DNA of 64,000 nucleotides from a virus. The notes beneath the pieces are model-generated. The model worked only from the letters and a program-made list of their open reading frames with translations, ran no database searches and was not told where the DNA came from. The number at the start of each line of letters is the position of its first letter. Position 1 is the first letter of the stretch. The translations under genes were made by a program, and so were the position numbers. The stretch is taken from positions 87,985 through 151,984 of IMG/VR virus record IMGVR_UViG_3300044568_004391; one strand, 5' to 3'. Shown piece by piece: positions 1-64,000 of this stretch.

Positions 1-19
1 TATAGATAATCAATATGTC

Positions 20-112
20 GGGTAATTAATAATACTATTCTCTCCACATTTCACTTCGTGAACCACTCCACTTCGTTCCGTTATGTTTCGTTCATACTAT
101 TATTAATTACCC
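20..112. repeat. 15-bp perfect inverted repeat with 63-nt spacer
   Basis: The arm at 20-34 (GGGTAATTAATAATA) is the exact reverse complement of 98-112. The spacer contains a short CAC-TTC-GTG hairpin at 52-60 and CTTCGT/TTTCGT repeats. The function is unknown. Confidence 0.75.
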
Positions 113-274
113 ACCCCTTTATTTGTCCCACCTCCTGAAGTCCCACCCTGAAGAGACTGATAATGTAGGGAAACTTACAGATAAGGATGGTTCCCATCCT
201 TTACTATGAAGAGTTTCCATATGTAGTGTTTCTCGAATTATAACATAGGGAAGGGACTCTTCGAGTCAAGGATA

Positions 275-290
275 TGTTTCCCGTGAAACA
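275..290. promoter_or_regulatory. parS-like palindrome
   Basis: TGTTTCCCGTGAAACA matches the ParB-binding parS consensus TGTTTCACGTGAAACA at 15 of 16 positions. It sits in a gene-free hairpin-rich region. No parA or parB gene is visible in the window, so it may be a chance palindrome or a site for host ParB. Confidence 0.35.
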
Positions 291-397
291 TGTTAGTATG
301 TCAGTCTGACACCCCCACTTTTTTATTTGAGAACTACTGAAGAGGGATAAATTTGACCCTCTAAAGTTGGGGAATTTAAAGGAACTTCGTTCTCACG

Positions 398-428
398 CCC
401 CTTCAGGGGGGATATTCTTTTTTTTGCT
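398..428 (+). terminator. Possible rho-independent terminator
   Basis: A CCCC-TTCA-GGGG hairpin is followed shortly by a run of eight T's. No upstream + strand gene is visible inside the window, so it may end a transcript from the left. Confidence 0.35.
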
Positions 429-660
429 GTAAATAATTACCATCTAATTTTTCCTTGCTGGCACTACTGCCAGAGGGGATTTTTTCCCCTTCTTACTATC
501 AAGAACGACAATATGGTGGTATAAAGTGGGGGAAGGTGGGAACAAATGGGAGGACAAAATATGGGGGGTGGGATTATCCCATCCCGCAGTCGAGACTGAC
601 ATTTTGTCATTTCCAAATATTTCAGGTTATTTTTTTATTAAAAATTACCCCTCTTTATAC

Positions 661-1023
661 TCAGGGGACTAAGTATACTATTGTTTTAGAAGGTCTCCAA
701 TCTTGTATTTCAAAATCTGTAACCTTATTGATATCCAAGTAATCGGATAAGATGGGTGATATTGATATTATGAATTTTTCAATAAAGGTAAAAAAATCCT
801 CTTCGTTTAAAGTATTTTTGATAATTCCGTAGGCGGGTAGTGTGTCATATATATCAAATCTACCCAACACATCAATAGAATTATATTCTTCATATGTAAA
901 GATATGAGTTTGATCCACATAATAAAATACTGTTATATTACCTCTTGAATCTCTGTGGGGAACTAATCTCCCACCTTTAAGTTCAGATAGAACTAGGGAT
1001 ATGAGTTTATCAATTTTTTTCAT
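661..1023 (-). CDS. Paralogous small phage protein, family A (copy 4)
   Basis: This 120-residue protein is the last of four tandem paralogues. The chosen start gives MKKIDKLISLVLSEL, which aligns with its three upstream relatives; a longer in-frame start exists at 1068. The N-terminal helix reaches an L-S-E motif at residues 12-14, the pattern of a T4-type prohead-protease site. A conserved body has the form 'LPxYxxIxxxLxxEExFxFIEKF...ILPIxSDYLDINKV'. It overlaps the upstream gene by 14 nt. The molecular function is unknown; virion cargo is an inference. Confidence 0.7.
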   Translation of the reverse strand: MKKIDKLISLVLSELKGGRLVPHRDSRGNITVFYYVDQTHIFTYEEYNSIDVLGRFDIYDTLPAYGIIKNTLNEEDFFTFIEKFIISISPILSDYLDINKVTDFEIQDWRPSKTIVYLVP

Positions 1024-1417
1024 GATCGAAATATACTCTTGAGTAACCCCATTGGTCATAGAGATCATTTACATGTATGATGTTCACTTTGTTTATATCC
1101 ACAATTTCAGAAAATATGGGAAGGATTGCCATGGTTAATTTCTCGATAAACTCTTTTAATTCTTCTTTTGAGACGGAAGACAAGATTATTTTAAAGTGGG
1201 GTATATTACCATAGATGTTAAGAAAGTTTTCTCCGAGTCCTCTGGGAGCAAAACTTCGTTGTAAATATAATACCATTTCTTTATCGACATAATAATAACC
1301 CAACCTTTTTCCGTATGGATTAAACTCTGATTCACCTGCGGGTCTAAGTTCTTTATATAATCTCCCACCTTCGAGTTCGGGAAGGACCAACTTAACGAGT
1401 TTATCTAATTTATTCAT
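1010..1417 (-). CDS. Paralogous small phage protein, family A (copy 3)
   Basis: This 135-residue protein starts MNKLDKLVKLVLPELEGGRL, very close to the other three copies, with L-P-E at residues 12-14. The C-terminal half shares the FIEKL...ILPIFSEIVDINKV block with copy 4. Its ATG overlaps the stop of the gene at 1414-1791 (ATGA), so translation is probably coupled. No enzyme motif was recognised. Confidence 0.75.
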   Translation of the reverse strand: MNKLDKLVKLVLPELEGGRLYKELRPAGESEFNPYGKRLGYYYVDKEMVLYLQRSFAPRGLGENFLNIYGNIPHFKIILSSVSKEELKEFIEKLTMAILPIFSEIVDINKVNIIHVNDLYDQWGYSRVYFDHEKN

Positions 1418-1791
1418 TTTAAGTTATAGTATACAATTGTTTTTTCATGTCTTACCTCCGCCACCCTTATGGACGATATATCTTCGGGATCCAAGACTTC
1501 CGAGAAGTAGGGTAGAATTAGTTTTGCAAATTCTTCCATCAGTTCATAGAATTCTTTTGGGGGTAATGATGACAATAACAAACTATAGGTGGGGAGATTA
1601 TCGGTAATAAATAAAGCCCAATAATCAGAACGGTTAAGATAAAATTTGTCTAGCTGTAAGTGGCAAATAGTTTCATGTTCTTTATTATAAAGAATGGCTA
1701 TTGTGTATTCTGTGTCTTCAACCACTTTTACATGCAAGTCATCTTGAATTTCAGATAGAATTACTTTTGCGAGTTTGTTGATCTTATTCAT
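1414..1791 (-). CDS. Paralogous small phage protein, family A (copy 2)
   Basis: This 125-residue protein starts MNKINKLAKVILSEIQDDL, with L-S-E at residues 12-14. The C-terminal block (LMEEFAKLILPYFSEVLDPEDI) matches copies 3 and 4. ATGA overlaps at both ends make it an internal operon gene. Function unknown. Confidence 0.75.
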   Translation of the reverse strand: MNKINKLAKVILSEIQDDLHVKVVEDTEYTIAILYNKEHETICHLQLDKFYLNRSDYWALFITDNLPTYSLLLSSLPPKEFYELMEEFAKLILPYFSEVLDPEDISSIRVAEVRHEKTIVYYNLK

Positions 1792-2144
1792 CTGTATACA
1801 ATATAAGATATAAAATGGTTGGGATAGATGCTCGACACCACCACCTCACCGTAATAATCTATTAAGTCGGGAAGGATCACATATGCGATTTTCAATGCAA
1901 AGATTTCCTGATCGGTCCTATCAAGCAAACCCAGAATCATATTCATATTTTCAATCCGAGCGGAAACGATCCTGAGTTCATAATAACTGCTGTCCTGATC
2001 ATCAAGCAGTGTGGCGATTATCCTCCCCGAAGGGTCCCTCAAATCAGAAACAGTATTGTGATCATTGTAGTGCTTGCTTTTTACAAGATCCAAATTCTCT
2101 AACTCAGGTATCATGAGAGAAACGAGTTTGTCTATCTTCTTCAT
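1788..2144 (-). CDS. Paralogous small phage protein, family A (copy 1)
   Basis: This 118-residue protein is the first gene of the four-gene minus-strand operon. It begins MKKIDKLVSLMIPELENL, with I-P-E at residues 12-14. The C-terminal region (ALKIAYVILPDLIDYYGEVVV) is a diverged form of the family block. An ATATTTAT box ends 5 nt upstream of the start. Function unknown; the family resemblance and the promoter are directly visible. Confidence 0.75.
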   Translation of the reverse strand: MKKIDKLVSLMIPELENLDLVKSKHYNDHNTVSDLRDPSGRIIATLLDDQDSSYYELRIVSARIENMNMILGLLDRTDQEIFALKIAYVILPDLIDYYGEVVVSSIYPNHFISYIVYR

Positions 2145-2149
2145 AACAG

Positions 2150-2157
2150 ATAAATAT
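2150..2157 (-). promoter_or_regulatory. ATATTTAT box for the 1788-2144 operon
   Basis: The box reads ATATTTAT on the minus strand and ends 5 nt before the start at 2144. Confidence 0.5.
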
Positions 2158-2285
2158 ACAAAAAAAATAATTGATAAAAAAATTGGATCTTAATTTTTTT
2201 CGCCGTAACTTAGCATCATCTGACTAACCGAGAGGGGAGCAAGTATACTCCAACCTGCTTTATATTTTTTATAAAGGGGTGGGGA

Positions 2286-2642
2286 TTAAGTAAACCAATA
2301 TTCACCTCCACCCACCTTTCCCTGAAAAGTTAAATCCTGTGGGTAAACCTTCTTCGGGATCCTTGTTCCCAACATAGAAACCATTTTCTTGAATACTCCC
2401 TTGACAACCTTAAACATATCAGTCCATTCCAACATATTGACAACACCATTGGATTCAATAAAGTCCTTCTCAAAATAAAACTCCGATCCTATCCTATATG
2501 TGAAAAAACCAACCAACTGACCATCCTTCCTAACAAATAACTGATTGTATCCATGCAACATATTCGGTTCCCTGATCTCAACCTCCAACGGTCCATCATC
2601 CAAGATAGAGTCAACCAATGTATTTAATTGTCTCTCTGTCAT
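2286..2642 (-). CDS. Paralogous small phage protein, family B (copy 2)
   Basis: This 118-residue protein is paired with the gene just upstream (2644-2982). Both begin MTERQLNTLV[DE]SI, and both share 'F[IV][EK]SNGV[VF][ND]ML' near the middle and 'GG[EG]Y[WL]FT' at the C-terminus. The start was set at this shared methionine although a longer frame begins at 2669. The leader has the amphipathic character of the cargo-like proteins but lacks a clear I/L-x-E site. Function unknown. Confidence 0.7.
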   Translation of the reverse strand: MTERQLNTLVDSILDDGPLEVEIREPNMLHGYNQLFVRKDGQLVGFFTYRIGSEFYFEKDFIESNGVVNMLEWTDMFKVVKGVFKKMVSMLGTRIPKKVYPQDLTFQGKVGGGEYWFT

Positions 2643-2643
2643 T

Positions 2644-2982
2644 TCAATTCCTTGTAAATAAATACCCACCCGTAAGTTTACAACAATATTCTAAACTATC
2701 CAATATAGATGGGTTGGGTATATATTCTTTAACAATAGAAGCAACCCTTCCGTATAAACCATAAAGAAGTTCTATCTGATCCTCCTCCTTTAACATATCA
2801 AATACACCATTGGATTTAACAAACTCAGGCCATAAGAAAAAGTTAATGTCACCACCATACGCAGCAACCCAATCACCATCTTGAGTTTGAACATTACACC
2901 TCCCTTCTTCACCAACATTAACAACTAATTCATTGTCACCTATTATGCTTTCAACCAAAGTATTTAATTGTCTCTCTGTCAT
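2644..2982 (-). CDS. Paralogous small phage protein, family B (copy 1)
   Basis: This 112-residue protein is the paralogue of 2286-2642, with the same MTERQLNTLV start. In-frame codons extend upstream to 3036 but would run through the TATTTAT box at 3001-3007, so the inner start is preferred. No catalytic motif was seen. Confidence 0.7.
   Translation of the reverse strand: MTERQLNTLVESIIGDNELVVNVGEEGRCNVQTQDGDWVAAYGGDINFFLWPEFVKSNGVFDMLKEEDQIELLYGLYGRVASIVKEYIPNPSILDSLEYCCKLTGGYLFTRN
2658..2664 (-). promoter_or_regulatory. TATTTAT box for the gene at 2286-2642
   Basis: The box lies 15 nt upstream of the start at 2642, inside the 3' end of the preceding paralogue. Confidence 0.45.
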
Positions 2983-3000
2983 ATCATTACTATTGATAAT

Positions 3001-3007
3001 ATAAATA
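3001..3007 (-). promoter_or_regulatory. TATTTAT box for the gene at 2644-2982
   Basis: The box lies 18 nt upstream of the start at 2982. Confidence 0.45.
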
Positions 3008-3036
3008 CCAATACATAATAAATTTGGAATTGTCAA

Positions 3037-3343
3037 ATATTCTATTACAGGGGGGATCAGGTGTTAGGGGATGGGTAAACCCCCTCCATACCCTATTGAC
3101 CCCCCCTCCCCCTCCGTATGCCCCCCATATACCCCCCTAAGATGGGTCAAAAAGGGGGTTTAATCCCCTCTATAAAGTTTTCCCCCCTGAAAGTGAAAAA
3201 AATGTTTATAAAATTTTTTGGAAAAATTTGGGATTTTTGTCTTATATGTTTTTGGAAACATTGACCCCCTCTTTAAGAATGATCTGTATATATGAAATAA
3301 AAATTTTTGGAAAAATTTACAAAATCGGGTTTTATATATATGA
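3037..3343. other. Gene-free stretch with strong G/C-run asymmetry
   Basis: About 300 nt without a credible gene. From roughly 3075 to 3190 the + strand carries repeated runs of four to eight C's, so the minus strand carries G-runs able to form a G-quadruplex. This is striking against the AT-rich surroundings. It separates the minus-strand block on the left from the + strand block on the right. Confidence 0.6.
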
Positions 3344-4027
3344 TTGAAAAAAAACAATATGTTAGAAAATTTCAAATGGGGGAGTCAAGATTCTGAGACA
3401 CAAAATTACTGTATAAATGAAATTTTGGAAAACAACACATATTCAAAAATCTTCAATGTTGATCAAGGGGATATTGTTGTTGATTTGGGAGGGTCTAATG
3501 GGATCTTTAGTTATTCCATTTTAAATCGTAAACCTATGTTTATCTATGTTCTTGAGGCTATATCCGATCAGGTTAAATTAATTGATGAGAATTTAGGAGA
3601 ATATCCTCACTTATCTATTCACGGGGCACTTTCTGAAAAGAAGACAATTAAGGAAATCAGGTGGGGGTCTTATGTTGATTATAATATCCCAACTTTTTCA
3701 TTTGAAGAATTTATTCACGGGTTTAATATCCCAAAGATTGATTTCTTCAAGGTGGATATAGAGGGTGGGGAGTATGATATATTTAAAAAAGAACATATTG
3801 ATTATTTGTTATCCATTCCAAAGATCGTTTGTGAGTTTCATCTTCATAGGGACGAGAGTTTGAATAACTGTAAATTCAGATATTTCAGGGACAATATCTT
3901 ACCCAACTTTTCTAACTTCCATGTTTTTTCCTTGGACGGTGCTGATATTAAGTGGGATCTATGGAACGAACATTTTTTGGAATATTATACCGAAGTAATT
4001 TTTCATTTTGATAATAGGACACATTGA
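3344..4027 (+). CDS. FkbM-family SAM-dependent methyltransferase
   Basis: This 227-residue protein has a class I methyltransferase core. The SAM-binding motif is DIVVDLGGSNGIFSYS (about residues 43-58), and the 'KIDFFKVDIEGGEYDIF' segment is typical of FkbM enzymes, which often O-methylate sugars or glycolipids. A second in-frame ATG follows five codons later. A strong terminator follows at 4033-4060. The substrate is unknown; given the glycan island further on, a sugar substrate is plausible. Confidence 0.75.
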   Translation: MKKNNMLENFKWGSQDSETQNYCINEILENNTYSKIFNVDQGDIVVDLGGSNGIFSYSILNRKPMFIYVLEAISDQVKLIDENLGEYPHLSIHGALSEKKTIKEIRWGSYVDYNIPTFSFEEFIHGFNIPKIDFFKVDIEGGEYDIFKKEHIDYLLSIPKIVCEFHLHRDESLNNCKFRYFRDNILPNFSNFHVFSLDGADIKWDLWNEHFLEYYTEVIFHFDNRTH

Positions 4028-4032
4028 TTTTT

Positions 4033-4060
4033 AACCCCTCTTAAGTGAGGGGTTTTTTAT
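4033..4060 (+). terminator. Rho-independent terminator after the FkbM gene
   Basis: CCCCTC/GAGGGG stem with a 6-nt loop, then six T's. Confidence 0.8.
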
Positions 4061-4149
4061 TTCTGAAATATTGACCCCTCCTTTATTATGGGGATGGGAA
4101 ATCTGAAATAAAATTTCTGGAAAAATTTTTTAATTTTGTTGGGGTTCAT

Positions 4150-4157
4150 TATCTTTG
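4150..4157 (+). promoter_or_regulatory. TAnnTTTG -7 box (leaderless type)
   Basis: TATCTTTG matches the Bacteroidota -7 element and ends exactly 4 nt before the ATG at 4162. Confidence 0.55.
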
Positions 4158-4161
4158 GGAT

Positions 4162-4506
4162 ATGGAAAGGAAATCTGATTTGATCTTGCTTCGTTTGTTT
4201 CAAGAATTTCGGTGGGTTTCATATGGGTCTATCAAAGATCATATTAACTATAGAATTCCTGATGGGGATATGGTTTTAATTCGCAATGGTGATCCTGACA
4301 AGGAGATCTATATCCATATGACCGGTGGTGATGCCCGGTTTAACATTGCCTTATACGAAGACCATTTTTGTGATATGTCATTGGAATATTTCAAAAAGTT
4401 TCTTCGGGTCTTTCTTTTGGAACATGGATTGCATCGGTATTCAAGGGTGGTGAAATGGGACTTCCCTTTATTTCGAAGACCTCATGGTTTCATCTCCCCT
4501 CTTTGA
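4162..4506 (+). CDS. Small phage protein of unknown function
   Basis: This 114-residue protein has no recognised domain. It is rich in aromatic and basic residues, and no signal peptide or membrane helix is evident. It is an isolated transcription unit: a host-type -7 box ends 4 nt before the ATG and a terminator follows at 4520-4547. That arrangement supports a real gene, possibly expressed early. Confidence 0.65.
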   Translation: MERKSDLILLRLFQEFRWVSYGSIKDHINYRIPDGDMVLIRNGDPDKEIYIHMTGGDARFNIALYEDHFCDMSLEYFKKFLRVFLLEHGLHRYSRVVKWDFPLFRRPHGFISPL

Positions 4507-4519
4507 GGTTAATTTATAT

Positions 4520-4547
4520 CCCCTCCCTTATTGGTGAGGGGTTTTTT
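4520..4547 (+). terminator. Rho-independent terminator
   Basis: CCCCTC/GAGGGG stem plus six T's. The terminator with the following AT-rich promoter stretch (4520-4565) recurs at 5488-5533 with one mismatch in 46 nt. Confidence 0.8.
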
Positions 4548-4554
4548 ATTTTTT

Positions 4555-4657
4555 ATTATATTTATTTGTAAATAATAATTCTATGACACAACGACTAATA
4601 TTAACAGAAGAAGAAAAAAGAAACATCCAAAAGATGTATGGTATGATTAATGAACAA
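4555..4657 (+). repeat. 103-bp direct repeat, copy 1 (promoter plus leader peptide)
   Basis: This segment matches 5056-5158 at 100 of 103 positions. It spans the ATATTTAT box, the untranslated leader, the ATG and the coding sequence up to the I-N-E-Q residues. Identity stops abruptly there. Confidence 0.9.
4558..4565 (+). promoter_or_regulatory. ATATTTAT box for the gene at 4583
   Basis: The box ends 17 nt before the ATG and lies within the 103-bp repeat. Confidence 0.6.
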
Positions 4658-4996
4658 CCTGATGACCAATTAAAAATGCTTCAAAATGAAGGTTATATTG
4701 ATGTAACAGATTCTGTTCATAAAGGCGAATATGTATTAGAAATTCCTGATGGTAAAAACTATAAAGTCAAAGGTGGTGGTTATCAATTTAAGCTTTTAAC
4801 AGATGATAATAAAGAAACAGGTTATCTTTTTTTATCTGAAAATGGAGTAAGAACACCTTCTATGGAGAAAGGTCCATTCTATGTTGAGGATAATGGAAAA
4901 ATGATTCGTCTTAATCAAGAATTTATAGGGATTTTAGGTCAAAATGGAAGGATTTTGTATAACCAAAAATTAAATCAAGTTAAAATTGAAAGATAA
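4583..4996 (+). CDS. Putative head-packaged protein with cleavable leader
   Basis: This 137-residue protein opens MTQRLILTEEEKRNIQKMYG followed by MINEQ. The leader is almost identical to that of the next gene, while residues 25-137 are unrelated. The I-N-E|Q junction fits the I/L-x-E consensus of T4-type prohead proteases. The remainder (about 113 residues) is hydrophilic, with glycine-rich, beta-type segments and no recognised fold. It is a single-gene unit between two terminators. Cargo status is inferred from the leader. Confidence 0.75.
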   Translation: MTQRLILTEEEKRNIQKMYGMINEQPDDQLKMLQNEGYIDVTDSVHKGEYVLEIPDGKNYKVKGGGYQFKLLTDDNKETGYLFLSENGVRTPSMEKGPFYVEDNGKMIRLNQEFIGILGQNGRILYNQKLNQVKIER

Positions 4997-5020
4997 ATTT
5001 TTATAAACTATATATTTAAG

Positions 5021-5048
5021 AACCTCTCCAATACGGGGAGGTTTTTTT
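5021..5048 (+). terminator. Rho-independent terminator
   Basis: CCTC(T)CC/GGGGAGG-type stem followed by seven T's, directly after the gene at 4583-4996. Confidence 0.75.
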
Positions 5049-5055
5049 GTTTTCA

Positions 5056-5158
5056 ATTATATTTATTTGTAAACAATAATTCTATGGCACAACGACTAAT
5101 ATTAACAGAAGAAGAAAAGAGAAACATCCAAAAGATGTATGGTATGATTAATGAACAA
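5056..5158 (+). repeat. 103-bp direct repeat, copy 2 (promoter plus leader peptide)
   Basis: This is the second copy of 4555-4657, offset by 501 bp. It differs by one base in the leader and two in the coding part. Confidence 0.9.
5059..5066 (+). promoter_or_regulatory. ATATTTAT box for the gene at 5084
   Basis: The box ends 17 nt before the ATG, the same spacing as in the first repeat copy. Confidence 0.6.
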
Positions 5159-5485
5159 GAAGAGACCAATTTCGATAAAAATTACTTTATGTCTAAAAAG
5201 ACGGGAACTGTAACCTTCGGTTCTCAAGCCATTCCATTAGAAGTTGACGGGATTAAGGTTTCTGACTACAAGACCCAATGGAAAAGAAATTTCAAAATAG
5301 AGAATATAGGGGGTAGAGGATTTCAACCTGGGGTTTTCACATGGACATACGGAGAGGAAGTTCCAACGGGAGTTATGGGTTATAGTACTGATTCTGATGT
5401 ACGTACATCAGAACCAGGTATATCAATAAAAGATAGTGCAAATAAAGAAGTTGGCACACTTATTTTTGAGTTACCTTGGGATTAA
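5084..5485 (+). CDS. Putative head-packaged protein with duplicated leader
   Basis: This 133-residue protein shares its first 25 residues with the protein at 4583-4996 except for Thr2 to Ala; the rest is unrelated. The predicted cut after I-N-E would release about 108 residues. The mature part looks beta-rich ('GTVTFGSQAIPLEVDGIKV' and 'KEVGTLIFELPWD'). No enzyme motif was found. A terminator follows at 5487-5515. Confidence 0.75.
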   Translation: MAQRLILTEEEKRNIQKMYGMINEQEETNFDKNYFMSKKTGTVTFGSQAIPLEVDGIKVSDYKTQWKRNFKIENIGGRGFQPGVFTWTYGEEVPTGVMGYSTDSDVRTSEPGISIKDSANKEVGTLIFELPWD

Positions 5486-5486
5486 A

Positions 5487-5515
5487 CCCCCTCCCTTATT
5501 GGTGAGGGGTTTTTT
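5487..5515 (+). terminator. Rho-independent terminator
   Basis: Near-identical copy of the terminator at 4520-4547 (CCCCTC/GAGGGG, then six T's). Confidence 0.8.
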
Positions 5516-5525
5516 GTTTTTTATT

Positions 5526-5533
5526 ATATTTAT
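5526..5533 (+). promoter_or_regulatory. ATATTTAT box upstream of the gene at 5576
   Basis: The spacer to the ATG is long (42 nt) and holds about four tandem ATAAA units (roughly 5536-5560). Confidence 0.45.
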
Positions 5534-5575
5534 ATATAAAATAAAATAAAATAAAATAATTTTAAAATCAATAAA

Positions 5576-5986
5576 ATGAGAAAAGTTAGATTGACGGAAT
5601 CAGAATTGGTCCGTATCATAGAAAGAATTGTAAAAGAAGAATCCTTAACGGGAGGTAGATCAAAACCAGAATTCAAAGGTAGATTGGCTAAATCCAAAAA
5701 AGATTTTGGGATGGGATGGAGAGATGAATATGACAGCCCATCTGAAGGACCAGGTGAGAGATCAGGTTCGATTGTGAGTTATGAAGATTTTATGCGTTTC
5801 GCAGAAGACCACCCCGATTTGGCTGAGTTTTATTTTGGTTGGGCCGGTGATGAATCAGGTGAAGTTTTTGACAAATATGGTGGTGTAGATCTATTTAATC
5901 CTGAAGAAGATATGGCAAATCTTGAAGAGATGAAAAGAAAAGTCAGAGTTATGGAAAATAAACTCAAAAGGAAAATGGGAAGATAA
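5576..5986 (+). CDS. Putative head-packaged protein, acidic/basic mixed
   Basis: This 136-residue protein begins MRKVRLTESELVRIIERIVK. That leader type recurs at 5991, 8091 and 31064 (RLTExDLxxIxxRVxxE). The best I/L-x-E site is I-I-E at residues 14-16. The body contains a charged coiled-coil-like C-terminus (about residues 110-136) and no known domain. It is followed 4 nt later by the next gene, so the two are probably one operon. Confidence 0.75.
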   Translation: MRKVRLTESELVRIIERIVKEESLTGGRSKPEFKGRLAKSKKDFGMGWRDEYDSPSEGPGERSGSIVSYEDFMRFAEDHPDLAEFYFGWAGDESGEVFDKYGGVDLFNPEEDMANLEEMKRKVRVMENKLKRKMGR

Positions 5987-5990
5987 CAAA

Positions 5991-6398
5991 ATGAAAAAAG
6001 TTGTAAGATTAACGGAAAATGATTTGATTAGATTAACCAAGAGAGTTCTACTCGAATCGAAAGCTCAAGAGGCGGTAGACACCGCCTTTGAAAAATTTGA
6101 ATCAGGTCAAAAACCTCCAGCAGGTATGGTTCAAAATGTAAAAAAATGTTTGGAGAATACACCTCTCAGAAATATTGTTTTGGCTGGGGGAGATGTTGCT
6201 CAGTTAATTTTGAGTGTATTAGCATTGACGTTACTTGTCATGGTTGGTTGGGAAGCAGCATTGGTTGTGGCGGGGATTCATGGGGCACTTAGTATTTTAG
6301 AACACACATATAAAATAAAAGGTGTAAATGTTTTTGCAAAATCAGAAAAAGATATAAAATTTTTCGTTAATTGTTTACAATCAAAAGGGGTAATTTAA
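5991..6398 (+). CDS. Putative head-packaged membrane-active protein
   Basis: This 135-residue protein begins MKKVVRLTENDLIRLTKRVL, and L-L-E|S at residues 20-23 fits the cleavage pattern. Residues about 63-102 form one or two hydrophobic helices (LAGGDVAQLILSVLALTLL and the segment after it). A short soluble tail follows. A packaged protein with a membrane hairpin could help genome entry, but that is inference. A terminator follows at 6445-6471. Confidence 0.75.
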   Translation: MKKVVRLTENDLIRLTKRVLLESKAQEAVDTAFEKFESGQKPPAGMVQNVKKCLENTPLRNIVLAGGDVAQLILSVLALTLLVMVGWEAALVVAGIHGALSILEHTYKIKGVNVFAKSEKDIKFFVNCLQSKGVI

Positions 6399-6444
6399 TA
6401 ATCGATATTTCTTCTTTTATTGGAATAAAAAATAAAATTATTTC

Positions 6445-6471
6445 GGGGACCGAATTGGTCCCCTTTTTTTT
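6445..6471 (+). terminator. Rho-independent terminator
   Basis: GGGGACC/GGTCCCC perfect 7-bp stem with a GAATT loop, then eight T's. Confidence 0.85.
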
Positions 6472-6546
6472 GAAATCTAAAATTTCTGGAAAATTTTTTG
6501 ATATTATGGGGGTTTATTCTTATGTTTATAATATAGACCCAAAATT

Positions 6547-6975
6547 ATGAAACATATCATTTCCGTTATTTGTTTTATGATCTTCTCTCTTGTGGGAAGT
6601 TCACAAACCATCACAAAGGCTGCCATCTATAGATCCACCAATCAGAAGATTTCCATTTCAGAATTTGCTGGCGGTGCCATCATCTTCTATTATCAAAATC
6701 CTGACTATACTCACATCGTTGACCTCCTTCATTTCGGGGTTCAAAACAAGACCGAAGCTCTTGCTCTTATGGATGAATGTCTTCATGTTTTGAGTATGGA
6801 AAAAACCGGACAAGACCAACATATCTATCATAACTATAAATTCCATCAGATCATCCGGTATGGGTTCAATCAAAACTCCGTCATCATCGGCCGGTTATAT
6901 CTGAATGCCAAAACCATCGAGGAAATCAAACTTGCTCTTCTGAACTATTCTTATTCATCAATCAAAAATCAATAA
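6547..6975 (+). CDS. Exported protein of unknown function
   Basis: This 142-residue protein starts with a clear signal peptide (MKHIISVICFMIFSLVGSSQ). The Ser-Gln at the cleavage point is typical of Bacteroidota exported proteins. The mature part has no recognised domain. It lies 1 nt before the next exported-protein gene. It should act in the periplasm or at the envelope of the infected cell. Confidence 0.65.
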   Translation: MKHIISVICFMIFSLVGSSQTITKAAIYRSTNQKISISEFAGGAIIFYYQNPDYTHIVDLLHFGVQNKTEALALMDECLHVLSMEKTGQDQHIYHNYKFHQIIRYGFNQNSVIIGRLYLNAKTIEEIKLALLNYSYSSIKNQ

Positions 6976-6976
6976 T

Positions 6977-7585
6977 ATGAAAAAAGTTATTATCTTAATT
7001 TGTTTGGGACTTATTTCCTTGACCTCTTCTTCCCAACAATATATCGATATATTTCATTCAAGTCGCGGACCACATGTGATTAGCGCTTGTGAAGATGGAA
7101 AAGGTGGTTATGTTCATTTCTATCAAATGGAACCTATGGGGTTTTCAAGATCTACTCTTCTCTTTTTTGAAAATAAATCTGAAGACGATTCTCTGTCCGA
7201 TGATTTTTATGAGGTGATTGACTTAACAAAAAAAATGTTAAAAAGAAAATATGTTGAAAAAAGAAAGGAAACTCCCGACACAACTCTTGTCAATTTCACC
7301 ACAAATATGAAATGTGCCTTTCTTCATAAGGATGTTTGGTATTTTGATCGTGATGTAAACCTTTCTTATGAACTCACCAGAGAACCTTGGGGTATGGAAA
7401 TAAAGGTCGAAACTGATCGTCTCTGCGATGATAAAAACCCAAATATCTGCGTCCAAGGTGGAAGGTTTGTATTTTTGGATTATGAAGATTTTTATCTCTT
7501 CCCACTTTATTATTTGGATTGGGATGATGTGAATAGAATTCTAAACGAAAAAAAATCTCTTGAGCAATATTTTATTGATCAATAA
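6977..7585 (+). CDS. Exported protein of unknown function
   Basis: This 202-residue protein has a signal peptide (MKKVIILICLGLISLTSSSQ) and a mature domain of about 180 residues. Four cysteines (CED, MKCAF, LCDDK, ICVQ) could form disulfides in the periplasm. No family was recognised. It forms a tandem with the exported protein at 6547-6975. Confidence 0.65.
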   Translation: MKKVIILICLGLISLTSSSQQYIDIFHSSRGPHVISACEDGKGGYVHFYQMEPMGFSRSTLLFFENKSEDDSLSDDFYEVIDLTKKMLKRKYVEKRKETPDTTLVNFTTNMKCAFLHKDVWYFDRDVNLSYELTREPWGMEIKVETDRLCDDKNPNICVQGGRFVFLDYEDFYLFPLYYLDWDDVNRILNEKKSLEQYFIDQ

Positions 7586-7604
7586 TTTTTATTGTTTCCC
7601 TATG

Positions 7605-7611
7605 TATTTAT
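7605..7611 (+). promoter_or_regulatory. TATTTAT box for the gene at 7616
   Basis: The box ends 4 nt before the chosen ATG, which argues for that start rather than the upstream one at 7592. Confidence 0.4.
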
Positions 7612-7615
7612 TAAT

Positions 7616-8044
7616 ATGGGAAAAAGAATTGTAATTTCAGAAAATGAGAAAGTAAAAATTCGTAAGTTATATGGATTGTCTGAAGGACTTGATTTTGAGC
7701 AGATCATGCTTGGGATCGGGTCCATCATTTTTTTAAGAAAGTTTTTTCAAGGACTTCGTTCTGATCCCAAATTCAAAGCATTATTTCTTCGTGATGAAGA
7801 TGTGGAACAGAATATCAAACACTTGGATAAGGTGATGGAAAGATATTTGAATGGTCTCGATGAGTATTACAGTGATATTGAAGAATATGACCGGGTGGAA
7901 ATTCGTGATATATATGAAAACGATATTAAACCTTTGCTCAGAGAAAAGAAACTTGTGGATATGGAAGATATTGTGAATTATTTGAGTTACAAACTAGATT
8001 ATCTTAACAAACAAAAGGAAAAGAAATTCTTTTCCAAAGATTGA
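7616..8044 (+). CDS. Putative head-packaged protein
   Basis: This 142-residue protein begins MGKRIVISENEKVKIRKLYG followed by LSEG, so L-S-E|G is the predicted processing site at residues 21-24. The leader resembles that of the two genes at 4583 and 5084 (…ExEKxxIxKxYG…). The mature part is strongly charged and helical, with 'LDKVMERYLNGLDEYYSDIEEYDRV'-like segments that suggest a coiled coil. Function unknown. Confidence 0.7.
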   Translation: MGKRIVISENEKVKIRKLYGLSEGLDFEQIMLGIGSIIFLRKFFQGLRSDPKFKALFLRDEDVEQNIKHLDKVMERYLNGLDEYYSDIEEYDRVEIRDIYENDIKPLLREKKLVDMEDIVNYLSYKLDYLNKQKEKKFFSKD

Positions 8045-8068
8045 CCCCCCTTTTAATATGGGTGTAGT

Positions 8069-8076
8069 ATATTTAT
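8069..8076 (+). promoter_or_regulatory. ATATTTAT box for the gene at 8091
   Basis: The box ends 14 nt before the ATG. Confidence 0.55.
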
Positions 8077-8090
8077 CATAAAAAAATACA

Positions 8091-8438
8091 ATGAAAAAAA
8101 TAGTTAGACTTACAGAATCCGATCTCGTTAAAATTATCGAACGAGTAATCGAAGAGGGAAAGACAGATAAAGGAGTTAAGGAAAAGGATGTTGACGTAAA
8201 AATTGAAACATTTCAAGATTCCATAAAAAACCATCTCAAATCAAAAGATAATGTTACGGTTAAAAAGGTGGGGGATGATTTTGAAATTCATTCTGATGGT
8301 GATCATATCGGTCAGGTTATGTTTAGGAAAGAAGGGATTACAGTAAAAAAAGTTGGAAACAAGTTTGGAAAGAAATTCGATTTCAACGAACTCGGGAATA
8401 TAAAAAAGGAAATTAATCGGATAATAAAAGAAGATTGA
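8091..8438 (+). CDS. Putative head-packaged protein, lysine-rich
   Basis: This 115-residue protein begins MKKIVRLTESDLVKIIERVI followed by EEG; I-E-E|G at residues 20-23 fits the cleavage rule. The rest is Lys/Asp/Val-rich, with two similar beta units (NVTVKKVGDDFEIHSDGD and ITVKKVGNKFGKKFD), which suggests an internal duplication. It is a single-gene unit ending at the terminator at 8446-8474. Confidence 0.75.
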   Translation: MKKIVRLTESDLVKIIERVIEEGKTDKGVKEKDVDVKIETFQDSIKNHLKSKDNVTVKKVGDDFEIHSDGDHIGQVMFRKEGITVKKVGNKFGKKFDFNELGNIKKEINRIIKED

Positions 8439-8445
8439 ATATTTT

Positions 8446-8474
8446 AAACCCTCCGCCTTCAAGGAGGGTTTTTT
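8446..8474 (+). terminator. Rho-independent terminator
   Basis: ACCCTCC/GGAGGGT stem followed by six T's. Confidence 0.8.
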
Positions 8475-8491
8475 ATTTGAATTATTTTTCT

Positions 8492-8499
8492 TATATTTG
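8492..8499 (+). promoter_or_regulatory. TAnnTTTG -7 box (leaderless type)
   Basis: TATATTTG ends exactly 4 nt before the ATG at 8504. Confidence 0.6.
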
Positions 8500-8503
8500 T
8501 TTT

Positions 8504-8995
8504 ATGAAATACATCCTCCTTATTTTTGGTCTTTTGGTTTCATCACAGGTGATGAGCCAAACTTTCTACTCTGATTTCATCAGTGACCCAATCGATGGTG
8601 AACATGGTTTTGTTGGAAATGGAGATATTCAATTCCATCAATTTTCTGACACACCCGACTCTGTGGTGGTTTTCGGAATCACCGATTCATATTTCTGTGA
8701 AGATTCATTTTTGTATGTTGAATTTGCTGTTATGGTTAATGGTGTATGGAACAATCATGAACTTATGCTTTATCCATATAACACATCCAAATGGGCATAC
8801 CTCGATTTTCATATCAACGACCCACTTATTCAGGATCTCATTAGGGGATCCAAATATGTTTATAAGTATATCGATGCTCACTGTAGTATTGAACGAGGTG
8901 AGGGATCACTTGCTGGTGTGACCGCCGGATTTAAGAAAGCCGGTATTCCAATCAGATGGAAAGATGGTGTAAATCACGGGTTGAGTGCTTGGTGA
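8504..8995 (+). CDS. Exported protein of unknown function
   Basis: This 163-residue protein starts at the ATG that gives a good signal peptide (MKYILLIFGLLVSSQVMSQ) and lies 4 nt after a host-type -7 box. The frame is open upstream to 8435, but that would add a non-signal extension across a terminator. The mature region contains two cysteines and aromatic-rich beta segments. No family was recognised. Confidence 0.65.
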   Translation: MKYILLIFGLLVSSQVMSQTFYSDFISDPIDGEHGFVGNGDIQFHQFSDTPDSVVVFGITDSYFCEDSFLYVEFAVMVNGVWNNHELMLYPYNTSKWAYLDFHINDPLIQDLIRGSKYVYKYIDAHCSIERGEGSLAGVTAGFKKAGIPIRWKDGVNHGLSAW

Positions 8996-9012
8996 TAAAC
9001 AATTTAAATTTT

Positions 9013-9042
9013 GAACCCTCCCCCTTCAAGGAGGGTTTTTTT
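9013..9042 (+). terminator. Rho-independent terminator
   Basis: ACCCTCC/GGAGGGT-type stem plus seven T's, very similar to the one at 8446-8474. Confidence 0.8.
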
Positions 9043-9051
9043 ATTTTCGAT

Positions 9052-9059
9052 ATATTTAT
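9052..9059 (+). promoter_or_regulatory. ATATTTAT box for the gene at 9073
   Basis: The box ends 13 nt before the ATG. Confidence 0.55.
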
Positions 9060-9072
9060 AAAGAAAAATAAG

Positions 9073-10488
9073 ATGTATATTTCTGAATCTGAAAAGAGGC
9101 ATATCTTAAAACTCTATAATCTATTGATTGAAGATACAAGACCTCTGCAAAAACTCAGAGAATGTAAAATTTCGAGTGACGGTCGATATATTGTCTATGA
9201 TAATCAAGTTTACCTAACATCTACGGGGGAACTTGCTCCAATATCTGAAGCGTGGTCATTAAGTGACATTCTTCACACAGGTGCGGACTTAGTATCTATG
9301 GGTATGGATTTTGTTATTCCTGGATCAGGTGCTGTAATCGACGTTCTCAATGCATTGAGTTATATAATCGAGGCTCAATTCGTTGATCCCGAAAAGAAAG
9401 ATTCTCTTTATATAATGGCGGCAATAACTTTCGGTTTCGTCATCCTTCCTGGTCCACTACAAGCCGTGGCGGTTCCGTTGAAAAGAGCGGTTAAGACAGG
9501 TGTTGGATTGGCAAGTAAAACCGTAGTTGCAGGGTTGAAAATAATTGGGAAATCATTGGATGTTTTACTCGTTAAGATTCCTGAGTATATTGGTCAGGCT
9601 CTAAAATCCAAAATGGGTAAAAGATTATTGGGAAAATGGGGTGATCGATTGAGTGGTTTTATAAGTGGGTTTACTTCAAGAATAAAGACTATATTAAGAT
9701 CAATTGGATCTGCACCAACTGCCACCAGGGCTGGTACTCAAACTGCAACTAGAAAATTACTTCAAACGCTCTCTAAAGCTCAACCACAATTTCTCAAAAA
9801 TTTCATGTCCAAATTACCTAAGATTAATAAGGGTAAGATGGTCTTAAGAAAGTTGGGTTTTGCACAAGGTCGATCCTATAGATACGTAGGTAAGTCAGGT
9901 AAAGCGTCAACCGCAACGATAGTGGGTATTACAGATTCTACGGTAAGAATTTCTTTTAAAACAGGATCCAAAGTTGCTGAATCTACAGTTCCTATAAATA
10001 CATTTATTTCACGAGCTGTCGGAGCTCCTTGGATAAGAAGGGGTGCAGGAGTCACAGTTCCATTTTTCATAAAGAGATTTGCGGATTGCTTGACTTCAGA
10101 TGGAAGTGTGGATGAAGCGGCGTTGGAAAAATTATCCGATATAAATCCTGATGTGACATCAGAAGAGTCATTGAATTACTTAAGGGAAGAAGTTGCAAGT
10201 TACGAAGGGGAAACTGGTCAATATACAGAAAACGAAAATGCCCAATTATTTCAAGAAGCTTTGAAAAAATTGGAATATGATCTTGGTAATTTTGGGCCCA
10301 ATAAGGATGGTATCGATGGTAAATTTGGACCAAAGACCAAATCGGCTTTGGAAAAATTCCAAACAAAAAACGGTTTAGAGGATTCTCTGGGTAAAATGGA
10401 CAGAATAACGGCAAATACTCTTGCCGATAGATTACCGGATGATGATGAAACTGCAATTAAATTAAGAAAATTAGTTTACCCGGATTAG
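9073..10488 (+). CDS. Putative packaged effector: pretoxin-like hairpin plus peptidoglycan-binding domain
   Basis: This 471-residue protein begins MYISESEKRHILKLYNLLIE, with L-I-E|D as predicted head-protease site. Residues about 60-140 form a hydrophobic region with 'MDFVIPGSGAVIDVLNALSY' and 'GFVILPGPLQAVAVPLK', a pattern resembling the IPG…IPG hairpin before toxin domains in polymorphic toxins. The middle is basic and Lys/Arg-rich. The last 80 residues contain a PG_binding_1-like repeat ('KDGIDGKFGPKTKSALEKFQ'). The gene at 48947-50218 has the same architecture. The frame is open upstream to 8956, but the leader and the promoter box fix this start. The envelope role is inferred. Confidence 0.7.
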   Translation: MYISESEKRHILKLYNLLIEDTRPLQKLRECKISSDGRYIVYDNQVYLTSTGELAPISEAWSLSDILHTGADLVSMGMDFVIPGSGAVIDVLNALSYIIEAQFVDPEKKDSLYIMAAITFGFVILPGPLQAVAVPLKRAVKTGVGLASKTVVAGLKIIGKSLDVLLVKIPEYIGQALKSKMGKRLLGKWGDRLSGFISGFTSRIKTILRSIGSAPTATRAGTQTATRKLLQTLSKAQPQFLKNFMSKLPKINKGKMVLRKLGFAQGRSYRYVGKSGKASTATIVGITDSTVRISFKTGSKVAESTVPINTFISRAVGAPWIRRGAGVTVPFFIKRFADCLTSDGSVDEAALEKLSDINPDVTSEESLNYLREEVASYEGETGQYTENENAQLFQEALKKLEYDLGNFGPNKDGIDGKFGPKTKSALEKFQTKNGLEDSLGKMDRITANTLADRLPDDDETAIKLRKLVYPD

Positions 10489-10499
10489 AATTTATCATT

Positions 10500-11348
10500 A
10501 TGAAGTATGACGAAAAAAGAATAAGAAAAGTATTATCGGCTTTTAAATCATATTATGGTGAGGATAAGCCTAAACCAAGATATGGTAGTTGGTATGATTT
10601 TGATATACCTAATGTTTTTAAAAGTTTGGGTTATCCCGAAAAGTTTTTGCAAGCTCTGTTGAAACATAATATTGAATTTTATGAGATATGGGACGATCCT
10701 GAATATAAAATTGTCATACCTAAAGAAAAAACATTTGATGTTGTGATTGACTGGATGGGAAGACAATATTTAACTAAAAGTTATGGTCATAGAATTGATG
10801 CGTTTGATAAAGATGATATTGAAGATATGATTTCAAACTGTAACCCGTGTTATGATGAAGGTGATGAAATGGACGTTGATTATGGTGATTCAGATGGAGA
10901 GTGGGAAATAACGTCTTTTGAACAAATAACGGAATCCGATTACCAACGAATTAAAAGTAAACTTTTGATAAAAGAATCCGATAAGGAAAATTCAAAAGAA
11001 GAAAAATTGATGAGATTTTTGAATATATATATGGACCAAATTTTGGACGGAGGTGTTTGGTATGATGATGAGAATTATTGGTTCATAAATCCTGAAACCA
11101 AAGAATGGATTTTTGAATATCGTAAAAAAACGAAGTATGTGTTTTTTTATAGAAAATATTTTGAGATTATACAAGACCTTACAGGAATGAAATCTCCAAT
11201 TACAACCGAATTGAAAAAAATACTCACTAAATGGGTGTCAAAGAAATTTGGTTTTAATGTAGAAGATGTTATACCTTATTATAGTGAAGAAAGGGCTACG
11301 GTGAGAGATGTATTACAAAAAAATAATAGGTGGGACGAGATGAATTAA
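10500..11348 (+). CDS. Protein of unknown function, acidic
   Basis: This 282-residue protein starts 11 nt after the preceding gene. It has Asp/Glu-rich stretches near residues 100-135 and many Trp/Tyr residues. An internal L-I-K-E-S segment (about residues 155-160) resembles the leader ends of the packaged proteins but is not N-terminal. No known domain. It ends just before a terminator at 11353. Confidence 0.65.
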   Translation: MKYDEKRIRKVLSAFKSYYGEDKPKPRYGSWYDFDIPNVFKSLGYPEKFLQALLKHNIEFYEIWDDPEYKIVIPKEKTFDVVIDWMGRQYLTKSYGHRIDAFDKDDIEDMISNCNPCYDEGDEMDVDYGDSDGEWEITSFEQITESDYQRIKSKLLIKESDKENSKEEKLMRFLNIYMDQILDGGVWYDDENYWFINPETKEWIFEYRKKTKYVFFYRKYFEIIQDLTGMKSPITTELKKILTKWVSKKFGFNVEDVIPYYSEERATVRDVLQKNNRWDEMN

Positions 11349-11352
11349 TAAC

Positions 11353-11378
11353 AACCCACCTTTAGTGGGTTTTTTTTT
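11353..11378 (+). terminator. Rho-independent terminator
   Basis: ACCCAC/GTGGGT stem with a short loop, then nine T's. It overlaps the 3' end of the converging rhomboid gene. Confidence 0.8.
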
Positions 11379-12048
11379 GGATTATAAAAAACAAAATACC
11401 TGAAACAAAACCCCCAAGATGTGCGTAATCTCCTGATCCTATGTAGTGAGAAAATTCAGGTTCGGTAAAAAAAACTGTGGAAATCATTTCAAATAGGACA
11501 TACCCAATGAAAAGATTTATAAGTATTTTCCGAATTTCCAAGAAGTTAAAAAGAAGATACATAATGGCCATTGAAAAAATAATACCTGAAAAACCTTTTG
11601 TATTACCAACAGAATATAGGTAATTTTCTACTTGAATTTGTTGGTCAAAAGTTAAATTTTCTTCTTGGTAGTCGTAAGGATCAATACCCTCCTCCATAAG
11701 ATATTTCGAAGAACTCATGTATTTGGTATGTTGGTGGTATTGAGCAAAAGATAAGGATACAATTCCTGCCATCACCATAGATAAGATGTAGCTTCTTGTT
11801 CCCAACTTATTTTCCAAGAAAGGTCCCACCAAAAACAAAACCAACAAATTTCCAAAGATATGGAGTGGGTCGTATAGGTTATGAATGAATAAGGAGGTGA
11901 TTGGTTGAAACCATTTAAAATCTTCGGTAAAAGTCCCATATAACCCAAATTGGACACAAAGATCCAAGTTAAAAATGATGGAGATCAGATGAATCACCAC
12001 CATAAGAATAATTAAACTTTTTGTGACGATTGGAACTTTGAAATTCAT
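11362..12048 (-). CDS. Rhomboid-family intramembrane serine protease
   Basis: This 228-residue polytopic membrane protein has rhomboid hallmarks: His56-Asn57, His63 and Asn67 in 'FIHNLYDPLHIFGNLL', the nucleophile Ser154 in KGFSGIIF, and the catalytic His210 in 'YAHLGGFVSG'. About six membrane helices are visible. A charged insert at residues about 105-145 separates helices 3 and 4. Rhomboids cleave single-pass membrane proteins within the bilayer; the target here is unknown. A host-type -7 box ends 4 nt before the ATG. Rhomboids are unusual in phages. Confidence 0.85.
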   Translation of the reverse strand: MNFKVPIVTKSLIILMVVIHLISIIFNLDLCVQFGLYGTFTEDFKWFQPITSLFIHNLYDPLHIFGNLLVLFLVGPFLENKLGTRSYILSMVMAGIVSLSFAQYHQHTKYMSSSKYLMEEGIDPYDYQEENLTFDQQIQVENYLYSVGNTKGFSGIIFSMAIMYLLFNFLEIRKILINLFIGYVLFEMISTVFFTEPEFSHYIGSGDYAHLGGFVSGILFFIIQKKTH

Positions 12049-12052
12049 AAAT

Positions 12053-12060
12053 CAAATATA
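12053..12060 (-). promoter_or_regulatory. TAnnTTTG -7 box for the rhomboid gene
   Basis: TATATTTG on the minus strand ends exactly 4 nt before the start at 12048. Confidence 0.55.
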
Positions 12061-12077
12061 CAGAATATATTTGACTT

Positions 12078-13649
12078 TTACAAATTATCTCTCACTGATT
12101 CATTTATCTCTTTATTACTAGGGTTAGGATAAACATCAAAATCAAATTTTTCTTTATCGTAGAAGGTGGTTTCGTTTACTATATCCCAAAACGCACTCAT
12201 AATACTCAACCGATCATCAGAACGATGAAAATTCTGATCAAATAACTCTTGAACAAAATCGTCATCCAATAACGTGAGTGTTTGGGTTAAATCAACTTCC
12301 AACTTCAAACCCTCCTCTGTGAGTTCTATAACATGTCCATATTCACTAAGTGAATTTTTGAGTCGATCATATAATTTACCACTAACATCCGATTCTTCAG
12401 CATTTATTACCCCCCACCTAATTGCGTTTTCAATATCTCCATCATCGTACTCTTGAAATATTTCATATAAATTACCATCTTCTTCTTCACTGATGGTGAC
12501 ACCTTGTTTTTTAGCTTTTTCTATGAGTTTGGAACGAATAATCTGATCGGTTTTTGAATCTGATACATACTTAAAGAACCCTTCAATATCCACATGGCTT
12601 GAATCTCCCCAATATTCAAAATTTCCATTTACAATTTTTACAACGGGGTGTTCAAATGTGTATTCGTACTGTATTCTATTATCAGGCACCTTTATTCGTT
12701 TTTGAATTCTTATAGGATCCAAACCACCAACTAAGTACCATATATCCTCTAATTCAATATTCAAAACTTCGGACAATGGGAAGTCCTCTGGTTTTATGCG
12801 ACCTTCTTTAAATAATTTATATCTTGTATAACCATCTGTAAATAAATCCGGTCTATCTTCCAATAACTTTTTCATTTCTTCTTCAGTTAAATCGGATATT
12901 TTAAAATCACTTGACGATTGATATTCTCTCCCGAAATCTTTGATAAAATACTCACCATCTTCATCTGTGAGATAAAGAAGATCAATTATGTATTTGTGAT
13001 ATTTGCTTTGTGGTTTTGAGTTTTTCGGACCTTTCATCTGATAAATCACCCCGTCAGGACTAATTGCTGCCGTGAGGTGAGATTTATTAAGTTTGAATTT
13101 GGGGTTCAGAGTTTTTACTTCCCTCAAAGAATATATGTTCCCTGATGAACTTCTACCACAATGTCCCATCCTTTCACACTCTTCGGGCGAGTTACTTGTC
13201 TCTAAATCCGCCCAATAAAATCCATCTCCATTTTCATTTCTAAAATCCAATATGACAGGATTTTTTTCAACGTAATTTATATCACCCTGACCTACTTCAA
13301 GGGAGTCGTGCCATTCTCTTGATTTTTTATATAACTCATCGAAGGTGAGAATCATAAACGGTTTTACATTTCCATCCAAACCAACTCTGATCCAATCCAT
13401 TATAGATGTCATGGTATTCATAGCTGTGGATAAAGAAAGTGAATTAATTCTACTCAATGCTTCTTCTTTTGATTCACCTCTGTGTTTTTGAACTCTTTCT
13501 ATAAATTTATTTGCCAACCAAACCGACAAAGGCCCGGCAATTCTATCTACCATTTCCGCATTTTCTGCACTAAGTCCAACCTTATCTATTAGGATTTTTT
13601 TCTTGGATGCTTCTAAAATAATAGATGTTAAATTATCTAACAGTTTCAT
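12078..13649 (-). CDS. Large putative packaged/virion protein with PcfJ-like motif
   Basis: This 523-residue protein begins MKLLDNLTSIILEASKKKI; I-L-E|A at residues 11-14 fits the head-protease rule. The central part has an 'ERMGHCGRSSSGNIYSLRE' segment followed by 'HLTAAI..DGVIYQMKGPKN'. This resembles the substrate-type motif of PcfJ-like proteins and related phage proteins of unknown role. The C-terminal half is acidic. An ATATTTAT box ends 14 nt before this ATG; an in-frame TTG five codons upstream is less likely. Biochemical function unknown. Confidence 0.65.
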   Translation of the reverse strand: MKLLDNLTSIILEASKKKILIDKVGLSAENAEMVDRIAGPLSVWLANKFIERVQKHRGESKEEALSRINSLSLSTAMNTMTSIMDWIRVGLDGNVKPFMILTFDELYKKSREWHDSLEVGQGDINYVEKNPVILDFRNENGDGFYWADLETSNSPEECERMGHCGRSSSGNIYSLREVKTLNPKFKLNKSHLTAAISPDGVIYQMKGPKNSKPQSKYHKYIIDLLYLTDEDGEYFIKDFGREYQSSSDFKISDLTEEEMKKLLEDRPDLFTDGYTRYKLFKEGRIKPEDFPLSEVLNIELEDIWYLVGGLDPIRIQKRIKVPDNRIQYEYTFEHPVVKIVNGNFEYWGDSSHVDIEGFFKYVSDSKTDQIIRSKLIEKAKKQGVTISEEEDGNLYEIFQEYDDGDIENAIRWGVINAEESDVSGKLYDRLKNSLSEYGHVIELTEEGLKLEVDLTQTLTLLDDDFVQELFDQNFHRSDDRLSIMSAFWDIVNETTFYDKEKFDFDVYPNPSNKEINESVRDNL

Positions 13650-13663
13650 AAAAAGACTTTTCA

Positions 13664-13671
13664 ATAAATAT
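13664..13671 (-). promoter_or_regulatory. ATATTTAT box for the gene at 12078-13649
   Basis: The box ends 14 nt before the start at 13649. Confidence 0.5.
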
Positions 13672-13745
13672 ATGAATTATGTTGATTTGGGGATAAAAGA
13701 TGAAAAAAACTTGTTTTGGTTTTTGTCAAATAGATAAACATTTAT

Positions 13746-13753
13746 TATCTTTG
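13746..13753 (+). promoter_or_regulatory. Host-type promoter, -7 box TATCTTTG
   Basis: The box ends exactly 4 nt before the ATG at 13758. A TTTG at 13722-13725, about 20 nt upstream, fits the Bacteroidota -33 element. Confidence 0.6.
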
Positions 13754-13757
13754 TAAT

Positions 13758-14192
13758 ATGAATAAATTACTGATCCTATTGTCATTTTGTTTTATGATTG
13801 CCGCTTGTGCTTCCAAGATTGAAGATGGTAAGCTTTGTGTTAAAACCATTGATGGTTATGGTGAAGAGGCTGAAGTTGAATTTTGGGTTGAGGAAATCCT
13901 TGTAAATGAAATCCGTATCTCTGAAGATGTTCTCAAAACAATCGGAGAAACTGCTTGTCGTTATTCTGATTGGAATATTCAGGACAAGAACTATTTCTAC
14001 ATTGACAACAACCGAATCAATATGATTGTCTTCAACGAAGAGAAAAATAACATTCACGTTTGGACTCACGTTGTTAAAACCAACTCAGATGGTTCTCAGA
14101 GTTTCATTACAAACTCATTTGACTTTGATTTGAACGGAAATATTCTTTTGGATGATGACGGTGACATCAAAGTTTATTCGTATGAATACTAA
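13758..14192 (+). CDS. Lipoprotein of unknown function
   Basis: This 144-residue protein has a lipoprotein signal peptide (MNKLLILLSFCFMIAACAS) with the lipidated Cys in I-A-A-C. The mature domain is acidic, with beta-type repeats and no recognised fold. The host-type promoter predicts an essentially leaderless mRNA. Phage lipoproteins of this size often act in superinfection exclusion, but nothing here proves that. Confidence 0.7.
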   Translation: MNKLLILLSFCFMIAACASKIEDGKLCVKTIDGYGEEAEVEFWVEEILVNEIRISEDVLKTIGETACRYSDWNIQDKNYFYIDNNRINMIVFNEEKNNIHVWTHVVKTNSDGSQSFITNSFDFDLNGNILLDDDGDIKVYSYEY

Positions 14193-14198
14193 ACTCAA

Positions 14199-14206
14199 AT
14201 ATTTAT
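14199..14206 (+). promoter_or_regulatory. ATATTTAT box upstream of the gene at 14235
   Basis: The box ends 28 nt before the TTG start. Confidence 0.4.
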
Positions 14207-14234
14207 ATCAAGAGACCAATTCTCTTCTTAAATT

Positions 14235-14702
14235 TTGATTCAATATATACTAAAATTCGGTTTATCGGCGATGGGGATTATCTATCCACTACTTATGTGG
14301 TGGTGGATTGGTCCCCAAACTTCTATTTCTGCTTATTTTTTGACACAGGCTCAGTTTTTATTCCTACTTTTTAACGCTGGAACTTCATTTTACTTCGCAA
14401 ATACCAAAAATTGGTTGATGTCAGGTGTATTTTTGTTACTTCTGTCTTGTTTTTCCATCCAATATTATCAAACTATTCACAATATTTTTGCAATTTCCTT
14501 CTTTATTACCTCTGTCATCTCCATTTTGAGGTCGAAAAGGTATAAATGGGTGGTTTTTGGTGTAATTTCGGGTCTTTTTGGTCTTTTTCACTCTATTTTC
14601 CTTGCGGAATACATCGCAGTGGTCTTTATTTCCCTGTTTCACATCCTGATTTTGAGAGATCTTTACAAATTTGAGTTCAGAAAACACAAATTTATATCCT
14701 GA
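14235..14702 (+). CDS. Multi-pass membrane protein
   Basis: This 155-residue protein has about five hydrophobic helices spread over its length, with a basic C-terminus (RKHKFIS). The given start is a TTG; an in-frame ATG at 14271 would trim 12 residues from the first helix. No family was recognised. It lies between a lipoprotein gene and two very small genes, in a region of envelope-directed proteins. Confidence 0.6.
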   Translation: MIQYILKFGLSAMGIIYPLLMWWWIGPQTSISAYFLTQAQFLFLLFNAGTSFYFANTKNWLMSGVFLLLLSCFSIQYYQTIHNIFAISFFITSVISILRSKRYKWVVFGVISGLFGLFHSIFLAEYIAVVFISLFHILILRDLYKFEFRKHKFIS

Positions 14703-14709
14703 TATTTAT
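14702..14709 (+). promoter_or_regulatory. ATATTTAT box for the gene at 14725
   Basis: The box ends 15 nt before the ATG and overlaps the stop of the preceding gene. Confidence 0.55.
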
Positions 14710-14724
14710 TTTTAAACAAATATT

Positions 14725-14862
14725 ATGGGAAGAGCAAGAAAAAAACTCAAAAAAGCACCAAGTAGGTCAAAAATTGTCAAATTATCAAAAAGAATGACCT
14801 TAAATTTGGAAATTATCCGACAAATCGAACGAGATTTAATTCAAAATCAAAAATCGGAGTAA
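14725..14862 (+). CDS. Very small basic protein (45 aa)
   Basis: The short frame begins MGRARKKLKKAPSRSKIVKL and ends QNQKSE. About 12 of the first 23 residues are Lys or Arg, followed by an amphipathic helix (MTLNLEIIRQIERDLI). An ATATTTAT box 15 nt upstream supports a real gene. It may bind nucleic acid; that is only a composition-based guess. Confidence 0.6.
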   Translation: MGRARKKLKKAPSRSKIVKLSKRMTLNLEIIRQIERDLIQNQKSE

Positions 14863-14905
14863 TTTTTTTGGAAAGTAGGGTTATTTTTTGTAAATTTACT
14901 CTACC

Positions 14906-15046
14906 ATGAAACTAATCCTCATTATCCTCATTCTGATGCTCCTTTTTGGAGGTTTCAAATCTGTTTTTAACCTTGTAAAAGGGGTTATGAAGTTCATTTG
15001 GATCGCAATTCTTATTATTTTTTTACTTATTCTAATTGGTTCTTGA
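14906..15046 (+). CDS. Very small membrane protein (46 aa)
   Basis: The frame encodes two hydrophobic helices (MKLILIILILMLLFGG and FIWIAILIIFLLILIG) joined by a short basic loop (FKSVFNLVKGVMK). It could be an accessory holin or envelope peptide. No database family can be assigned from sequence alone. Its stop overlaps the ATATTTAT box of the next gene. Confidence 0.55.
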   Translation: MKLILIILILMLLFGGFKSVFNLVKGVMKFIWIAILIIFLLILIGS

Positions 15047-15053
15047 TATTTAT
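15046..15053 (+). promoter_or_regulatory. ATATTTAT box for the gene at 15070
   Basis: The box ends 16 nt before the ATG. Confidence 0.55.
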
Positions 15054-15069
15054 ATAAAAAAGGGCAAAG

Positions 15070-15321
15070 ATGAAACTTTCAGGTATGAAACATCTAGTGG
15101 AAGAGTATGGGTCAAGTCTAGTAGAAACTGAAGTGACCTTCGACGAGTTGAAATTGACCGCAAAATTAATCAGAGAATACTTAAAACTAACTCCAACACA
15201 ACATATTGATTATGCGTCAGATGATGACAACTATCTATCGTTAATCATCCAACAATATGGTATAGGAAACTACGAAGAAGCAAAAAGGGATTTGGATGAG
15301 TTCAGTGTATTGTTTAATTAA
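15070..15321 (+). CDS. Small protein with cargo-like leader
   Basis: This 83-residue protein begins MKLSGMKHLVEEYGSSLVET, with L-V-E sites at residues 9-11 and 17-19. The remainder is a helical acidic domain ('KLTAKLIREYLKLTPTQHID'). No family was recognised. The promoter box and position between similar genes support expression; packaging is inferred. Confidence 0.6.
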   Translation: MKLSGMKHLVEEYGSSLVETEVTFDELKLTAKLIREYLKLTPTQHIDYASDDDNYLSLIIQQYGIGNYEEAKRDLDEFSVLFN

Positions 15322-15332
15322 CCAATTTCATC

Positions 15333-15340
15333 ATATTTAT
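15333..15340 (+). promoter_or_regulatory. ATATTTAT box for the gene at 15354
   Basis: The box ends 13 nt before the ATG. Confidence 0.55.
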
Positions 15341-15353
15341 TAAGAAAATATTG

Positions 15354-15800
15354 ATGAAAAAGGTATTACATTTATCCCAAAACGAATTGAAGAATAAAAT
15401 CAAATCTTTAATTCAAGAACAAGAGGAAACAGAGTCAAACGACTTTCCAACCATAGTTTCACAACTTTTGTTTTCTCAAACTCAAGTTCATATATTCCAT
15501 CTTCAGACAAAATCCTTTGCGGAACACAATGCGTTACAGGATTACTATGATGGAATAGATGATTTGGTTGACACCTTAATAGAATCCTATCAGGGTGAGT
15601 TCGGCATTATTGAAAATTACAAATCATTTAAGGTAGAATCTTATCAAGACACAGATCAGGTTCTTGCTTATTTCGATATGATCCTAAATTTAGTAAAAAA
15701 GGGAAGGGAAACCATTGAATCAACTCATCTTCAAAACATCATGGATGAGATTATTACCCTTGTTACGAAAACAATGTATAAACTGAAGTTCTTGAAATGA
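15354..15800 (+). CDS. Ferritin-like (Dps/DUF5856-type) protein with cargo-like leader
   Basis: This 148-residue protein begins MKKVLHLSQNELKNKIKSLI followed by QEQ; I-Q-E|Q fits the cleavage pattern. Residues about 45-80 ('HIFHLQTKSFAEHNALQDYY' then DGIDDLVDTLIESYQG) look like helix 1 of a four-helix ferritin-like fold, as in phage proteins I associate with DUF5856. The H-x(n)-H-x(n)-D/E spacing suggests metal binding. The ATG was chosen over an upstream in-frame TTG. A terminator follows. Confidence 0.65.
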   Translation: MKKVLHLSQNELKNKIKSLIQEQEETESNDFPTIVSQLLFSQTQVHIFHLQTKSFAEHNALQDYYDGIDDLVDTLIESYQGEFGIIENYKSFKVESYQDTDQVLAYFDMILNLVKKGRETIESTHLQNIMDEIITLVTKTMYKLKFLK

Positions 15801-15805
15801 ACAGA

Positions 15806-15831
15806 AAAACCCCTCTTTGATGAGGGGTTTT
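15806..15831 (+). terminator. Rho-independent terminator
   Basis: ACCCCTC/GAGGGGT stem followed by TTTT and a further T-rich run. Confidence 0.7.
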
Positions 15832-15898
15832 AATTTTATTGTGTATTTATTTATATCAAATTATTTTAATGATCGGTTTAATCAAAAATTTCTTCTAA

Positions 15899-16318
15899 AT
15901 GAAATTCAAAAAAAAAGATATAAAATATTTTTTGGATCTCTATAAAAAGATGGGTGTACCCAAAGTGGATGCTGAAGACAATTTGAAAAAACTTATGAGG
16001 TGGGTGGAAAACCTACCAAAGAAAATTATTCTTTACAGAATCATATTTGTCAATTCCGAAGATGAAATTATCCGTGATATACCGGGTTCACACTACATGA
16101 TGGATAAAGAACATCTTATAGATACACATTATATTAACATTAAAAATTCACCTCAAGGTAGTGAGTGTTATCTTTTAACTGTAGAAGCAGACAAGAAGAT
16201 GATTGATCAATTCCAAACAATAGCGACAAATATTGTTTACCCAACTGAAAAAGAAATCACCCTAAAAAATAAAGGAGAGGGGATAAACTATATAGAACAC
16301 AAAAAAATCAATGAGTAA
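15899..16318 (+). CDS. Unknown protein, possible ADP-ribosyltransferase fold
   Basis: This 139-residue protein has an arrangement reminiscent of R-S-E type ADP-ribosyltransferases: 'KIILYRIIFV' (Arg in an early strand) near residue 45, and 'NIVYPTEKEITLKNKG' (E-x-E) near residue 120. The middle Ser/Thr motif is not clear, and the family is hypothetical. It overlaps the next gene by 8 nt. A TATTTAT sequence at 15844-15850 lies 48 nt upstream. Confidence 0.5.
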   Translation: MKFKKKDIKYFLDLYKKMGVPKVDAEDNLKKLMRWVENLPKKIILYRIIFVNSEDEIIRDIPGSHYMMDKEHLIDTHYINIKNSPQGSECYLLTVEADKKMIDQFQTIATNIVYPTEKEITLKNKGEGINYIEHKKINE

Positions 16319-16661
16319 AAAATTAAATTTATCTGATAAGGAAATTCAGGAAATCAGAAAGAAACACGAAACCGAAAGAAACAACCACGAGTTTTTCAGT
16401 AAGAAGGTGTTTGAACCTAAGAAGAAACTTGATGAACAGTCGGTGGGATCGGTTGCGTCTTCAGGTGTATCCAAATCCAAAGGTGTTGAAGAGTCAGACG
16501 GAACCATAAGTTTCAGTGCTGAATCACCACAAAGAGAAATTGCCGCTAAAATAGCATTGAATAATGCAACTGTAGAAGGGTATAGATTACCATCAAAACC
16601 CAGTAAGGTTGAATCTACCGATAAAGGGTATAAAGTTACATATTATTTTAATAAGTTATGA
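16311..16661 (+). CDS. Putative head-packaged protein with longer leader
   Basis: This 116-residue protein begins MSKKLNLSDKEIQEIRKKHE. The first good site is L-D-E|Q at about residue 41, so the removable leader would be longer than usual. The mature part ends with 'ESTDKGYKVTYYFNKL'. It overlaps the upstream gene by 8 nt and the tiny gene downstream by 4 nt (ATGA), so all three are probably translated together. Confidence 0.65.
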   Translation: MSKKLNLSDKEIQEIRKKHETERNNHEFFSKKVFEPKKKLDEQSVGSVASSGVSKSKGVEESDGTISFSAESPQREIAAKIALNNATVEGYRLPSKPSKVESTDKGYKVTYYFNKL

Positions 16662-16732
16662 AAAAGAAAATCTGTCAATTTATCTCAAAGATAACTTTTG
16701 GAAAAGTTTGTCTTGGTTGGTGTAAGATTTAA
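16658..16732 (+). CDS. Tiny cysteine-containing peptide (24 aa)
   Basis: The frame MKKKICQFISKITFGKVCLG followed by WCKI starts in an ATGA overlap with the preceding gene and ends just before a terminator. It has a basic start, three cysteines and a hydrophobic core. The coupling and the position before the terminator are the main support. Function unknown. Confidence 0.45.
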   Translation: MKKKICQFISKITFGKVCLGWCKI

Positions 16733-16741
16733 GAAATGAAA

Positions 16742-16770
16742 AACCCCTCCGATTGGAGGGGTTTTGTTTT
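16742..16770 (+). terminator. Rho-independent terminator
   Basis: ACCCCTCC/GGAGGGGT stem, then TTTTGTTTT. Confidence 0.8.
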
Positions 16771-16803
16771 ATTATTGAAACAATAACTATTGGTTTTGTT
16801 TCA

Positions 16804-17649
16804 TTAAACGAACAATACCTCTTCTTCCTTATGTTTTTCTTGTTGAAGAAGTTCATAAGCTCTTGCAAGTCTGGTCATACCGATTCCACCTCCGAATCTT
16901 GGGAAGAAGTTATGGGATAGGAATTCTTCAAGTTCTTTCTCCACTCTTTCTTGTCCGAACAATTCAAATAGTTTTTCACAATATCTTCCATCTTCAATTG
17001 AATAGAACATTTCTCTCATACCTTCAACATCACAAGATCTTTCAGCCGATCCAATTGTTTCTTGACCATAAAGGATGACATCAACCTTGTTGAAGATCTC
17101 ACCTTCTCTGTGTTTCATATTCCAAAATGGATTTGTTCTTCTTGGGAATAGTTCAAGAGAAACCACAGATCCTTTCTCTTGCCACATTCTTGTTTCATCT
17201 TCGTGTTCAATGATTGAAATACCACCATATTCTTCACATACTGAATCGTATGTCTCACGGATGGGTTGATCAAACCCAAGATATTCCAAAAGTTCTGCTT
17301 CCAATTGGATCATATCTTCAATAGTTCCTTTTGACTCAAACTCAAACATGGGAAAAATTAGAGAGTGTCTACCTTCAATAGGGGTTTTCTCTTCACGATA
17401 AGAAGTTGAAATACAGAATACCCCATCCCACTCAGGGTTTTTAAGAAGTTCATATTCCAACCACATCTGTCCTGTTTGTGGTAAGGGCCATTGTTCCCCA
17501 CAGTATTCAAAGGTTTTTACCGAATGAGGATTTTCACATGCCGCAAGAATTGACAAACGGGATTGAACTGGAACTTCAACAAAGTTTTTGTTTAGGAAAA
17601 ATGTTCTCATCTTTTGAACAAGTTCGTTGTAGGTTTTTGTGTTTTTCAT
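16804..17649 (-). CDS. Stand-alone class II aminoacyl-tRNA synthetase-like catalytic core
   Basis: This 281-residue protein matches the catalytic domain of class II synthetases, closest in look to the Asn/Asp group. Motif 2 is visible in 'CISTSYREEKTPIEGRHSLI' leading to FPMFEFE, and motif 3 in 'FPRFGGGIGMTRLARAYEL'. 'YGQETIGSAERSCDVEGMRE' corresponds to the amino-acid site region. There is no N-terminal anticodon-binding domain. It could be an asparagine-synthetase-like enzyme, an EpmA-like protein modifier or a tRNA-modifying ligase. The promoter is not clear. A 20-aa frame and a terminator lie upstream. Confidence 0.75.
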   Translation of the reverse strand: MKNTKTYNELVQKMRTFFLNKNFVEVPVQSRLSILAACENPHSVKTFEYCGEQWPLPQTGQMWLEYELLKNPEWDGVFCISTSYREEKTPIEGRHSLIFPMFEFESKGTIEDMIQLEAELLEYLGFDQPIRETYDSVCEEYGGISIIEHEDETRMWQEKGSVVSLELFPRRTNPFWNMKHREGEIFNKVDVILYGQETIGSAERSCDVEGMREMFYSIEDGRYCEKLFELFGQERVEKELEEFLSHNFFPRFGGGIGMTRLARAYELLQQEKHKEEEVLFV

Positions 17650-17701
17650 TTTTTTGTTTTTTTATTTGTTTATGTTTATTTGTTCATTATTGGGCAAAAA
17701 A

Positions 17702-17732
17702 AATCCCTCAATAAAGAGGGAATGATTTTTTT
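17702..17732 (-). terminator. Terminator in the leader of the synthetase-like gene
   Basis: TCCCTC/GAGGGA stem followed on the minus strand by eight T's, about 50 nt before the start at 17649. A T-run on the + side makes it potentially bidirectional. It may end a tiny transcript (17708-17770) or act as an attenuator. Confidence 0.6.
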
Positions 17733-17770
17733 GGTTTTATTTTTGTAATATTTGGATGTCCGTGACTCAT
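17708..17770 (-). CDS. Possible 20-aa micropeptide
   Basis: The frame reads MSHGHPNITKIKPKKSFPLY and stops inside the terminator hairpin. An ATATTTAT box ends 19 nt upstream of its ATG. The promoter-frame-terminator arrangement suggests a real tiny gene or a leader peptide for the downstream synthetase-like gene. It has two His and no run of a single amino acid. Confidence 0.35.
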   Translation of the reverse strand: MSHGHPNITKIKPKKSFPLY

Positions 17771-17789
17771 GATTTTCTTAAAATTTTTA

Positions 17790-17797
17790 ATAAATAT
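17790..17797 (-). promoter_or_regulatory. ATATTTAT box for the 17708-17770 frame
   Basis: The box ends 19 nt before the start at 17770. It may also serve the synthetase-like gene by read-through. Confidence 0.4.
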
Positions 17798-17865
17798 ATC
17801 TGAAATAAACAAAGTATCAAGTTTTTTAAAAAAAAAATTATTATACTTATAAAAAAAGAAATACA

Positions 17866-18609
17866 ATGAAAAACATTATACCATTTATCCTGTTTTTATT
17901 ATTTATACCGATGATTTCTCTTTCTCAGAGTGAATCAGACCAGAAGAGACAAAGACGAGTTGAACGATATCAAAGACCTGTACCTACACCTGATGTAGTT
18001 GTCGTCCCAAATCCATATATCTCACCCTACTATAATCCATATGTCCCATATTATTACAACAGATATACACCTTATACTCCTTATTACGGATTACCTGTTG
18101 CCACACCCACAAGGTTGTTTAATAGACCCGTATTTTCAATGGGGGTTCTTTCCACCATCGGAACTGATCCTTCCCTCCCAACCTTTGGTGTATATGGAAC
18201 GGTTGGATCGGAGAATGTGTTTTTTAAAATGTCTTATGAAGGAAGCAGAGTTTCCAATATTGAACATTATAACAATATCACCTTAAACGATGTTTATTCT
18301 TGGAACGATCAATCAAGAGGCGAGTTTGAAAGATATTCGGCGTTGTTTGTTGGGATGGGTGGGAAGTTAACACCCTCCATTTATCCATTTTTGGGGGCAA
18401 ATTTCTACTTTCAAGAGCAAGACCTGATATTCTACGATGAACTACATATCTTGTCAAATGACGGGGAATATTCAATCAATGGGATTGATAAAAATGGTCT
18501 TAATGTGAGAGGTGGGATTATGTTCAGAAAAAATAATTTTGAAGCAGGAACAAATATTACTTTGTTGAACCCCGCAAGATTTGGTGCCAATATAGGATTA
18601 AATTTTTGA
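17866..18609 (+). CDS. Predicted outer-membrane beta-barrel protein
   Basis: This 247-residue protein has a signal peptide (MKNIIPFILFLLFIPMISLS) and then a Pro/Tyr-rich linker of about 50 residues (PYISPYYNPYVPYYYNRY). The rest alternates polar and hydrophobic residues like a small barrel and ends in '…RFGANIGLNF', with the C-terminal Phe typical of outer-membrane proteins. It would insert into the host outer membrane. A role in receptor masking or superinfection exclusion is plausible but unproven. Confidence 0.6.
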   Translation: MKNIIPFILFLLFIPMISLSQSESDQKRQRRVERYQRPVPTPDVVVVPNPYISPYYNPYVPYYYNRYTPYTPYYGLPVATPTRLFNRPVFSMGVLSTIGTDPSLPTFGVYGTVGSENVFFKMSYEGSRVSNIEHYNNITLNDVYSWNDQSRGEFERYSALFVGMGGKLTPSIYPFLGANFYFQEQDLIFYDELHILSNDGEYSINGIDKNGLNVRGGIMFRKNNFEAGTNITLLNPARFGANIGLNF

Positions 18610-18662
18610 TATGGTTTGATTTTTAAAAACCATTTCGTATTTTTTCCATAAAGTTTTTGAAT

Positions 18663-19070
18663 ATGAATTTGATTCAATCTGAAGTTGGAAAAAGTCCCAT
18701 TTTACCGGATCACGTTAAGAATTATTTGATTGATATTGACGGAACAATCACCGATGATGTTCCCAATGAAGAACCAGAAAGAATGGTGTCCTGTCTTCCC
18801 TTTGTGGATGCCGTTGAAACCATAAACAAATGGTTTGATGAAGGTCATATAATCACCTTTTTTACATCAAGAACTGAAGAACATAGAAAAATCACAGAAG
18901 AATGGTTGATAAAACACAACATCAATTACCATAATCTTCTTATGAATAAACCCAGAGGTGGAAACTATCATTGGATTGATAATCATATTGTTAGAGCAAC
19001 AAGATATGATGGTGTTTGGGGTGATTTGATAAAAAAGAAAGTTGACATAGAAGTTTTTGAAGAAAAATGA
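18663..19070 (+). CDS. HAD-superfamily phosphatase of the glycan island
   Basis: This 135-residue protein has the HAD motif I NYLIDIDGTITDD (about residues 19-31), motif II 'IITFFTSRTEEH', and a later GNYHWIDNHIV segment with the acidic motif. It resembles short HAD phosphatases found with capsule and nucleotide-sugar genes. The ATG was chosen over an upstream TTG. Its end overlaps the glycosyltransferase start by 4 nt, so it heads the island operon. Confidence 0.7.
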   Translation: MNLIQSEVGKSPILPDHVKNYLIDIDGTITDDVPNEEPERMVSCLPFVDAVETINKWFDEGHIITFFTSRTEEHRKITEEWLIKHNINYHNLLMNKPRGGNYHWIDNHIVRATRYDGVWGDLIKKKVDIEVFEEK

Positions 19071-20458
19071 TTACAGTAGGATTTTCAACAAGAAAGATTA
19101 ATCCCACCTTTGTTGAGTATATAAAAAATACAATCGGTCCAAAAAATGTTGAGATAATTCCCATTGAAAACGATGGGGTTTATTCTTTAACACAAGCTTA
19201 CAATATGATTTTGGATCAAGCATCCAATGATATTGTTATATTGTGTCATGATGACATTTATTTTGAAAAAACTTACTGGGGAAAAAGGTTATTGGACCAC
19301 TTCAACAAAAATCCTGAATATGGGATCTTGGGTGTTGCCGGAACAACTTACTATCCGAAGTCAGGAAGATGGTGGGACATTCAAGGAGAAATGGTTGGTC
19401 AAGTTTATCACGAACATCAAGGGAAAAAATGGCTTTCCCAATATAACAAACCATTTGGTTCTAAAATAATCGATACTGTAATTGTGGATGGATTATTTTT
19501 GGGTGTAAAAAAATCCAACATAAAGAAAAAGTTTAATGAAGAAGTTCAGGGATTTCATTTCTATGATACAACTTTTTGTCTTGAAAATTTCTTGGAAGGT
19601 GTAAAAGTTGGAACTATATCTAACATTGAAATTACACACAAATCAATAGGTATGACTAATCAAGAATGGGAAAGAAACAGACAATTATTCGTCAAAAAAT
19701 TTGAAGATAATTTACCAATCAAATTAAAATCTCAATATCCAAAGATTGAACTTGACACCACCAAACCTATTGTTTCAGTTATAATTCCAATCTACAATTA
19801 TGGAATTCAATTTGAAAAGACATTGAATTCGGTATACGATTCAACATATAAAAATGTAGAAATCATTATTGTTAATGACGGATCCACAGATCAATATGTG
19901 TTAGAAAAACTAAAATCTTTGTCTGATATACCAAATATCAAAATTATCAATCAAGAAAATAAGGGTCCCTCGGCTGCGAGAAATAGAGGTGTACAAGAAT
20001 CAAAAGGTGACTATATTTTACCTTTGGACGCTGATGACATGATAAAACCGGAATACATTGAATCTTGTTTAAGAATTCTCAAGAAGAATCCAAATGTGAG
20101 TCCTGTATATTGTGATACTCATCATATAGGTGAAATGCAAGGAATTGAAAAAAGACCCGAATGGAGCGAGGAAAGATTAATTCAGGGACCTTTTATTGTT
20201 AATTGTTCCATGTTCCACCGAAAAGCTTTTGAGGATTGTGAAGGTTTCGATGAGGCATTGAAAGGTTGGGAAGATTATCATTTTTGGCTAAAAATGATGA
20301 AAAAAGGATATAAGGGTGTTAGAATACCAAAACCTTTGTTTGTTTATTTTCATCACGAAAAGGATGGTACTATCTCAACTGAGGCTAATGTAAATCAACA
20401 AGTTTTATATCAACAAATAATGGAAAAAATTAATAATTTTTCAAATCATGAAAATTAA
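19067..20458 (+). CDS. Two-domain glycosyltransferase (GT2 C-terminal)
   Basis: This 463-residue protein has two nucleotide-sugar transferase-like halves. The N-terminal half has 'IVILCHDDIYFEKTYWGKRL', a GT-A-like segment with an acidic pair. The C-terminal half is a clear GT2 domain: 'PIVSVIIPIYNYGIQFEKTL', VNDGSTD and LDADD, then 'GWEDYHFWLKMMKKG'. It probably extends a surface glycan or glycosylates a virion protein. It overlaps neighbours on both sides. Confidence 0.8.
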   Translation: MITVGFSTRKINPTFVEYIKNTIGPKNVEIIPIENDGVYSLTQAYNMILDQASNDIVILCHDDIYFEKTYWGKRLLDHFNKNPEYGILGVAGTTYYPKSGRWWDIQGEMVGQVYHEHQGKKWLSQYNKPFGSKIIDTVIVDGLFLGVKKSNIKKKFNEEVQGFHFYDTTFCLENFLEGVKVGTISNIEITHKSIGMTNQEWERNRQLFVKKFEDNLPIKLKSQYPKIELDTTKPIVSVIIPIYNYGIQFEKTLNSVYDSTYKNVEIIIVNDGSTDQYVLEKLKSLSDIPNIKIINQENKGPSAARNRGVQESKGDYILPLDADDMIKPEYIESCLRILKKNPNVSPVYCDTHHIGEMQGIEKRPEWSEERLIQGPFIVNCSMFHRKAFEDCEGFDEALKGWEDYHFWLKMMKKGYKGVRIPKPLFVYFHHEKDGTISTEANVNQQVLYQQIMEKINNFSNHEN

Positions 20459-21182
20459 AATTGTAAGTACTTTTTGGAATTGTAGTCAATATATAGAAGA
20501 TTGTATACTGTCAGTTAAGAACCAAACATTCAAGGATTTTGAAATGTTTTTAATTGACGATATGTCACAGGATGATACAGTTGAAAAAATTAAAAAAGTC
20601 ATAAAAAACGATTCGAGATTTCATCTCATAGTCAATGAAGAAAAAAAGTATAAATTAAAAAATATGGATGATTTAATTACGGATGAGTCTTTTTTTGACG
20701 ATGATGATGTGATTGTAGAGTTAGATGGTGATGATAAGTTATATGATTCATATGTTATTGAAAAAATCAATAACAAGTATTTGAATAATAAAAATTTATG
20801 GATTACAAATGGCAGTTTTATTTTTTCAGATGGAAATCCAGGATTCTCATCCAAAGTAAATCCATTCACCATAAGAAAAGATATTTTTAGATTTTCTCAC
20901 CTGAGAACATGGAAAGCTCACTTGTGGCGTTCCATCGATGAAGAATCTTTTATCGGTCCTGACAATGAATATTTTAAGTCAGCACCTGATGTTGCGTATT
21001 CTTTCCCAATGGTTGAAATGGCTGGTTTAAGGCACTACGAATACATACCTGATATAATGTATGTATATAACGCTTCAAGTCCATTCAATGAGAATAAACC
21101 CAAAAGTTCTATGGGAGGTTTAAATGACGTAATAAAAAACGAACATTTCATTAGAAAAATGAAATCATATAATCCTATATAA
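20448..21182 (+). CDS. Family 2 glycosyltransferase
   Basis: This 244-residue protein has the GT2 pattern: 'VSTFWNCSQYIEDCILSVKN' and FLIDDMSQDDT for nucleotide binding, and 'VIVELDGDDKLYD' as the DxD-type metal motif. No membrane segment is seen. It overlaps the upstream gene by 11 nt. The acceptor and donor are unknown. Confidence 0.8.
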   Translation: MKIKIVSTFWNCSQYIEDCILSVKNQTFKDFEMFLIDDMSQDDTVEKIKKVIKNDSRFHLIVNEEKKYKLKNMDDLITDESFFDDDDVIVELDGDDKLYDSYVIEKINNKYLNNKNLWITNGSFIFSDGNPGFSSKVNPFTIRKDIFRFSHLRTWKAHLWRSIDEESFIGPDNEYFKSAPDVAYSFPMVEMAGLRHYEYIPDIMYVYNASSPFNENKPKSSMGGLNDVIKNEHFIRKMKSYNPI

Positions 21183-21184
21183 AA

Positions 21185-22018
21185 ATGATTAAAATTAACA
21201 TGATTGGAGGCGGATTTCAACACGACATTTGCTCTTCAGCAATGAATACAAACAAATATGTTGAATGGGTCAAGGACCGATCCGCTAATATAAGCATTCA
21301 TATAGATGATGCACTAAAGTCAGAGGTTGACCCAAAAAAAAAGAATTACGGTTGGTTTTCTGAATCGAGTGCTGTTATACCAAAAATTATTGAAGATGTT
21401 AAAAACAACATCACAATTTATAAAGAAAAATATGAATTTATTTTTACACATGATAAGAGAATTGTTGACACAGATCCAACATTCTTTAAATTTACCCTCC
21501 CAAATGCACTACCTTGGATAAAAAATCAGGAAATTTATACTAAAAATAAAAATATTTCTTTTATTGTTTCTAGTAAAAACTTCACTTCGGGTCACAAGTA
21601 TCGTTTAGATGTTTTGAAAAAACATGAAGGTAAAAACATAGAACATTTTGGAAAAGGTTTTCGGAATGAATTACCTTGGTCTATAATTTTCAATAATATA
21701 GAAGAAAACGGTAAAATATTGGCGTTAAAGGACTTTAGATTTTCATTTGCATTTGAAAATGACAATTACCCATCAATTTTTTGTGAAAAAATAACAGATT
21801 GTTTTGCCACAGGTACAATTCCTATATATTGGGGTACTCCGGATATTGGTGATTATTTTGACACAAATGGTATTATTTTTTATAATGATGATTTAAATAT
21901 TGAGAATTTGAATGAAGACTTATATTATAGTAAAATGGATTCAGTTAGAAACAATTTTGATTTGATCAAAAATTTATTGAGTGCTGAAGATTATATTTAT
22001 GAAAACTATTTGAAATGA
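21185..22018 (+). CDS. GT10-type (alpha-1,3/4) fucosyltransferase-like protein
   Basis: This 277-residue protein carries the GT10 C-terminal signature: 'FRFSFAFENDNYPSIFCEKI' followed by TDCFATGTIPIYWG, corresponding to the conserved FAFEN…TEK…G-PIYWG block that binds GDP-fucose. The N-terminal half has 'FIFTHDKRI'. It sits beside a GT11-like gene and a GDP-fucose-synthase-like gene, which supports a fucose or related GDP-sugar donor. Confidence 0.8.
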   Translation: MIKINMIGGGFQHDICSSAMNTNKYVEWVKDRSANISIHIDDALKSEVDPKKKNYGWFSESSAVIPKIIEDVKNNITIYKEKYEFIFTHDKRIVDTDPTFFKFTLPNALPWIKNQEIYTKNKNISFIVSSKNFTSGHKYRLDVLKKHEGKNIEHFGKGFRNELPWSIIFNNIEENGKILALKDFRFSFAFENDNYPSIFCEKITDCFATGTIPIYWGTPDIGDYFDTNGIIFYNDDLNIENLNEDLYYSKMDSVRNNFDLIKNLLSAEDYIYENYLK

Positions 22019-22848
22019 TATCGTGTAATTTTTTTGGAGGGTTGGGTAATAATTTATTTCAATTGGCAACAGTGATTGGTATTTCGGAAAAATACAAATT
22101 TGATCTATCAATACCATCGAAAGTAAACAGAGGTAATATATCCATTTACGGTCAATCAGTTGATTTGGAATTTAATAATCTCTTTGAGAATGAATTTATT
22201 TACGACCGAATACCCAAAAACTTAAGAATATATACACATCCCGATTTAAATTTAAACAGAACTGATTATTCTTTTGTTGAACTACCAGTACAGGATAATA
22301 CAATTTATCATGGGTATTTTCAATCTGAAAAATATTTTTCAGGAGTAAACATCAAAGAAATTTTAAAATTAAAAAAAGAAAATATAGATTTAGTAAAAGA
22401 CAAATTCAACTCTTTTTTCGATAGAAAAACAGTTTCATTACATTATAGATTGGGTGGAGATCGGGTTACAAATCACATGCAATACTATCATAAGAATGTT
22501 TCGGTTGACTATTACAAGACGTGTATAGACCAAATCAAAAAAGAAAGCTCTGAAGATTTTAATATATTAATTTTTACAGACAACATGAAAATGTGTAAAG
22601 AAAAACTATCAGAGATTGATGAAAATTTTATATACATAGATAATGGGAACTCAAACATTTTAGATTTTACATTCATGAGTTTGTGTGACATTAACATTGT
22701 GGGAAACTCTACTTTTTCATGGTGGAGTGCATATCTGAATCAAAATGATAATAACACAGTTTTTGTTACTGAAAGTGAATGGTTTGGTCCCGGATATAAA
22801 CATTTCAATTTGAAGGACACCTTCCCCGAAAAATGGATAAGAATATAA
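22015..22848 (+). CDS. GT11-type (alpha-1,2) fucosyltransferase-like protein
   Basis: This 277-residue protein begins 'MISCNFFGGLGNNLFQLATV', the GGLGNQLFQ-type start of family 11. It has 'VSLHYRLGGDR' in place of the usual HxRRGD motif and ends with 'NSTFSWWSAYLN', the family's FSWWxA motif. The altered HxRxGD loop could shift donor specificity, for example to a related GDP-deoxysugar. It begins in an ATGA overlap. Confidence 0.8.
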   Translation: MISCNFFGGLGNNLFQLATVIGISEKYKFDLSIPSKVNRGNISIYGQSVDLEFNNLFENEFIYDRIPKNLRIYTHPDLNLNRTDYSFVELPVQDNTIYHGYFQSEKYFSGVNIKEILKLKKENIDLVKDKFNSFFDRKTVSLHYRLGGDRVTNHMQYYHKNVSVDYYKTCIDQIKKESSEDFNILIFTDNMKMCKEKLSEIDENFIYIDNGNSNILDFTFMSLCDINIVGNSTFSWWSAYLNQNDNNTVFVTESEWFGPGYKHFNLKDTFPEKWIRI

Positions 22849-23939
22849 ATTTTTTTTCAACCACAATATCAAAGAAGGGTATAGATAATGTTGTAAAAGT
22901 GTTGGAATCAGGATTAATTTCTGCAGGTAAAATCGCGGATCAGTTTGAAAATGAGTTATCAAAGTATGGATTTACAAATCCTGTAACCCTGAACAGTGGT
23001 ACTGTAACAATGCATTTGGCGTTAATTGCGTCGGGTGTTAAAAAAGGAGATGAAGTTATAATCCCGGCTCAAACTTTTATTGCTACAGGACTTGCTGTTT
23101 TATATGTTGGTGCTGTTCCCGTTTTTGCGGATATTAATAGTTATGACGGTAATATTTCAGTAGAATCAATAAAAGATAAAATAACCGAAAAAACCAAAGC
23201 AATTATACCTGTTCATTGGGGTGGATATCCTTGTAACATGGATGAAATAAACCAACTCGCTAAGAAATATAATCTATCGGTTATTGAGGATGCGGCACAC
23301 GCATTTGGGTCTGAATATAAAGGAAAAAAAATAGGTTCAATATCAAGGTTCACTTCTTTTTCATTTCAAGCAATAAAACATTTAACAACTGGTGATGGTG
23401 GAGTTTTATGTTGTGAGAGTAAAAATGATTATGATTTAATTAAAAGATTAAGATGGTTTGATATTGATAGGGAAAATTCTAAGGTGGGTTTTTTAGGTGA
23501 GAGAGAGTATGATGCAACAAATGTAGGTTTCAAATATCATATGAATGATTTATCTGCTAGTTTGGGTATAGGAAATTTAGAATTCATAAATGAAAGACTA
23601 AATAGAATAAAAGAAATATCAAATTTTTATAATGAAAAACTAAAAGATATTCCTGGTTTAAAAAAAATGATCTATACCGATGATCGAAAATCATCATATT
23701 GGCTTTATCCTATATTAGTAGAAAGAAGGAATGATTTTATTAAAAAAATGAAAGAAAAAAACATACCAGTTTCAGTTGTTCATTTGGGTATTGATAAAAA
23801 CACAATTTTTGGTGGTATAAATAATGATTTGATTAATCAAAGATTTTTTGATAATAACCAAATACATCTACCAATTAACGATCAACTTAGTGATGATCAA
23901 ATAGACTACATAATTAACTCAGTCACATCAGGGTGGTAA
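22833..23939 (+). CDS. DegT/DnrJ/EryC1/StrS sugar aminotransferase
   Basis: This 368-residue PLP enzyme has the family layout: 'PVTLNSGTVTMHLALIASGV', 'VIIPAQTFIATGLAVLYVGA', 'VIEDAAHAFGSEYKGKKIGS', and the Schiff-base Lys in 'SFQAIKHLTTGDGG'. It would transfer an amino group to a keto-deoxy nucleotide sugar, as in perosamine-type synthesis. It overlaps the previous gene by 16 nt. A palindrome-containing gap follows. Confidence 0.85.
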   Translation: MDKNINFFSTTISKKGIDNVVKVLESGLISAGKIADQFENELSKYGFTNPVTLNSGTVTMHLALIASGVKKGDEVIIPAQTFIATGLAVLYVGAVPVFADINSYDGNISVESIKDKITEKTKAIIPVHWGGYPCNMDEINQLAKKYNLSVIEDAAHAFGSEYKGKKIGSISRFTSFSFQAIKHLTTGDGGVLCCESKNDYDLIKRLRWFDIDRENSKVGFLGEREYDATNVGFKYHMNDLSASLGIGNLEFINERLNRIKEISNFYNEKLKDIPGLKKMIYTDDRKSSYWLYPILVERRNDFIKKMKEKNIPVSVVHLGIDKNTIFGGINNDLINQRFFDNNQIHLPINDQLSDDQIDYIINSVTSGW

Positions 23940-23954
23940 ACAATATTACTATTT

Positions 23955-23976
23955 ATATTCTAAAATTTTAGAATAT
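23955..23976. repeat. Perfect 22-bp palindrome in an intergenic gap
   Basis: ATATTCTAAAATTTTAGAAT followed by AT reads identically on both strands. It lies between the aminotransferase and epimerase genes and could be a weak terminator, an operator, or a recombination mark inside the glycan island. Confidence 0.5.
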
Positions 23977-24022
23977 AATGTTATGAATTACTTGGTTAAA
24001 TAAATTCTATAAGATAAAAAAA

Positions 24023-24952
24023 ATGAAAAAAATAATATTAGTGGGTGGTTTTGGATTTTTGGGTAAAAATCTACAGGAGGTTTTCAAAAATGATAATTAT
24101 GAAGTTTTTCCTATTTCAAGAAAAAACGGATATGATTTGTTGGAAAAAAACAAAATAAAAAAATTGATTGAAGATGTTAATCCTGATTATATCATCAATT
24201 GTGCCGCATATGTCGGTAGTTTGGAGTACGTTAACAATCATGTTGCGGATGTTATCTCAAATAATATTCTGTTAGGGTTAAATTTATGGGAGATTCTCAA
24301 AGAAGTTAAATTTGACGGAATTGTGATAAATCCTATTTCTAACTGTACATATCCTGGAAAGGCTGATTTACAAAGAGAGGAAGAATGGTGGGATGGTATG
24401 GTTCATCCGAGTATTATATCATACGGTACTGCGAAAAAAACAATTTACATGATAAATAAATGTTATGAAAAACAATATGGTATAAAAACAATAAACATAA
24501 TTATGCCAAATTCATATGGTGAATATGATTATGAAGATGAAAATAGAGTTCATGCCTTGAATGGTATTATAATCAGAATGTTGAAGATGGTAAAAAAGGG
24601 TGAAAAACAATTTACTGTGTGGGGATCTGGTACACCGATTAGAGAATGGGGTTATATGCCAGACACCGCTAGATTTATTAAATACATAATAGATAATGAT
24701 ATTATTGAATTACCTAATCCAATAAACTTAGGTCAAGGTAAAGGACATACTATAAATGAAATTACACAAATGATTAAATCATATATCGATGACGACATAA
24801 TAATTTCTAATGACATTTCTAAGATAGATGGTGATCCAATAAAGATATTAGATGGTAATCTGTTTAGAAATGAGTTCCCTGATTTTGAGTTTACAGATTT
24901 GGATGATGGAATACAAAATACTATCAAGTATTATAAAGAGATAATTTTATAA
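24023..24952 (+). CDS. GDP-fucose-synthase-like NAD(P)-dependent epimerase/reductase
   Basis: This 309-residue short-chain dehydrogenase begins 'KKIILVGGFGFLGKNLQEVF' (GxxGxxG nucleotide site). It has the 'SNCTYPGKADLQREEEWWDG' block typical of GDP-L-fucose synthases, and the catalytic SYGTAKK (YxxxK). It should convert a GDP-4-keto-6-deoxy sugar in the last step before fucosyl transfer. No GDP-mannose dehydratase was seen in the window, so the substrate may come from the host or another gene. Confidence 0.75.
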   Translation: MKKIILVGGFGFLGKNLQEVFKNDNYEVFPISRKNGYDLLEKNKIKKLIEDVNPDYIINCAAYVGSLEYVNNHVADVISNNILLGLNLWEILKEVKFDGIVINPISNCTYPGKADLQREEEWWDGMVHPSIISYGTAKKTIYMINKCYEKQYGIKTINIIMPNSYGEYDYEDENRVHALNGIIIRMLKMVKKGEKQFTVWGSGTPIREWGYMPDTARFIKYIIDNDIIELPNPINLGQGKGHTINEITQMIKSYIDDDIIISNDISKIDGDPIKILDGNLFRNEFPDFEFTDLDDGIQNTIKYYKEIIL

Positions 24953-25755
24953 TGAAAAAGTTTTATATAATTACTAAAGTTTATGATGGTGATGGTTTTT
25001 TTGCTAAATTCAATCATGTTTTGATGCATTTATATAAAGGAGATGAACTTGGTTTAATACCATATGTGGATTATACCAAACCTTCAAATCTCAGAGATTA
25101 CACAAATAATGAAACTAACAATGAATGGGAATATTGTTTTGAACAGAATTATACTTTTGATGAAGTTTATAATTCCGATCATACCATGTCAGATGGATTA
25201 TTTCAAGGTTGGTACCCAGCTCAAGGTAAGAATTACAGAAATTCTGACTTAACAAAGAGATTGAATTACCTTTATCATAAATACATAAAAGTAAAACCTG
25301 AAATTCAAAATAAAGTAGATCAAGAAATTTTTAACTACAAAACTTTGGGTGTTCATTGTAGGAGAAGTGACATGAACAGATACCACCCCGAAATCGCATT
25401 GAATATTACAAACGAAATTTTTTTTCAGAAAACTATGAAAATTTATGAAGAAAATAATTTTGAAAAAATATATATAGCGACTGAAGAAATTGAAATAATT
25501 AATTATTTTAAATCAAAAATACCTGAAAAAATTATCTATCAAGATTGTTTTAGAGTTAACAAAAATGAGTCTCCTGTTCATAAACAAGACGACAGACCTT
25601 TACACAGAACTCTACAATGTCAGGAAGTTTTGATTGATGCTTTGAACCTTGCAAATTGTAATTCTTTTTTATGTGGAATTTCGGGTGTATCGAACGCAGT
25701 TGCGTATATCAATGGTTTAAAATTTGAAAATGTGTACTATTTTGATGAAATATAA
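24952..25755 (+). CDS. Fucosyltransferase-like glycosyltransferase (GT23/O-FucT type)
   Basis: This 267-residue protein has 'TLGVHCRRSDMNRYHPEIAL', the H-x-RR-x-D motif of GDP-fucose binding in alpha-1,6- and protein O-fucosyltransferases. It also has 'KIYIATEEIEIINYFKSKIP' and a C-terminal 'SFLCGISGVSNAVAYING' segment. It starts at the last base of the preceding stop codon. It would be the third fucosyltransferase-like enzyme of the island. Confidence 0.65.
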   Translation: MKKFYIITKVYDGDGFFAKFNHVLMHLYKGDELGLIPYVDYTKPSNLRDYTNNETNNEWEYCFEQNYTFDEVYNSDHTMSDGLFQGWYPAQGKNYRNSDLTKRLNYLYHKYIKVKPEIQNKVDQEIFNYKTLGVHCRRSDMNRYHPEIALNITNEIFFQKTMKIYEENNFEKIYIATEEIEIINYFKSKIPEKIIYQDCFRVNKNESPVHKQDDRPLHRTLQCQEVLIDALNLANCNSFLCGISGVSNAVAYINGLKFENVYYFDEI

Positions 25756-25874
25756 TTTCATTTTATGTTCGATAAAAAAACAAAATATAAAATAAATTAT
25801 TAAAATTTTATTTTTAATACTTCAAACGGTAATGTTTATAGTCTTAACAAAAAGTATCAATTGATCAGAAAAAA

Positions 25875-26480
25875 ATGAAAAATTATTCAAAAAAAGAACT
25901 CATAGATTTTGAAACAAAAATCGGAGATTTATTCAATGAAGGTAAAATTAGATCACCTATACACTTATACTACGGAAATGAAGATAAAATGATTGAAATA
26001 TTTAAAAAAATTAAAGACGAAGATTGGATTTTTTGTACATGGAGATCTCATTACCAGTGTCTTCTCAAAGGAGTTAATCCTGAATTATTAACAGAAGATA
26101 TTTTGAAAGGTAAATCAATAACTTTATGTTATCCAAATTTTAAAATTTATTCTTCAGCAATTGTTGCAGGAAACATTCCAATTGCGACGGGAGTTGCTAT
26201 GGATATTAAAAGAAAAAAAGAAAAAAATCATGTTTGGTGTTTTGTTGGGGATATGGCCTCAGAAACTGGTACTTTTTTCGAAAATTGGAAATATTCAGTA
26301 AATTATGATTTACCTATAACTTTTATTATTGAAAACAACAATAAATCTGTTTGTACAGTAACAAGTGATGTTTGGAAAACTGAAGAACTTTTTTTTAAAA
26401 ATGAAAAAAGGAAAATAATCTATTACGAATATGAATCAAAATATCCACACGCTGGTTCAGGAAAAAGGATTCAATTTTGA
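25875..26480 (+). CDS. TPP-dependent enzyme, E1-alpha-like subunit
   Basis: This 201-residue protein resembles the alpha subunit of 2-oxoacid dehydrogenase E1 or split transketolases: 'IRSPIHLYYGNEDKMIEIFK', 'FCTWRSHYQCLLKGVNPELL', and the TPP motif 'FVGDMASETGTFFENWKYSV' ending with ENNNKS. It is much shorter than metabolic E1-alpha (about 330-360 residues). With the next gene it probably forms one enzyme that transfers a two-carbon unit, perhaps to a keto-sugar. Confidence 0.75.
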   Translation: MKNYSKKELIDFETKIGDLFNEGKIRSPIHLYYGNEDKMIEIFKKIKDEDWIFCTWRSHYQCLLKGVNPELLTEDILKGKSITLCYPNFKIYSSAIVAGNIPIATGVAMDIKRKKEKNHVWCFVGDMASETGTFFENWKYSVNYDLPITFIIENNNKSVCTVTSDVWKTEELFFKNEKRKIIYYEYESKYPHAGSGKRIQF

Positions 26481-26500
26481 AAATTAAAGAATATAATTAA

Positions 26501-27037
26501 ATGAAATATTTTGATGAATTAAAAAAATCAATGAATTGGTTGTCACAAAAAGAAGATACATTATTTTTGGGTCAAGCAATAGAATTTCCAGGTACAGCAA
26601 TTACAAATACATTAAAAGATGTTGATAGATCTAAACTTTTGGAAATGCCTGTAAATGAAGACATGCAGATGGGTATGACTTTAGGTATGGCGCTAAATAA
26701 AACAGTTCCGATCTCGATCTATCCTAGATGGAATTTTTTATTGTTATCCGCCAATCAAATAGTGAATCATGTTGATAAAATTAAAATAATGTCAAATGGT
26801 GAATACACACCAAAAATCATAATAAGAACATCCATTGGGTCTCAGAGACCTTTACATCCCCAATATCAACATATTGGGGATTTTACCGCCGGATTCAAAT
26901 CAATGTGTGATTATATCGACATAATAAGACTTGATGAACCTAATCAGATATTTGAGTCGTACAAGTATGCATATGAAAGAAAAGATAACAGACCAACTAT
27001 TTTAGTTGAGTGGGGTGATTACTATAATGAAAAATAA
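26501..27037 (+). CDS. TPP-dependent enzyme, E1-beta-like subunit
   Basis: This 178-residue protein matches only the pyrimidine-binding domain of E1-beta/transketolase: 'MPVNEDMQMGMTLGMALNKT' holds the Glu that contacts the TPP ring, followed by 'RPLHPQYQHIGDF'. The usual C-terminal transketolase domain is missing. It lies 20 nt after the alpha-like gene, consistent with a minimal split heterodimer in nucleotide-sugar chemistry. Confidence 0.75.
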   Translation: MKYFDELKKSMNWLSQKEDTLFLGQAIEFPGTAITNTLKDVDRSKLLEMPVNEDMQMGMTLGMALNKTVPISIYPRWNFLLLSANQIVNHVDKIKIMSNGEYTPKIIIRTSIGSQRPLHPQYQHIGDFTAGFKSMCDYIDIIRLDEPNQIFESYKYAYERKDNRPTILVEWGDYYNEK

Positions 27038-27046
27038 AATTACAAA

Positions 27047-28054
27047 ATGATTGAAATAATAAATCGAGATATTGATAAAATCTGTAAAAAAATAGATTTC
27101 TCCCGGATTCAAAATAAAAAAATATTAGTGACAGGGGCATCAGGATTAATTGGTGTTTATTTAATTTCTTGTTTAAAAATTTTCAAAAAAAAAAATAATT
27201 TAGAAATTTACGCTTGGATTAAAAATGAAATTGACGAAAATTTTATTGAAATTTTTTCAGGTTGTAATGTAATAAGGAAGGATCTGACAGATGAAAATTC
27301 ATTTTATGATCTACCCAAATTTGATATTATAATTCATTCCGCTGGTTATGGTCAACCAATTAAATTTATGGATGATAAAATCAGAACAATAAAATTAAAT
27401 ACAATATCGACTATAAAATTATTTGAAAATTTAAAAGATGATGGTAAATTTTTATTTGTAAGCTCAAGTGAAGTTTATAGTGGGTTGGATCGTCAAAATG
27501 TTTCAGAAACCGAAATAGGGACAACAAATACTGACCATGCTAGATCTTGTTATATTGAAGGTAAAAGATGTGGTGAATCTATTTGTTATTCCTACTCAGA
27601 AAAAGGTTACGATGTAAAGATAATTAGATTGAGTTTAGCATATGGACCGGGTACAAAAAAAAATGATCAGAGGGTTTTAAATTCACTAATTCAAAAAGCT
27701 TTGGAAAATGATGTAATTACATTATTAGATCACGGAACTTCAATTAGAACTTTTTTATATATTACGGATGTTATTGAAATGTTTTGGAATATAATTTTAT
27801 TTGGAAAAGAAAAGATGTATAATGTTGGTGGTGAATCTATTATGAGTATCCTGAATTTATCTAAATTAATTGGTGAAGAATTAGGTAAGAATATTAAAGT
27901 ACCAGCAACAGATAACAAACTTGTTGGTAATGCAAACTTTGTAAATATATCGATTAAAAAATACTTGAATGAGTTCGAAAAAAAGGATTTTGTTTCAATT
28001 AAAGAAGGATTGAGGAATACAATCGAATGGCAAAAAAAATTATACGAAAAATGA
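27047..28054 (+). CDS. NAD-dependent sugar epimerase/dehydratase
   Basis: This 335-residue extended SDR has 'KKILVTGASGLIGVYLISCL' for NAD binding, 'FLFVSSSEVYSG', and the catalytic YIEGKRCGE (YxxxK). It is closest in look to UDP-glucuronate decarboxylase or NDP-glucose 4,6-dehydratase enzymes. It could supply the 4-keto-6-deoxy sugar used by neighbours. Its stop overlaps the next start (ATGA). Confidence 0.75.
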   Translation: MIEIINRDIDKICKKIDFSRIQNKKILVTGASGLIGVYLISCLKIFKKKNNLEIYAWIKNEIDENFIEIFSGCNVIRKDLTDENSFYDLPKFDIIIHSAGYGQPIKFMDDKIRTIKLNTISTIKLFENLKDDGKFLFVSSSEVYSGLDRQNVSETEIGTTNTDHARSCYIEGKRCGESICYSYSEKGYDVKIIRLSLAYGPGTKKNDQRVLNSLIQKALENDVITLLDHGTSIRTFLYITDVIEMFWNIILFGKEKMYNVGGESIMSILNLSKLIGEELGKNIKVPATDNKLVGNANFVNISIKKYLNEFEKKDFVSIKEGLRNTIEWQKKLYEK

Positions 28055-29199
28055 TAAAATTAGTAAGTGATACAATAGACAGAGGTGATATAGAAAGCCT
28101 CATAGAATGGTTAAATCAGGACCCAATCCCTAGACTTACAAAAGGTGAACTTACTTTACAATTGGAGTCTATGTGGGCAAAAAAGATTGGAACCAAATAC
28201 TCTGTTTTTTTGAATTCAGGTTCCTCTGCTATTTTTCTAACTTTATTGGCATTAAAAGAAACGAATAGATTAAAAAATTTAAAAATAATCGTACCTGCTT
28301 TGAGTTGGGTTACTGACGTTAGTTCTCCAATGATTTTGGGTTATGAAACTTTTATGTGTGATTGTAATTTGAATGACTTATCATGTGATCTGGATAAATT
28401 AGAGAATTTATTTAAATCAAAGAACCCTTCTGTTTTCATTTTGGTCTCTCCTTTAGGTTTAGTTCCCAAAATGAAAGAAATAGTAGAGTTATGTGAAAAA
28501 TATGATGTTTTATTATTGGAAGATGTCTGTGAGAGTATGGGATCCAAATATCAAGACACTTACTTGGGTAATTTCGGATTCGCCTCATTTTTTTCAACAT
28601 ATTTTGGACATCATTTATCTACGATAGAAGGTGGATTTATTAATACAAATGATGATGATTTTTATCATGCGTTGTTAATGTTAAGAAGTCACGGATGGGA
28701 CCGTGATTTACCTTCGAAATTTCAGAAAAAACTTAGAAAAGAATATAATTGTGATGAATTCAACTCTCTTTACAATTTTTATTTACCTGGTATGAATTTA
28801 AGATCAACTGATTTACAAGCTTTTTTGGGTATTCGAGCGGTAGGTAAGTTAGATAGATTTGCAGAGGAAAGGAGGAAAAACTTCTTCAAGTATAATAATC
28901 TAATTTCTAAAAACATCCTCTCGTTGAGTGAAAGAGAGGGGGATTTTATATCCAATTTTGCAATGCCTGTACTAAATCACAACAGAAAAAAAATTGTTGA
29001 TAATCTAATTAAGGAACAAATAGAGGTTAGACCATTAATTGCCGGAAATATGGCTCACAAACCGATGTGGAAAGGTGATAGACATGATTTAGAGAATTGT
29101 GACTTAATCGATAAATTTGGTTTTTACTTACCGAACCATCAAGATTTAACTGACGATGAAATTTATAAAATTTCAAAAATTATAAATGAAAATGGATAA
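28051..29199 (+). CDS. ColD-like 3-dehydratase of the DegT family (active-site His)
   Basis: This 382-residue protein has the DegT fold: 'YSVFLNSGSSAIFLTLLALK', 'VLLLEDVCESMGSKYQDTYL'. The usual Schiff-base Lys is replaced in 'STYFGHHLSTIEGGF' by His187-His188. A His there is the hallmark of ColD and related E1-type PLP enzymes that remove the 3-hydroxyl of GDP- or CDP-4-keto-6-deoxy sugars. It therefore probably makes a 3,6-dideoxy-4-keto sugar (colitose or yersiniose type). The start in the ATGA overlap was preferred to one at 28027. Confidence 0.8.
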   Translation: MIKLVSDTIDRGDIESLIEWLNQDPIPRLTKGELTLQLESMWAKKIGTKYSVFLNSGSSAIFLTLLALKETNRLKNLKIIVPALSWVTDVSSPMILGYETFMCDCNLNDLSCDLDKLENLFKSKNPSVFILVSPLGLVPKMKEIVELCEKYDVLLLEDVCESMGSKYQDTYLGNFGFASFFSTYFGHHLSTIEGGFINTNDDDFYHALLMLRSHGWDRDLPSKFQKKLRKEYNCDEFNSLYNFYLPGMNLRSTDLQAFLGIRAVGKLDRFAEERRKNFFKYNNLISKNILSLSEREGDFISNFAMPVLNHNRKKIVDNLIKEQIEVRPLIAGNMAHKPMWKGDRHDLENCDLIDKFGFYLPNHQDLTDDEIYKISKIINENG

Positions 29200-29737
29200 T
29201 ATTTTTTTTGATAAAAAAACTTTAAAATATTGTGGTGAGAATGTCATAATAGGTAAAACAGTAAGGATTAGAAAACCTGAACTGTGTGTTATTGGAGATG
29301 GAACAATTATTGATGATTTCACTTATATTTCATGTGGAATAACTATCGGTAAATATTGTCACATCGCTTCGAATGTTACAATATCGGGGGGTGAAGGACA
29401 TCTATATATGGATGATTATTCTACAATTTCAAATCATTGTTCTATTCATTGCGCTAGTTCAGATTACAAAGAAGTATCTTTAGACTTACCTTCAGTTCCT
29501 GAAGATTTAAGATTTGGTGGAGAAGTTGGTGAAGTTAACATAGGTAAGTACGTAACAATAGGATCTCATTCTTGTATTCTACCGAATACTATTCTTCCAC
29601 AAGGTTTTGCTTGTGGTGCGTTTTCATTACTCAAATCACAAGAGTATAAAGAATTTTCTTTATATGCTGGAATTCCTGCTAAATTTTTATCAAAAAGGAA
29701 TAAAAATAAACTAAATGAAATAATTAAAAAAAAATGA
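29186..29737 (+). CDS. Hexapeptide-repeat acyl/acetyltransferase
   Basis: This 183-residue protein shows left-handed beta-helix repeats ('IGDGTIIDDFTYISCGITIG', 'YCHIASNVTISGGEG', 'VNIGKYVTIGSHSCILPNT') and ends like sugar O- or N-acetyltransferases ('LYAGIPAKFLSKR'). It could acetylate the amino sugar made by the DegT aminotransferase. It overlaps both neighbours. Confidence 0.8.
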   Translation: MKMDNIFFDKKTLKYCGENVIIGKTVRIRKPELCVIGDGTIIDDFTYISCGITIGKYCHIASNVTISGGEGHLYMDDYSTISNHCSIHCASSDYKEVSLDLPSVPEDLRFGGEVGEVNIGKYVTIGSHSCILPNTILPQGFACGAFSLLKSQEYKEFSLYAGIPAKFLSKRNKNKLNEIIKKK

Positions 29738-30675
29738 AAATATTCATTACAGGTGGTGCCGGTTATATAGGTACAACTCTAATCCCCTTATTGTTGGAAA
29801 AAGAATATCAAGTAACTGTTTATGACTCACTGATTTTCAATAACGGTGATAAAATTTTACCTTACATAACGAATGAAAATTTTACCTTTATCAAGGGTGA
29901 TATAAGGGATGAAAATCTACTCAAAGAAAGTTTGAAAGATCATGACGTTGTAATTCACTTAGCGGCTTTAGTTGGATTCCCAATTTGTAGAGAAAAAGGT
30001 GAAAAGGAATCCTTCGATGTTAATACAAATGGAACAAAAATAATTATAAATAACTTATCCCCAAATCAATACTTACTGTATGGTTCAACTGGATCGAATT
30101 ATGGTGATGTGGATGGAATATGTACTGAGGATAGCCCCCTTAACCCTCTGAGTATTTATGGTCAATCTAAAACACGGGCTGAAAATTTAGTAATGAAACG
30201 ACCCAACAGTACTGCATTTAGATTTGCAACTGCGTTCGGAGTTTCACCAAGATTGAGATTGGATCTTTTGATAAATGATCTAACTTATAAATCAATCAAA
30301 GAAGGATATGCCGTAATTTATGAATCACACTTTTTGAGAACATTTATACACGTGAAAGATATTGCAAGAGTCTTTGTATTTGCGATTGAAAATTCAGAAA
30401 AGATGAAAGACAATATCTATAATGTAGGATCTGAAAAAATGAATTTTTCGAAAAAAGAAATATGTGAACTTATAAAAAAAGAAATACCTAATTCTTACTT
30501 CAACTATGCCGATGTTGGAGAGGATGCTGATAAGAGAAATTATGTAGTTAGTTACGAAAAAATTAAATCGATTGGTTATGACACAACAATCGATGTTGAA
30601 ACAGGAATCAGAGAATTAATACGATCGATCCCCTTGATAAATCTTCACAATCCTTATTATAATGTTTTGAAATAA
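29734..30675 (+). CDS. NAD-dependent sugar epimerase (GalE-like SDR)
   Basis: This 313-residue protein begins 'KIFITGGAGYIGTTLIPLLL' and has 'DVVIHLAALVGFP', 'YLLYGSTGSNYG' and the catalytic IYGQSKT (YxxxK). It may be a 4-epimerase or a reductase that completes the dideoxy sugar. It ends the island and is followed by a strong bidirectional terminator. Confidence 0.8.
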   Translation: MKIFITGGAGYIGTTLIPLLLEKEYQVTVYDSLIFNNGDKILPYITNENFTFIKGDIRDENLLKESLKDHDVVIHLAALVGFPICREKGEKESFDVNTNGTKIIINNLSPNQYLLYGSTGSNYGDVDGICTEDSPLNPLSIYGQSKTRAENLVMKRPNSTAFRFATAFGVSPRLRLDLLINDLTYKSIKEGYAVIYESHFLRTFIHVKDIARVFVFAIENSEKMKDNIYNVGSEKMNFSKKEICELIKKEIPNSYFNYADVGEDADKRNYVVSYEKIKSIGYDTTIDVETGIRELIRSIPLINLHNPYYNVLK

Positions 30676-30703
30676 AAAAAGGTGGTCATTTGACCACCTT
30701 TTT
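30674..30703. terminator. Bidirectional terminator after the glycan island
   Basis: AAGGTGGTCA/TGACCACCTT stem with A-run upstream and T-run downstream. It serves the island on + and the small minus-strand gene at 30702. Confidence 0.85.
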
Positions 30704-30896
30704 AATCCATCATATCGATGTGTTTCCTAATTAGTTGTTGAAAAAAATCTGAATTACTTTTCCATTCTTTCCAAACATCAAAATCTTGTAATTCCTCTAA
30801 CATAGTTTGGGGAATCAGAACAAAACCTTCAGGTACAAGATGATCAAACTTCTTGTACTTATAGTTTTTGATTGATTCTTGAATATTAACGTCCAT
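30702..30896 (-). CDS. Small protein of unknown function (64 aa)
   Basis: This 64-residue acidic/aromatic protein ends FFQQLIRKHIDMMD. No domain was recognised; 'FVLIPQTMLEELQDFDVWKE' resembles phage or host regulatory peptides only loosely. Its start overlaps the end of the tiny upstream membrane-peptide gene, and both read toward the bidirectional terminator. Confidence 0.55.
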   Translation of the reverse strand: MDVNIQESIKNYKYKKFDHLVPEGFVLIPQTMLEELQDFDVWKEWKSNSDFFQQLIRKHIDMMD

Positions 30897-30972
30897 TTTC
30901 TTTGTAACAATAAAACCTCAATACCATAAGCGTAACCAGTGCCGAAATGAAAATTACCAGGAATGTTGTCAT
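30886..30972 (-). CDS. Tiny single-pass membrane peptide (28 aa)
   Basis: The frame MTTFLVIFISALVTLMVLRF then YCYKENGR is one hydrophobic helix with a basic tail. A TATATTTG -7 box lies 16 nt upstream, and its stop overlaps the next start. These features favour a real gene. Confidence 0.45.
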   Translation of the reverse strand: MTTFLVIFISALVTLMVLRFYCYKENGR

Positions 30973-30988
30973 GTAAGTTTATTTTCTA

Positions 30989-30996
30989 CAAATATA
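30989..30996 (-). promoter_or_regulatory. TAnnTTTG -7 box for the 30702-30972 pair
   Basis: TATATTTG on the minus strand, 16 nt before the start at 30972. Confidence 0.5.
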
Positions 30997-31039
30997 ATCT
31001 AAATTTATTCAGAATCCAAATATTAATCAAAGAATTAAT

Positions 31040-31047
31040 ATATTTAT
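31040..31047 (+). promoter_or_regulatory. ATATTTAT box for the gene at 31064
   Basis: The box ends 16 nt before the ATG. Confidence 0.55.
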
Positions 31048-31063
31048 AACAAAAAGATTTGTC

Positions 31064-31567
31064 ATGCCAAAAGTTATAAAACTTAACGAAAATGATTTAA
31101 GAAAAATTGTTGACAGGGTTATCACCGAATCCAACAAGCACGATGTTAAATGGACCAAAAACTTCAAAAAATATTTTAAACCCAACCAATACGAGCTCGA
31201 GGATAGGGATCAAAGAGAACTTCTTGAACTTATTGATGATATCAGAAGAGAACTCGACCGTTATGAGGATGGTGTTGTAACCATTAAACTCAAGGGTGGT
31301 GAATCCAAAACTCCAAACGTTGTTAATGTAAGAGGTGAAGATCAAGTTCACCCACCTGGTGCAATGGCAAAGAGAAGATGTCATTGGACTAAGAAGTTCC
31401 TTCAAAATCACGGAGGTGATCTTTTAAGGGGTGTTAATTATGTAACGGACAAGCCTTTTATCAACGGCCCCGATCATGATCCATCTAAGAGAATTAATTC
31501 TCCCGAATATTTGGACAATCAGTTTGTCGATCTTCTTGTTACCGTCAACGGTAATGTGAGAAGATAA
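31064..31567 (+). CDS. Putative head-packaged protein
   Basis: This 167-residue protein begins MPKVIKLNENDLRKIVDRVI followed by TESN; I-T-E|S fits the cleavage rule. The mature part is basic and contains 'DPSKRINSPEYLDNQFVDLL' with conserved-looking charged residues but no known fold. It is a single-gene unit flanked by the glycan island and the secreted protease gene. Confidence 0.7.
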   Translation: MPKVIKLNENDLRKIVDRVITESNKHDVKWTKNFKKYFKPNQYELEDRDQRELLELIDDIRRELDRYEDGVVTIKLKGGESKTPNVVNVRGEDQVHPPGAMAKRRCHWTKKFLQNHGGDLLRGVNYVTDKPFINGPDHDPSKRINSPEYLDNQFVDLLVTVNGNVRR

Positions 31568-31601
31568 ATTCTTAAATATTTTTGTCCTTTACTTTTTTTT
31601 C

Positions 31602-31609
31602 GTATATTT
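31602..31609 (+). promoter_or_regulatory. Host-type promoter of the secreted protease gene
   Basis: TATATTTG -7 box with TTTG at 31580-31583 as a possible -33 element (18-nt spacer). The ATG lies 22 nt downstream. Confidence 0.55.
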
Positions 31610-31631
31610 GTGATTATAGACAATCACAAGT

Positions 31632-33740
31632 ATGAAAAAAATATTTCTTGTATTTTTCTCTTTTATTTCTTTTATTGGTTTTTCGCAGTCAGATCAGTGT
31701 GGATTCGATCACATTAAGATGATGGGTATGTTTGATATTACCGAAAATCACGAAATAACGTATATTGGTAATAGAGATGAAGTTCACACAATTCCTGTTG
31801 TTTTTCACGTAATTCATTTGGGTGAAGATGAAGGTGTTGGTACAAATATTTCAGATGAACAGATTTTAGATGGATTGAGAATTATCAACGAAGACCTAAG
31901 AAAAATTCCAAATTCATGGGGTGATGGAATAGGTGTTGATGTTGAAATGGAACTTTGTTTGGCGTCGAGAGACCCTTTGGGAAATCCAACAAATGGAATT
32001 ACAAGACATGATGGTAATATATGGGTGGATTATTCTACAAATGGTATTTCATTCACACCAAACCAAGTAGGTGAACCTGAATTGAATATTAAAAATGCTA
32101 CAACATGGGATAGAACCAAATACCTGAATGTGTGGTTAGTTTCTGAAATTCAAGGAAATGACGGACTGTGGGGTACACAGGGATATGCTTACTATCCAAT
32201 CCCCAACAATCGTGACGGTATTGTTTTATTACACAATGTTATTGGTTCCTTTGGAAATGTCAAACCAACACACAATAGAAGTAGGACTTTTACTCATGAG
32301 TTTGGTCATTACTTAGGTTTGTACCACACATTTGAAAGTTATGAAGATTGTAGTTCTGCGGCTTCAGAAGTGGATTGTGTAACTCAAGGAGATAGAGTTT
32401 GTGATACACCACCCACCAAAGTGGGTTGGGGTTGTACACCGGCTTGTGTAATCACAAATTCACAATACCAAAACTATATGGATTATAGTGAACAAACTTG
32501 TAGAAACACATTTACTCAAGGACAAAAAGATAGAATGAGGGGTGGTGCAGGAATTATGAATGCTTGGAGAGTTTCTTTATTATCTAGCGATGGTTGTACA
32601 CCTGTCGAAGGAACCAATCTTTCTATTGAAAGTGGTACATATTACCAAAATTGTGGGTTTTCAGGGATCAAACCTGAAGTTAAAATTCAAAACTTGGGGT
32701 TAAATCCAATTCATCAATTTCAAGTAAGTGCAAGAATTGTTGGTACACCTTACTTTATTGTTAAAAGTTGGACATCTGAAAATCCAATAAACTTATTTGA
32801 CGTTGTCACAGTTACGTTCCCTATGGGATCTACAGATTACGGGACAGGAGAAATTATTTATCAAATTTTGGATCAAGATTCCTACATGACTGATAATACC
32901 CTTGAAATTATTTACGAATCATTACCATCGGAAGAATTAACGTTGATTTTGAATCCAGATTTTTTTGCGAACGAAACGACTTGGGAAATGGTAAATATTA
33001 ATGGTGATATAATTTGGGAGGGGGGTCCATATAGTACAGGTCCCGATAATCCAATTATCCATATCGATTGTGTCTCGAATGGATGTTATGACTTTACAGT
33101 ATATGATCAGTTTGGAGATGGATATGATTTCGGTGGGGATTTTGAGTTGATCAATTCATCAGGTGAAACATTAGCATACGGAGAGGATAATTTCGGTGAT
33201 GAGGTGACTTTTAACTTTTGTATAGATGTGCCATTTTTGGAACCCTGTAGTGATATTGGATATAATGGAATTTGTGACGATGATGAGATCGGATTAATTT
33301 GGGGTTGTTTAGATCCGTTGGCGTGTAATTATGATTTTTATGCGAACTTATCAAACGCATCTTGTATTTTTCCGAATGGTATTTACGATTGTTTTGGGAA
33401 TTGTTTGGTTGATTCAGATTACGATGGTGTTTGTGACCAATTAGAAATCTTGGGGTGTATAGATCCGATTTCCTGTAATTACGATGAAAATGCAACCGAA
33501 GAATCAGAGTGTCAATATCCAATCTTCGGATATTCTTGTGATGGTATACCGTTGACTTCATTGAATACTGTAACAGGTATTAGAGAACTAATTAATTCAA
33601 ATATCGTTGAAAAAATTATTCTATACGATATTCAGGGTAGAGAAATAAACCCTGATAAAATAACATCATCAGGTGTTTACCTAATTAATTTACACTTTAG
33701 GGATGGTACAATCAGAACTCACAAAGTTCATTTGAACTAA
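31632..33740 (+). CDS. Secreted M43-type zinc metalloprotease with T9SS sorting domain
   Basis: This 702-residue protein has a signal peptide (MKKIFLVFFSFISFIGFSQS). The catalytic domain carries the zinc motif 'FTHEFGHYLGLYHTFE' (His222, Glu223, His226, His232) and a downstream Met-turn-like 'NYMDYSEQTC', as in pappalysin/cytophagalysin M43 peptidases. Two Cys-rich units (CLDPLACNYD and CIDPISCNYDENA) follow. The last 60 residues ('KIILYDIQGREINPDKITSS' and on to the end) match a type A T9SS C-terminal signal. The host T9SS would export it to the cell surface or medium. Confidence 0.85.
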   Translation: MKKIFLVFFSFISFIGFSQSDQCGFDHIKMMGMFDITENHEITYIGNRDEVHTIPVVFHVIHLGEDEGVGTNISDEQILDGLRIINEDLRKIPNSWGDGIGVDVEMELCLASRDPLGNPTNGITRHDGNIWVDYSTNGISFTPNQVGEPELNIKNATTWDRTKYLNVWLVSEIQGNDGLWGTQGYAYYPIPNNRDGIVLLHNVIGSFGNVKPTHNRSRTFTHEFGHYLGLYHTFESYEDCSSAASEVDCVTQGDRVCDTPPTKVGWGCTPACVITNSQYQNYMDYSEQTCRNTFTQGQKDRMRGGAGIMNAWRVSLLSSDGCTPVEGTNLSIESGTYYQNCGFSGIKPEVKIQNLGLNPIHQFQVSARIVGTPYFIVKSWTSENPINLFDVVTVTFPMGSTDYGTGEIIYQILDQDSYMTDNTLEIIYESLPSEELTLILNPDFFANETTWEMVNINGDIIWEGGPYSTGPDNPIIHIDCVSNGCYDFTVYDQFGDGYDFGGDFELINSSGETLAYGEDNFGDEVTFNFCIDVPFLEPCSDIGYNGICDDDEIGLIWGCLDPLACNYDFYANLSNASCIFPNGIYDCFGNCLVDSDYDGVCDQLEILGCIDPISCNYDENATEESECQYPIFGYSCDGIPLTSLNTVTGIRELINSNIVEKIILYDIQGREINPDKITSSGVYLINLHFRDGTIRTHKVHLN

Positions 33741-33762
33741 TCAGTACTTGATCGATAGAAAT

Positions 33763-34014
33763 TTAAAGAGGGGGATTCTCCTCCTCTTTTTTTCTTTCTA
33801 TTATTTTAGTAAACCGTTCTGATGCAGTAAAACCTATACCTGCGGCAACCACATACATCATATCATCCCAAACATATTCGGGAAGATCAATGTCTATAAA
33901 AACATCAACCAAAAATGCAACAGACAGGAGTAAAAATGCTCCTACTGTTACAAATCTTTTTGATGAAAACTGACCGTCTTGGTCTCTCATCATTTCTTTG
34001 AAGTATTCAATCAT
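33763..34014 (-). CDS. Holin-like two-helix membrane protein
   Basis: This 83-residue protein starts 'MIEYFKEMMRDQDGQFSSKR', then has two hydrophobic helices (FVTVGAFLLLSVAFLVDVFI and MYVVAAGIGFTASERF) and a charged tail. This layout is common among small putative holins of Bacteroidota phages. It has its own ATATTTAT box, 15 nt upstream. Amidase and M23 genes lie 8-11 kb away, so the lysis role is tentative. Confidence 0.55.
   Translation of the reverse strand: MIEYFKEMMRDQDGQFSSKRFVTVGAFLLLSVAFLVDVFIDIDLPEYVWDDMMYVVAAGIGFTASERFTKIIERKKEEENPPL
33764..33793. terminator. Convergent terminator
   Basis: Imperfect AGAGGGGGA/TCCTCCTCT stem followed by T's on + and by an A/T-rich stretch on minus, between two converging genes. 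Confidence 0.6.
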
Positions 34015-34029
34015 TCCCTTTTTTTATTT

Positions 34030-34037
34030 ATAAATAT
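34030..34037 (-). promoter_or_regulatory. ATATTTAT box for the holin-like gene
   Basis: The box ends 15 nt before the start at 34014. Confidence 0.5.
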
Positions 34038-34092
34038 TTTTGATTCCGATTTAATCTTAATATGAAAAAAATATATAATCATACTTTGTCCG

Positions 34093-34100
34093 ATATTTAT
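34093..34100 (+). promoter_or_regulatory. ATATTTAT box for the gene at 34116
   Basis: The box ends 15 nt before the ATG and helps fix that start rather than the one at 34062. Confidence 0.5.
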
Positions 34101-34115
34101 ATAAAAAAGGAAAAG

Positions 34116-34751
34116 ATGAAACATTTGATTTTTTTAATTCTATTCGTGTCTGCGACAAACATTCTAAAGTCACAAGCACCCTGTGATCTACATCTACAAG
34201 ACGTAGAATTTAACTCACAAACAACTAATCCACAACCAATTCTAACGATCCAAAATGTTGGAACTGAACCCATCACGACCGCTCAAATTCAATGGGGTCT
34301 CTTAGAAGATTCTCAAAGTATTTGGCCGTTCAGTTCTTCGGCGTGGGGTGGTGTTTTACAACCCGAAGAGGTTACAACACTTACTATGCCCGAAATCTCA
34401 ATCCCTCAAGGTTCTTGGACCTACGTGTTCAGAATTATTGCATTAAATAATTTTAACCCCGCGTTTGGTCCTTGTGTGGGTATTGATGATCATCCTCTTG
34501 ATAATATGTTGTTCGTTGAAATTCATGTGGATGAGAATGGTTGTGTTGACGATGATCAAGATGGGTTTTGTGATCAAGTTGTTTCGGTAGAAGAAGTAGA
34601 ACTTATCGAAATGAAAATTATTTCTGTAGAATATTTTGATTTGTTAGGAATAAGTATTAAATTCGAAGACTTAGAGCAAAATAGAATCTATATCAGAAGA
34701 ACCACATTCGAAAATCGAGAAACCAAAATCCAAAAAATAATAAAAACATGA
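34116..34751 (+). CDS. Secreted protein with probable T9SS C-terminal signal
   Basis: This 211-residue protein has a signal peptide (MKHLIFLILFVSATNILKSQ), a beta-sandwich-like middle, and 'CVDDDQDGFCDQVV', a thrombospondin-type calcium-loop-like segment. The C-terminus ('VEYFDLLGISIKFEDLEQNR' then IYIRRTTF…KIIKT) resembles a type A sorting domain. Coupled genes follow with a 4-nt overlap. The N-terminal half is similar in style to the start of the 35056 protein, suggesting related surface proteins. Confidence 0.7.
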   Translation: MKHLIFLILFVSATNILKSQAPCDLHLQDVEFNSQTTNPQPILTIQNVGTEPITTAQIQWGLLEDSQSIWPFSSSAWGGVLQPEEVTTLTMPEISIPQGSWTYVFRIIALNNFNPAFGPCVGIDDHPLDNMLFVEIHVDENGCVDDDQDGFCDQVVSVEEVELIEMKIISVEYFDLLGISIKFEDLEQNRIYIRRTTFENRETKIQKIIKT

Positions 34752-35059
34752 AAAACTTTCCCTTGTTGATTTTGTCAATCTTTTTGTTGTCCTCCTGTGC
34801 TGTTACATTGGAAGAAATGCAATCAGAACCAAATGATTGGACAATTCAACCTGCATTTGTTTTAGATTGGGATGGTCAAACACCGGTCAACAGGTGGTGT
34901 TCAGTTATCGAACTTAATAAATTGGACACAACAACGAATGGTGTTCCTTACATCATCAGAGAAGTTCTGGTTCAAGAAGGTGACAGCACTAAAAGAATTT
35001 TGGTGATCGAATCTCAGTTGGATGAAACCTATAAAATTACCAAAGAAATGTTTAGGTGA
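34748..35059 (+). CDS. Small lipoprotein
   Basis: This 103-residue protein has a lipoprotein signal (MKNFPLLILSIFLLSSCAVT; lipobox L-S-S-C). The mature part is a short beta-rich domain of unknown family. It overlaps the genes on both sides by 4 nt, so it is co-translated with two T9SS-type secreted proteins and may help their surface display. Confidence 0.7.
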   Translation: MKNFPLLILSIFLLSSCAVTLEEMQSEPNDWTIQPAFVLDWDGQTPVNRWCSVIELNKLDTTTNGVPYIIREVLVQEGDSTKRILVIESQLDETYKITKEMFR

Positions 35060-37194
35060 GAATCATCTTATCTATATTATTTTTAATCTTAGGTGTAAAT
35101 TTATATTCCCAATGTGACGTTATTATCCAACCTGGGACACTCCAAAAGATAGATGTAAACCCTGGTGTTAAGTTCAGTTTCACAATAAAAAATAATGGAA
35201 CTACACCTTTTCAAAATGGGACATTCCATCTTTCTTTTGGGTGGTTGGATTCTCCAATGAATCCTCAATCTGTTTGGAATATGAATTTAAGTACTCCTAT
35301 TCAACCGAATGGTACACTACAAGTAACGTCACCTGTTTTCGATATTCCGGTTCCACAAAACGCAACAGAGTGGCCTTTTTGGGATGAAACCACAGGACCC
35401 AACGGTTGGCCAAACCCTAACTATGGTCCTTTGATGGTTTATTTAAATGGATGTTTTATAAATGCTCAAACCATAAATTCATTCCTCCCTTTGAGTGATG
35501 ATTGTCCAAATATAAATCAGGATCAATTTTGTGATTGTAATTTTGAGCTCTATGATTTCAGGACAGAACCCGAAATGCAATTAGATGTTGTTGTCCATAG
35601 TGATTATAATTGTTTTCCTGTAGGTTTTCCTCCTGGCCCCAATAGTTTTACAATTAACAATCCTGGTATATATAACATGACGATCGGTATAAACAGTTTG
35701 TTAGAAGACAACTGTGGACCATCTCCTGATCAAGGACATACTTATCTTCATTTTACATCATCTTATTTACCTGATTATGTTTTGGGAGATACGATCACTC
35801 TCGATTTAGACCAAGCATCAAATTATTCATTAATAACATGTCTTCAAGAATCTTATAATCAAGGTAATTTTGATAATTGTTATGAGGTAGTTTTGTGGCA
35901 AATAAATAACAGTCTGAGTTTGATTTCACCAAACACATTCGAAGTAACAGTTGGTGACAATATAATTCGTGTGGATGAAAATTGTCAGACGGTTGTTGAT
36001 GTTACTGACTTATCTATTGATTCCTTTTCTTACGACATAATAGGGTGTGATGTAGGTTCGCCATATGCTGCTATGAACATCACACTATCCAACGAAGGTA
36101 ATACAACTATAACCAATTTCTGTTTGAATTTGGACATTCTTCCTGATGGTATACCTGGTGAACAATATTGTTTTTCTAATTTAAATATTTTACCTGGTCA
36201 AAGTTATGTCGTTGAAGTCAACGGAGGTTCATTATCAAATGGTGTTACTTCTATCTCAATTGAAACACCGAATGACGTAATTGTAACGAATAATACCTTC
36301 GTAACTATTATTGATTTACCTTGTTATGGTTGTACGATAAGTTCAGCAATAAACTACGATCCTTTCGCAACGGTTGATGACGGATCTTGTATTATGCCCG
36401 TTCCAGGTTGTTTGGATCCTTTGGCGAATAATTATAATCCAAATGCAACGGTTGACGATGGTTCTTGTACTTATGATGTTCTTGGTTGTACCGATCCTTT
36501 AGCGAACAACTTCAATCCTGATGCAAATACAGATGACGGATCTTGCTTATATGATGTCTTTGGATGTACTGATCCATCGGCAAATAATTATAACCCTAAC
36601 GCAACTGTTGACGATGGTTCTTGTACTTACGACCCAATTTTGATTTTCGGATGTACTGACCCATTAGCAAATAACTATGATCCAAATGCCAATACTGATG
36701 ATGGATCATGTAATTATGATATTTTTGGTTGTACGGATCCCGAAGCAAATAACTACAACCCAAATGCGAACATAGAAGATGGATCTTGTACATACGATCC
36801 TGAAATTATATTTGGTTGTACCGATCCAACGGCCCTTAACTTTGATCCATTTGCAAACTCTGACGATGGGACTTGTATTTATGAAATTGATATTTGTGAG
36901 GAAGCGGATTTACATACATTCGTACCAAATGTTATAACACCAAACAATGACGGATTAAACGATGTTTGGAGAGTGGTTACTCAGTCAGACTGTTGGAGAA
37001 CTTGGAAAACTCAAATCTATAACAGATGGGGTAGTTTGATCTGGGAATCTGAAGACCCCGATGCCGTGTGGAACGCAAGTAATAGTGGAAGTGTCTACTT
37101 TGTTTCCGATGGAATTTATGTGTATACTATTACAGGGGTCGCTTGGAATAACAAACCAATTCAAAAATCAGGTTACGTTACAATAATGAGGTAA
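35056..37194 (+). CDS. Large secreted repeat protein with type B T9SS (gliding-associated) C-terminal domain
   Basis: This 712-residue protein starts with GTG in an overlap and has a signal peptide (MRIILSILFLILGVNLYSQ). Residues about 425-615 hold seven to eight tandem repeats of the type GCTDPLANNYNPNATVDDGS plus C, with conserved Cys pairs and acidic DDGSC loops, suggesting disulfide-braced, possibly calcium-binding modules. The C-terminus ('FVPNVITPNNDGLNDVWRVV' … 'YNRWGSLIWES' … 'DGIYVYTITG') is a CHU_C-type sorting domain. It should be exported by the host T9SS and attached to the cell surface. Confidence 0.85.
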   Translation: MRIILSILFLILGVNLYSQCDVIIQPGTLQKIDVNPGVKFSFTIKNNGTTPFQNGTFHLSFGWLDSPMNPQSVWNMNLSTPIQPNGTLQVTSPVFDIPVPQNATEWPFWDETTGPNGWPNPNYGPLMVYLNGCFINAQTINSFLPLSDDCPNINQDQFCDCNFELYDFRTEPEMQLDVVVHSDYNCFPVGFPPGPNSFTINNPGIYNMTIGINSLLEDNCGPSPDQGHTYLHFTSSYLPDYVLGDTITLDLDQASNYSLITCLQESYNQGNFDNCYEVVLWQINNSLSLISPNTFEVTVGDNIIRVDENCQTVVDVTDLSIDSFSYDIIGCDVGSPYAAMNITLSNEGNTTITNFCLNLDILPDGIPGEQYCFSNLNILPGQSYVVEVNGGSLSNGVTSISIETPNDVIVTNNTFVTIIDLPCYGCTISSAINYDPFATVDDGSCIMPVPGCLDPLANNYNPNATVDDGSCTYDVLGCTDPLANNFNPDANTDDGSCLYDVFGCTDPSANNYNPNATVDDGSCTYDPILIFGCTDPLANNYDPNANTDDGSCNYDIFGCTDPEANNYNPNANIEDGSCTYDPEIIFGCTDPTALNFDPFANSDDGTCIYEIDICEEADLHTFVPNVITPNNDGLNDVWRVVTQSDCWRTWKTQIYNRWGSLIWESEDPDAVWNASNSGSVYFVSDGIYVYTITGVAWNNKPIQKSGYVTIMR
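36325..36890 (+). repeat. Tandem coding repeats (GCTDPxAxNYNPxA…DDGSC)
   Basis: Seven to eight repeats of about 24-28 codons lie inside the gene at 35056-37194. Repeats vary at the DNA level, so this is an old protein repeat rather than a recent tandem duplication. Confidence 0.8.
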
Positions 37195-37857
37195 TTATTT
37201 TTTACCGAATTTGAAACCTATGGGTTCTCTATCTGAATTTTTAGCAATAGAGATCATTCTTTCGAATCTTTCAATCTCATCGTCTATTATTGTTCTCATC
37301 ATATAAAGAGTTTCCAAATCAGAATGATTTTGAACACAGTTGATGAATTCATCTGCAGAGAAATTACATTCTCCGTATGGCTTTTCCTCTACTTCCTCCG
37401 ATGATTCATTAATATTATTATTTTTTAATGGAATAACATCCTCTAATTCAACACCAGAAACAACAGAATCATAAGTTTCTGTATCGAAAGAAGATCCCTC
37501 CCAATATTCAAAGTCACTGGAGTGAAAGTAATGTTCAACTTGTTCTTTATCGTAACCCTCTACGGTATCTTCATAATAAGTTCCTTGATACAGATTTTCT
37601 TTTACAACATAATGTAACCTATAGAGTTTTTTTTCAGGAATTATTACGTTGTCTTCTGAAAGAGTGCCATCTATTATATTTTTTTTATTAATTTTTAATA
37701 AAGCTACTACAAACCACTCATCCCAAAAGGGTACTGATTTTAAAATACTAGGTAAAGATTCTATTTCATATAAATCCCAAGTATTCCAAGTATCTTTGGT
37801 GATATGACCTTCACTATATAATAAATTTAAATATTTAACAAGAACCTTCTTATTCAT
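37195..37857 (-). CDS. Protein of unknown function
   Basis: This 220-residue acidic protein has no recognised domain. The N-terminus (MNKKVLVKYLNLLYSEGHIT) is helical but lacks an I/L-x-E near its end. The C-terminus is a helical 'ADEFINCVQNHSDLETLYMM' segment. It has an ATATTTAT box 15 nt upstream. Its stop abuts the converging T9SS protein gene without a gap. Confidence 0.6.
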   Translation of the reverse strand: MNKKVLVKYLNLLYSEGHITKDTWNTWDLYEIESLPSILKSVPFWDEWFVVALLKINKKNIIDGTLSEDNVIIPEKKLYRLHYVVKENLYQGTYYEDTVEGYDKEQVEHYFHSSDFEYWEGSSFDTETYDSVVSGVELEDVIPLKNNNINESSEEVEEKPYGECNFSADEFINCVQNHSDLETLYMMRTIIDDEIERFERMISIAKNSDREPIGFKFGKK

Positions 37858-37872
37858 AACATATATTTGAAT

Positions 37873-37880
37873 ATAAATAT
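37873..37880 (-). promoter_or_regulatory. ATATTTAT box for the gene at 37195-37857
   Basis: The box ends 15 nt before the start and overlaps the stop of the upstream gene. Confidence 0.5.
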
Positions 37881-38500
37881 CACAAATATGTTTTGAGTGA
37901 TGCTGAAAGTTGTGTTACTTCTTGAATAAATTCTTGATTAAACTTTCCATCTGTAACAATTTCTGAAGGTATAGAACTGAATACCCAATCCATACATAGG
38001 ATACCAATCAAATGGTTCTTATCATCGAACATCGGTGTTGCCACGTGGGACTTGGTTCCATTTCCTGTACATAGAGAACGAATTCCAATATCTTCGATTT
38101 CTTCCATATCCAAAAAGTAAGATTCATTCATCATAACTTGTTTCATATACCAAGCAAATAAACTAACAAGAACACCTTGATATTTTTCTGATTTTCTTTC
38201 CAACCCTTCAGAACATCTTTCATAAGTGATTGATGCTTTTTGCATAGATGATTCGGTATAAAAATTTCCTCCGTTATGGAATTGCCAAATATAAATTCTA
38301 TCTGCATGAAATTGTCTTCTTACATCTCTTAACGCTAAATGAATAATCTCATCTCTTTCGATCTGTTCCATCAAATCCTCTTTGGATTTGTCCTTTCTCT
38401 TCTTATCTTCTTTTTTTCTGAAATAATCTTTACCAATCAACGCAACAATTATTGATGTAATTGATGTCATAAAAATCACAAAATAATCATAGAATTCCAT
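37880..38500 (-). CDS. Membrane-anchored GAF-like protein
   Basis: This 206-residue protein has one N-terminal membrane helix (YDYFVIFMTSITSIIVALIG), a basic/coiled linker (FRKKEDKKRKDKSKEDLMEQ), and a domain with 'DRIYIWQFHNGGNFYTESSM' and 'ATPMFDDKNHLIGILCMDWV', which looks like a GAF sensor fold. Similar IWQFHNG proteins are frequent in phage genomes without known function. The ATG was preferred to an upstream TTG. Confidence 0.6.
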   Translation of the reverse strand: MEFYDYFVIFMTSITSIIVALIGKDYFRKKEDKKRKDKSKEDLMEQIERDEIIHLALRDVRRQFHADRIYIWQFHNGGNFYTESSMQKASITYERCSEGLERKSEKYQGVLVSLFAWYMKQVMMNESYFLDMEEIEDIGIRSLCTGNGTKSHVATPMFDDKNHLIGILCMDWVFSSIPSEIVTDGKFNQEFIQEVTQLSASLKTYL

Positions 38501-38518
38501 CCCCAATAAATTTTATTT

Positions 38519-38526
38519 ATAAATAT
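38519..38526 (-). promoter_or_regulatory. ATATTTAT box for the gene at 37880-38500
   Basis: The box ends 18 nt before the start at 38500. Confidence 0.5.
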
Positions 38527-38619
38527 ATCGGGATTTTATTAATTCTTGAAAATGACTAAATTTGTTTTAAAAGATAATGTATATGAACTTTGTTCGTCTT
38601 AATTTATAATTAATTCGTC

Positions 38620-39015
38620 TTATTTTTTATGACCAACATTCCACAACATATCAATTCCATAGGCATTACAGAAACCTTTTTCAGGTAGAATATCTTCATC
38701 CATATCGCCACCATTTGCAAATGCAATTTTCATGGTTGGATAGAGTTGTTTGACTTTTGTTAATAGATCTACAGCAGTTCCGTCCATATCGTTGAAATGA
38801 ATTACTTCATCTATGTACTTGACTGCACGGAGAATGTGGGACCTGTCAGCCCAACAATAATTTACTTTACCATTTTTTGAAACCAACCATTCGTCAGAAT
38901 TCAATCCCAAGATGACTTTATATCCCATATGTTTTGCGGCTCTGAATAGATTTATATGTCCTCTATGGATGGTATCAAAACCGCCAGAAATAACTACTAT
39001 ATCGTATGTTTTCAT
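38620..39015 (-). CDS. Cytidylyltransferase-like nucleotidyltransferase
   Basis: This 131-residue protein has the HxGH signature in 'VVISGGFDTIHRGHINLFRA' and a single nucleotidyltransferase domain like RfaE-C/TagD enzymes, which activate sugars or glycerol phosphate as CDP or ADP derivatives. The terminal ISSTS-type motif is not obvious. It may belong with the glycan genes or with NAD/CDP metabolism. A tRNA gene lies upstream on the same strand. Confidence 0.75.
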   Translation of the reverse strand: MKTYDIVVISGGFDTIHRGHINLFRAAKHMGYKVILGLNSDEWLVSKNGKVNYCWADRSHILRAVKYIDEVIHFNDMDGTAVDLLTKVKQLYPTMKIAFANGGDMDEDILPEKGFCNAYGIDMLWNVGHKK

Positions 39016-39052
39016 TTTAAAACTAAGAGGTCAGTTGTAACCGACCATTTTG

Positions 39053-39139
39053 CGGAGAGAGAGGGATTCGAACCCCCGGTACCCTTTCAGGTACGTCTGA
39101 TTTCAAGTCAGGTGCATTGAACCGCTCTGCCATCTCTCC
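39053..39139 (-). tRNA. tRNA-Ser(UGA)
   Basis: An 87-nt cloverleaf with a 7-bp acceptor (GGAGAGA/TCTCTCC), discriminator G, anticodon loop CTTGAAA and a long variable arm (TACCTGAAAGGGTA). All class II serine features are present. Confidence 0.9.
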
Positions 39140-39146
39140 TGAAAAA

Positions 39147-39494
39147 TCACAACTCTTCGATTCGTTTTGCTTTGTCGTCTATCACAAGATCGAAATGAGG
39201 TTTGTGTTCTCCACCACACTTAAGATAGTTGAACTTACATCCCCAGTCAACAAGTTGCTTTAATGTAAATTCAGTATAATCTAAACCTGAGGTAGACCCT
39301 CTCGCCGTCCAATAAACTACAATCCAACCCTCCTCGAAGAGTTTGTTGATTTTTTTTATGTTGTCAAAGTTGGGTTCTGCCAAGTCATACCGACGAATAC
39401 CTGAATAAAAACAAATGGTTTCATCAATATCAACGAACGCTGTTTTAGCATTTCCCTCCTCTGTGAATCTTTTTGACTCTTGAAATTCTATCAT
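39147..39494 (-). CDS. HAD-like phosphatase
   Basis: This 115-residue protein has 'AFVDIDETICFYSG' (motif I, DxDxT), 'GWIVVYWTARGSTSGLDYTE' (motif II region) and a final 'HFDLVIDDKAKRIEEL' with the acidic motif. Small HADs of this kind occur as sugar or polynucleotide phosphatases. Its start overlaps the cREC-like gene upstream by 50 nt, so the two are probably one unit. Confidence 0.7.
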   Translation of the reverse strand: MIEFQESKRFTEEGNAKTAFVDIDETICFYSGIRRYDLAEPNFDNIKKINKLFEEGWIVVYWTARGSTSGLDYTEFTLKQLVDWGCKFNYLKCGGEHKPHFDLVIDDKAKRIEEL

Positions 39495-39840
39495 CTTTTC
39501 TGTGATTCTTATAGTTGTTTATGAGTGTTGAAATATTTAATCTTCCGACGGGGTTAGAACTCTGAATTCCGTAAGGTGGAGGATTGAGATTATTATCCAA
39601 ACAATACTCCACCATCCAAATTGCCGCATCATACCCCGTCTTTTCTTTTTTGGTCTCACCCAAGTCGTGGTCAAAACAAACCCCGTCGGGAAGCCCATTT
39701 ATCTTAATCCATGAAATAAACTCTTTGTAATTCTTAACCCATGTAACTTCAACATCTGTTCCAATAGGTGAGAACGAGAGCCAGTTCATATTAGGATCTA
39801 AAGGATTTCTCAAATCATCGAGCCAAAGTAGTTTTTTCAT
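39445..39840 (-). CDS. Cyclic-phosphate processing receiver-like (cREC) protein
   Basis: This 131-residue protein begins 'MKKLLWLDDLRNPLDPNMNW' and has 'PDGVCFDHDLGETKKEKTGY' and 'YGIQSSNPVGRLNI'. These match the receiver-like domain family linked to RNA 2',3'-cyclic-phosphate processing and RNA repair. With the P-loop kinase (52997) and the HAD proteins it suggests an RNA-end-healing set. No RNA ligase was seen. Confidence 0.7.
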   Translation of the reverse strand: MKKLLWLDDLRNPLDPNMNWLSFSPIGTDVEVTWVKNYKEFISWIKINGLPDGVCFDHDLGETKKEKTGYDAAIWMVEYCLDNNLNPPPYGIQSSNPVGRLNISTLINNYKNHRKDDRISRVKKIHRGGKC

Positions 39841-39897
39841 TGGGGTAGTTGTTAGAGGACGTAAAGGTAAGTATTTGAATCCAAAAAAACAAAACCT

Positions 39898-40005
39898 TTA
39901 ACAAAATAAAATTACCAAAAGTGTCAATGTTATTACTCCGATCATAGCATAATATGCTGTGTCTTCGGAAAATTTAATCTGTCTATCCCTCGTGCTTTTC
40001 GACAT
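39898..40005 (-). CDS. Tiny membrane peptide (35 aa)
   Basis: The frame MSKSTRDRQIKFSEDTAYYA is followed by one hydrophobic helix (MIGVITLTLLVILFC). Its start overlaps the end of the upstream membrane-protein gene by 23 nt. The polar start and single helix look like a phage accessory membrane peptide; function unknown. Confidence 0.45.
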   Translation of the reverse strand: MSKSTRDRQIKFSEDTAYYAMIGVITLTLLVILFC

Positions 40006-40360
40006 CAGAATTTTTGAAAATCAAAGTTAGGTTCAAAATCAAAAAAGACAAATTCACAATACCTACAATAGCCGTTTGATGTGAAAATGCACCCAATAGA
40101 TTACCAATAACGGCGAAGATCATAATTTCCATCAAATGGTTTGGAAAAAGTGCTTTAACTCTTTTGAAGATACTCACAAGGTTAAAATAAATAGCCAAAG
40201 ACATCAGGATTGCAAAAACTACTACAAGTCCATAGTTTTCAACTTTCATAAAATACCCTAATCCAAAACCTGTTAGGTATGCTAAAATACTCGATAGAAA
40301 ATAACGACCGAGAAAAACTGAACCACTGATGGTTCCACTAAGTTGAAGATATTTTTTCAT
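39983..40360 (-). CDS. Small multi-pass membrane protein
   Basis: This 125-residue protein has four hydrophobic helices and a polar C-terminus (NSDVEKHEG). The start at 40360 follows the 40365-40556 lipoprotein gene by 4 nt; a longer frame from 40378 would overlap it. No transporter motif was seen. Confidence 0.6.
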   Translation of the reverse strand: MKKYLQLSGTISGSVFLGRYFLSSILAYLTGFGLGYFMKVENYGLVVVFAILMSLAIYFNLVSIFKRVKALFPNHLMEIMIFAVIGNLLGAFSHQTAIVGIVNLSFLILNLTLIFKNSDVEKHEG

Positions 40361-40364
40361 ATTA

Positions 40365-40556
40365 TTACCAATGTACACTACAAGGAACTTCTTTCTTGCC
40401 GAACAAGAAATCTTTAGGTGCGTGACCCGAATGGATCACTTGAACGTCTCGTTGACGAACCATTTTTCGTTTTCCGTTTTGGTATACATATCCGCCCGAA
40501 GCACAGGATTGTAATACCAACATAACCAAACCTAACGACCAAATTGTATATTTCAT
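40365..40556 (-). CDS. Small lipoprotein
   Basis: This 63-residue protein has a lipoprotein signal ending 'LVMLVLQSCASGGYVYQNGK' (lipobox L-Q-S-C) and a short basic mature region ('RKMVRQRDVQVIHSGHAPKD'). It lies between a tRNA-Arg gene and a membrane-protein gene on the same strand and may be co-transcribed with both. Confidence 0.65.
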   Translation of the reverse strand: MKYTIWSLGLVMLVLQSCASGGYVYQNGKRKMVRQRDVQVIHSGHAPKDFLFGKKEVPCSVHW

Positions 40557-40572
40557 ATCAGATCAAGATTAG

Positions 40573-40644
40573 TACCCCCACCTGGACTCGAACCAGGAAT
40601 AGAACTTTAGAAGAATTCGGTTATTTCCCTTTAACTATGGGGGC
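40573..40644 (-). tRNA. tRNA-Arg(UCU)
   Basis: A 72-nt cloverleaf with acceptor GCCCCCA/TGGGGGT (one G-U pair), anticodon stem GAATT/AGTTC, loop CTTCTAA and T-arm CCTGG-TTCGAGT-CCAGG. Arg AGA codons are common in this AT-rich genome. Confidence 0.85.
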
Positions 40645-40672
40645 TTATTTTTTTTTTATCCTTTCAACACGA

Positions 40673-40680
40673 CAAAGTTA
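40673..40680 (-). promoter_or_regulatory. TAnnTTTG -7 box for tRNA-Arg
   Basis: TAACTTTG on the minus strand, followed by TCGTGTTGA, 28 nt before the tRNA. It resembles the boxes before other tRNAs at 60411 and 52957. Confidence 0.5.
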
Positions 40681-40705
40681 GGTAATATTCCTCCAAAATC
40701 CAAAT

Positions 40706-41122
40706 TTATTCTCCTCCAATTTGAAGTTTTTCCAAAAGTTTGTCAATTCGGATCCTCCCCTTCTCTCCGATCGGGATTGGGTTTCCTTCTTCATCAATCC
40801 TTACGAATCTGATATTTGTTTTCAGAACCACGGTTTGGTGTCCTGTATATACGTTATGGGCTCTTGCTTCCATATAGAGAGTTATGGATGTGGTTCCGAG
40901 TTTGCTTGGGTATCCATAGATTTTAAGTAATTGACCCTCCTTTGCCGGTCGTTCAAAAAAACATTTATCAATTGATACGGTCACCATTCTTGGTGTGTCA
41001 CATAACTGCATTGCATAACCCGCCGCAGCTCCGTCAATCCATTTAAGTAATGATCCACCAAATAAATTTCCGTGAAAACCCAAATCCGACTTTTTGATTG
41101 GGTGTGTTGAAATCAAGTCCAT
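40706..41122 (-). CDS. Hotdog-fold acyl-CoA thioesterase (YciA-like)
   Basis: This 138-residue protein has the thioesterase pattern 'GFHGNLFGGSLLKWIDGAAA', 'MVTVSIDKCFFERPAKEGQL' and 'LYMEARAHNVYTGHQTVVLK', as in YciA/BFIT hotdog enzymes that hydrolyse acyl-CoA. It overlaps the DHFR stop by one base, giving a two-gene unit. A thioesterase is unexpected in a phage; it may alter lipid or envelope metabolism. Confidence 0.8.
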   Translation of the reverse strand: MDLISTHPIKKSDLGFHGNLFGGSLLKWIDGAAAGYAMQLCDTPRMVTVSIDKCFFERPAKEGQLLKIYGYPSKLGTTSITLYMEARAHNVYTGHQTVVLKTNIRFVRIDEEGNPIPIGEKGRIRIDKLLEKLQIGGE

Positions 41123-41499
41123 TAACAGAATCTTTTTGTTATAATTTTTATATTGTTCGGGATAATTGGAAATTTTGTATCACCAATTTGTTCATCATCA
41201 ATAATCGACAGATAGAGAGTGTCAATCAAATCAATTGTTTTGCGATAGATCTCACCCCCTCCTATTACAATATCGGGATTTAGTTTCAAAGCATCTTCAA
41301 ACTGAAGTCCACTTTTACTTACCACAATAAGTTCCCTTCCTTTAAGAGGGGGTAGGGATTCAAAGGTCTTTCGTCCGACAAGACATTTTTTCCCCATCGT
41401 GACTTCTTTGAACCACTTTAAATCATCGGAACATTTCCACATAAGATTTCCATCTTTTCCGATATAACCCAACTTATTGACGGCGACAATCATTTCCAT
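41122..41499 (-). CDS. folA: Dihydrofolate reductase
   Basis: This 125-residue protein has the DHFR core: 'MIVAVNKLGYIGKDGNLMWK', 'DLKWFKEVTMGKKCLVGRKT' followed by FESLPPL, and 'DIVIGGGEIYRKTIDLIDTL'. It is shorter than E. coli FolA (159 residues) but keeps the cofactor and folate motifs. It would regenerate tetrahydrofolate for nucleotide synthesis. A TATATTTG box ends 4 nt before its ATG. Confidence 0.85.
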   Translation of the reverse strand: MEMIVAVNKLGYIGKDGNLMWKCSDDLKWFKEVTMGKKCLVGRKTFESLPPLKGRELIVVSKSGLQFEDALKLNPDIVIGGGEIYRKTIDLIDTLYLSIIDDEQIGDTKFPIIPNNIKIITKRFC

Positions 41500-41503
41500 G
41501 TCA

Positions 41504-41511
41504 CAAATATA
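41504..41511 (-). promoter_or_regulatory. TAnnTTTG -7 box for the DHFR gene
   Basis: TATATTTG on the minus strand ends exactly 4 nt before the start at 41499. Confidence 0.55.
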
Positions 41512-41532
41512 TTCAAAGAAAGTTTTTAATCT

Positions 41533-41540
41533 ATATTTAT
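41533..41540 (+). promoter_or_regulatory. ATATTTAT box upstream of the amidase gene
   Basis: The box ends 27 nt before the ATG at 41568. Confidence 0.45.
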
Positions 41541-41567
41541 TTTAATAAACAACTATATTTTAATACG

Positions 41568-42419
41568 ATGTCAGATTTCAATATAACAAAACAAAATCTC
41601 CCTCAAGACGAGTATTTCAAAAACGAAACCAAAAAGACCATTTTGGTTCTTCACCATACCGCCGGTGGTCACAGACCCGATTGGACAATTTCGGGTTGGG
41701 ACAAAGATAAGACATCAAAAAACGAATCCATCAGAATCGCAACTTCTTATGTGATCGGAGGAAAATCTGTAAGAGACGGAAACCAAGATTTTGATGGAAA
41801 GATATATGAAGCGTTTGAGGATAAGTATTGGGCTCACCATATCGGGATGAAAACCAGTAACAATGCCAATGTAAACAAACATTCCATAGGTATTGAAGTC
41901 TGTAACTACGGGCCACTGACCTTAACCAAAGATGGAAAGTTTTTAACTTATGTGAACTCTGTTGTTCCTCAATCAGAAGTTTTGGATCTCGGAAAACCAT
42001 TTAGAGGTTACAGATACTGGCACAACTATACCCCAAACCAACTTGAATCGTTGGAATTTTTAATCAAAGATATTATCCAAAGACACGGGATCAACAAAGA
42101 GTTGGGTCTTAAAGAGGCGTTGAGTAAAAAGAAAAACCTTTCGTCAATGACCGTTAGACAAAAACAGGAATTCCTTAATAACAGAGGATATGTCGGAATG
42201 GATGGAAAGAAATTATCTACCGACGGGGTGATGGGTGGGAACACAAAATATGCTGAAAGGATGTATAACGACACAAAAAGAGGTGATATAAATGGTTTTG
42301 AATTTAACGATCTTGCTGTGTTGGGTGGTCACGGAATTTGGTCTCATACTTCATATAGAAAAGACAAGAGTGATATGTATCCTCACCCCAAATTAATTGA
42401 AATATTGAAAAACTTATAA
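41568..42419 (+). CDS. N-acetylmuramoyl-L-alanine amidase (endolysin candidate)
   Basis: This 283-residue protein has an amidase_2-type domain: 'KTILVLHHTAGGHRPDWTIS' (zinc His29/His30 region), 'YWAHHIGMKTSNNANVNKHS' then IGIEVCNYG, and 'LGGHGIWSHTSYRKDKSDMY' then PHP. Residues about 195-240 look like an inserted binding or linker segment ('LNNRGYVGMDGKKLSTDGVM'). It cleaves the peptide from muramic acid. There is no signal peptide, so access needs a holin or packaging. Confidence 0.85.
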   Translation: MSDFNITKQNLPQDEYFKNETKKTILVLHHTAGGHRPDWTISGWDKDKTSKNESIRIATSYVIGGKSVRDGNQDFDGKIYEAFEDKYWAHHIGMKTSNNANVNKHSIGIEVCNYGPLTLTKDGKFLTYVNSVVPQSEVLDLGKPFRGYRYWHNYTPNQLESLEFLIKDIIQRHGINKELGLKEALSKKKNLSSMTVRQKQEFLNNRGYVGMDGKKLSTDGVMGGNTKYAERMYNDTKRGDINGFEFNDLAVLGGHGIWSHTSYRKDKSDMYPHPKLIEILKNL

Positions 42420-42422
42420 GAG

Positions 42423-43016
42423 ATGAATATTTTATCTGAAGCGGTCACTGACCAACCAGTTCGTCAAGTTGTTAAGGACATCATTAAGATGGTGAAAACT
42501 CAAGTGAGTAGAGAATATTATTTACCTGAAGAAGTTTCGGAAAATTATATCCCCGAATATAAATTCCGTCAATTACCATTTGGTTTTGATGTAATTCTTG
42601 ATTTTACTATTGAAGACGATATTGAATATTTTACAAATGCTGATCTGTTGGGTGATGACACCATCGGTGTTTTAATCAAGATAAATAAAAAGGATTATCC
42701 ATCGATAATATATACATTAATTTCGGATTTGAATGATCTTATTGCTCACGAGTTAGAACACATCTATCAGAACTATGGATATAGAGACGTGAGTTTGGAA
42801 AAATATCCTGAATATTCACAAACAACAGGAAAAGATTATTACAAACACCCCATTGAAGTTCCCGCTCAGATCAAAGGATTTCAAAGACAAGCTAGGGTCA
42901 CAGGAAAACCTATTGAGGAATTGATAAGAAATTATTTTGAAAAGAATAAAAAGAGATATGAACTATCGGACGAGGACGTGGAGGATATTATTTCTTATCT
43001 TCTTTCGAAGATTTAA
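42423..43016 (+). CDS. Zinc metalloprotease-like protein with cargo-type leader
   Basis: This 197-residue protein begins MNILSEAVTDQPVRQVVKDI, with L-S-E|A at residues 4-7. The body has 'LNDLIAHELEHIYQNYGYRD', an HExxH zinc-protease motif, and a later Glu in 'HPIEVPAQIKGFQRQARV' that may be the third ligand. It lies 3 nt after the amidase gene. It could process virion or host proteins after entry. Confidence 0.7.
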   Translation: MNILSEAVTDQPVRQVVKDIIKMVKTQVSREYYLPEEVSENYIPEYKFRQLPFGFDVILDFTIEDDIEYFTNADLLGDDTIGVLIKINKKDYPSIIYTLISDLNDLIAHELEHIYQNYGYRDVSLEKYPEYSQTTGKDYYKHPIEVPAQIKGFQRQARVTGKPIEELIRNYFEKNKKRYELSDEDVEDIISYLLSKI

Positions 43017-43626
43017 GAATATTCGAAAAGAATTCTTTTACCAAATCTCCACCTTTTTCAAAAGAAAACCACAAAAGAATTGCTGCAAATATTTTGAAAA
43101 CATCGTTGGTTGACATCTCTTGTTCTTGAATCATATTTGTCAACACGGACATCAACGGAACAAGAGCGGAAAACTTGATTATATTGGAATAGTTTTTAAC
43201 TCCAATTCCAAATTTAGTAAAGAAAGATTCAATCTTTAAGTTTCTCTTTCCCACAAATTCTTCACCGGCTTTTAGTTCATCTTCAAGACCTTTTTCCACA
43301 ATTGAATCGTAAATACCTTTTTTATGGTCTCTTCTTTCAAAGAAAATTGAACTCAAAAGAGAAATAACCAAGAGTGTAATATCTTTTGAATCAAGTTCAG
43401 GATATCTAAATTCATAAAATTCTGTAAATATTTTGCTAAGTGGTGGGATGGCAGCCCCGAATGTCAAAAGAAACTTCAAATCAACACCTAATTCCACTTC
43501 CTTTTCTTTGATAAAGTCTTTTCCATCTTCATATAGATCCTCGAGATATTTTTTTACAGGGGTCACTTTGTTCTCTGACTCCAATATAATTTTTCTTACC
43601 TGAAGATTTTTGCTCTCTAATATCAT
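42988..43626 (-). CDS. Putative packaged membrane-associated protein
   Basis: This 212-residue protein begins MILESKNLQVRKIILESENK; I-L-E|S at residues 14-17 fits the cleavage pattern, and a second I-L-E sits at residues 2-4. Two to three hydrophobic segments (FLLTFGAAIPPLSKIF, ITLLVISLLSSIFF, IIKFSALVPLMSVLTN) and one near 185 suggest membrane interaction. Its 3' end overlaps the converging protease gene by 29 nt. Confidence 0.6.
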   Translation of the reverse strand: MILESKNLQVRKIILESENKVTPVKKYLEDLYEDGKDFIKEKEVELGVDLKFLLTFGAAIPPLSKIFTEFYEFRYPELDSKDITLLVISLLSSIFFERRDHKKGIYDSIVEKGLEDELKAGEEFVGKRNLKIESFFTKFGIGVKNYSNIIKFSALVPLMSVLTNMIQEQEMSTNDVFKIFAAILLWFSFEKGGDLVKEFFSNILKSSKEDKK

Positions 43627-43634
43627 TTGACAAT

Positions 43635-43642
43635 ATATTTAT
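43635..43642 (+). promoter_or_regulatory. ATATTTAT box for the gene at 43658
   Basis: The box ends 15 nt before the ATG. It lies within a 31-nt gap that also holds the opposing box at 43646-43653. Confidence 0.5.
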
Positions 43643-43645
43643 AAA

Positions 43646-43653
43646 ATAAATAT
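43646..43653 (-). promoter_or_regulatory. ATATTTAT box for the gene at 42988-43626
   Basis: The box ends 19 nt before the start at 43626. The two divergent boxes share a near-palindromic TATATTTATAAAATAAATAT block. Confidence 0.5.
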
Positions 43654-43657
43654 TACC

Positions 43658-44182
43658 ATGAGAGGATATTCAACAATGACCGATGAAGAAAGACAATCAA
43701 TTCTTTCTCAACACAAAACATTTTATAACGGATACCAAGTACAAAACGTTCCATCATCGTACCAACCTTTAGAGGAAAAAAGTTATGCCAACGATATGGG
43801 AGGTATAACCGTCAACAATAAAGGTGAGGTTTCTTCTTATAAGAACTATGGAATCAACGAAAATTATCAGTTAAATGAATATGATTTTGAAGATGAGGAA
43901 CCCGTTGACCTATACGACGATATGGAATATTCCGAACTTATGTCAAGCTTGGAAAAAATGCTTGATGAGGTGGGATATGAAGATGAAGATGAATTTGATT
44001 ATGTTGAATCTGAAGTTGCCGAAAAATACAAAATAGAAGAAAGAGTTTGTCCTACTTGTGGTCTTACAGAAGAAAAATGTGGGTGTTCCTACGAGAGCAA
44101 AGTCGATGAAGAAATCAAAGAATCTTTCGAAAATCAGAAGTCAAAGATTCATGAAATGATGAAAAGGATGAAGATTGGATGA
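43658..44182 (+). CDS. Putative packaged protein with a short zinc-knuckle-like motif
   Basis: This 174-residue protein begins MRGYSTMTDEERQSILSQHK. The likely site L-E-E|K is at about residue 37. The centre is very acidic ('DEDEFDYVESEVAEKYKIEE'), and residues about 128-140 hold 'CPTCGLTEEKCGC', a small four-cysteine zinc-binding-like loop. It overlaps the M23 peptidase start by 4 nt. Confidence 0.65.
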   Translation: MRGYSTMTDEERQSILSQHKTFYNGYQVQNVPSSYQPLEEKSYANDMGGITVNNKGEVSSYKNYGINENYQLNEYDFEDEEPVDLYDDMEYSELMSSLEKMLDEVGYEDEDEFDYVESEVAEKYKIEERVCPTCGLTEEKCGCSYESKVDEEIKESFENQKSKIHEMMKRMKIG

Positions 44183-44916
44183 AAAAACTTTTGCGTAAAA
44201 TATTGTTGGAGTTAGAAATACCGAATCCTGTTTATGGTGCATCGAATTCTACTACGATCAGAAGTCGTTATGGTATGAGAAAACATCCTGTAACAGGGAA
44301 AAATAAAATGCATTATGGTATTGATATACCTGTAAAATGTGGTACAAAATTAAAATCACCTGACAACGGAAGAATTACAGAGGCCGGTTTCAAAGAAGAT
44401 GGTTGTGGAGGTAGGATCAGAATTGATCACGGTATGTATTCGACCAGATATTGTCATTTGAAAGAAATTTTTGTAAAGACAGGTGATTGGGTAAATCAAA
44501 ATGATGAGATTGCCAGTACAGGTGGAGAAAAAAACACCAAAGGTGCTGGATTATCAACAGGTTGTCATTTACATATGGAAGTCAAAAGGAATGATCAAAA
44601 TATTGATCCAGAAACAGTTGTTGATTTGTCAAAAAATCCAAAAGAATTTGGAGATGAAAAATTGAAAAAGGGTTATAGGGGTTCTTCGATTGGGACTTTA
44701 CAGTGTTTCTTAAAACATTCTGGGGTGGATAGTAATTTAGAAAAAACAAATTTACTTGACGATGACACGATGCAAGCCATCAAGAAATTTCAGTCTGAAG
44801 TAGGAATGATCGAAACTGGTGAGGTCTCAAATGAGTTAATAATAGAAATTAGAGATTATATTAAGAAGTTAGACAAAGAAACTAAAAACAACATTAAAGA
44901 TTGTTATAGTAATTAA
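44179..44916 (+). CDS. M23 (LytM-type) peptidase with peptidoglycan-binding domain
   Basis: This 245-residue protein starts MKKLLRKILLELEIPNPVYG, with L-L-E|L at residues 9-12. Residues about 25-140 are an M23 domain with zinc ligands His45, Asp49 ('HYGIDIPVKC') and His132 (GCHLHMEVK), plus His93. Residues about 165-235 form a PG_binding_1-like domain ('TLQCFLKHSGV…DDDTMQAIKKFQSEVG'). It would cut peptide cross-links in peptidoglycan. The leader raises the option that it is carried in the virion for entry rather than being only a late lysin. Confidence 0.85.
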   Translation: MKKLLRKILLELEIPNPVYGASNSTTIRSRYGMRKHPVTGKNKMHYGIDIPVKCGTKLKSPDNGRITEAGFKEDGCGGRIRIDHGMYSTRYCHLKEIFVKTGDWVNQNDEIASTGGEKNTKGAGLSTGCHLHMEVKRNDQNIDPETVVDLSKNPKEFGDEKLKKGYRGSSIGTLQCFLKHSGVDSNLEKTNLLDDDTMQAIKKFQSEVGMIETGEVSNELIIEIRDYIKKLDKETKNNIKDCYSN

Positions 44917-45533
44917 TTAATTCTTCTATCCATAAATTTTGGTGATTCTGAATCTTTTTGAGAAAGAATTAAATCAGTATCCTGTAGGAATAAATCAAAA
45001 ACTTCTTTGATGGTTGTTTTATTGTCCGATACGTGTCTAATAATTTCATCGAAGGGGGTAATTGAACCCTCATTTTCTTTTTTATAAAGATTCCCACACT
45101 TGTAGTGAAAAATTGTGTCGTCCTCTAAAGATAAAAATCCGTGTGCGAAATATGGGGGAACAAAAAGAGAAAACCCACTCTTATCATCAAGTTCAAAATA
45201 TTCAAACTTACCAAAGGTGTGGGAGTCTTCCCGTAAATCAACCACAAAATCAATTACTCGACCCTTCAAGACCCTAACTAACTTCGCCTGTGACCAATCC
45301 CCAACTTGATAGTGTAAACCTCTGAAAACCCCTTCTTTTGAATAGGAAATATTGTCTTGAATAAAATACGTTTTAATTAATGATTCATCGGTATTTTGTG
45401 TGAATTTATTTATATTTTTTTTATCTGAATATGAAATTTCATCCCAAATTTGTAAAAATTTACCTCTTTCATCTTCATAAATGTTTTCTTTTATTAAAAA
45501 AACATTGGTCATGGTCGTTTCTTTTATTGTCAT
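44913..45533 (-). CDS. rfbC: dTDP-4-dehydrorhamnose 3,5-epimerase-like cupin
   Basis: This 206-residue protein has the RmlC pattern: 'IYEDERGKFLQIWDEISYSD', 'GVFRGLHYQVGDWSQAKLVR', 'GRVIDFVVDLREDSHTFGKF' and 'LFVPPYFAHGFLSLEDD'. It epimerises dTDP-4-keto-6-deoxyglucose at C3 and C5, or a related substrate. It stands alone, opposite to its neighbours, 14 kb from the glycan island. An in-frame ATG at 45512 is an alternative start. Confidence 0.8.
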   Translation of the reverse strand: MTIKETTMTNVFLIKENIYEDERGKFLQIWDEISYSDKKNINKFTQNTDESLIKTYFIQDNISYSKEGVFRGLHYQVGDWSQAKLVRVLKGRVIDFVVDLREDSHTFGKFEYFELDDKSGFSLFVPPYFAHGFLSLEDDTIFHYKCGNLYKKENEGSITPFDEIIRHVSDNKTTIKEVFDLFLQDTDLILSQKDSESPKFMDRRIN

Positions 45534-45632
45534 TTTTGAATATTTTACTACTAATTTAGTTTAAAAAATGGTTTTTCATAAAAATAAAGATATTTCTTTT
45601 ATATAAAAATAAATAAGAATTTAATTAATCAT

Positions 45633-45947
45633 ATGGAAATTTTAGAAATATACCATTATGAAGTGAATGAACAATTAAAAACTGTTGAAATCACTTTCAG
45701 GTTGACTTCAGATTCTGATGATGAAAGTAGAGTTGATACATTTGAATTTTCTATATTAAACGAATATGGTATACAGATTGGTGATGAGATAGAAGATTTT
45801 GTGTTTGAATCTGAAGAATATGCCGATGAATTTGACGATGACGAATCTGAAGATTGGATCATGTTGGACGAGGATGAATTGATTTCATTTCTAAATGAAT
45901 ATTACACAATTAATCCAAAAAAACTACCCGAAAAAACTTTTTTCTGA
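45633..45947 (+). CDS. Small acidic protein of unknown function
   Basis: This 104-residue protein is strongly acidic ('FESEEYADEFDDDESEDWIM') with a basic C-terminus (KKLPEKTFF). It could be a DNA-mimic-type or chaperone-like protein by charge alone; no family was recognised. Its stop lies next to the next gene's ATATTTAT box. Confidence 0.55.
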   Translation: MEILEIYHYEVNEQLKTVEITFRLTSDSDDESRVDTFEFSILNEYGIQIGDEIEDFVFESEEYADEFDDDESEDWIMLDEDELISFLNEYYTINPKKLPEKTFF

Positions 45948-45954
45948 TATTTAT
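45947..45954 (+). promoter_or_regulatory. ATATTTAT box for the gene at 45959
   Basis: The box ends 4 nt before the ATG. Confidence 0.4.
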
Positions 45955-45958
45955 CAGT

Positions 45959-46441
45959 ATGAAACCATACTCAGATCAACCCGAAAGAGAAGATTATTTA
46001 GATAAGTTGAAAAAACTTATTGGAAAGATTACCCTCACTAAAGAGAGGTTTTTGGGCTTGCAATTGGATAAAATAGAAATTTATATTACACCTTCTTTAA
46101 AGATTATTAGGATCAACACCAAACCTGAAAAATTAAGGGGTTCTGTTGGTCTATCCGAGAAGTCAACTTTGGACACTCAAAAATTAAAAGAATGGGCGGA
46201 TGAACATGGATATCAAGTTAGTTTTGTGGCGCAATTACCAAAACTTAAGAGACACTTGTTCAACATTTTTGGTGACGTTCTCCAAACGGACGACACGTTA
46301 TCTGAGAGTTATGGCAAAAGAAAAATAGAAATAATAATAAAGGAGGAGGAATTACCTGAAAATATTAAAGAGTGGGCATATAATAACCCAGAGAAATTCC
46401 TTCAAAATCTTCAAAGGATTAAAGACATCCTTAACAATTGA
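45959..46441 (+). CDS. Protein of unknown function
   Basis: This 160-residue basic/acidic mixed protein has no recognised domain. The segment 'TLDTQKLKEWADEHGYQVSF' and a C-terminal helix ('NPEKFLQNLQRIKDILNN') are the most structured parts. The start has no I/L-x-E leader. It precedes a run of cargo-like genes. Confidence 0.55.
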   Translation: MKPYSDQPEREDYLDKLKKLIGKITLTKERFLGLQLDKIEIYITPSLKIIRINTKPEKLRGSVGLSEKSTLDTQKLKEWADEHGYQVSFVAQLPKLKRHLFNIFGDVLQTDDTLSESYGKRKIEIIIKEEELPENIKEWAYNNPEKFLQNLQRIKDILNN

Positions 46442-46469
46442 AAACCTTTTATTAATTTGACTTTATCGG

Positions 46470-46477
46470 ATATTTAT
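46470..46477 (+). promoter_or_regulatory. ATATTTAT box for the gene at 46486
   Basis: The box ends 8 nt before the ATG. Confidence 0.45.
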
Positions 46478-46485
46478 CTGGTAAG

Positions 46486-46755
46486 ATGAAAATTTTAAGA
46501 GAAGAAATTTCAAGAATAAAAGAACTAATGGATCTTGATGATGTTGAATTCAGTGGTGACACCGAATCAACAGAAGAGTTGGGTGAGCAGGAAGATGCTG
46601 CCGCAGCATCGACAACATCGACAAGTTCGGGTGGTGGAACACCATCAGTTCCCGTATGGGCAAGTGGAAGAAATTTTGGTAAAACATACATGAATGATCC
46701 CAAGTATAAATGGGAGTCAGGATTAACAAGAGGAAAAGCAAATAGTCTTTACTAA
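46486..46755 (+). CDS. Small putative packaged protein with Ser/Thr/Gly linker
   Basis: This 89-residue protein begins MKILREEISRIKELMDLDDV. The likely site L-G-E|Q occurs near residue 34, after an acidic stretch, and is followed by a low-complexity linker (AAAASTTSTSSGGGTPSVPV). The start resembles those at 48947 and 50215 (…EISRIKELM…). It overlaps the next gene by one base. Confidence 0.65.
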   Translation: MKILREEISRIKELMDLDDVEFSGDTESTEELGEQEDAAAASTTSTSSGGGTPSVPVWASGRNFGKTYMNDPKYKWESGLTRGKANSLY

Positions 46756-48860
46756 TGGCAGAAAACGTAGGTGAAAATTTAGAAAATTCAATCAAAGACG
46801 CAACAGAAGGAACAGGTGGATTGGTTGAAGGATTAGAAGAAGTTACAGAAAAAACAAACGAAGCCGTTAAAGAAATCTCTAATTTCAGTGATTTTGTTGG
46901 TCAAAGTGTTAGTGCCGTAGGTTTTTTGGGTAAAGGATTTTTTGCTCTTGCTGAATCGATAGGGTTGGCCAAAGCGGCAAGCTTCCTTTTTGCAAAAACC
47001 TATATGGACATTGAAGATAGTGTCACCGAAGTAGTTGCGGGTTTTGGTCAAACAAGGTATTTTTCCGATGCGATGCAAAACACACTTGTTGCCGCAAACA
47101 TGGAATTATATGAGTTCGGTATTACATTAGATGAACAAGAAAAAAGCATTGCAGGGTTCAACTCTGAGTTGGATAGGATGAATTTGTTGACAAGTCAAGA
47201 AGTCGTGAGGATGAACATATTGGCAAAAGCAACAGGTCTTAGTGGTGAGGAGATGGCTCAAATGGTTGCACAGATGTCAGATTTAGGGATGGGGACTTTA
47301 ACTGCCATTCAGAACGTCGAGAAAATGGCAGTGGAAGCTCAAAGGTTAGGGTTAAATGTTAAAGCATTTATTAGTGAGATTGGTGATAATATTAAATTAG
47401 TAAATCAATATGGTTTTGATAAGGGGATAAATGGTTTAGCTAAAATGGTGGCCAAAGCTCAAGCTTTAAGATTCGATATTCAACAATCTGTAAATATTGC
47501 TGACACAATTTTAGACGGAGGACCCGAAAAAGCGGTTGAACTTGCCGCGGAACTCGCGACTCTTGGTGGTGACATCGGAGAGTTGAGTGATCCTTATGCT
47601 CTTATGTTTAATAGTCTAAACGATGTTGGTGCAATTCAGGATTCTTTAATCGATCTTGCAAGTGCGGCGGCATCAGTCAACCAAGAAACTGGACAGATAG
47701 AAATTCCGCCCGAAGCAAGATTTAGATTAAGACAACAAGCAAAAATGATGGGTCTTGATATTGATGAATTGTCAACCGCGGCGGTCAATTCAAAAAGACA
47801 GATGATGGCGTTGGAAGAGATCGAGTTTAGTGGTTTGGCTGGTATGTCGGACGAGGACAAACAATTCATTGCAAACATTAGTGAAATCAATGAAAAAGGA
47901 GAACTTGTTGTAAAACTGAAAGAAGGTACAGAGACAAGAGAGATACAATTGACTGATGAGGCCGGAATTACCCAGGCTATGAATGAGTTGAAAGAACAAC
48001 AAGCCGAGGCCACTATGGATCCACAAGATATTTTAAGGGCGAATACTTTGGAAATGAAGTCTTTAAATGACACTCTTAAAATCTTGACAAGTAAAGAAGC
48101 CTTATTAAAGGTGGCTGCGGGAGCATTTGACAGTAAAGAGGTGGAAAAGGTATTGGGGGGACTTAAAGATTCAGTGAATGATGTCACTCAATCAATTTCT
48201 CAGACGGCTTTGAACGTAAAAGAAGTTTTCAATAAAGAACAAGTAACAGGTGAAGATATAAAAGGACTTATAAATGACACAATAGACTTATTTCAAGAAG
48301 ACTTAACTGAATTTGGTAAACATCTTGAATTACCTGAAGAAAGTACAAAAGGATTTAGAGACGCGTTAGATAGTTTGACAAAATATATCAAAGAAAAAGT
48401 TTTTCCTGAAAGAAACACACTTGGTGGTGAAATTGATAAAAACGATACAACGAAAGATTTAGGTGCTGAAATTAATAAAACCAATACAACAACAGGTTTG
48501 GGTGCTGAAATCAACAAAGGGATTACAGTGCCTTTTCAAGAGATGAATAATTCATTAATTCAGAAACCAAATGAATCAACCCAAACAACTACACAGCCTT
48601 CAAATAATTTCCAACCAATAATGGAAAAACAATCCGCTGTTTTAGAAACCATACAACAAAATACAACATATACTCAAAAACAAGAACAGTCAGTTTCAAT
48701 TAAAGATATGAATGTGAATGTAAGTGGTTCAATATCTTTGACCGACAGAAATGGAAATGTGGTCGATATATTACGAAACAACCCGGATGTGAAAAACCAA
48801 ATAGTTATGATTGTGAATGATGCGTTCAAGAGAGGATATGAACCTTATACGGTGGTTTAA
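46755..48860 (+). CDS. Large helical virion-type protein (tape-measure-like)
   Basis: This 701-residue protein is mostly helical, with Ala/Met/Gln-rich segments and two hydrophobic stretches near residues 50-85 ('SVSAVGFLGKGFFALAESIG'). Residues about 555-595 contain three repeats of the GAEINKxNTT type. The C-terminus ('GSISLTDRNGNVVDILRNNP') looks like a beta-domain found at the ends of tail proteins. Its size and composition suggest a tape-measure or other internal structural protein, but no family is certain. It starts in a one-base overlap. Confidence 0.55.
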   Translation: MAENVGENLENSIKDATEGTGGLVEGLEEVTEKTNEAVKEISNFSDFVGQSVSAVGFLGKGFFALAESIGLAKAASFLFAKTYMDIEDSVTEVVAGFGQTRYFSDAMQNTLVAANMELYEFGITLDEQEKSIAGFNSELDRMNLLTSQEVVRMNILAKATGLSGEEMAQMVAQMSDLGMGTLTAIQNVEKMAVEAQRLGLNVKAFISEIGDNIKLVNQYGFDKGINGLAKMVAKAQALRFDIQQSVNIADTILDGGPEKAVELAAELATLGGDIGELSDPYALMFNSLNDVGAIQDSLIDLASAAASVNQETGQIEIPPEARFRLRQQAKMMGLDIDELSTAAVNSKRQMMALEEIEFSGLAGMSDEDKQFIANISEINEKGELVVKLKEGTETREIQLTDEAGITQAMNELKEQQAEATMDPQDILRANTLEMKSLNDTLKILTSKEALLKVAAGAFDSKEVEKVLGGLKDSVNDVTQSISQTALNVKEVFNKEQVTGEDIKGLINDTIDLFQEDLTEFGKHLELPEESTKGFRDALDSLTKYIKEKVFPERNTLGGEIDKNDTTKDLGAEINKTNTTTGLGAEINKGITVPFQEMNNSLIQKPNESTQTTTQPSNNFQPIMEKQSAVLETIQQNTTYTQKQEQSVSIKDMNVNVSGSISLTDRNGNVVDILRNNPDVKNQIVMIVNDAFKRGYEPYTVV

Positions 48861-48926
48861 AAATACAAAACTTCCAAATCACACAAAATTAAGTAATACA
48901 AGTTTCAATTTTTTAATTGATCTGAG

Positions 48927-48933
48927 TATTTAT
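48927..48933 (+). promoter_or_regulatory. TATTTAT box for the gene at 48947
   Basis: The box ends 13 nt before the ATG. Confidence 0.5.
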
Positions 48934-48946
48934 AAATAAATAAAAT

Positions 48947-50218
48947 ATGGTTCTGCGTGAAGATATATCAAGAATACATTTTTTGATAAATTACGATGTC
49001 AAGAAATCTATTCTGATTCAAGAAGAAGAAAACATTCTGAACTCAAAAAAATTTGAGGGTTTTTTAATCAATGAATCGAATGGATCAAGTATTCTTAAAT
49101 ACTTTGATTCATGGGATAATCATGACTGGTTGGCGTTCGGTGAACTTTCAACAGGATTGTTGGGTATGATTCCCTTCCCTCCCTTTGCTTTAGCTATGAA
49201 TGCAATATCAATAGGTTTCGGTGTTTCAAATGCCGCCTTATACGCATCTGAAGGTGATAATTATTCAGCATCGATTGCTCTTGCGTTGGCCTTGATCCCA
49301 GGACCATCAACTTATAAATTAGGTAAAGAAGTGTTCGGAAAGGGGGGAAAGGAAGCTTTGCAAAAAATTCTCATGAAAAAAGCAAAAGGTATTCCACTGA
49401 CCAAAGTCGAACAAGAACTACTTAAAAGAGGTATGACTCAAATTGGTAAGAATCCCAAACTTTTTAATTCTTTAGTTTCTTCATCTCTTAGACAAACAAT
49501 CAAAACGAGTTTGAGTAAAATTGGATTGGAAAAAACGTTCAGATTTCTTCTAAATACGGCAAATAGACCAATTTTCAAAAATATTTTATTTCCAATTTAC
49601 GGTGCAACTGTTGGTGTTGATTCTTTATATTACCTTTATACTTTGACCAAAAAACCTGAAGAGAGAAGAACACTCGAAGAAAAAAGAATGCTTTCTGACT
49701 TCAAACCTCTCGTTGACCTATTAAAAAATCCAACACAAATTTACAATATAATTTCATACCAAGTAAACCCAAAAAATATTGATGAAAATATAGATGTTTC
49801 TGAAAGTATTCAGGTTAGTGAAAAAACATTACAAGAAGGTAGAAATAAATTAAAAGCGATTCAACAAAGAGAACTCGGAGTTACGAAACCTAACCAAACA
49901 ACAGACCTTGAATCACCAAAAACTCAAACTAAGATTACTCCAACTATTACTACAAATGAAAAAACTTGGATAAATAATATTTCGAAAGGTATTTGGGTTT
50001 TGATGAAAGGTAGTCACACTTACAACACAAAGAAAGGTTATGAAGGTGTAGGTGATTTGATTGAGACCATTCAGGAAAAGTTGGGTATTATACCTACAGG
50101 TAAATTTGATCAAAAAACGGAAGATGCTGTAAAAAATTTCCAAAAAGAAAATGATCTAACTGTAGATGGAATCATAGGACCAAAAACAATAAGTAAATTA
50201 AATTTAATTGAAATATGA
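48947..50218 (+). CDS. Putative packaged effector: pretoxin-like hairpin plus peptidoglycan-binding domain
   Basis: This 423-residue protein starts MVLREDISRIHFLINYDVKK. The site L-I-Q-E|E occurs near residue 28. Residues about 60-125 are hydrophobic, with 'LLGMIPFPPFALAMNAISIG' and 'SIALALALIPGPSTYKLGKE', echoing the pretoxin IPG…IPG pattern. The middle is basic. Residues about 360-423 form a PG_binding_1-like repeat ('IETIQEKLGIIPTGKFDQKT' … 'DGIIGPKTISKLN'). The architecture matches the 9073-10488 protein. Its 4-nt overlap couples it to the next gene. Confidence 0.7.
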   Translation: MVLREDISRIHFLINYDVKKSILIQEEENILNSKKFEGFLINESNGSSILKYFDSWDNHDWLAFGELSTGLLGMIPFPPFALAMNAISIGFGVSNAALYASEGDNYSASIALALALIPGPSTYKLGKEVFGKGGKEALQKILMKKAKGIPLTKVEQELLKRGMTQIGKNPKLFNSLVSSSLRQTIKTSLSKIGLEKTFRFLLNTANRPIFKNILFPIYGATVGVDSLYYLYTLTKKPEERRTLEEKRMLSDFKPLVDLLKNPTQIYNIISYQVNPKNIDENIDVSESIQVSEKTLQEGRNKLKAIQQRELGVTKPNQTTDLESPKTQTKITPTITTNEKTWINNISKGIWVLMKGSHTYNTKKGYEGVGDLIETIQEKLGIIPTGKFDQKTEDAVKNFQKENDLTVDGIIGPKTISKLNLIEI

Positions 50219-51291
50219 AAAAAAATATTCTGACGGAGGTAAGTAGAATCAAAGAATTGATGCCGTCTAATTTGATAATGGAACAAGCCTTTTATGGCAA
50301 GATATTAAAAGGAATGAATGTTTTGGTGGGTAATATTGATAATTTAGTTGCTCAATTCGGTGATGATGTTAGAAGACCTCTCGAAGAATTGGTGGCCTTG
50401 ACTGACGACACTGCTAAACTTTCGAAATTAGAAGACATAGCAACAAAACATCCAGAATTAGCTAAAGAACTAAGAACAAAAATTTTTTCTCGTTTAACAC
50501 TCCCGACTCAGACAGCAGTAAAAGACATTGTTGACCACATTAATGGGTATTCAAAATCTGATGTATTGTTAAGGTTGGACCAAGGTTTGGATGCATATTT
50601 CCAAAATGCAACTAAATCGGAAAAAGATTTGATCGAAAGATTAGTACGAGACTTAGATGACGATATAGACGATGCGATTGATGTTGCTAGAGGAGGTACA
50701 AGAGGAGGTGCTCCACCGGTAAGTAATACGGGATGGTGGAATAGATTTTTAGGGAATTTCAAACCAAGTAATATACAAGATAAAGTAAGAAGACAAATAC
50801 CTCTTTACGCAAACAAAACGGATGATGAAATTCTTAGAGAAATTAAAAGGTATGAAAATGGACTAATGAAAAATGCAAAAACTGTTGAGCAACTTGATGA
50901 AGTTTTTAGAGCGAAAGGCCTAGGTGTTTGGTGGCGAAAACAAACTTTTTGGACTAAATTAAGTTTTTTAATAGGTGTCCCTGTCTTTGGACCGGCGTTC
51001 ATACAACTTCTTGTTGGTTTGGGTGTTCTATATGTCAATAATTATGCAGGATTGTGGGATTTACCTATTTATAGATTTGTTACAACAGGAGGAGGACTTT
51101 TTATGGGACTTGAAGAGGCTAAAAATGCGGCACCTGAAGAAATCCAAAAATCAATTTATGAAAATAAAGAAAACGGTGAAATCTTCATTTATGTCAGTGA
51201 CACTGAAAAATACCCTGTTGTTTATGACTTTCCCACAAACAAATGGTGTTACGTTGCCGATGGACAAAGATATTTATTATCTGAATATTAA
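50215..51291 (+). CDS. Putative packaged membrane protein
   Basis: This 358-residue protein begins MKKNILTEVSRIKELMPSNL followed by IMEQ; I-M-E|Q at residues 21-24 fits the cleavage rule. Residues 25-200 are helical and charged. A hydrophobic block near residues 245-310 ('LSFLIGVPVFGPAFIQLLVG' and the next helix) suggests one or two membrane helices. The tail contains 'SDTEKYPVVYDFPTNKWCYV'. The likely role is envelope interaction during entry; this is inferred. Confidence 0.65.
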   Translation: MKKNILTEVSRIKELMPSNLIMEQAFYGKILKGMNVLVGNIDNLVAQFGDDVRRPLEELVALTDDTAKLSKLEDIATKHPELAKELRTKIFSRLTLPTQTAVKDIVDHINGYSKSDVLLRLDQGLDAYFQNATKSEKDLIERLVRDLDDDIDDAIDVARGGTRGGAPPVSNTGWWNRFLGNFKPSNIQDKVRRQIPLYANKTDDEILREIKRYENGLMKNAKTVEQLDEVFRAKGLGVWWRKQTFWTKLSFLIGVPVFGPAFIQLLVGLGVLYVNNYAGLWDLPIYRFVTTGGGLFMGLEEAKNAAPEEIQKSIYENKENGEIFIYVSDTEKYPVVYDFPTNKWCYVADGQRYLLSEY

Positions 51292-51309
51292 TCAAAAATC
51301 ATAAAAAAA

Positions 51310-52482
51310 ATGAATTATATTAGTGAACAAACTAAAATACCAGCAAGGAGACCCAAAAAGACGAATCCACAACCTGTAGAAAAAGGAAAGAGGTCGGATG
51401 ATTCTTCAGTTTTAGGTTCTGAGGATGGTAAAAAAGGGTCAAGTTCTAAATCATCTGAAAAATATCCAGAAAGTGATTTTCATTTGGGTAAATTAGATCC
51501 AAACAAACCAAGTGACGTTGAAGTGATGGATAAGCTAAAAAGTAACTGGGGTGTGTCACCTGATAAATTTGTGAAAAAACTTACAGATCAGAAAGTTACA
51601 AATTGTGATGAAAATAAAGAAACATACGTCGATGTTAATTTTTATGCAACAAACAAATCAAAAGTATTTTTGGGATCATATAAATATAATCCTGAAAAAC
51701 CAGGATGTCAAAATACTCTCGCATTGGTAAAAGATGTTAAAGGTGGTAGAGAAGATTCATCGGATTCTTTATTTACACTGACACAACTTCAAGGGATGGA
51801 TAAAGATGATATGATTTCGATGATAAACCGAGTGGTAATGATTAATGAAAATTTAAAGTCAATGAACGGTAAAGTAATGAAAAACATTCTAAAAGAAGAA
51901 TTCCAAAAAAGAGAAAATGATAAGAATATCATTTCCAAAAGATTCAACATTCTTTCAGAATCCAAAAAGACTTGGACAGCATCAAGTCTAATATCCGAAG
52001 TTAATTATTTGAAAAAACAGAATTATAGTTCCGTTCTTATCAAAGAAGGATTGGTAGAACTGATGAAATCTTTATATGATGATGATCCGACTTTCATACC
52101 AAAAATCAAAGATTCTTACAAAGGATGGTTAATGAAGAAGTTACCAAATGAAAGTGAACTCTTTAAGAAGAGTTTGGAAACAAGTATTGAAGATTTGGAG
52201 AATGATTCTGTACCGGCTCTATTTACGGATTGTAATAAAGTTGTTGAGATGATGTATGAAGCCATGGTCAAAGGAATGGTAGATGAAAAATTTGATGTCG
52301 TTGGTGTTCCAAAAGATATTGAAGATCTATTAAGATCTGAAATAATTGACAACATAAAAAAGGATGAATTCAAATCAAAGGTCAAACAACAGTTGACAAA
52401 TAAGATTTGTCCTCAATATGGTGATTTGTTAAAGAACACACAGAAGACATTTGACGATATCAAAAACAAGTTGGTATCTTAA
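51310..52482 (+). CDS. Putative packaged/virion protein
   Basis: This 390-residue protein starts MNYISEQTKIPARRPKKTNP, with a minimal leader and I-S-E|Q at residues 4-7. After a low-complexity basic/Ser segment (to about residue 55) it has a mixed domain, then a helical C-terminal half with 'ALFTDCNKVVEMMYEAMVKG'. It lies 18 nt after the upstream gene and before a terminator. No enzyme motif was seen. Confidence 0.6.
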   Translation: MNYISEQTKIPARRPKKTNPQPVEKGKRSDDSSVLGSEDGKKGSSSKSSEKYPESDFHLGKLDPNKPSDVEVMDKLKSNWGVSPDKFVKKLTDQKVTNCDENKETYVDVNFYATNKSKVFLGSYKYNPEKPGCQNTLALVKDVKGGREDSSDSLFTLTQLQGMDKDDMISMINRVVMINENLKSMNGKVMKNILKEEFQKRENDKNIISKRFNILSESKKTWTASSLISEVNYLKKQNYSSVLIKEGLVELMKSLYDDDPTFIPKIKDSYKGWLMKKLPNESELFKKSLETSIEDLENDSVPALFTDCNKVVEMMYEAMVKGMVDEKFDVVGVPKDIEDLLRSEIIDNIKKDEFKSKVKQQLTNKICPQYGDLLKNTQKTFDDIKNKLVS

Positions 52483-52553
52483 TCGTGTTGTGAGATTAAC
52501 CACCTCACATCATAAACCAATCAATAAAAAGGAGATAAAATACCTTGGTTTAG

Positions 52554-52579
52554 AAGGAGTCAGAGATGACTCCTTTTTT
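52554..52579 (+). terminator. Rho-independent terminator ending the 46-52 kb block
   Basis: AAGGAGTC/GACTCCTT perfect 8-bp stem with a 6-nt loop, then six T's. Confidence 0.85.
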
Positions 52580-52620
52580 AATCTTCATACTCTCCGTTCC
52601 ACATATTCGTTTTCTTTTTG

Positions 52621-52695
52621 TACCGGTGATAGGACTCGAACCTACAATTATCATACACCTAAAATATGTGCGTATACCTATTCCGCCACACCGGT
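52621..52695 (-). tRNA. tRNA-Leu(UAG)
   Basis: Acceptor ACCGGTG/CACCGGT, anticodon stem CATAT/GTATG with loop TTTAGGT, T-arm GTAGG-TTCGAGT-CCTAT, discriminator A. The variable region is short for a leucine tRNA. Confidence 0.75.
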
Positions 52696-52701
52696 ATTAA
52701 G

Positions 52702-52784
52702 AGCCAGTAGAGGGATTCGAACCCCCGAGTCTTTTCAGATCCTGAGTACAAATCAGGTGCAATCGACCACTATGCGACACTGGC
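52702..52784 (-). tRNA. tRNA with Thr anticodon UGU on a class II (long variable arm) scaffold
   Basis: Acceptor GCCAGTG/TACTGGC, discriminator T, anticodon stem CCTGA/TCAGG with loop TTTGTAC (anticodon TGT), long variable arm ATCTGAAAAGACT, and T-arm GGGGG-TTCGAAT-CCCTC. The D-arm resembles the serine tRNA. A second, normal tRNA-Thr(UGU) lies at 60223-60295. Confidence 0.75.
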
Positions 52785-52996
52785 TTTTTTTGGAGGTTCG
52801 TCTCCTCCTATAATAACTCTCATCAGGTTCCTCGTCAGGTCTGATGTTGGTTCTACGATGACCGCTTACTTTCGTTCACAACATCAACAGATGCCTTACT
52901 GGATTTCGGTGATGGTCATCAACCAATCGATTTATTTCCTCATTCAAAGAACATCACAAAGATATATCATATTTTTCAATTTTCCAAATTTTGAGA
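52785..52996 (-). other. Structured non-coding stretch 5' of two tRNAs
   Basis: No gene is visible. The minus strand contains a GGAGG/CCTCC hairpin just before the tRNA, and inverted repeats 52843-52849 with 52880-52886 and 52857-52863 with 52914-52920. A tRNA-type promoter box lies at 52957. It may be a transcribed leader or an unknown structured RNA. Confidence 0.4.
52957..52964 (-). promoter_or_regulatory. TAnnTTTG -7 box, tRNA-type
   Basis: TATCTTTG followed by TGATGTTCTTTGAA on the minus strand. It is nearly identical to the element at 60397-60420 that precedes another tRNA group. Confidence 0.55.
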
Positions 52997-53383
52997 TCAA
53001 ATTTTTATCTCAAATCTATCTCTCATCTTTTCCACAACATCATCAGGTGGATTGTGAACCGAACTATTTCCGTGTCTATTTTCAACGATCACACTGAATA
53101 CCTTATATCCGTACTTTTCTGCCAATTCATAGTATACATTCATTTCCCACTCTGTAGAGAAGGTGTTTGAAACCACAATCTTAGGTTCAGCCCACTTCAT
53201 CATGTCTTCACATGTATCTTGACACCATTTGTGAGCATAGATCAGTTTTGATGAGTCAAAATTATACTCACCATTGATAGTGAAATACATATCCGCTTCG
53301 ATGTGTTTAGATGTTAAAAAAGGTGCAAGGGTACTTTTACCAGCACCGGGTACACCCCTTACTAAAAATAAAACTCTATCCAT
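52997..53383 (-). CDS. P-loop kinase, polynucleotide-kinase-like
   Basis: This 128-residue protein has a Walker A motif in 'VLFLVRGVPGAGKSTLAPFL' and resembles compact AAA_33-type kinases that phosphorylate nucleic-acid 5' ends or small molecules. 'IVVSNTFSTEWEMNVYYELA' corresponds to the segment after Walker B. With the cREC-like and HAD proteins it may form an RNA-end-repair set. Confidence 0.75.
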   Translation of the reverse strand: MDRVLFLVRGVPGAGKSTLAPFLTSKHIEADMYFTINGEYNFDSSKLIYAHKWCQDTCEDMMKWAEPKIVVSNTFSTEWEMNVYYELAEKYGYKVFSVIVENRHGNSSVHNPPDDVVEKMRDRFEIKI

Positions 53384-53403
53384 ACTATAAAATGATATTT
53401 ATT

Positions 53404-54171
53404 CTATAAACCGTAACGACCTTTTGTTCCGTTATAAATCGCCGAAATCATAGCAGCTCGGTCGGTATTAGCAGTAGTTCTCCAGAGAAAAGCTTCGGGA
53501 ATTCTTCCTAACCACCAATCTTGTACCCCTGCGGTTCCGGATCCATTCGTGGCTCCAATAACATACCTTTCAAGTGCAACGTTAATGACTGGTTGACTTG
53601 TAATAGTCGTAGCAGAAACTCCATTTTTATATAGTGTGACAGTATTTGTGTTCATGTTGTGATCAAAACATAAAAAATTCCAAGTATCAGGATTTATTGA
53701 TGTATTAAAAGTGGTTTGAGTTGATGCGTTATTCATATATGCCATTATACCATAGACACCACCAGCGGATCTATTAACTGTAAATTGTATGCTATCTAGT
53801 GAAGAATCTTCTATCCCAAAAATTACTCTCTTGACTGTTGTTGCCGTTGTATTATACCAAACCCAAGCACCCCAAACCCAATATGTGTAAGTGGAGCTGT
53901 AAGTATAATTTGTATTACTATAATAAGCATCACTTGAACCATCAAGATTGAAATATTTCGCATAACCTGCTTGTTGAAATGGAGGATCTCCCTGAACTGT
54001 CCATGTTCCACCACCAGGACCTAAAGATGTAACTGAAGTTCCGGTTCCCACATACGACGCAGTACTTGTTAAGTCAATTCTCCATTCCATATCACTATTG
54101 TAAGTGCTCCAATCATAAGGAGTAAATGCCCCTTTTAATTTTGGTATAACAGAAAAAATAGAACTTGGCAT
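53404..54171 (-). CDS. LamG/concanavalin-like tail fibre or adhesin protein
   Basis: This 255-residue protein looks like a jelly-roll lectin: 'WRIDLTSTASYVGTGTSVTS', 'YAKYFNLDGSSDAYYSNTNY', 'DTWNFLCFDHNMNTNTVTLY' then KNG, and 'DWWLGRIPEAFLWRTTANTD'. This order is typical of LamG domains in phage receptor-binding fibres. It follows two tail genes on the same strand and probably binds host surface glycans. Confidence 0.75.
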   Translation of the reverse strand: MPSSIFSVIPKLKGAFTPYDWSTYNSDMEWRIDLTSTASYVGTGTSVTSLGPGGGTWTVQGDPPFQQAGYAKYFNLDGSSDAYYSNTNYTYSSTYTYWVWGAWVWYNTTATTVKRVIFGIEDSSLDSIQFTVNRSAGGVYGIMAYMNNASTQTTFNTSINPDTWNFLCFDHNMNTNTVTLYKNGVSATTITSQPVINVALERYVIGATNGSGTAGVQDWWLGRIPEAFLWRTTANTDRAAMISAIYNGTKGRYGL

Positions 54172-54173
54172 AT

Positions 54174-54680
54174 TTAATTATATTGATTTGCTAATCTAAA
54201 TATTTCATCGATACCTGACTGATCGACACCCAACAATTGTGCAAAATTGACAATCAACGGGTTATTTTTTTCTATGAGAACAGCATATTCCCAAGTTATT
54301 AGAATTCTTTTTCTTTCGTCCAAGTCAGGTACTTGACTAATCATGTTTGTAATCGTATCAGGGTCAATTCCGTAGTCTAACAACCCTAACCTAAATTGTC
54401 TAGGTGTACAATCATTATATTTTGGTTTTCTATCCTCTATTTCTTGAGGTGTTAGATCTCTGACTGAATGTGTTACGAAGAATTTTTTTTGATTCAAGTC
54501 CAATAGTTCAGTTGTTTCTATTGTTTGTAAATTGTGATCAAATATCGGAGTATTGTCTTCACAATACTCAATTTCGACAATATTATCAGGTAACCAACCT
54601 GGTAAACCGTCAACCATGTACCTACCTTCTCGAATGTCACCTATTTGTCCGGTATCTAAAAAATAAAAAAATGTTCTCAT
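54174..54680 (-). CDS. Phage tail protein of the fibre-assembly type
   Basis: This 168-residue protein has a C-terminal region 'CTPRQFRLGLLDYGIDPDTI', 'ITWEYAVLIEKNNPLIVNFA' and 'LGVDQSGIDEIFRLANQYN', a pattern found in small phage tail or fibre-attachment proteins. The start is in an ATGA overlap with the collagen-like fibre gene. It probably joins or chaperones the fibres. Confidence 0.65.
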   Translation of the reverse strand: MRTFFYFLDTGQIGDIREGRYMVDGLPGWLPDNIVEIEYCEDNTPIFDHNLQTIETTELLDLNQKKFFVTHSVRDLTPQEIEDRKPKYNDCTPRQFRLGLLDYGIDPDTITNMISQVPDLDERKRILITWEYAVLIEKNNPLIVNFAQLLGVDQSGIDEIFRLANQYN

Positions 54681-55567
54681 GTTGTTAAATCTCCGAATAT
54701 TGTCCAAACATTTTGACTGACTCTTTTTAAACCAATAACTGAATATTGAGTTCTGGTTTGAGCACTCAAAGAACTATAATTTAATGTTACACCTGAACCT
54801 CCACTAAGTGTTACCTTACCAGCTCCCGCTTGTTCAATAATAATTTCGGTGTCATTGGCCCAAGTGACTGAAGATTGAGGTGGTATTGACGCGGTTATTG
54901 CACTAGCATTATTCATCCTAAGATAATCACTTGCATCTGCCGTTCCCAAAGTCACAGAAGTTGCAGTGTAACTGACCACAGGAAACGCGTTAATCCCTGA
55001 AGAACCTGATGTTCCTGAAGAACCTGATGTTCCTGAAGAACCTGAATTACCTGTTCGACTAAAGTCTATAGCTAAAGCGGCATTATTAGAAGGTAAAGTT
55101 CCACTTATATAAGACACAGGAATTTTATAATATCCACTAGCAACTGTAACAGTACTCGTAACTTGAAATTGATTTACTACTGTTCCAGTGTCTCGACTAT
55201 ATAGAGTTACAACACCTCTAGTTGCTGTAGTTGTACTGTCATCCCATGTATTGAACCACGCAGTCTGAGTATTACCTAACTGGTCTACGTTATCAATATA
55301 CAAGAATGTAACAGAAGCAATTGTTGCGTTATTGTAAGACACAAGACCATTACCTGGATCTGTATCGGTTGTGGTTGTGGTGAAATTATATCTAACACCA
55401 CCTGCAACTCCTGATGTTCCGCTCGAACCTGATGTTCCGCTCGAACCTGATGTTCCGCTCGAACCTGATGTTCCGCTCGAACCTGATGTTCCGATCGAAC
55501 CTGATGTTCCGCTCGAACCTGATGTTCCTGAAGATCCACCTGTAAGTGTTACACCATTAATTTTCAT
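54677..55567 (-). CDS. Collagen-like tail fibre protein
   Basis: This 296-residue protein has Gly-x-Ser repeats of the type GTSGSSGTSG at residues 10-55 and again near 175-190, which form trimeric collagen-like rods. Between and after them lie beta-rich domains, including a C-terminal 'EIIIEQAGAGKVTLSGGSGV' region like many fibre tips. It has an ATATTTAT box 20 nt upstream. The repeats are partly near-identical 18-nt DNA units. Confidence 0.8.
   Translation of the reverse strand: MKINGVTLTGGSSGTSGSSGTSGSIGTSGSSGTSGSSGTSGSSGTSGSSGTSGVAGGVRYNFTTTTTDTDPGNGLVSYNNATIASVTFLYIDNVDQLGNTQTAWFNTWDDSTTTATRGVVTLYSRDTGTVVNQFQVTSTVTVASGYYKIPVSYISGTLPSNNAALAIDFSRTGNSGSSGTSGSSGTSGSSGINAFPVVSYTATSVTLGTADASDYLRMNNASAITASIPPQSSVTWANDTEIIIEQAGAGKVTLSGGSGVTLNYSSLSAQTRTQYSVIGLKRVSQNVWTIFGDLTT
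55420..55535 (-). repeat. 18-nt tandem repeats encoding Gly-Thr-Ser-Gly-Ser-Ser
   Basis: About six units of the + strand form GTTCCGCTCGAACCTGAT. They are nearly identical, so they can expand or contract by slippage and change fibre length. Confidence 0.8.
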
Positions 55568-55587
55568 TAATAAAATTCTATTTTTAT

Positions 55588-55595
55588 ATAAATAT
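55588..55595 (-). promoter_or_regulatory. ATATTTAT box for the tail-fibre genes
   Basis: The box ends 20 nt before the start at 55567. Confidence 0.5.
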
Positions 55596-55610
55596 AATGT
55601 ATTATTGTAA

Positions 55611-56009
55611 TTAAAGAATATTTACGTGAGTCCTTCCATCACCCCAATAACTATCATCACCATAATATACAAAAATTTCTTCGTATTTAAATATTTTCCT
55701 ATTTGAGATAAATTGAAAGGCTTTGAGAGTCGGATGATCCCTCCAATAAGCATTTGCGTTATTTGAATGATTATAGTAGGATGCGTATCCCATCGCTAAT
55801 ACTTGTTCCGTCCATTCACCTTGTTGTGGATAGTTGAACCTGTAGTCCAAAAACAAAGAACTGACCTCACCCTTTTGAATTGGTAAGGTCAGGACTAAAC
55901 ATTCTTCAATTATTTCACCCTCTTCGATGTCTTCAGTTGCGAAGACACCCCACCCTTTACCGGGTGATTCTTTAATCTCGATCTTGGTTGGTGGTTTAAT
56001 CATCTCCAA
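55611..56009 (-). CDS. SET-domain protein (putative lysine methyltransferase)
   Basis: This 132-residue protein has SET-domain motifs in order: 'KGWGVFATEDIEEGEIIEEC', 'YASYYNHSNNANAYW' (NHS motif for SAM and substrate) and 'YEEIFVYYGDDSYWG' (the E-x(n)-YG motif). It lacks pre- and post-SET domains. It would methylate lysines of a host or phage protein. SET proteins are rare in phages of Bacteroidota as far as I know. Confidence 0.75.
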   Translation of the reverse strand: MEMIKPPTKIEIKESPGKGWGVFATEDIEEGEIIEECLVLTLPIQKGEVSSLFLDYRFNYPQQGEWTEQVLAMGYASYYNHSNNANAYWRDHPTLKAFQFISNRKIFKYEEIFVYYGDDSYWGDGRTHVNIL

Positions 56010-56085
56010 TTTTTGTTGACTTTATTCCAATAAGTTTCTCTTTGACATTTCCACCAAAGAATTCTTATTTTTCTGATAAAATTTT

Positions 56086-56340
56086 TTATATCCATTCTTT
56101 TACATCATAAGCATTATAATCATAAAGCTTTGGTGAAAATTGTGGATACTGTTCGCTAACAAAAAAATGAATTAATTTACCTGATTTTAAATTTTTACTT
56201 ACCCACGTCCAATTTCCGTTTTGATCTTGCGTTGGAATTTCGATTACTTGACATTTGATACCAATTGGGCCATCATATTCATAATGAATGTCACCAATTC
56301 TGATTTCCTCCACTATAATATTTCCGGCAGTCTTGGTCAT
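56086..56340 (-). CDS. Small protein of unknown function
   Basis: This 84-residue protein is beta-rich ('IRIGDIHYEYDGPIGIKCQV', 'LKSGKLIHFFVSEQYPQFSP') without a known family. It overlaps the upstream gene by 4 nt, so the two are coupled. Confidence 0.6.
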   Translation of the reverse strand: MTKTAGNIIVEEIRIGDIHYEYDGPIGIKCQVIEIPTQDQNGNWTWVSKNLKSGKLIHFFVSEQYPQFSPKLYDYNAYDVKEWI

Positions 56341-57074
56341 GACGAAAGATAGGTGTACAGATTTATTGCAGATTGTTTTGCTTCAGACAATGTCTTGATC
56401 TTTTCTTTTCCTAACCTTGAGAACGGTATAAAATTTTTGATTCCCGCTTCTTCAATCTTTTTTCTTTCGTTGGAATCTTTTGCGTTTTTTATCGATTGAA
56501 TAAATTCGGAATTGTATTTATTCCATTCATGTTCATCATAATCTTGAATGTTTGGAATATAATCGGATTCGAAGTATCTATCACCGATTTTGAATAATGA
56601 TTCTCCTTTAGGAGTTGAAGTCACATATCCAACGATTTTTGGTGTTCCATATTTCAGAGAAGCATAATGAGTCGTTTTTTCAACATCATCGTATTTGATC
56701 GCAACACCTTTTGGGAAATCATCACAAACTTTTAAATTGTTTTGATAATACGACCAACCTGTCCTTAGATCTCCAATCAAAGTTCCATCTTTGGAAACAA
56801 ATGAATTTGGAATGTTAAAGGTTTCTCCCGAGTGAGACCAAGAATATTTTCTGATGTATCCTCCGGTAAATCTGTTAATCTTATAAATTTTGTTAATGTC
56901 CGGAATCCATCCATTTTTGTCTTTGTCGGGAAAAACCCTACTAACCAACTTAACAAATCCAAGATCCAAATGAACTTGGTTCAGGATACTTTTTCCGATA
57001 TAATTCGGAGATTTTTGAAACCTGAATTTTACCTTTCCAAGATATGGTGTTTGATTCTCAATCATGGTTTTCAT
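56337..57074 (-). CDS. Protein of unknown function
   Basis: This 245-residue protein has many Tyr, Lys and Asp residues. The centre ('YIRKYSWSHSGETFNIPNSF', 'GTLIGDLRTGWSYYQNNLKV') suggests a beta-domain, followed by a helical C-terminus ('SLSEAKQSAI'-like region). No catalytic motif was recognised. The leader lacks an I/L-x-E pattern and an ATATTTAT box. Confidence 0.6.
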   Translation of the reverse strand: MKTMIENQTPYLGKVKFRFQKSPNYIGKSILNQVHLDLGFVKLVSRVFPDKDKNGWIPDINKIYKINRFTGGYIRKYSWSHSGETFNIPNSFVSKDGTLIGDLRTGWSYYQNNLKVCDDFPKGVAIKYDDVEKTTHYASLKYGTPKIVGYVTSTPKGESLFKIGDRYFESDYIPNIQDYDEHEWNKYNSEFIQSIKNAKDSNERKKIEEAGIKNFIPFSRLGKEKIKTLSEAKQSAINLYTYLSS

Positions 57075-57126
57075 TCATTTGGTTATTAAAATATAATTCG
57101 ATTTTGGAAAATGTCAAACTTGAATA

Positions 57127-57714
57127 TTATAGAATATCACCATTTATCATATAGACAGAGGATCCCTTATGATCATTATCCAATGTGTATTGAGGTGCAC
57201 AAATTTCCCCCTTAAAGAAGATTTTGGAGATAAAATCAATCTCGAAATTTGGTGCAACCACTGATCCGCTTACAAATGAAAAATCTGATGGAACCGGAAC
57301 TGTGTCGGATTCGATATTCAATTCAAAAAGACCTCCCTTGTATTCGTCAACAAACAACATAACATTTTCGAATTCTTCATCTATCATAATATCGAAAGTT
57401 TCTGACAAATCTTCTTCATCATAAAATTCCTCATGATTGTTGATTTCGGTTCCGATAAATTCACAAACCACATTATTATCGGAATCTTCAACTTTAAACC
57501 AAAGATTTTCAAGATTGAAATGTGGTCGTGAAATATCCATAAGTTCCATACCTGCAAGACTGAGCATGGTTTCAATTTCTTCATAAACGGACACAATATC
57601 ATTTGTGTCGTTTTTCATCAAAATATCTTTGATTGTTTCAATATCAGATTTATCTAACCCGAATGTACGAAAGTGGTTCTCCCAACCACTAACAAGAACT
57701 CTATAACTTTGCAT
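57127..57714 (-). CDS. Protein of unknown function, acidic
   Basis: This 195-residue protein is strongly acidic (net negative, with 'NNHEEFYDEEDLSETFDIMI'). No known domain. The promoter region has a TATATTTTTAT sequence, a variant of the ATATTTAT box. It stands between a tRNA-Lys gene and the 56337 gene. Confidence 0.6.
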   Translation of the reverse strand: MQSYRVLVSGWENHFRTFGLDKSDIETIKDILMKNDTNDIVSVYEEIETMLSLAGMELMDISRPHFNLENLWFKVEDSDNNVVCEFIGTEINNHEEFYDEEDLSETFDIMIDEEFENVMLFVDEYKGGLFELNIESDTVPVPSDFSFVSGSVVAPNFEIDFISKIFFKGEICAPQYTLDNDHKGSSVYMINGDIL

Positions 57715-57773
57715 TTTTTTTATAAAAATATATGTAAAAAAAATTCAATAGACAAATTATTTTGAAAAAAAAG

Positions 57774-57847
57774 TGACCCCTATGGGATTCGAACCCATGA
57801 CTCTCACATTAAAAGTGTGATACTCTAGCCAGCTGAGTTAAGAGGTC
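57774..57847 (-). tRNA. tRNA-Lys(UUU)
   Basis: Acceptor GACCTCT/AGGGGTC, discriminator A, anticodon stem TCACA/TGTGA with loop CTTTTAA, and T-arm ATGGG-TTCGAAT-CCCAT. Lys AAA is abundant in this genome. Confidence 0.9.
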
Positions 57848-57854
57848 ATTAATA

Positions 57855-58139
57855 TCAATCCCGACAATGATATTTGATCAATACTCGGACATCTTCCAAA
57901 TTCCGATATTTGTTTGCGATCTCATCTGCCTTAGCGGATGCTTCTTCAGGTGAAGAATTCATGATAGAAGAGAAACCTACATTATATGAATATTCATATT
58001 TCGGAAAAACAGAGTTACTTTGAACCTTACGACTTTTGAGACCATCGGAATAACTTACTTTCTTACCCAACGCATTGTAGATAGATCGTTTGCGAGGAGA
58101 ACAAATCTCAACAGAGTAGAAATCAAAAAGGTTTTCCAT
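57855..58139 (-). CDS. Small basic protein of unknown function
   Basis: This 94-residue protein has a basic middle ('PRKRSIYNALGKKVSYSDGL') and a helical C-terminus ('EEASAKADEIANKYRNLEDV'). A TATATTTG host-type box lies 20 nt upstream. It is adjacent to tRNA-Lys on the same strand. No domain was recognised. Confidence 0.6.
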   Translation of the reverse strand: MENLFDFYSVEICSPRKRSIYNALGKKVSYSDGLKSRKVQSNSVFPKYEYSYNVGFSSIMNSSPEEASAKADEIANKYRNLEDVRVLIKYHCRD

Positions 58140-58159
58140 ATCGGTTTTCTTCAGTGAAA

Positions 58160-58167
58160 CAAATATA
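58160..58167 (-). promoter_or_regulatory. TAnnTTTG -7 box for the gene at 57855-58139
   Basis: TATATTTG on the minus strand, 20 nt before the start. Confidence 0.5.
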
Positions 58168-58229
58168 CAACCAATTCACCGAATTACCAAATATTTTAAA
58201 GAAAAGGAAGAGTTCTTTTGTTTATTTAT

Positions 58230-58595
58230 TTATTCACCCATTATGATTGACCCATAACGATTAGTCAATCGGTTTTCTAGTTTATCTAATCTACTGTCCA
58301 AATCACGATTAAAGTTCATCTCAACTTCATCGATTCGTCTGTGAAGGTGATCTTTTGATAAGTCAAGCTCACGAGACAAATCATCAACAACTTCTGAAAC
58401 ACGTCTATCCATCATTTCACGATCACGAGCATAGTTGGAATGATCGTATGACATTTGTTCTCTTATGTCATCTATTTCTTGTTGTTTTTCTTGCAACAAT
58501 TTGATTTTTTTGTTCACGGAAACTAAAAACACTATCAAACCAATAAAACCTGATAGTATCATACCCCCCACGAAATTTAATAATTCTATTGTCAT
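58230..58595 (-). CDS. Single-pass membrane protein with coiled coil (spanin-like candidate)
   Basis: This 121-residue protein has an N-terminal membrane helix (LLNFVGGMILSGFIGLIVFL) and a long charged coiled coil up to the C-terminus ('RRVSEVVDDLSRELDLSKDH' and on). The layout resembles i-spanins or stator-like scaffolds. No partner o-spanin was identified; lipoprotein genes are several kb away. Confidence 0.55.
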   Translation of the reverse strand: MTIELLNFVGGMILSGFIGLIVFLVSVNKKIKLLQEKQQEIDDIREQMSYDHSNYARDREMMDRRVSEVVDDLSRELDLSKDHLHRRIDEVEMNFNRDLDSRLDKLENRLTNRYGSIIMGE

Positions 58596-58632
58596 TTTTT
58601 AAATTTTTTTAATGTCAAAGAACTCTTCCTTG

Positions 58633-58705
58633 TCGAGAAAGCGAGACTCGAACTCACAACTTCTGCGTCCCAAACGCAGCGCTCTACCAATTGAACTATT
58701 TCTCG
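58633..58705 (-). tRNA. tRNA-Pro(UGG)
   Basis: Acceptor CGAGAAA/TTTCTCG, discriminator A, anticodon stem CTGCG/CGCAG with loop TTTGGGA, and T-arm GTGAG-TTCGAGT-CTCGC (one G-C/T-G adjusted pair). Confidence 0.88.
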
Positions 58706-58715
58706 ATATAACTTG

Positions 58716-58795
58716 TGGGGGTAGATGGACTCGAACCACCGAACCGTTAGGAGCTGATTTACAGTCAGCCGCAATTGCCACTATGCGATACCCCC
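58716..58795 (-). tRNA. tRNA-Tyr(GUA)
   Basis: Acceptor GGGGGTA/TACCCCC, discriminator A, anticodon stem GCTGA/TCAGC with loop CTGTAAA, and a long variable arm, as expected for bacterial tyrosine tRNA. Confidence 0.9.
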
Positions 58796-58907
58796 AAAAT
58801 GACCGTTTTTTCCCCCATTAGCCCACCCAAGAGAGGGACCTTGTGATGGATTTTAGTTCAGGAAGTCTGACAGGGTTTCCCCCATCAGACCGTTACCACG
58901 GACAAAC
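58796..58907 (-). other. Non-coding spacer with a strong hairpin
   Basis: The spacer between the phosphoesterase gene and tRNA-Tyr holds GTCTGA/TCAGAC (58865-58870 with 58885-58890) enclosing a GGG/CCC stem with a GA-rich loop. It may be a processing or termination signal in the tRNA transcript. Confidence 0.4.
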
Positions 58908-59618
58908 CTACCCACTTACAACACCAATCATAAAATAATTTTCCTCGTAGATCAAGTAATTACCAACGGGCAAAGCATCAATTAAAAATAATTTATTTTC
59001 CAACATCAATTTCATCGGCATTTCTTTAACTTCTGTATGACCCACGACTTGAATATATTGATCATTCAAAAAAGTATTTTTATTTCCCGACATCAAACTT
59101 CTTGGACGAATCCAAATCGGTGTTTGCATGATATCATCACCTGTTGGATCAAATATTCCGTTGAATTCAAAATTTCGTGGTTTGTATTTCCAAATTTCAT
59201 TTACAAAGTTAGAGATAGGTTCTCCTTCCTTGTATCTATTTTGATTTACCAACCAATCATAACCAATACCCGCATGTGAACACAAGATATTATCCATCTC
59301 ATAACACATTTGAAGGTGGTGTAGGTTTTCTTTAATAAGAAGTTGAATTGCCGGTCCTGCACTCCGTTGAAATCCACTATACACTTCGTAAGTGTTGATA
59401 TAATGGAAGTCATGATTACCAATCAACATAATAACCTCACATTCACCTTTTTCTTTGAACTCAATAATTTCCTTGAAATTATATTGTTGCTCTGCTGATC
59501 CAATGTCGAAACTGTCAAAATAATCCCCGATGAAAACAACCCGATCAGGTTTTTCACTTTCTACGATTTTTTTCCATATGTCTCGACCATGAATATCTCC
59601 GATAAAGATTGTTTTCAT
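58908..59618 (-). CDS. Metallophosphoesterase (Ser/Thr phosphatase-like)
   Basis: This 236-residue protein carries the calcineurin-like motifs in order: 'MKTIFIGDIHGRDIWKKIVE' (GDIHGR), 'VVFIGDYFDSFDIG' (GDYxDS), 'VIMLIGNHDFHYINTY' (GNHD), and 'ILCSHAGIGYDW' (SHAG). It uses two metal ions to remove phosphate from proteins, nucleic acids or nucleotides. Phage members of this family often counter host signalling or repair RNA or DNA ends. Confidence 0.85.
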   Translation of the reverse strand: MKTIFIGDIHGRDIWKKIVESEKPDRVVFIGDYFDSFDIGSAEQQYNFKEIIEFKEKGECEVIMLIGNHDFHYINTYEVYSGFQRSAGPAIQLLIKENLHHLQMCYEMDNILCSHAGIGYDWLVNQNRYKEGEPISNFVNEIWKYKPRNFEFNGIFDPTGDDIMQTPIWIRPRSLMSGNKNTFLNDQYIQVVGHTEVKEMPMKLMLENKLFLIDALPVGNYLIYEENYFMIGVVSG

Positions 59619-59634
59619 TAGTTTATTATTTTAG

Positions 59635-59732
59635 TAGTCAGGACAGGACTCGAACCTGTACGTATAGGATTAGCGCGTAGCCTATACACATCTTATTTGA
59701 GGAGTGCGTCTAACCAATTCCGCCACCTGACT
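59635..59732 (-). tRNA. Probable tRNA-Leu(CAA) with aberrant anticodon arm
   Basis: The acceptor (AGTCAGG/CCTGACT), D-arm (GGCGGAATTGGTTAGAC), T-arm (ACAGG-TTCGAGT-CCTGT) and long variable stem (TATAGG/CCTATA) are good. The anticodon arm is odd: CACTC pairs with GA(T)GTG only with a bulge and closes an expanded loop CTCAAATAA. At 98 nt it is long for a leucine tRNA. It may be decayed or may have an unusual structure. Confidence 0.55.
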
Positions 59733-59738
59733 GTGTTT

Positions 59739-59942
59739 TTAGTCTTTAAACTCTCGATAAACAAACATGAAAAAACAAATGTAACTAAGGGTCAACCCAC
59801 CCACTAGAGAGTATCTGATTAGCTCGTGAAGTAGGGTACCGTCGAGTGGCACATCCCAAAGGATACAAGTTAAAAAAACAATAAATGACAGGATGAAGAG
59901 TGTGAGTGATGCAAATCCTGTGATGTTGATTAGTTTTTTCAT
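59739..59942 (-). CDS. Small two-helix membrane protein
   Basis: This 67-residue protein has two hydrophobic helices (LTLFILSFIVFLTCILW and LVGGLTLSYICFFMFVY) and a short charged end (REFKD). It lies between two tRNA genes. Function unknown; possible accessory holin or envelope protein. Confidence 0.5.
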   Translation of the reverse strand: MKKLINITGFASLTLFILSFIVFLTCILWDVPLDGTLLHELIRYSLVGGLTLSYICFFMFVYREFKD

Positions 59943-59970
59943 AGTGATTCAGATAATTTTTATTTTTTTG

Positions 59971-60044
59971 CTCTCCCTCTTGGGCTTGAACCAAGGACCT
60001 ATTGATTAACAGTCAACCGCTCTAACCGACTGAGCTAAGGGAGA
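59971..60044 (-). tRNA. tRNA-Asn(GUU)
   Basis: Acceptor TCTCCCT/AGGGAGA, discriminator G, anticodon stem GTTGA/TCAAT with loop CTGTTAA, and T-arm CTTGG-TTCAAGC-CCAAG. Confidence 0.88.
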
Positions 60045-60144
60045 AAAAGGGTCGAGTTCAACACGCCAGGAAGGGCCCAACAAGCCTCTTTCACTGAAGA
60101 GGAAGGGCCCAACTAGCCTGTAGGTGAAGAACTTTCGACCTGTA
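60045..60144 (-). other. 100-nt spacer between tRNAs with direct repeats and a hairpin
   Basis: GGAAGGGCCCAAC(A/T)AGCCT occurs twice (about 60069-60087 and 60101-60119), flanking a CCTCTT/AAGAGG hairpin. It lies between tRNA-Asn and tRNA-Gly in the same transcript and may be a structured RNA or a remnant of a duplicated unit. Confidence 0.45.
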
Positions 60145-60217
60145 AGAAGGAGACGAGATTCAAACCCGCGACCATCAGATTGGAAGTCTGACGATCTACC
60201 AACTGAGATATTCCTGC
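60145..60217 (-). tRNA. tRNA-Gly(UCC), imperfect acceptor stem
   Basis: The anticodon arm TCAGA/TCTGA with loop CTTCCAA and the T-arm GCGGG-TTTGAAT-CTCGT are fine. The acceptor GCAGGAA/CTCCTTC has two mismatched positions (C-T and A-C), so charging may be weakened. Discriminator T, as in glycine tRNAs. Confidence 0.75.
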
Positions 60218-60222
60218 AAACG

Positions 60223-60295
60223 AGCCTCTAGACGGACTCGAACCCCCGACCCGCTCATTACAAATGAGCTGCTCTACCAACTGAGCTATAGAGGC
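60223..60295 (-). tRNA. tRNA-Thr(UGU), canonical class I
   Basis: Acceptor GCCTCTA/TAGAGGC, discriminator T, anticodon stem GCTCA/TGAGC with loop TTTGTAA, and T-arm CGGGG-TTCGAGT-CCGTC. Confidence 0.9.
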
Positions 60296-60301
60296 AAATA
60301 G

Positions 60302-60375
60302 TCCTCCCACTTGGATTTGAACCAAGGACCTACGGTTTATGAGACCGCCGCTCTAACCGATTGAGCTATGAGAGG
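60302..60375 (-). tRNA. tRNA with CAU anticodon (Met or Ile2)
   Basis: Acceptor CCTCTCA/TGGGAGG, discriminator A, anticodon stem GCGGT/ACCGT with loop CTCATAA, and T-arm CTTGG-TTCAAAT-CCAAG. CAU could be elongator Met or Ile2, whose C34 is changed to lysidine by TilS. A tilS-like gene lies 0.5 kb upstream on the same strand, so Ile2 is a real option; the C4-G69 acceptor pair fits TilS recognition but position 5 is T-G. Confidence 0.85.
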
Positions 60376-60396
60376 GTTTTTTTATTATTCCGATAC

Positions 60397-60420
60397 TTCA
60401 AAGAACACCACAAAGATATG
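60397..60420 (-). promoter_or_regulatory. TAnnTTTG-type promoter for the Met/Thr/Gly/Asn tRNA group
   Basis: On the minus strand TATCTTTG (60411-60418) is followed by TGGTGTTCTTTGAAG. Sequence from here to 60385 (ending ATCGGAATAAT) recurs before tRNA-Leu(UAA) at 62263-62298. Confidence 0.6.
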
Positions 60421-60442
60421 AATTTTGGATTAATTAACCAAA

Positions 60443-60856
60443 TTAAACTAAACCTTTTTTCAGTACTTCTGAAACTAATTCTATATTCATTTCGGGATTG
60501 TGTTCCTCTCTATGACAATTCGAACAAAGGAGTTCACATTTTAAAAATTCTTGATTTATGTAATCAATATTACGATTAGAAAGTATCCTCATATCTAATT
60601 TGGATTCTTTTTGTGTTGGATCAATATGATGAAATTCTAATGCCGCTATATTTTTATTATAACCACATCTTTTACAAGATCCTCCAGCTTGTTCAATCAA
60701 GGATAGTTTTCTACGATAAGCCCTAATTGTTTGAGAATGATACGTATTTGTTTGTTTTTTTAATCTATGGTAGTGATGTTTTTGTTTACAAGCGCCAGAA
60801 CAATACATTTTTTTTTGACCAGATAATTCAATATCACATACTATACATTTTTTCAT
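60443..60856 (-). CDS. HNH endonuclease (homing type)
   Basis: This 137-residue protein has zinc-binding Cys pairs at the start ('KKCIVCDIELSGQKKMYCSG' and following C) and a CKRCGYN…CSNCH set around the HNH core 'ALEFHHIDPTQKESKL' and 'CSNCHREEHNPEMN'. Such enzymes cut DNA and spread as homing elements in phages, often beside tRNA genes as here. An ATATTTAT box ends 10 nt upstream. Confidence 0.85.
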   Translation of the reverse strand: MKKCIVCDIELSGQKKMYCSGACKQKHHYHRLKKQTNTYHSQTIRAYRRKLSLIEQAGGSCKRCGYNKNIAALEFHHIDPTQKESKLDMRILSNRNIDYINQEFLKCELLCSNCHREEHNPEMNIELVSEVLKKGLV

Positions 60857-60864
60857 GTTTTTAT

Positions 60865-61482
60865 TTATAAATATACAGTATTATGTTTTTGTTCATAATC
60901 CTTGATCATTTTTTTCACGACAGTTTTAAGACCGGGGTTGACCTTTAGAAGTTCGGGAATAATATTATGTCTGATTCTATTTCTTGAATATTCCACCGAG
61001 TTATTTGATTCGTCTTGAATAAAAGGTACATTTTTCCTTTTACACCAACTTTCGAACTCAGACTTTTCAGTCAAAAGAAAAGGACGAATAACATTTTCCT
61101 TACGATAAGGGATGACCGATTGAAACCCCCTCGTCATAGTGAAAATATATGTTTCTAGACAATCATCCAAATGGTGACACGTTACGATTGGAAAATCAAA
61201 TGATCTAAAAAACTTATACCTCAAATCAGACCACACCTTTTCCTTGTTGGATTTTGGTTTTTGATCCGTCCTTCCAACAAACAAACTCAAACCGTTTTCC
61301 TCACAATATTTGGTGATAAACTTTTCAGCATCATCACCGTGTTCTGTATTGTGATTGAAATAAAGGACGTGTGGATTATAATTTGATCTTCTCAAAAAAT
61401 CCAAGACGGCCATAGAGTCAACCCCTCCCGAACAAGCAAGACCAAATTCAGAGGTTGGAATATTTCCGAGTACTTTGATCAT
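60865..61482 (-). CDS. tilS: tRNA(Ile)-lysidine synthase-like PP-loop ATPase
   Basis: This 205-residue protein has the PP-loop 'FGLACSGGVDSMAVLDFLRR', and the TilS sequence blocks 'NHNTEHGDDAEKFITKYCEE', 'IVTCHHLDDCLETYIFTMTR' and 'NNSVEYSRNRIRHNIIPELL' (TilS-type R-N-x-I-R). It lacks the C-terminal TilS domains. TilS makes lysidine at C34 of tRNA-Ile2(CAU). The frame is open upstream to 61587 but would cross a tRNA-Ser gene, so the ATG at 61482 was chosen. Confidence 0.85.
   Translation of the reverse strand: MIKVLGNIPTSEFGLACSGGVDSMAVLDFLRRSNYNPHVLYFNHNTEHGDDAEKFITKYCEENGLSLFVGRTDQKPKSNKEKVWSDLRYKFFRSFDFPIVTCHHLDDCLETYIFTMTRGFQSVIPYRKENVIRPFLLTEKSEFESWCKRKNVPFIQDESNNSVEYSRNRIRHNIIPELLKVNPGLKTVVKKMIKDYEQKHNTVYL
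60867..60874 (-). promoter_or_regulatory. ATATTTAT box for the HNH gene
   Basis: The box ends 10 nt before the start at 60856 and overlaps the end of the TilS-like gene. Confidence 0.45.
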
Positions 61483-61497
61483 AACATTATTTTTTTG

Positions 61498-61585
61498 TGG
61501 AAGGTAAGGGATTCGAACCCTTGCATCAGTTTCCCGACCTAGCGGTTTAGCAAACCGCCCCCTTCGGCCTCTTGGGTAACCTTCC
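61498..61585 (-). tRNA. tRNA-Ser(GCU)
   Basis: Acceptor GGAAGGT/ACCTTCC, anticodon stem GCGGT/ACCGC with loop TTGCTAA, a long variable arm (TAGGTCGGGAAACTGATGCA), and T-arm AAGGG-TTCGAAT-CCCTT. The discriminator appears as A rather than the usual G for serine. Confidence 0.85.
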
Positions 61586-61594
61586 AACTTATTG

Positions 61595-62155
61595 TCACAA
61601 TATAAGAACCGGTTGATTCAAATATTCGATCAATAAGGTTTTAACTTCGGAATTACAAATTCCATTTTTGTGATCTGTTGACAAAACAAAATGTTCCAAA
61701 CCCCACCCTTGTTCTCCAAGTCTCATATCATCGATTGCTACCCATGATGCGACGTAAGGATGATTGTCCAACCATTTTCTGATTTCCAAAACTCGGGTTT
61801 GGTTTAACCCAAGACCCATCTTAAATTCGAACTCAGGTGGAACTTCACTTCGATCGATGAAAGGGGTAAAACCGATTGGTTTTTTGATGATCCCCTGACT
61901 TTCATAATATTCACCGATTTCTTCCAAAGTTGCCCATGTTCTCCAATCAGAAGAAATTACAATCTCACAATCGGTGTCCCTGATGACCTGATTCAGACAT
62001 TCAACACAACTATGATTGAAGTTGTCAAACCTATCCAAGATTGGGATTTCTTTGATGGTGGGGCGTGGATCATATTTTTTTTGTTTATCGAATCTTGAAC
62101 CCCATTCAGATTCCAAACAGATCACACCATCGTGATCCATAAAAATTACTTTCAT
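61595..62155 (-). CDS. HAD-superfamily phosphatase of the RNA-repair type
   Basis: This 186-residue protein starts at MKVIFMDHDGVICLESEWGS (motif I DxDGV) and has 'CEIVISSDWRTWATLEEIGE' (motif II, with SSDWR) and 'YVASWVAIDDMRLGEQGWGL' (motif IV). This set resembles HAD domains linked to RNA-repair proteins. The frame extends upstream to 62200, but that would run into tRNA-Leu(UAA). It may remove 3' phosphates alongside the kinase at 52997. Confidence 0.75.
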   Translation of the reverse strand: MKVIFMDHDGVICLESEWGSRFDKQKKYDPRPTIKEIPILDRFDNFNHSCVECLNQVIRDTDCEIVISSDWRTWATLEEIGEYYESQGIIKKPIGFTPFIDRSEVPPEFEFKMGLGLNQTRVLEIRKWLDNHPYVASWVAIDDMRLGEQGWGLEHFVLSTDHKNGICNSEVKTLLIEYLNQPVLIL

Positions 62156-62173
62156 TTGTTTTAATTGTTGCGG

Positions 62174-62259
62174 TAGCCGGAGCGGGGATCGAACCCGCAC
62201 GGACCCTTCGGTCCATTTGATTTTAAGTCAAACATGTATACCAATTTCATCATCCGGCC
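62174..62259 (-). tRNA. tRNA-Leu(UAA)
   Basis: Acceptor GGCCGGA/TCCGGCT (one G-T pair), anticodon stem TTTGA/TCAAA with loop CTTAAAA, a long variable arm (TGGACCGAAGGGTCCG), and T-arm GCGGG-TTCGATC-CCCGC. Confidence 0.9.
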
Positions 62260-62262
62260 ATG

Positions 62263-62298
62263 ATTATTCCGATATGTCAAAGAACACCCAAAACATAC
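62263..62298 (-). promoter_or_regulatory. Promoter-like repeat before tRNA-Leu(UAA)
   Basis: This is a diverged copy of the 60385-60420 element (ATTATTCCGATA..TCAAAGAACACC on the + strand). The -7 box is weaker here (TATGTTTTG). Confidence 0.45.
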
Positions 62299-62320
62299 AA
62301 CAAATCTTCTGAAGTTTCAA

Positions 62321-62353
62321 CCCCTCCCTCTATTCTATATTTTTGGGGAGGGG
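62321..62353 (-). terminator. Hairpin after the 62369-62689 gene
   Basis: CCCCTCCC/GGGAGGGG 8-bp stem with a 17-nt AT-rich loop. Only a short T pair follows on the minus strand, so it is a weak intrinsic terminator. Confidence 0.45.
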
Positions 62354-62368
62354 AGAGGAGCCTACTAT

Positions 62369-62689
62369 TTAGTAGGCGTCCATCTCATCAATCACGTAAG
62401 CCACGTTTACGTTTACCTTGTCTTCGTGGTTTCGGATGTCCACAATGAACCCACCCATCCCGAAGTTGGTCACTCCTTCCTGTTCGTAGGAAGTGAATGC
62501 TTGGTTCATCACGACGGTGGTATAGTCCTTGAGTGTTTGGACGTTGAAAGAGTCGGGTGACACTTCCAACCAAGAAGTATACATCGCCTCACGGTTCAGA
62601 GCCTTTACGACCTTCGCTACGGTTTCGTAGTCGAAGTTGTTGGTTACACGGCCAATCCGGTTTTGGGGGTTGGAGATGACGTTTTTCAT
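62369..62689 (-). CDS. Small protein of unknown function with atypical base composition
   Basis: This 106-residue protein ('MKNVISNPQNRIGRVTNNFD' … 'FIVDIRNHEDKVNVNVAYVI' … DEMDAY) has no recognised domain. Its codons are more GC-rich than its neighbours' (frequent GTC, ACC, AAG, TTC), which hints at a different origin or high expression. A TACCTTTG box lies 21 nt upstream. Confidence 0.6.
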   Translation of the reverse strand: MKNVISNPQNRIGRVTNNFDYETVAKVVKALNREAMYTSWLEVSPDSFNVQTLKDYTTVVMNQAFTSYEQEGVTNFGMGGFIVDIRNHEDKVNVNVAYVIDEMDAY

Positions 62690-62710
62690 GGTGTGATTGT
62701 TTTAACACCA

Positions 62711-62718
62711 CAAAGGTA
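62711..62718 (-). promoter_or_regulatory. TAnnTTTG -7 box for the gene at 62369-62689
   Basis: TACCTTTG followed by TGGTGTT on the minus strand, like the tRNA-type elements; 21 nt before the start. Confidence 0.5.
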
Positions 62719-62793
62719 TGGCAGGAGATTGATCTTTCCAAATCTTGATGTGACTTTTTTCGATCTACGTAAATTAATCTTTAACTGAAGGTA

Positions 62794-63768
62794 TTAATAT
62801 TCTTCAGGTTTTTCAAAATGTATCACTTCACTACCTCCAGGACCTACTTCATAGTTTTTATTAGGGAAAACATATACCTTACCACCTATTTTTGCATAAA
62901 CAATATAATCAATACTTTTACTCTTATAGTCGTTCTTCATACCATAAGTTTTAACAAAATATTTACCGTCTTCTACGAGGAGTTTAGATAAAGGTTTTAT
63001 TTGAAAACTCTGACCCCCAATAATCATGTCTATTGATTTGTGTCGGTCAATTATAGAACCAGGAGGAAACAACTCAACATTACCTGGTATATGATTAGAA
63101 ATTACTTCTGAGGCGTATACCTCAGTATTATAACCATTTTCTATTGACCTCCATTGGATATCCAACAACTCTTTCATAAAATCTTTGTCGTTTTTAAATA
63201 CATCCACTAACCATTCCTCTAAATCTCCGTTACCTTCATTATTCCATTTTTGTGATATTTTTCTTTGTACTTCTTTTTTTGTATCAAAATAATTCATAAT
63301 TGACCATGACTCACCCTTACCCGTTCTCTCACCTATTGTATTTATATCTCTAATACCTGCGCTATATATTTCATCTTGTTCTTTCCAATTATTTGGAAAC
63401 GCCTTTTTTAACGCACTCCTAATTAAAGTTGATTTTACTTCTCCACTATCCTTACTACCGAACAAAATTTTACGAATATCAGGTTTTATTTCTTCAAGTT
63501 TCCAATAGTCAACGTAACCCGATTCTCCATTTTTCGTAAAATTAAAATCTGTAGGAGTAATACCTGTCAACTTAATATTATTTCCAATCAAATTTATATA
63601 TGTATTTTTACCATGTGAATATTGGCCTTCTTCGGTTTTTAAGTCGTTGAAGTATACCCTCCACGGAGCGTATGTTGGTTTATAAGCCCTCATATAACTA
63701 AAACTAAAGGTTACAGGACCGTCACCTGAAGTTAATTCTTTTAGAATTTTGCGTATTTGCTCTCTCAC
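62794..63768 (-). CDS. Putative packaged protein of unknown function
   Basis: This 324-residue protein starts with GTG: MREQIRKILKELTSGDGPVT, with L-K-E|L at residues 9-12. A beta-rich N-terminal part ('FSFSYMRAYKPTYAPWRVYF') is followed by a mixed domain with 'DRHKSIDMIIGGQSFQIKPL', which has the spacing of a nuclease-type D…QxK motif, although this is weak. The C-terminus ('YIVYAKIGGKVYVFPNKNYE') is beta-rich. An ATATTTAT box ends 4 nt upstream. Confidence 0.6.
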   Translation of the reverse strand: MREQIRKILKELTSGDGPVTFSFSYMRAYKPTYAPWRVYFNDLKTEEGQYSHGKNTYINLIGNNIKLTGITPTDFNFTKNGESGYVDYWKLEEIKPDIRKILFGSKDSGEVKSTLIRSALKKAFPNNWKEQDEIYSAGIRDINTIGERTGKGESWSIMNYFDTKKEVQRKISQKWNNEGNGDLEEWLVDVFKNDKDFMKELLDIQWRSIENGYNTEVYASEVISNHIPGNVELFPPGSIIDRHKSIDMIIGGQSFQIKPLSKLLVEDGKYFVKTYGMKNDYKSKSIDYIVYAKIGGKVYVFPNKNYEVGPGGSEVIHFEKPEEY

Positions 63769-63772
63769 GTAA

Positions 63773-63780
63773 ATAAATAT
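63773..63780 (-). promoter_or_regulatory. ATATTTAT box for the gene at 62794-63768
   Basis: The box ends 4 nt before the GTG start. Confidence 0.45.
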
Positions 63781-63815
63781 TCCTAAATTAAGAAATGTTT
63801 AATCAAACCTTTTAT

Positions 63816-63843
63816 CCCACAAACTAAAGATTTGTGGGTTTTT
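63816..63843 (+). terminator. Hairpin near the right end
   Basis: CCCACAAA/TTTGTGGG perfect 8-bp stem with a 7-nt loop and five T's on the + side. No + strand gene precedes it within 11 kb, so its role is unclear. It lies just downstream (minus sense) of tRNA-Asp. Confidence 0.55.
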
Positions 63844-63866
63844 CGGTGGAGTTAATAAAACAAATG

Positions 63867-63938
63867 CGGTCTATGAGGGTTCCGACCCCTCTACTCCTGC
63901 GTGACAGGCAGGTATGATAGCCACTTCACCAATAGACC
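63867..63938 (-). tRNA. tRNA-Asp(GUC)
   Basis: Acceptor GGTCTAT/ATAGACC, discriminator G, anticodon stem CCTGC/GCAGG with loop CTGTCAC, and T-arm GAGGG/CCCTC with an atypical loop (GTCGGAA). Confidence 0.85.
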
Positions 63939-63983
63939 TTATAATTTTTAGTATAGTACGATTAACTATTTATTGAGTTAGTT

Positions 63984-63991
63984 ATATTTAT
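63984..63991 (+). promoter_or_regulatory. ATATTTAT box facing out of the window
   Basis: The box is followed by ATAAAAAGT to the window end, so a + strand gene is expected to begin just beyond position 64000. Confidence 0.4.
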
Positions 63992-64000
63992 ATAAAAAGT

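Follow-up and report, generated by a model that had tools for sequence, protein, structure and literature searches.

We show here that a glycan-synthesis gene cluster of a large T4-like phage occupies a locus that is anchored by an unchanging N-terminal domain of its first glycosyltransferase and ends at a right border that is likewise constant, and that the genes between these points are swapped as a unit among close relatives. Cassette types recur across phage lineages at differing loci. On balance we favour the view that the cluster represents one allele at an exchangeable locus for glycan synthesis in large T4-like phages, with a proposed branched-sugar chemistry and a virion protein as its target.

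Results

The window analysed is the final 64 kb of an IMG/VR virus record of 151,984 bp. As a preliminary description made from the sequence had stated, the island comprises 14 collinear plus-strand open reading frames, which run from 18657 (a TTG start, with an ATG at 18663) to 30675 (Table 1). Many of these had been described as overlapping by 4-16 nt; overlaps do occur at 8 of the 13 junctions, although they span 1-28 nt, and the remaining junctions are gaps of 2-119 nt. Pfam models recognise HAD, GT2 (with two glycosyltransferase domains in g02), a second GT2, GT10, GT11, two DegT, three SDR, E1_dh, Transket_pyr and hexapeptide families. The phosphatase, the three SDRs, the split TPP enzyme, the acetyltransferase and the GT10 and GT11 enzymes of the preliminary description are thus all recovered, but its GT23 assignment falls under the cut-off.

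Table 1. Coordinates of the island genes and of the right-edge terminator within the window.
Feature	Position	Strand	Evidence
g01, small HAD-family phosphatase (LNS2/acid phosphatase B-like)	18657..19070	+	Pfam
g02, two-domain glycosyltransferase	19067..20458	+	Pfam, allele comparison, AF2
g03, GT2 glycosyltransferase	20448..21182	+	Pfam
g04, GT10, fucosyltransferase-like	21185..22018	+	31.8 bits, cut-off 23.9
g05, GT11, fucosyltransferase-like	22015..22848	+	Pfam
g06, DegT-fold sugar aminotransferase, catalytic Lys retained	22833..23939	+	
g07, GDP-fucose-synthase-like SDR (epimerase/reductase)	24023..24952	+	4b8w, 1e-26
g08, GT23/FUT8-like glycosyltransferase (weak)	24952..25755	+	21.6 bits, under cut-off 27.6
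g09, E1-alpha-like ThDP (PP) subunit, minimal, 201 aa	25875..26480	+	
g10, E1-beta-like PYR subunit, 178 aa, lacking the transketolase C-terminal domain	26501..27037	+	
g11, SDR, by sequence closest to UDP-glucuronate decarboxylase (UXS)	27047..28054	+	
g12, predicted ColD/RfbH-type PLP 3-dehydratase, His replacing the aminotransferase Lys	28027..29199	+	
g13, hexapeptide (left-handed beta-helix) sugar acetyltransferase	29186..29737	+	
g14, SDR homologous to sugar-nucleotide dehydrogenase 6vo6, Cj1427-like	29734..30675	+	1e-87, 297 bits
Inverted-repeat terminator, right edge	30676..30703	.	directly 3' of g14; homology to the alternative allele resumes there

The island is bounded on the left by the conserved first domain of g02 and on the right by the terminator. 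An Rfam scan of 15-34 kb of the window gave no match, and promoter-like sites were not above chance (88 against 85.5 expected). Models for terminase and Gp23 had no match in the 151,984-bp focal record, and both were detected in the close relatives G001 and G002. The island is richer in A+T and in A-runs than its surroundings, as had been noted: its G+C content is 0.293 against 0.345 in the flanks (0.331-0.361 in 12-kb flank windows; Mann-Whitney p=6e-7 for per-gene values), and A-runs of at least 6 occur at 5.2 per kb against 2.0 per kb. An alternative allele is likewise AT-rich (0.285 against 0.343), and low G+C by itself is therefore no pointer to a recent bacterial donor.

That alternative allele is found in the relative G002, which is 94-97% identical to the focal phage left of 18653 and 93% identical right of 33382, with homology restarting at 30672. 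Between these matching flanks G002 carries a different glycan cassette in the identical slot. The first 613 nt of g02 are 77.5% identical in the two alleles and the remainder is unrelated; the N-terminal Glyco_tranf_2_5 domain (approximately 19067-19680) is constant and anchors all cassettes, whereas the C-terminal GT2 domain is allele-specific. An AF2 model of g02 (pLDDT 93.4) has a GT-A fold, with majastridin (2nxv) as its best PDB match. The phosphatase gene g01 is missing at the corresponding spot in G002, and in many other cassettes it precedes the same glycosyltransferase (63-74% identity).

The nearest kin of the window cassette, with 11 genes collinear, lies in another phage lineage and at another locus, between dUTPase and PhoH. 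In this second lineage 77 of 80 loci are ordered exonuclease-dUTPase-[HAD]-GT2_5-variable-(PhoH), and the 27 complete cassettes measure 1.5-9.7 kb and represent 18 types. For pairs whose flanks are 50-65% identical, the median identity of the GT2_5 protein is 61% in the N-domain and 17% in the C-part. The window cassette is of the L088 type and that of G002 of the L358 type, at about 70-73% nucleotide identity, and in an E1 tree the focal copy falls within a branch of which 50 of 52 members are viral. In both lineages a single locus thus holds varying gene sets among close relatives. Together, the slot swap and the cassette kin at the second-lineage locus point to a serotype-like allelic locus whose cassettes are mobile between large T4-like phages.

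The proposal of the preliminary description that the island moved as a block agrees with this slot swap in a near-identical phage and with the collinear kin elsewhere, but the movement is from phage to phage and at an allelic slot. A single insertion of a bacterial cluster into the phage was rejected because the same slot of the relative carries a different glycan cassette. A chimeric assembly at the island edges, the objection raised in advance, is very unlikely, since an independent allele has the same edges and the L088 and L089 assemblies are in agreement over 19.7 kb.

The two DegT enzymes of the preliminary description share a fold but differ in their predicted chemistry. The aminotransferase Lys is kept in g06 only (FQAIKHLTTGDGG); g12 has His at the PLP-binding Lys position (YFGHHLSTIEGG), as do all E1-linked g12 homologues with a readable motif, and its best PDB match is ColD (2gms, 1e-56). 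Accordingly, g12 is a predicted ColD/RfbH-type 3-dehydratase and not an aminotransferase, an assignment that fits the earlier 'dideoxysugar' label and does away with a pair of aminotransferases, the catalytic Lys being missing from g12. A simple GDP-fucose island was rejected on the same assignment, and because Gmd was not found in the contig.

The products of g09 and g10 make up an E1-type alpha/beta pair, as in 2-oxo-acid dehydrogenases, and carry the expected ThDP residues. Across 157 sequences R57, H59, G125 and N155 of g09 are invariant, with D or E at 126, as is the catalytic Glu53 of g10, and the two genes adjoin in 156 of 160 loci. It should be noted that g10 stops after the PYR domain, has Transket_pyr as its only Pfam match and lacks the C-terminal domain of beta subunits. 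The E1b fold is closer to that of 2-oxo-acid dehydrogenase E1-beta than to transketolase, and a YerE-like, decarboxylase-type branching enzyme was rejected because the family is E1-like. A His-type DegT enzyme accompanies E1b at 44 of 45 well-covered viral loci and 51 of 58 bacterial loci (controls, 6/44 and 10/72), the 3-dehydratase being missing from some E1 loci (7/58 bacterial), and a Cj1427-like SDR does so at 41/45 and 49/58 (controls, 0/44 and 1/72). An HddA-like heptose kinase is found near E1 at 52/58 bacterial and 14/45 viral loci.

The SDR encoded by g14 matches 6vo6, which we take to be Cj1427, the C4-dehydrogenase of GDP-heptose, over residues 2-304, the runner-up scoring 106 bits. 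A further SDR, g11, has the motif SSSEVYS...CYIEGK and lacks the 4,6-dehydratase Asp. Neither an HddA-like heptose kinase nor Gmd was found in the focal contig, itself a fragment, so a precursor has to be supplied either by the host or by genes in the part of the genome that the contig lacks.

Discussion

Our analysis suggests a GDP-linked 3-deoxy-4-keto sugar that is given a two-carbon branch. According to this model, g14 or a host enzyme would form a GDP-4-keto sugar, g12 would strip its C3 hydroxyl, and g09/g10 would add a two-carbon unit, probably derived from pyruvate, to the C4 ketone, after which the SDRs g07 and g11 may reduce or epimerise the product. An N-acetylated amino-deoxy sugar would be supplied by g06 and g13, and the GT2, GT10, GT11 and GT23-like enzymes would build a short branched oligosaccharide. 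There are precedents for the individual steps. The Campylobacter jejuni GDP-heptose pathway has a C4-dehydrogenase, Cj1427 (HS:2), and a PLP C3-dehydratase (HS:5) homologous to g14 and g12, which together yield GDP-3-deoxy-4-keto-heptose in vitro; they come from separate serotypes, and only the in vitro work brought them together (PMC10680097), whereas their homologues here co-occur naturally with the E1 pair. Two-carbon branches are placed onto keto sugars by the E1-alpha/beta-type enzymes AviB1/AviB2 (avilamycin), Pau11/Pau12 (paulomycin) and KbDH (kibdelomycin) (PMC4425429, PMC4753412, PMC12247030), a chemistry known mainly from antibiotics according to a 2025 review (PMC12247030). Like g09/g10 these are PDH-E1-alpha/beta-like pairs, the kinship of AviB1/AviB2 being by family only. 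However, they belong to antibiotic clusters and Pau11/12 have 325+345 aa, whereas the phage and bacterial pairs here have 201+178 aa, lack the C-terminal domain and share their glycan clusters with a GDP-type 3-dehydratase and a C4-dehydrogenase. Since g10 ends after the PYR domain, g09/g10 would work like the AviB/KbDH group but is not classed as a member of it.

The pair might instead be transketolase-like and supply sedoheptulose-7-phosphate for heptose synthesis, with no sugar branching. We regard this as improbable, even though HddA-like kinases abound at bacterial E1 loci and cyanophages S-SM2 and P-TIM68 have a fused form, annotated as 'transketolase central region', near phosphoheptose isomerase genes: 2-oxo-acid dehydrogenase E1 is the closest match in both sequence and fold, the tightest partner at viral E1 loci is the 3-dehydratase and not HddA, and host cells normally possess a transketolase of their own.

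With regard to the acceptor, none of the 14 island proteins has a clear transmembrane helix, and their families include no flippase, polymerase, initiating transferase or ligase. The lack of export genes in the cassette and the constant first glycosyltransferase domain lead us to lean towards virion-protein glycosylation over host-surface remodelling, the two functions put forward in the preliminary description. The oligosaccharide would be assembled in the cytoplasm on a constant acceptor, most probably a virion protein, that the conserved first glycosyltransferase selects, and each phage type would thereby wear its own sugar coat. It is less probable that the cassette alters the host's surface polysaccharide during infection, as a block to superinfection or grazing, its new nucleotide sugar passing into host lipid-linked intermediates and its alleles tracking host serotypes. 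A lytic cycle would be too short for much surface rebuilding, and a first glycosyltransferase domain that does not change as the remainder does is easier to reconcile with a constant acceptor on the phage than with host glycans that differ. Soluble transferases could act on host lipid-linked sugars and need no phage export gene, which would account for the lack of a membrane or export component that otherwise counts against this role; moreover, the E1/3-dehydratase/heptose module occurs in bacteria of many phyla in apparent surface-polysaccharide clusters, and the same role has been proposed for LPS genes clustered in cyanophage P-SSM2 and in pelagimyophages (PMC2984593, PMC7029224). Modified phage DNA is a most improbable substrate in place of protein or host glycan: the thymidylate-synthase-family enzyme of the contig, which is incomplete, so that a hydroxymethylase may be encoded elsewhere, has the thymidylate synthase Asn (PFNIASY) and not the dCMP hydroxymethylase Asp, which argues against hydroxymethyl-C DNA. 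A literature search on phage-encoded glycosyltransferases with capsid terms found nothing.

The serotype-conversion gtr clusters of temperate phages also combine a constant part with a variable specificity part and are likewise phage glycosylation loci. Their constant gtrAB encode membrane proteins (a flippase and a bactoprenol transferase) and a single gtrC varies, whereas the cassettes described here are soluble, multi-gene and include sugar synthesis. Bacterial O-antigen and capsule loci are similarly allelic, with low-G+C cassettes of nucleotide-sugar and glycosyltransferase genes between fixed flanks, but the present cassette is phage-borne, is anchored by a constant glycosyltransferase domain and is without Wzx, Wzy, initiating transferase, ABC exporter or ligase for lipid-linked assembly and export. 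Mycobacteriophage glycosyltransferases modify virion proteins of the capsid and tail tube (Freeman et al. 2023, as cited in PMC12619734); those phages encode one or a few transferases, whereas the locus here is allelic and encodes a sugar pathway of many genes.

Many glycosyltransferase and nucleotide-sugar genes are also carried, in LPS/glycosyltransferase clusters and hypervariable islands, by the cyanomyoviruses P-SSM2, S-SM2 and S-SSM7 and by pelagimyophages, which are large and T4-like as well (PMC3037559, PMC7029224). What distinguishes the present locus from their islands is full allelic replacement between near-identical phages, with sharp borders and a constant anchor domain, and the sharing of cassette types by two phage lineages, at a different locus in each. 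The fused E1-like gene of S-SM2 and P-TIM68 has only about 30% E1b identity to the focal copy, SDR3 is at most 37% identical to any phage record, and in an annotated phage collection there was no match for the GT23-like gene or the GT2_5 anchor domain, nor for 17 kb in a near-DNA search. It is plausible that the focal contigs are Moraphages, which PMC12619734 presents as large, T4-related aquatic phages with predicted Bacteroidota hosts, whose conserved genes include those for a PhoH-like protein, a lysine-tRNA ligase and four core families of glycosyltransferases; the passages searched in that paper describe no variable glycan cassette, such as is present here.

Tentatively, and with rather less than even confidence, we propose a serotype system in large lytic phages, built on an allelic glycan locus whose cassettes are freely exchanged while the anchor glycosyltransferase stays constant, and further that the present allele would make an undescribed GDP-linked 3-deoxy, C4-branched higher-carbon sugar, possibly a heptose or hexose of the 4-keto-3-deoxy kind extended by two carbons, which surface glycans of SAR11, Nitrospira, Verrucomicrobia and others would also contain. 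The 'LPS genes' of phages have posed a puzzle ever since P-SSM2, and the choice between functional genes and stuffer DNA was left undecided (PMC3037559). The occurrence of wholly different cassettes in near-identical phages, and their sharing across lineages, speaks for a glycan that is in use and subject to diversifying selection, and this use is now testable by comparison of virions or of infected hosts. The trio of E1, 3-dehydratase and C4-dehydrogenase is a pointer to an as yet unassigned branched-sugar pathway of abundant aquatic bacteria and their phages, and the swapping of cassettes by large water-living phages at a fixed place in the genome resembles the swapping of O-antigen clusters by bacteria.

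Results

The window is the final 64 kb of an IMG/VR virus record of 151,984 bp. Comparison with a close relative shows that the island is an allelic cassette. Two contigs of that relative, retrieved with the gene at 31064-31567 immediately right of the island, are 94-97% identical to the window on the left as far as 18653 and 93% identical across 8.2 kb on the right, where homology restarts at 30672, in the stop codon of g14, which a hairpin terminator follows. Between these points the relative carries a GT2, a DegT enzyme, an RmlD-like SDR, several other transferases and two GT11 enzymes, and only the start of the glycosyltransferase gene g02 (first 613 nt, 77.5% identity) is common to both alleles. 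The two g02 products share 97% identity over their first 40 residues, declining to about 65% before becoming unrelated. The N-terminal Glyco_tranf_2_5 domain (the anchor) thus forms the constant left border, and g01 is an additional gene of the window allele.

The fourteen reading frames lie where the preliminary description placed them, and a composition comparison bears out its view that the island differs from its flanks. Many junctions do overlap (8 of 13), but by 1-28 nt rather than the proposed 4-16. Most of its gene names were upheld by Pfam and PDB comparisons, the altered one being g12, which bears the ColD/RfbH signature (ColD match 1e-56, PDB comparison); since His replaces the PLP lysine, it is not read as an aminotransferase.

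The relative's allele is of the type found in L358-L362, contigs of another phage lineage with a slot between dUTPase and PhoH. Two further contigs with that slot, L088 and L089 (two metagenomes; 99.995% identity across 19.7 kb), preserve the order of g04-g14 at 48-80% amino-acid identity, with an extra gene of their own between the g06 and g07 homologues, bounded by a Glyco_tranf_2_5 gene and PhoH. Searches with the anchor domain matched at least 296 viral contigs; of the 80 whose gene order was read, 77 carry a 3'-5' exonuclease, a dUTPase, with or without the g01 HAD gene, the anchor glycosyltransferase and variable glycan genes, closed by PhoH wherever the whole locus is present. The 27 complete cassettes (1.5-9.7 kb) represent 18 types, and most pairs share about 61% identity in the anchor N-domain, against 17% in the C-terminal part of that glycosyltransferase. 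G+C is low in both focal-lineage alleles (island 0.293, alternative 0.285), and that of the L088 cassette scarcely differs from its flanks (0.279 versus 0.288), which fits a cassette pool shared among AT-rich phages. In L425 and L358, two to three more conserved genes (clusters d3, d20 and d22, d3 being a PHROG glycosyltransferase) flank the locus; they suggest a constant core glycan alongside the variable cassette.

Genes adjoining the island and elsewhere on the focal contig are listed below. The aaRS-like protein has relatives at 72-86% identity in at least 597 viral contigs and is extremely conserved in phages. The peptidase and CHU_C protein point to a Bacteroidota host. Nucleotide-sugar helper genes are scattered outside the island, and the metabolic set is uncommon in phages. 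An amphipathic motif, K-L-x-E-x-D-L-x-x-I-V-x-x-I-x-E or similar, opens several unrelated proteins, including those at 31064-31567 and 15351-15800; three paralogues stand in tandem at L007:4287-6264 (-) and a fourth lies in L006.

Features outside the island (window coordinates unless prefixed by a piece of the focal contig)
Feature	Position	Strand
281-aa class II aaRS-like protein, D/K/N type core without anticodon domain, adjoins island	16804-17649	-
Secreted M43 peptidase, adjoins island	31632-33740	
Protein with CHU_C type IX secretion domain, adjoins island	35056-37194	
Cytidylyltransferase-like protein, nucleotide-sugar helper	38620-39015	-
RmlC-like 3,5-epimerase, nucleotide-sugar helper	44913-45533	-
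RmlB/Gmd-like SDR, nucleotide-sugar helper	L006:18517-19449	
ATP-type PEP carboxykinase, metabolic set	L006:5874-7355	
Adenylosuccinate synthetase, metabolic set	L006:15845-16861	
Cysteine-synthase-like protein, metabolic set	L003:17313-18218	
13 tRNA genes, last 25 kb of window	39052-63938	all -

Viral contigs with the split thiamine-diphosphate enzyme (E1a and E1b, g09 and g10) number at least 131 and bacterial ones at least 133, the latter including SAR11, SAR86, SAR116, Nitrospira, Verrucomicrobiota, Burkholderiales, Planctomycetota, cyanobacteria and Bacteroidota. The subunits adjoin in 156 of 160 loci, and across 157 sequences there is little or no variation at the cofactor residues (Glu in the PYR subunit; G-D/E...N in the PP subunit) or at several histidines. 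Of the loci with 14 kb or more present (45 viral, 58 bacterial), 44 viral and 51 bacterial ones have a His-type DegT close to E1, and 41 and 49 have a Cj1427-like SDR; control sets anchored on DegT1 or on the glycosyltransferase gave 6/44 and 10/72 for the former and 0/44 and 1/72 for the latter. In the second of these control sets most 3-dehydratases lack an E1 partner and generally accompany Gmd, so the dependency of E1 on the 3-dehydratase is one-way. The bacterial module includes an HddA-like heptose kinase (52/58) and often a putative heptose guanylyltransferase and isomerase, both assigned by eye; the focal contig gave no HddA-like or Gmd match. A B12-binding radical SAM protein (cluster c4; L149, L169, L100 and others), absent from the focal island, accompanies E1 in 31/45 viral and 50/58 bacterial loci, its gene mostly directly adjoining E1a; a possible function is C-methylation of the branched sugar.

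Discussion

The known sugar branching in LPS is by YerE-like enzymes, which belong to a different superfamily. In antibiotics, E1-alpha/beta-like pairs put two-carbon branches onto keto sugars (PMC4425429, PMC4753412, PMC12247030), and Cj1427 with a C3-dehydratase yields GDP-3-deoxy-4-keto-heptose in vitro, reported as a novel product (PMC10680097). From these precedents and the partner counts we infer a pathway in which a GDP-4-keto sugar would be converted to a 3-deoxy-4-keto sugar, to which E1 would add a two-carbon branch at C4. A tree built from 157 E1a+E1b sequences requires 7 label changes for its viral rows, where 50 are expected under shuffling, and the window E1 groups with L091 (99% support) within a branch in which 50 rows are viral and 2 bacterial; the module is thus a long-standing phage resident. 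Inside the viral branch lie L177 and L188, MAG contigs labelled Bacteroidales and Parcubacteria, perhaps phage sequences that were placed in bacterial bins.

Some contigs of the locus-bearing phages, 152-322 kb long, encode a Gp23-like major capsid protein. These phages look like the same group as, or a neighbouring one to, the moraphages, candidate kin described in PMC12619734 as large aquatic phages with predicted Bacteroidota hosts and four core glycosyltransferase families.

For phage glycan genes, alteration of the host surface has been proposed (PMC2984593, PMC7029224), as has modification of virions or DNA (PMC12619734). Judged by protein families and hydropathy, the cassette lacks any clear transmembrane protein, flippase, polymerase, initiating transferase or ligase; the few hydropathy peaks above 1.6 fall in SDR and DegT proteins, consistent with buried core segments. 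The thymidylate synthase of the focal contig is not a hydroxymethylase. That the first glycosyltransferase is constant and the remainder varied suggests that the cassette glycan goes onto a constant acceptor. A candidate acceptor is a Gly/Ser/Thr/Ala-rich insertion in the Gp23-like capsid proteins, which are 611-671 aa long in these phages and 445 aa in a T4-like comparison contig; in the close relative, whose major capsid protein is encoded at L349:469-2322, it lies between the two Gp23 blocks. We rank virion glycosylation first among the putative roles of the cassettes, ahead of alteration of the host surface and, last, modification of DNA.
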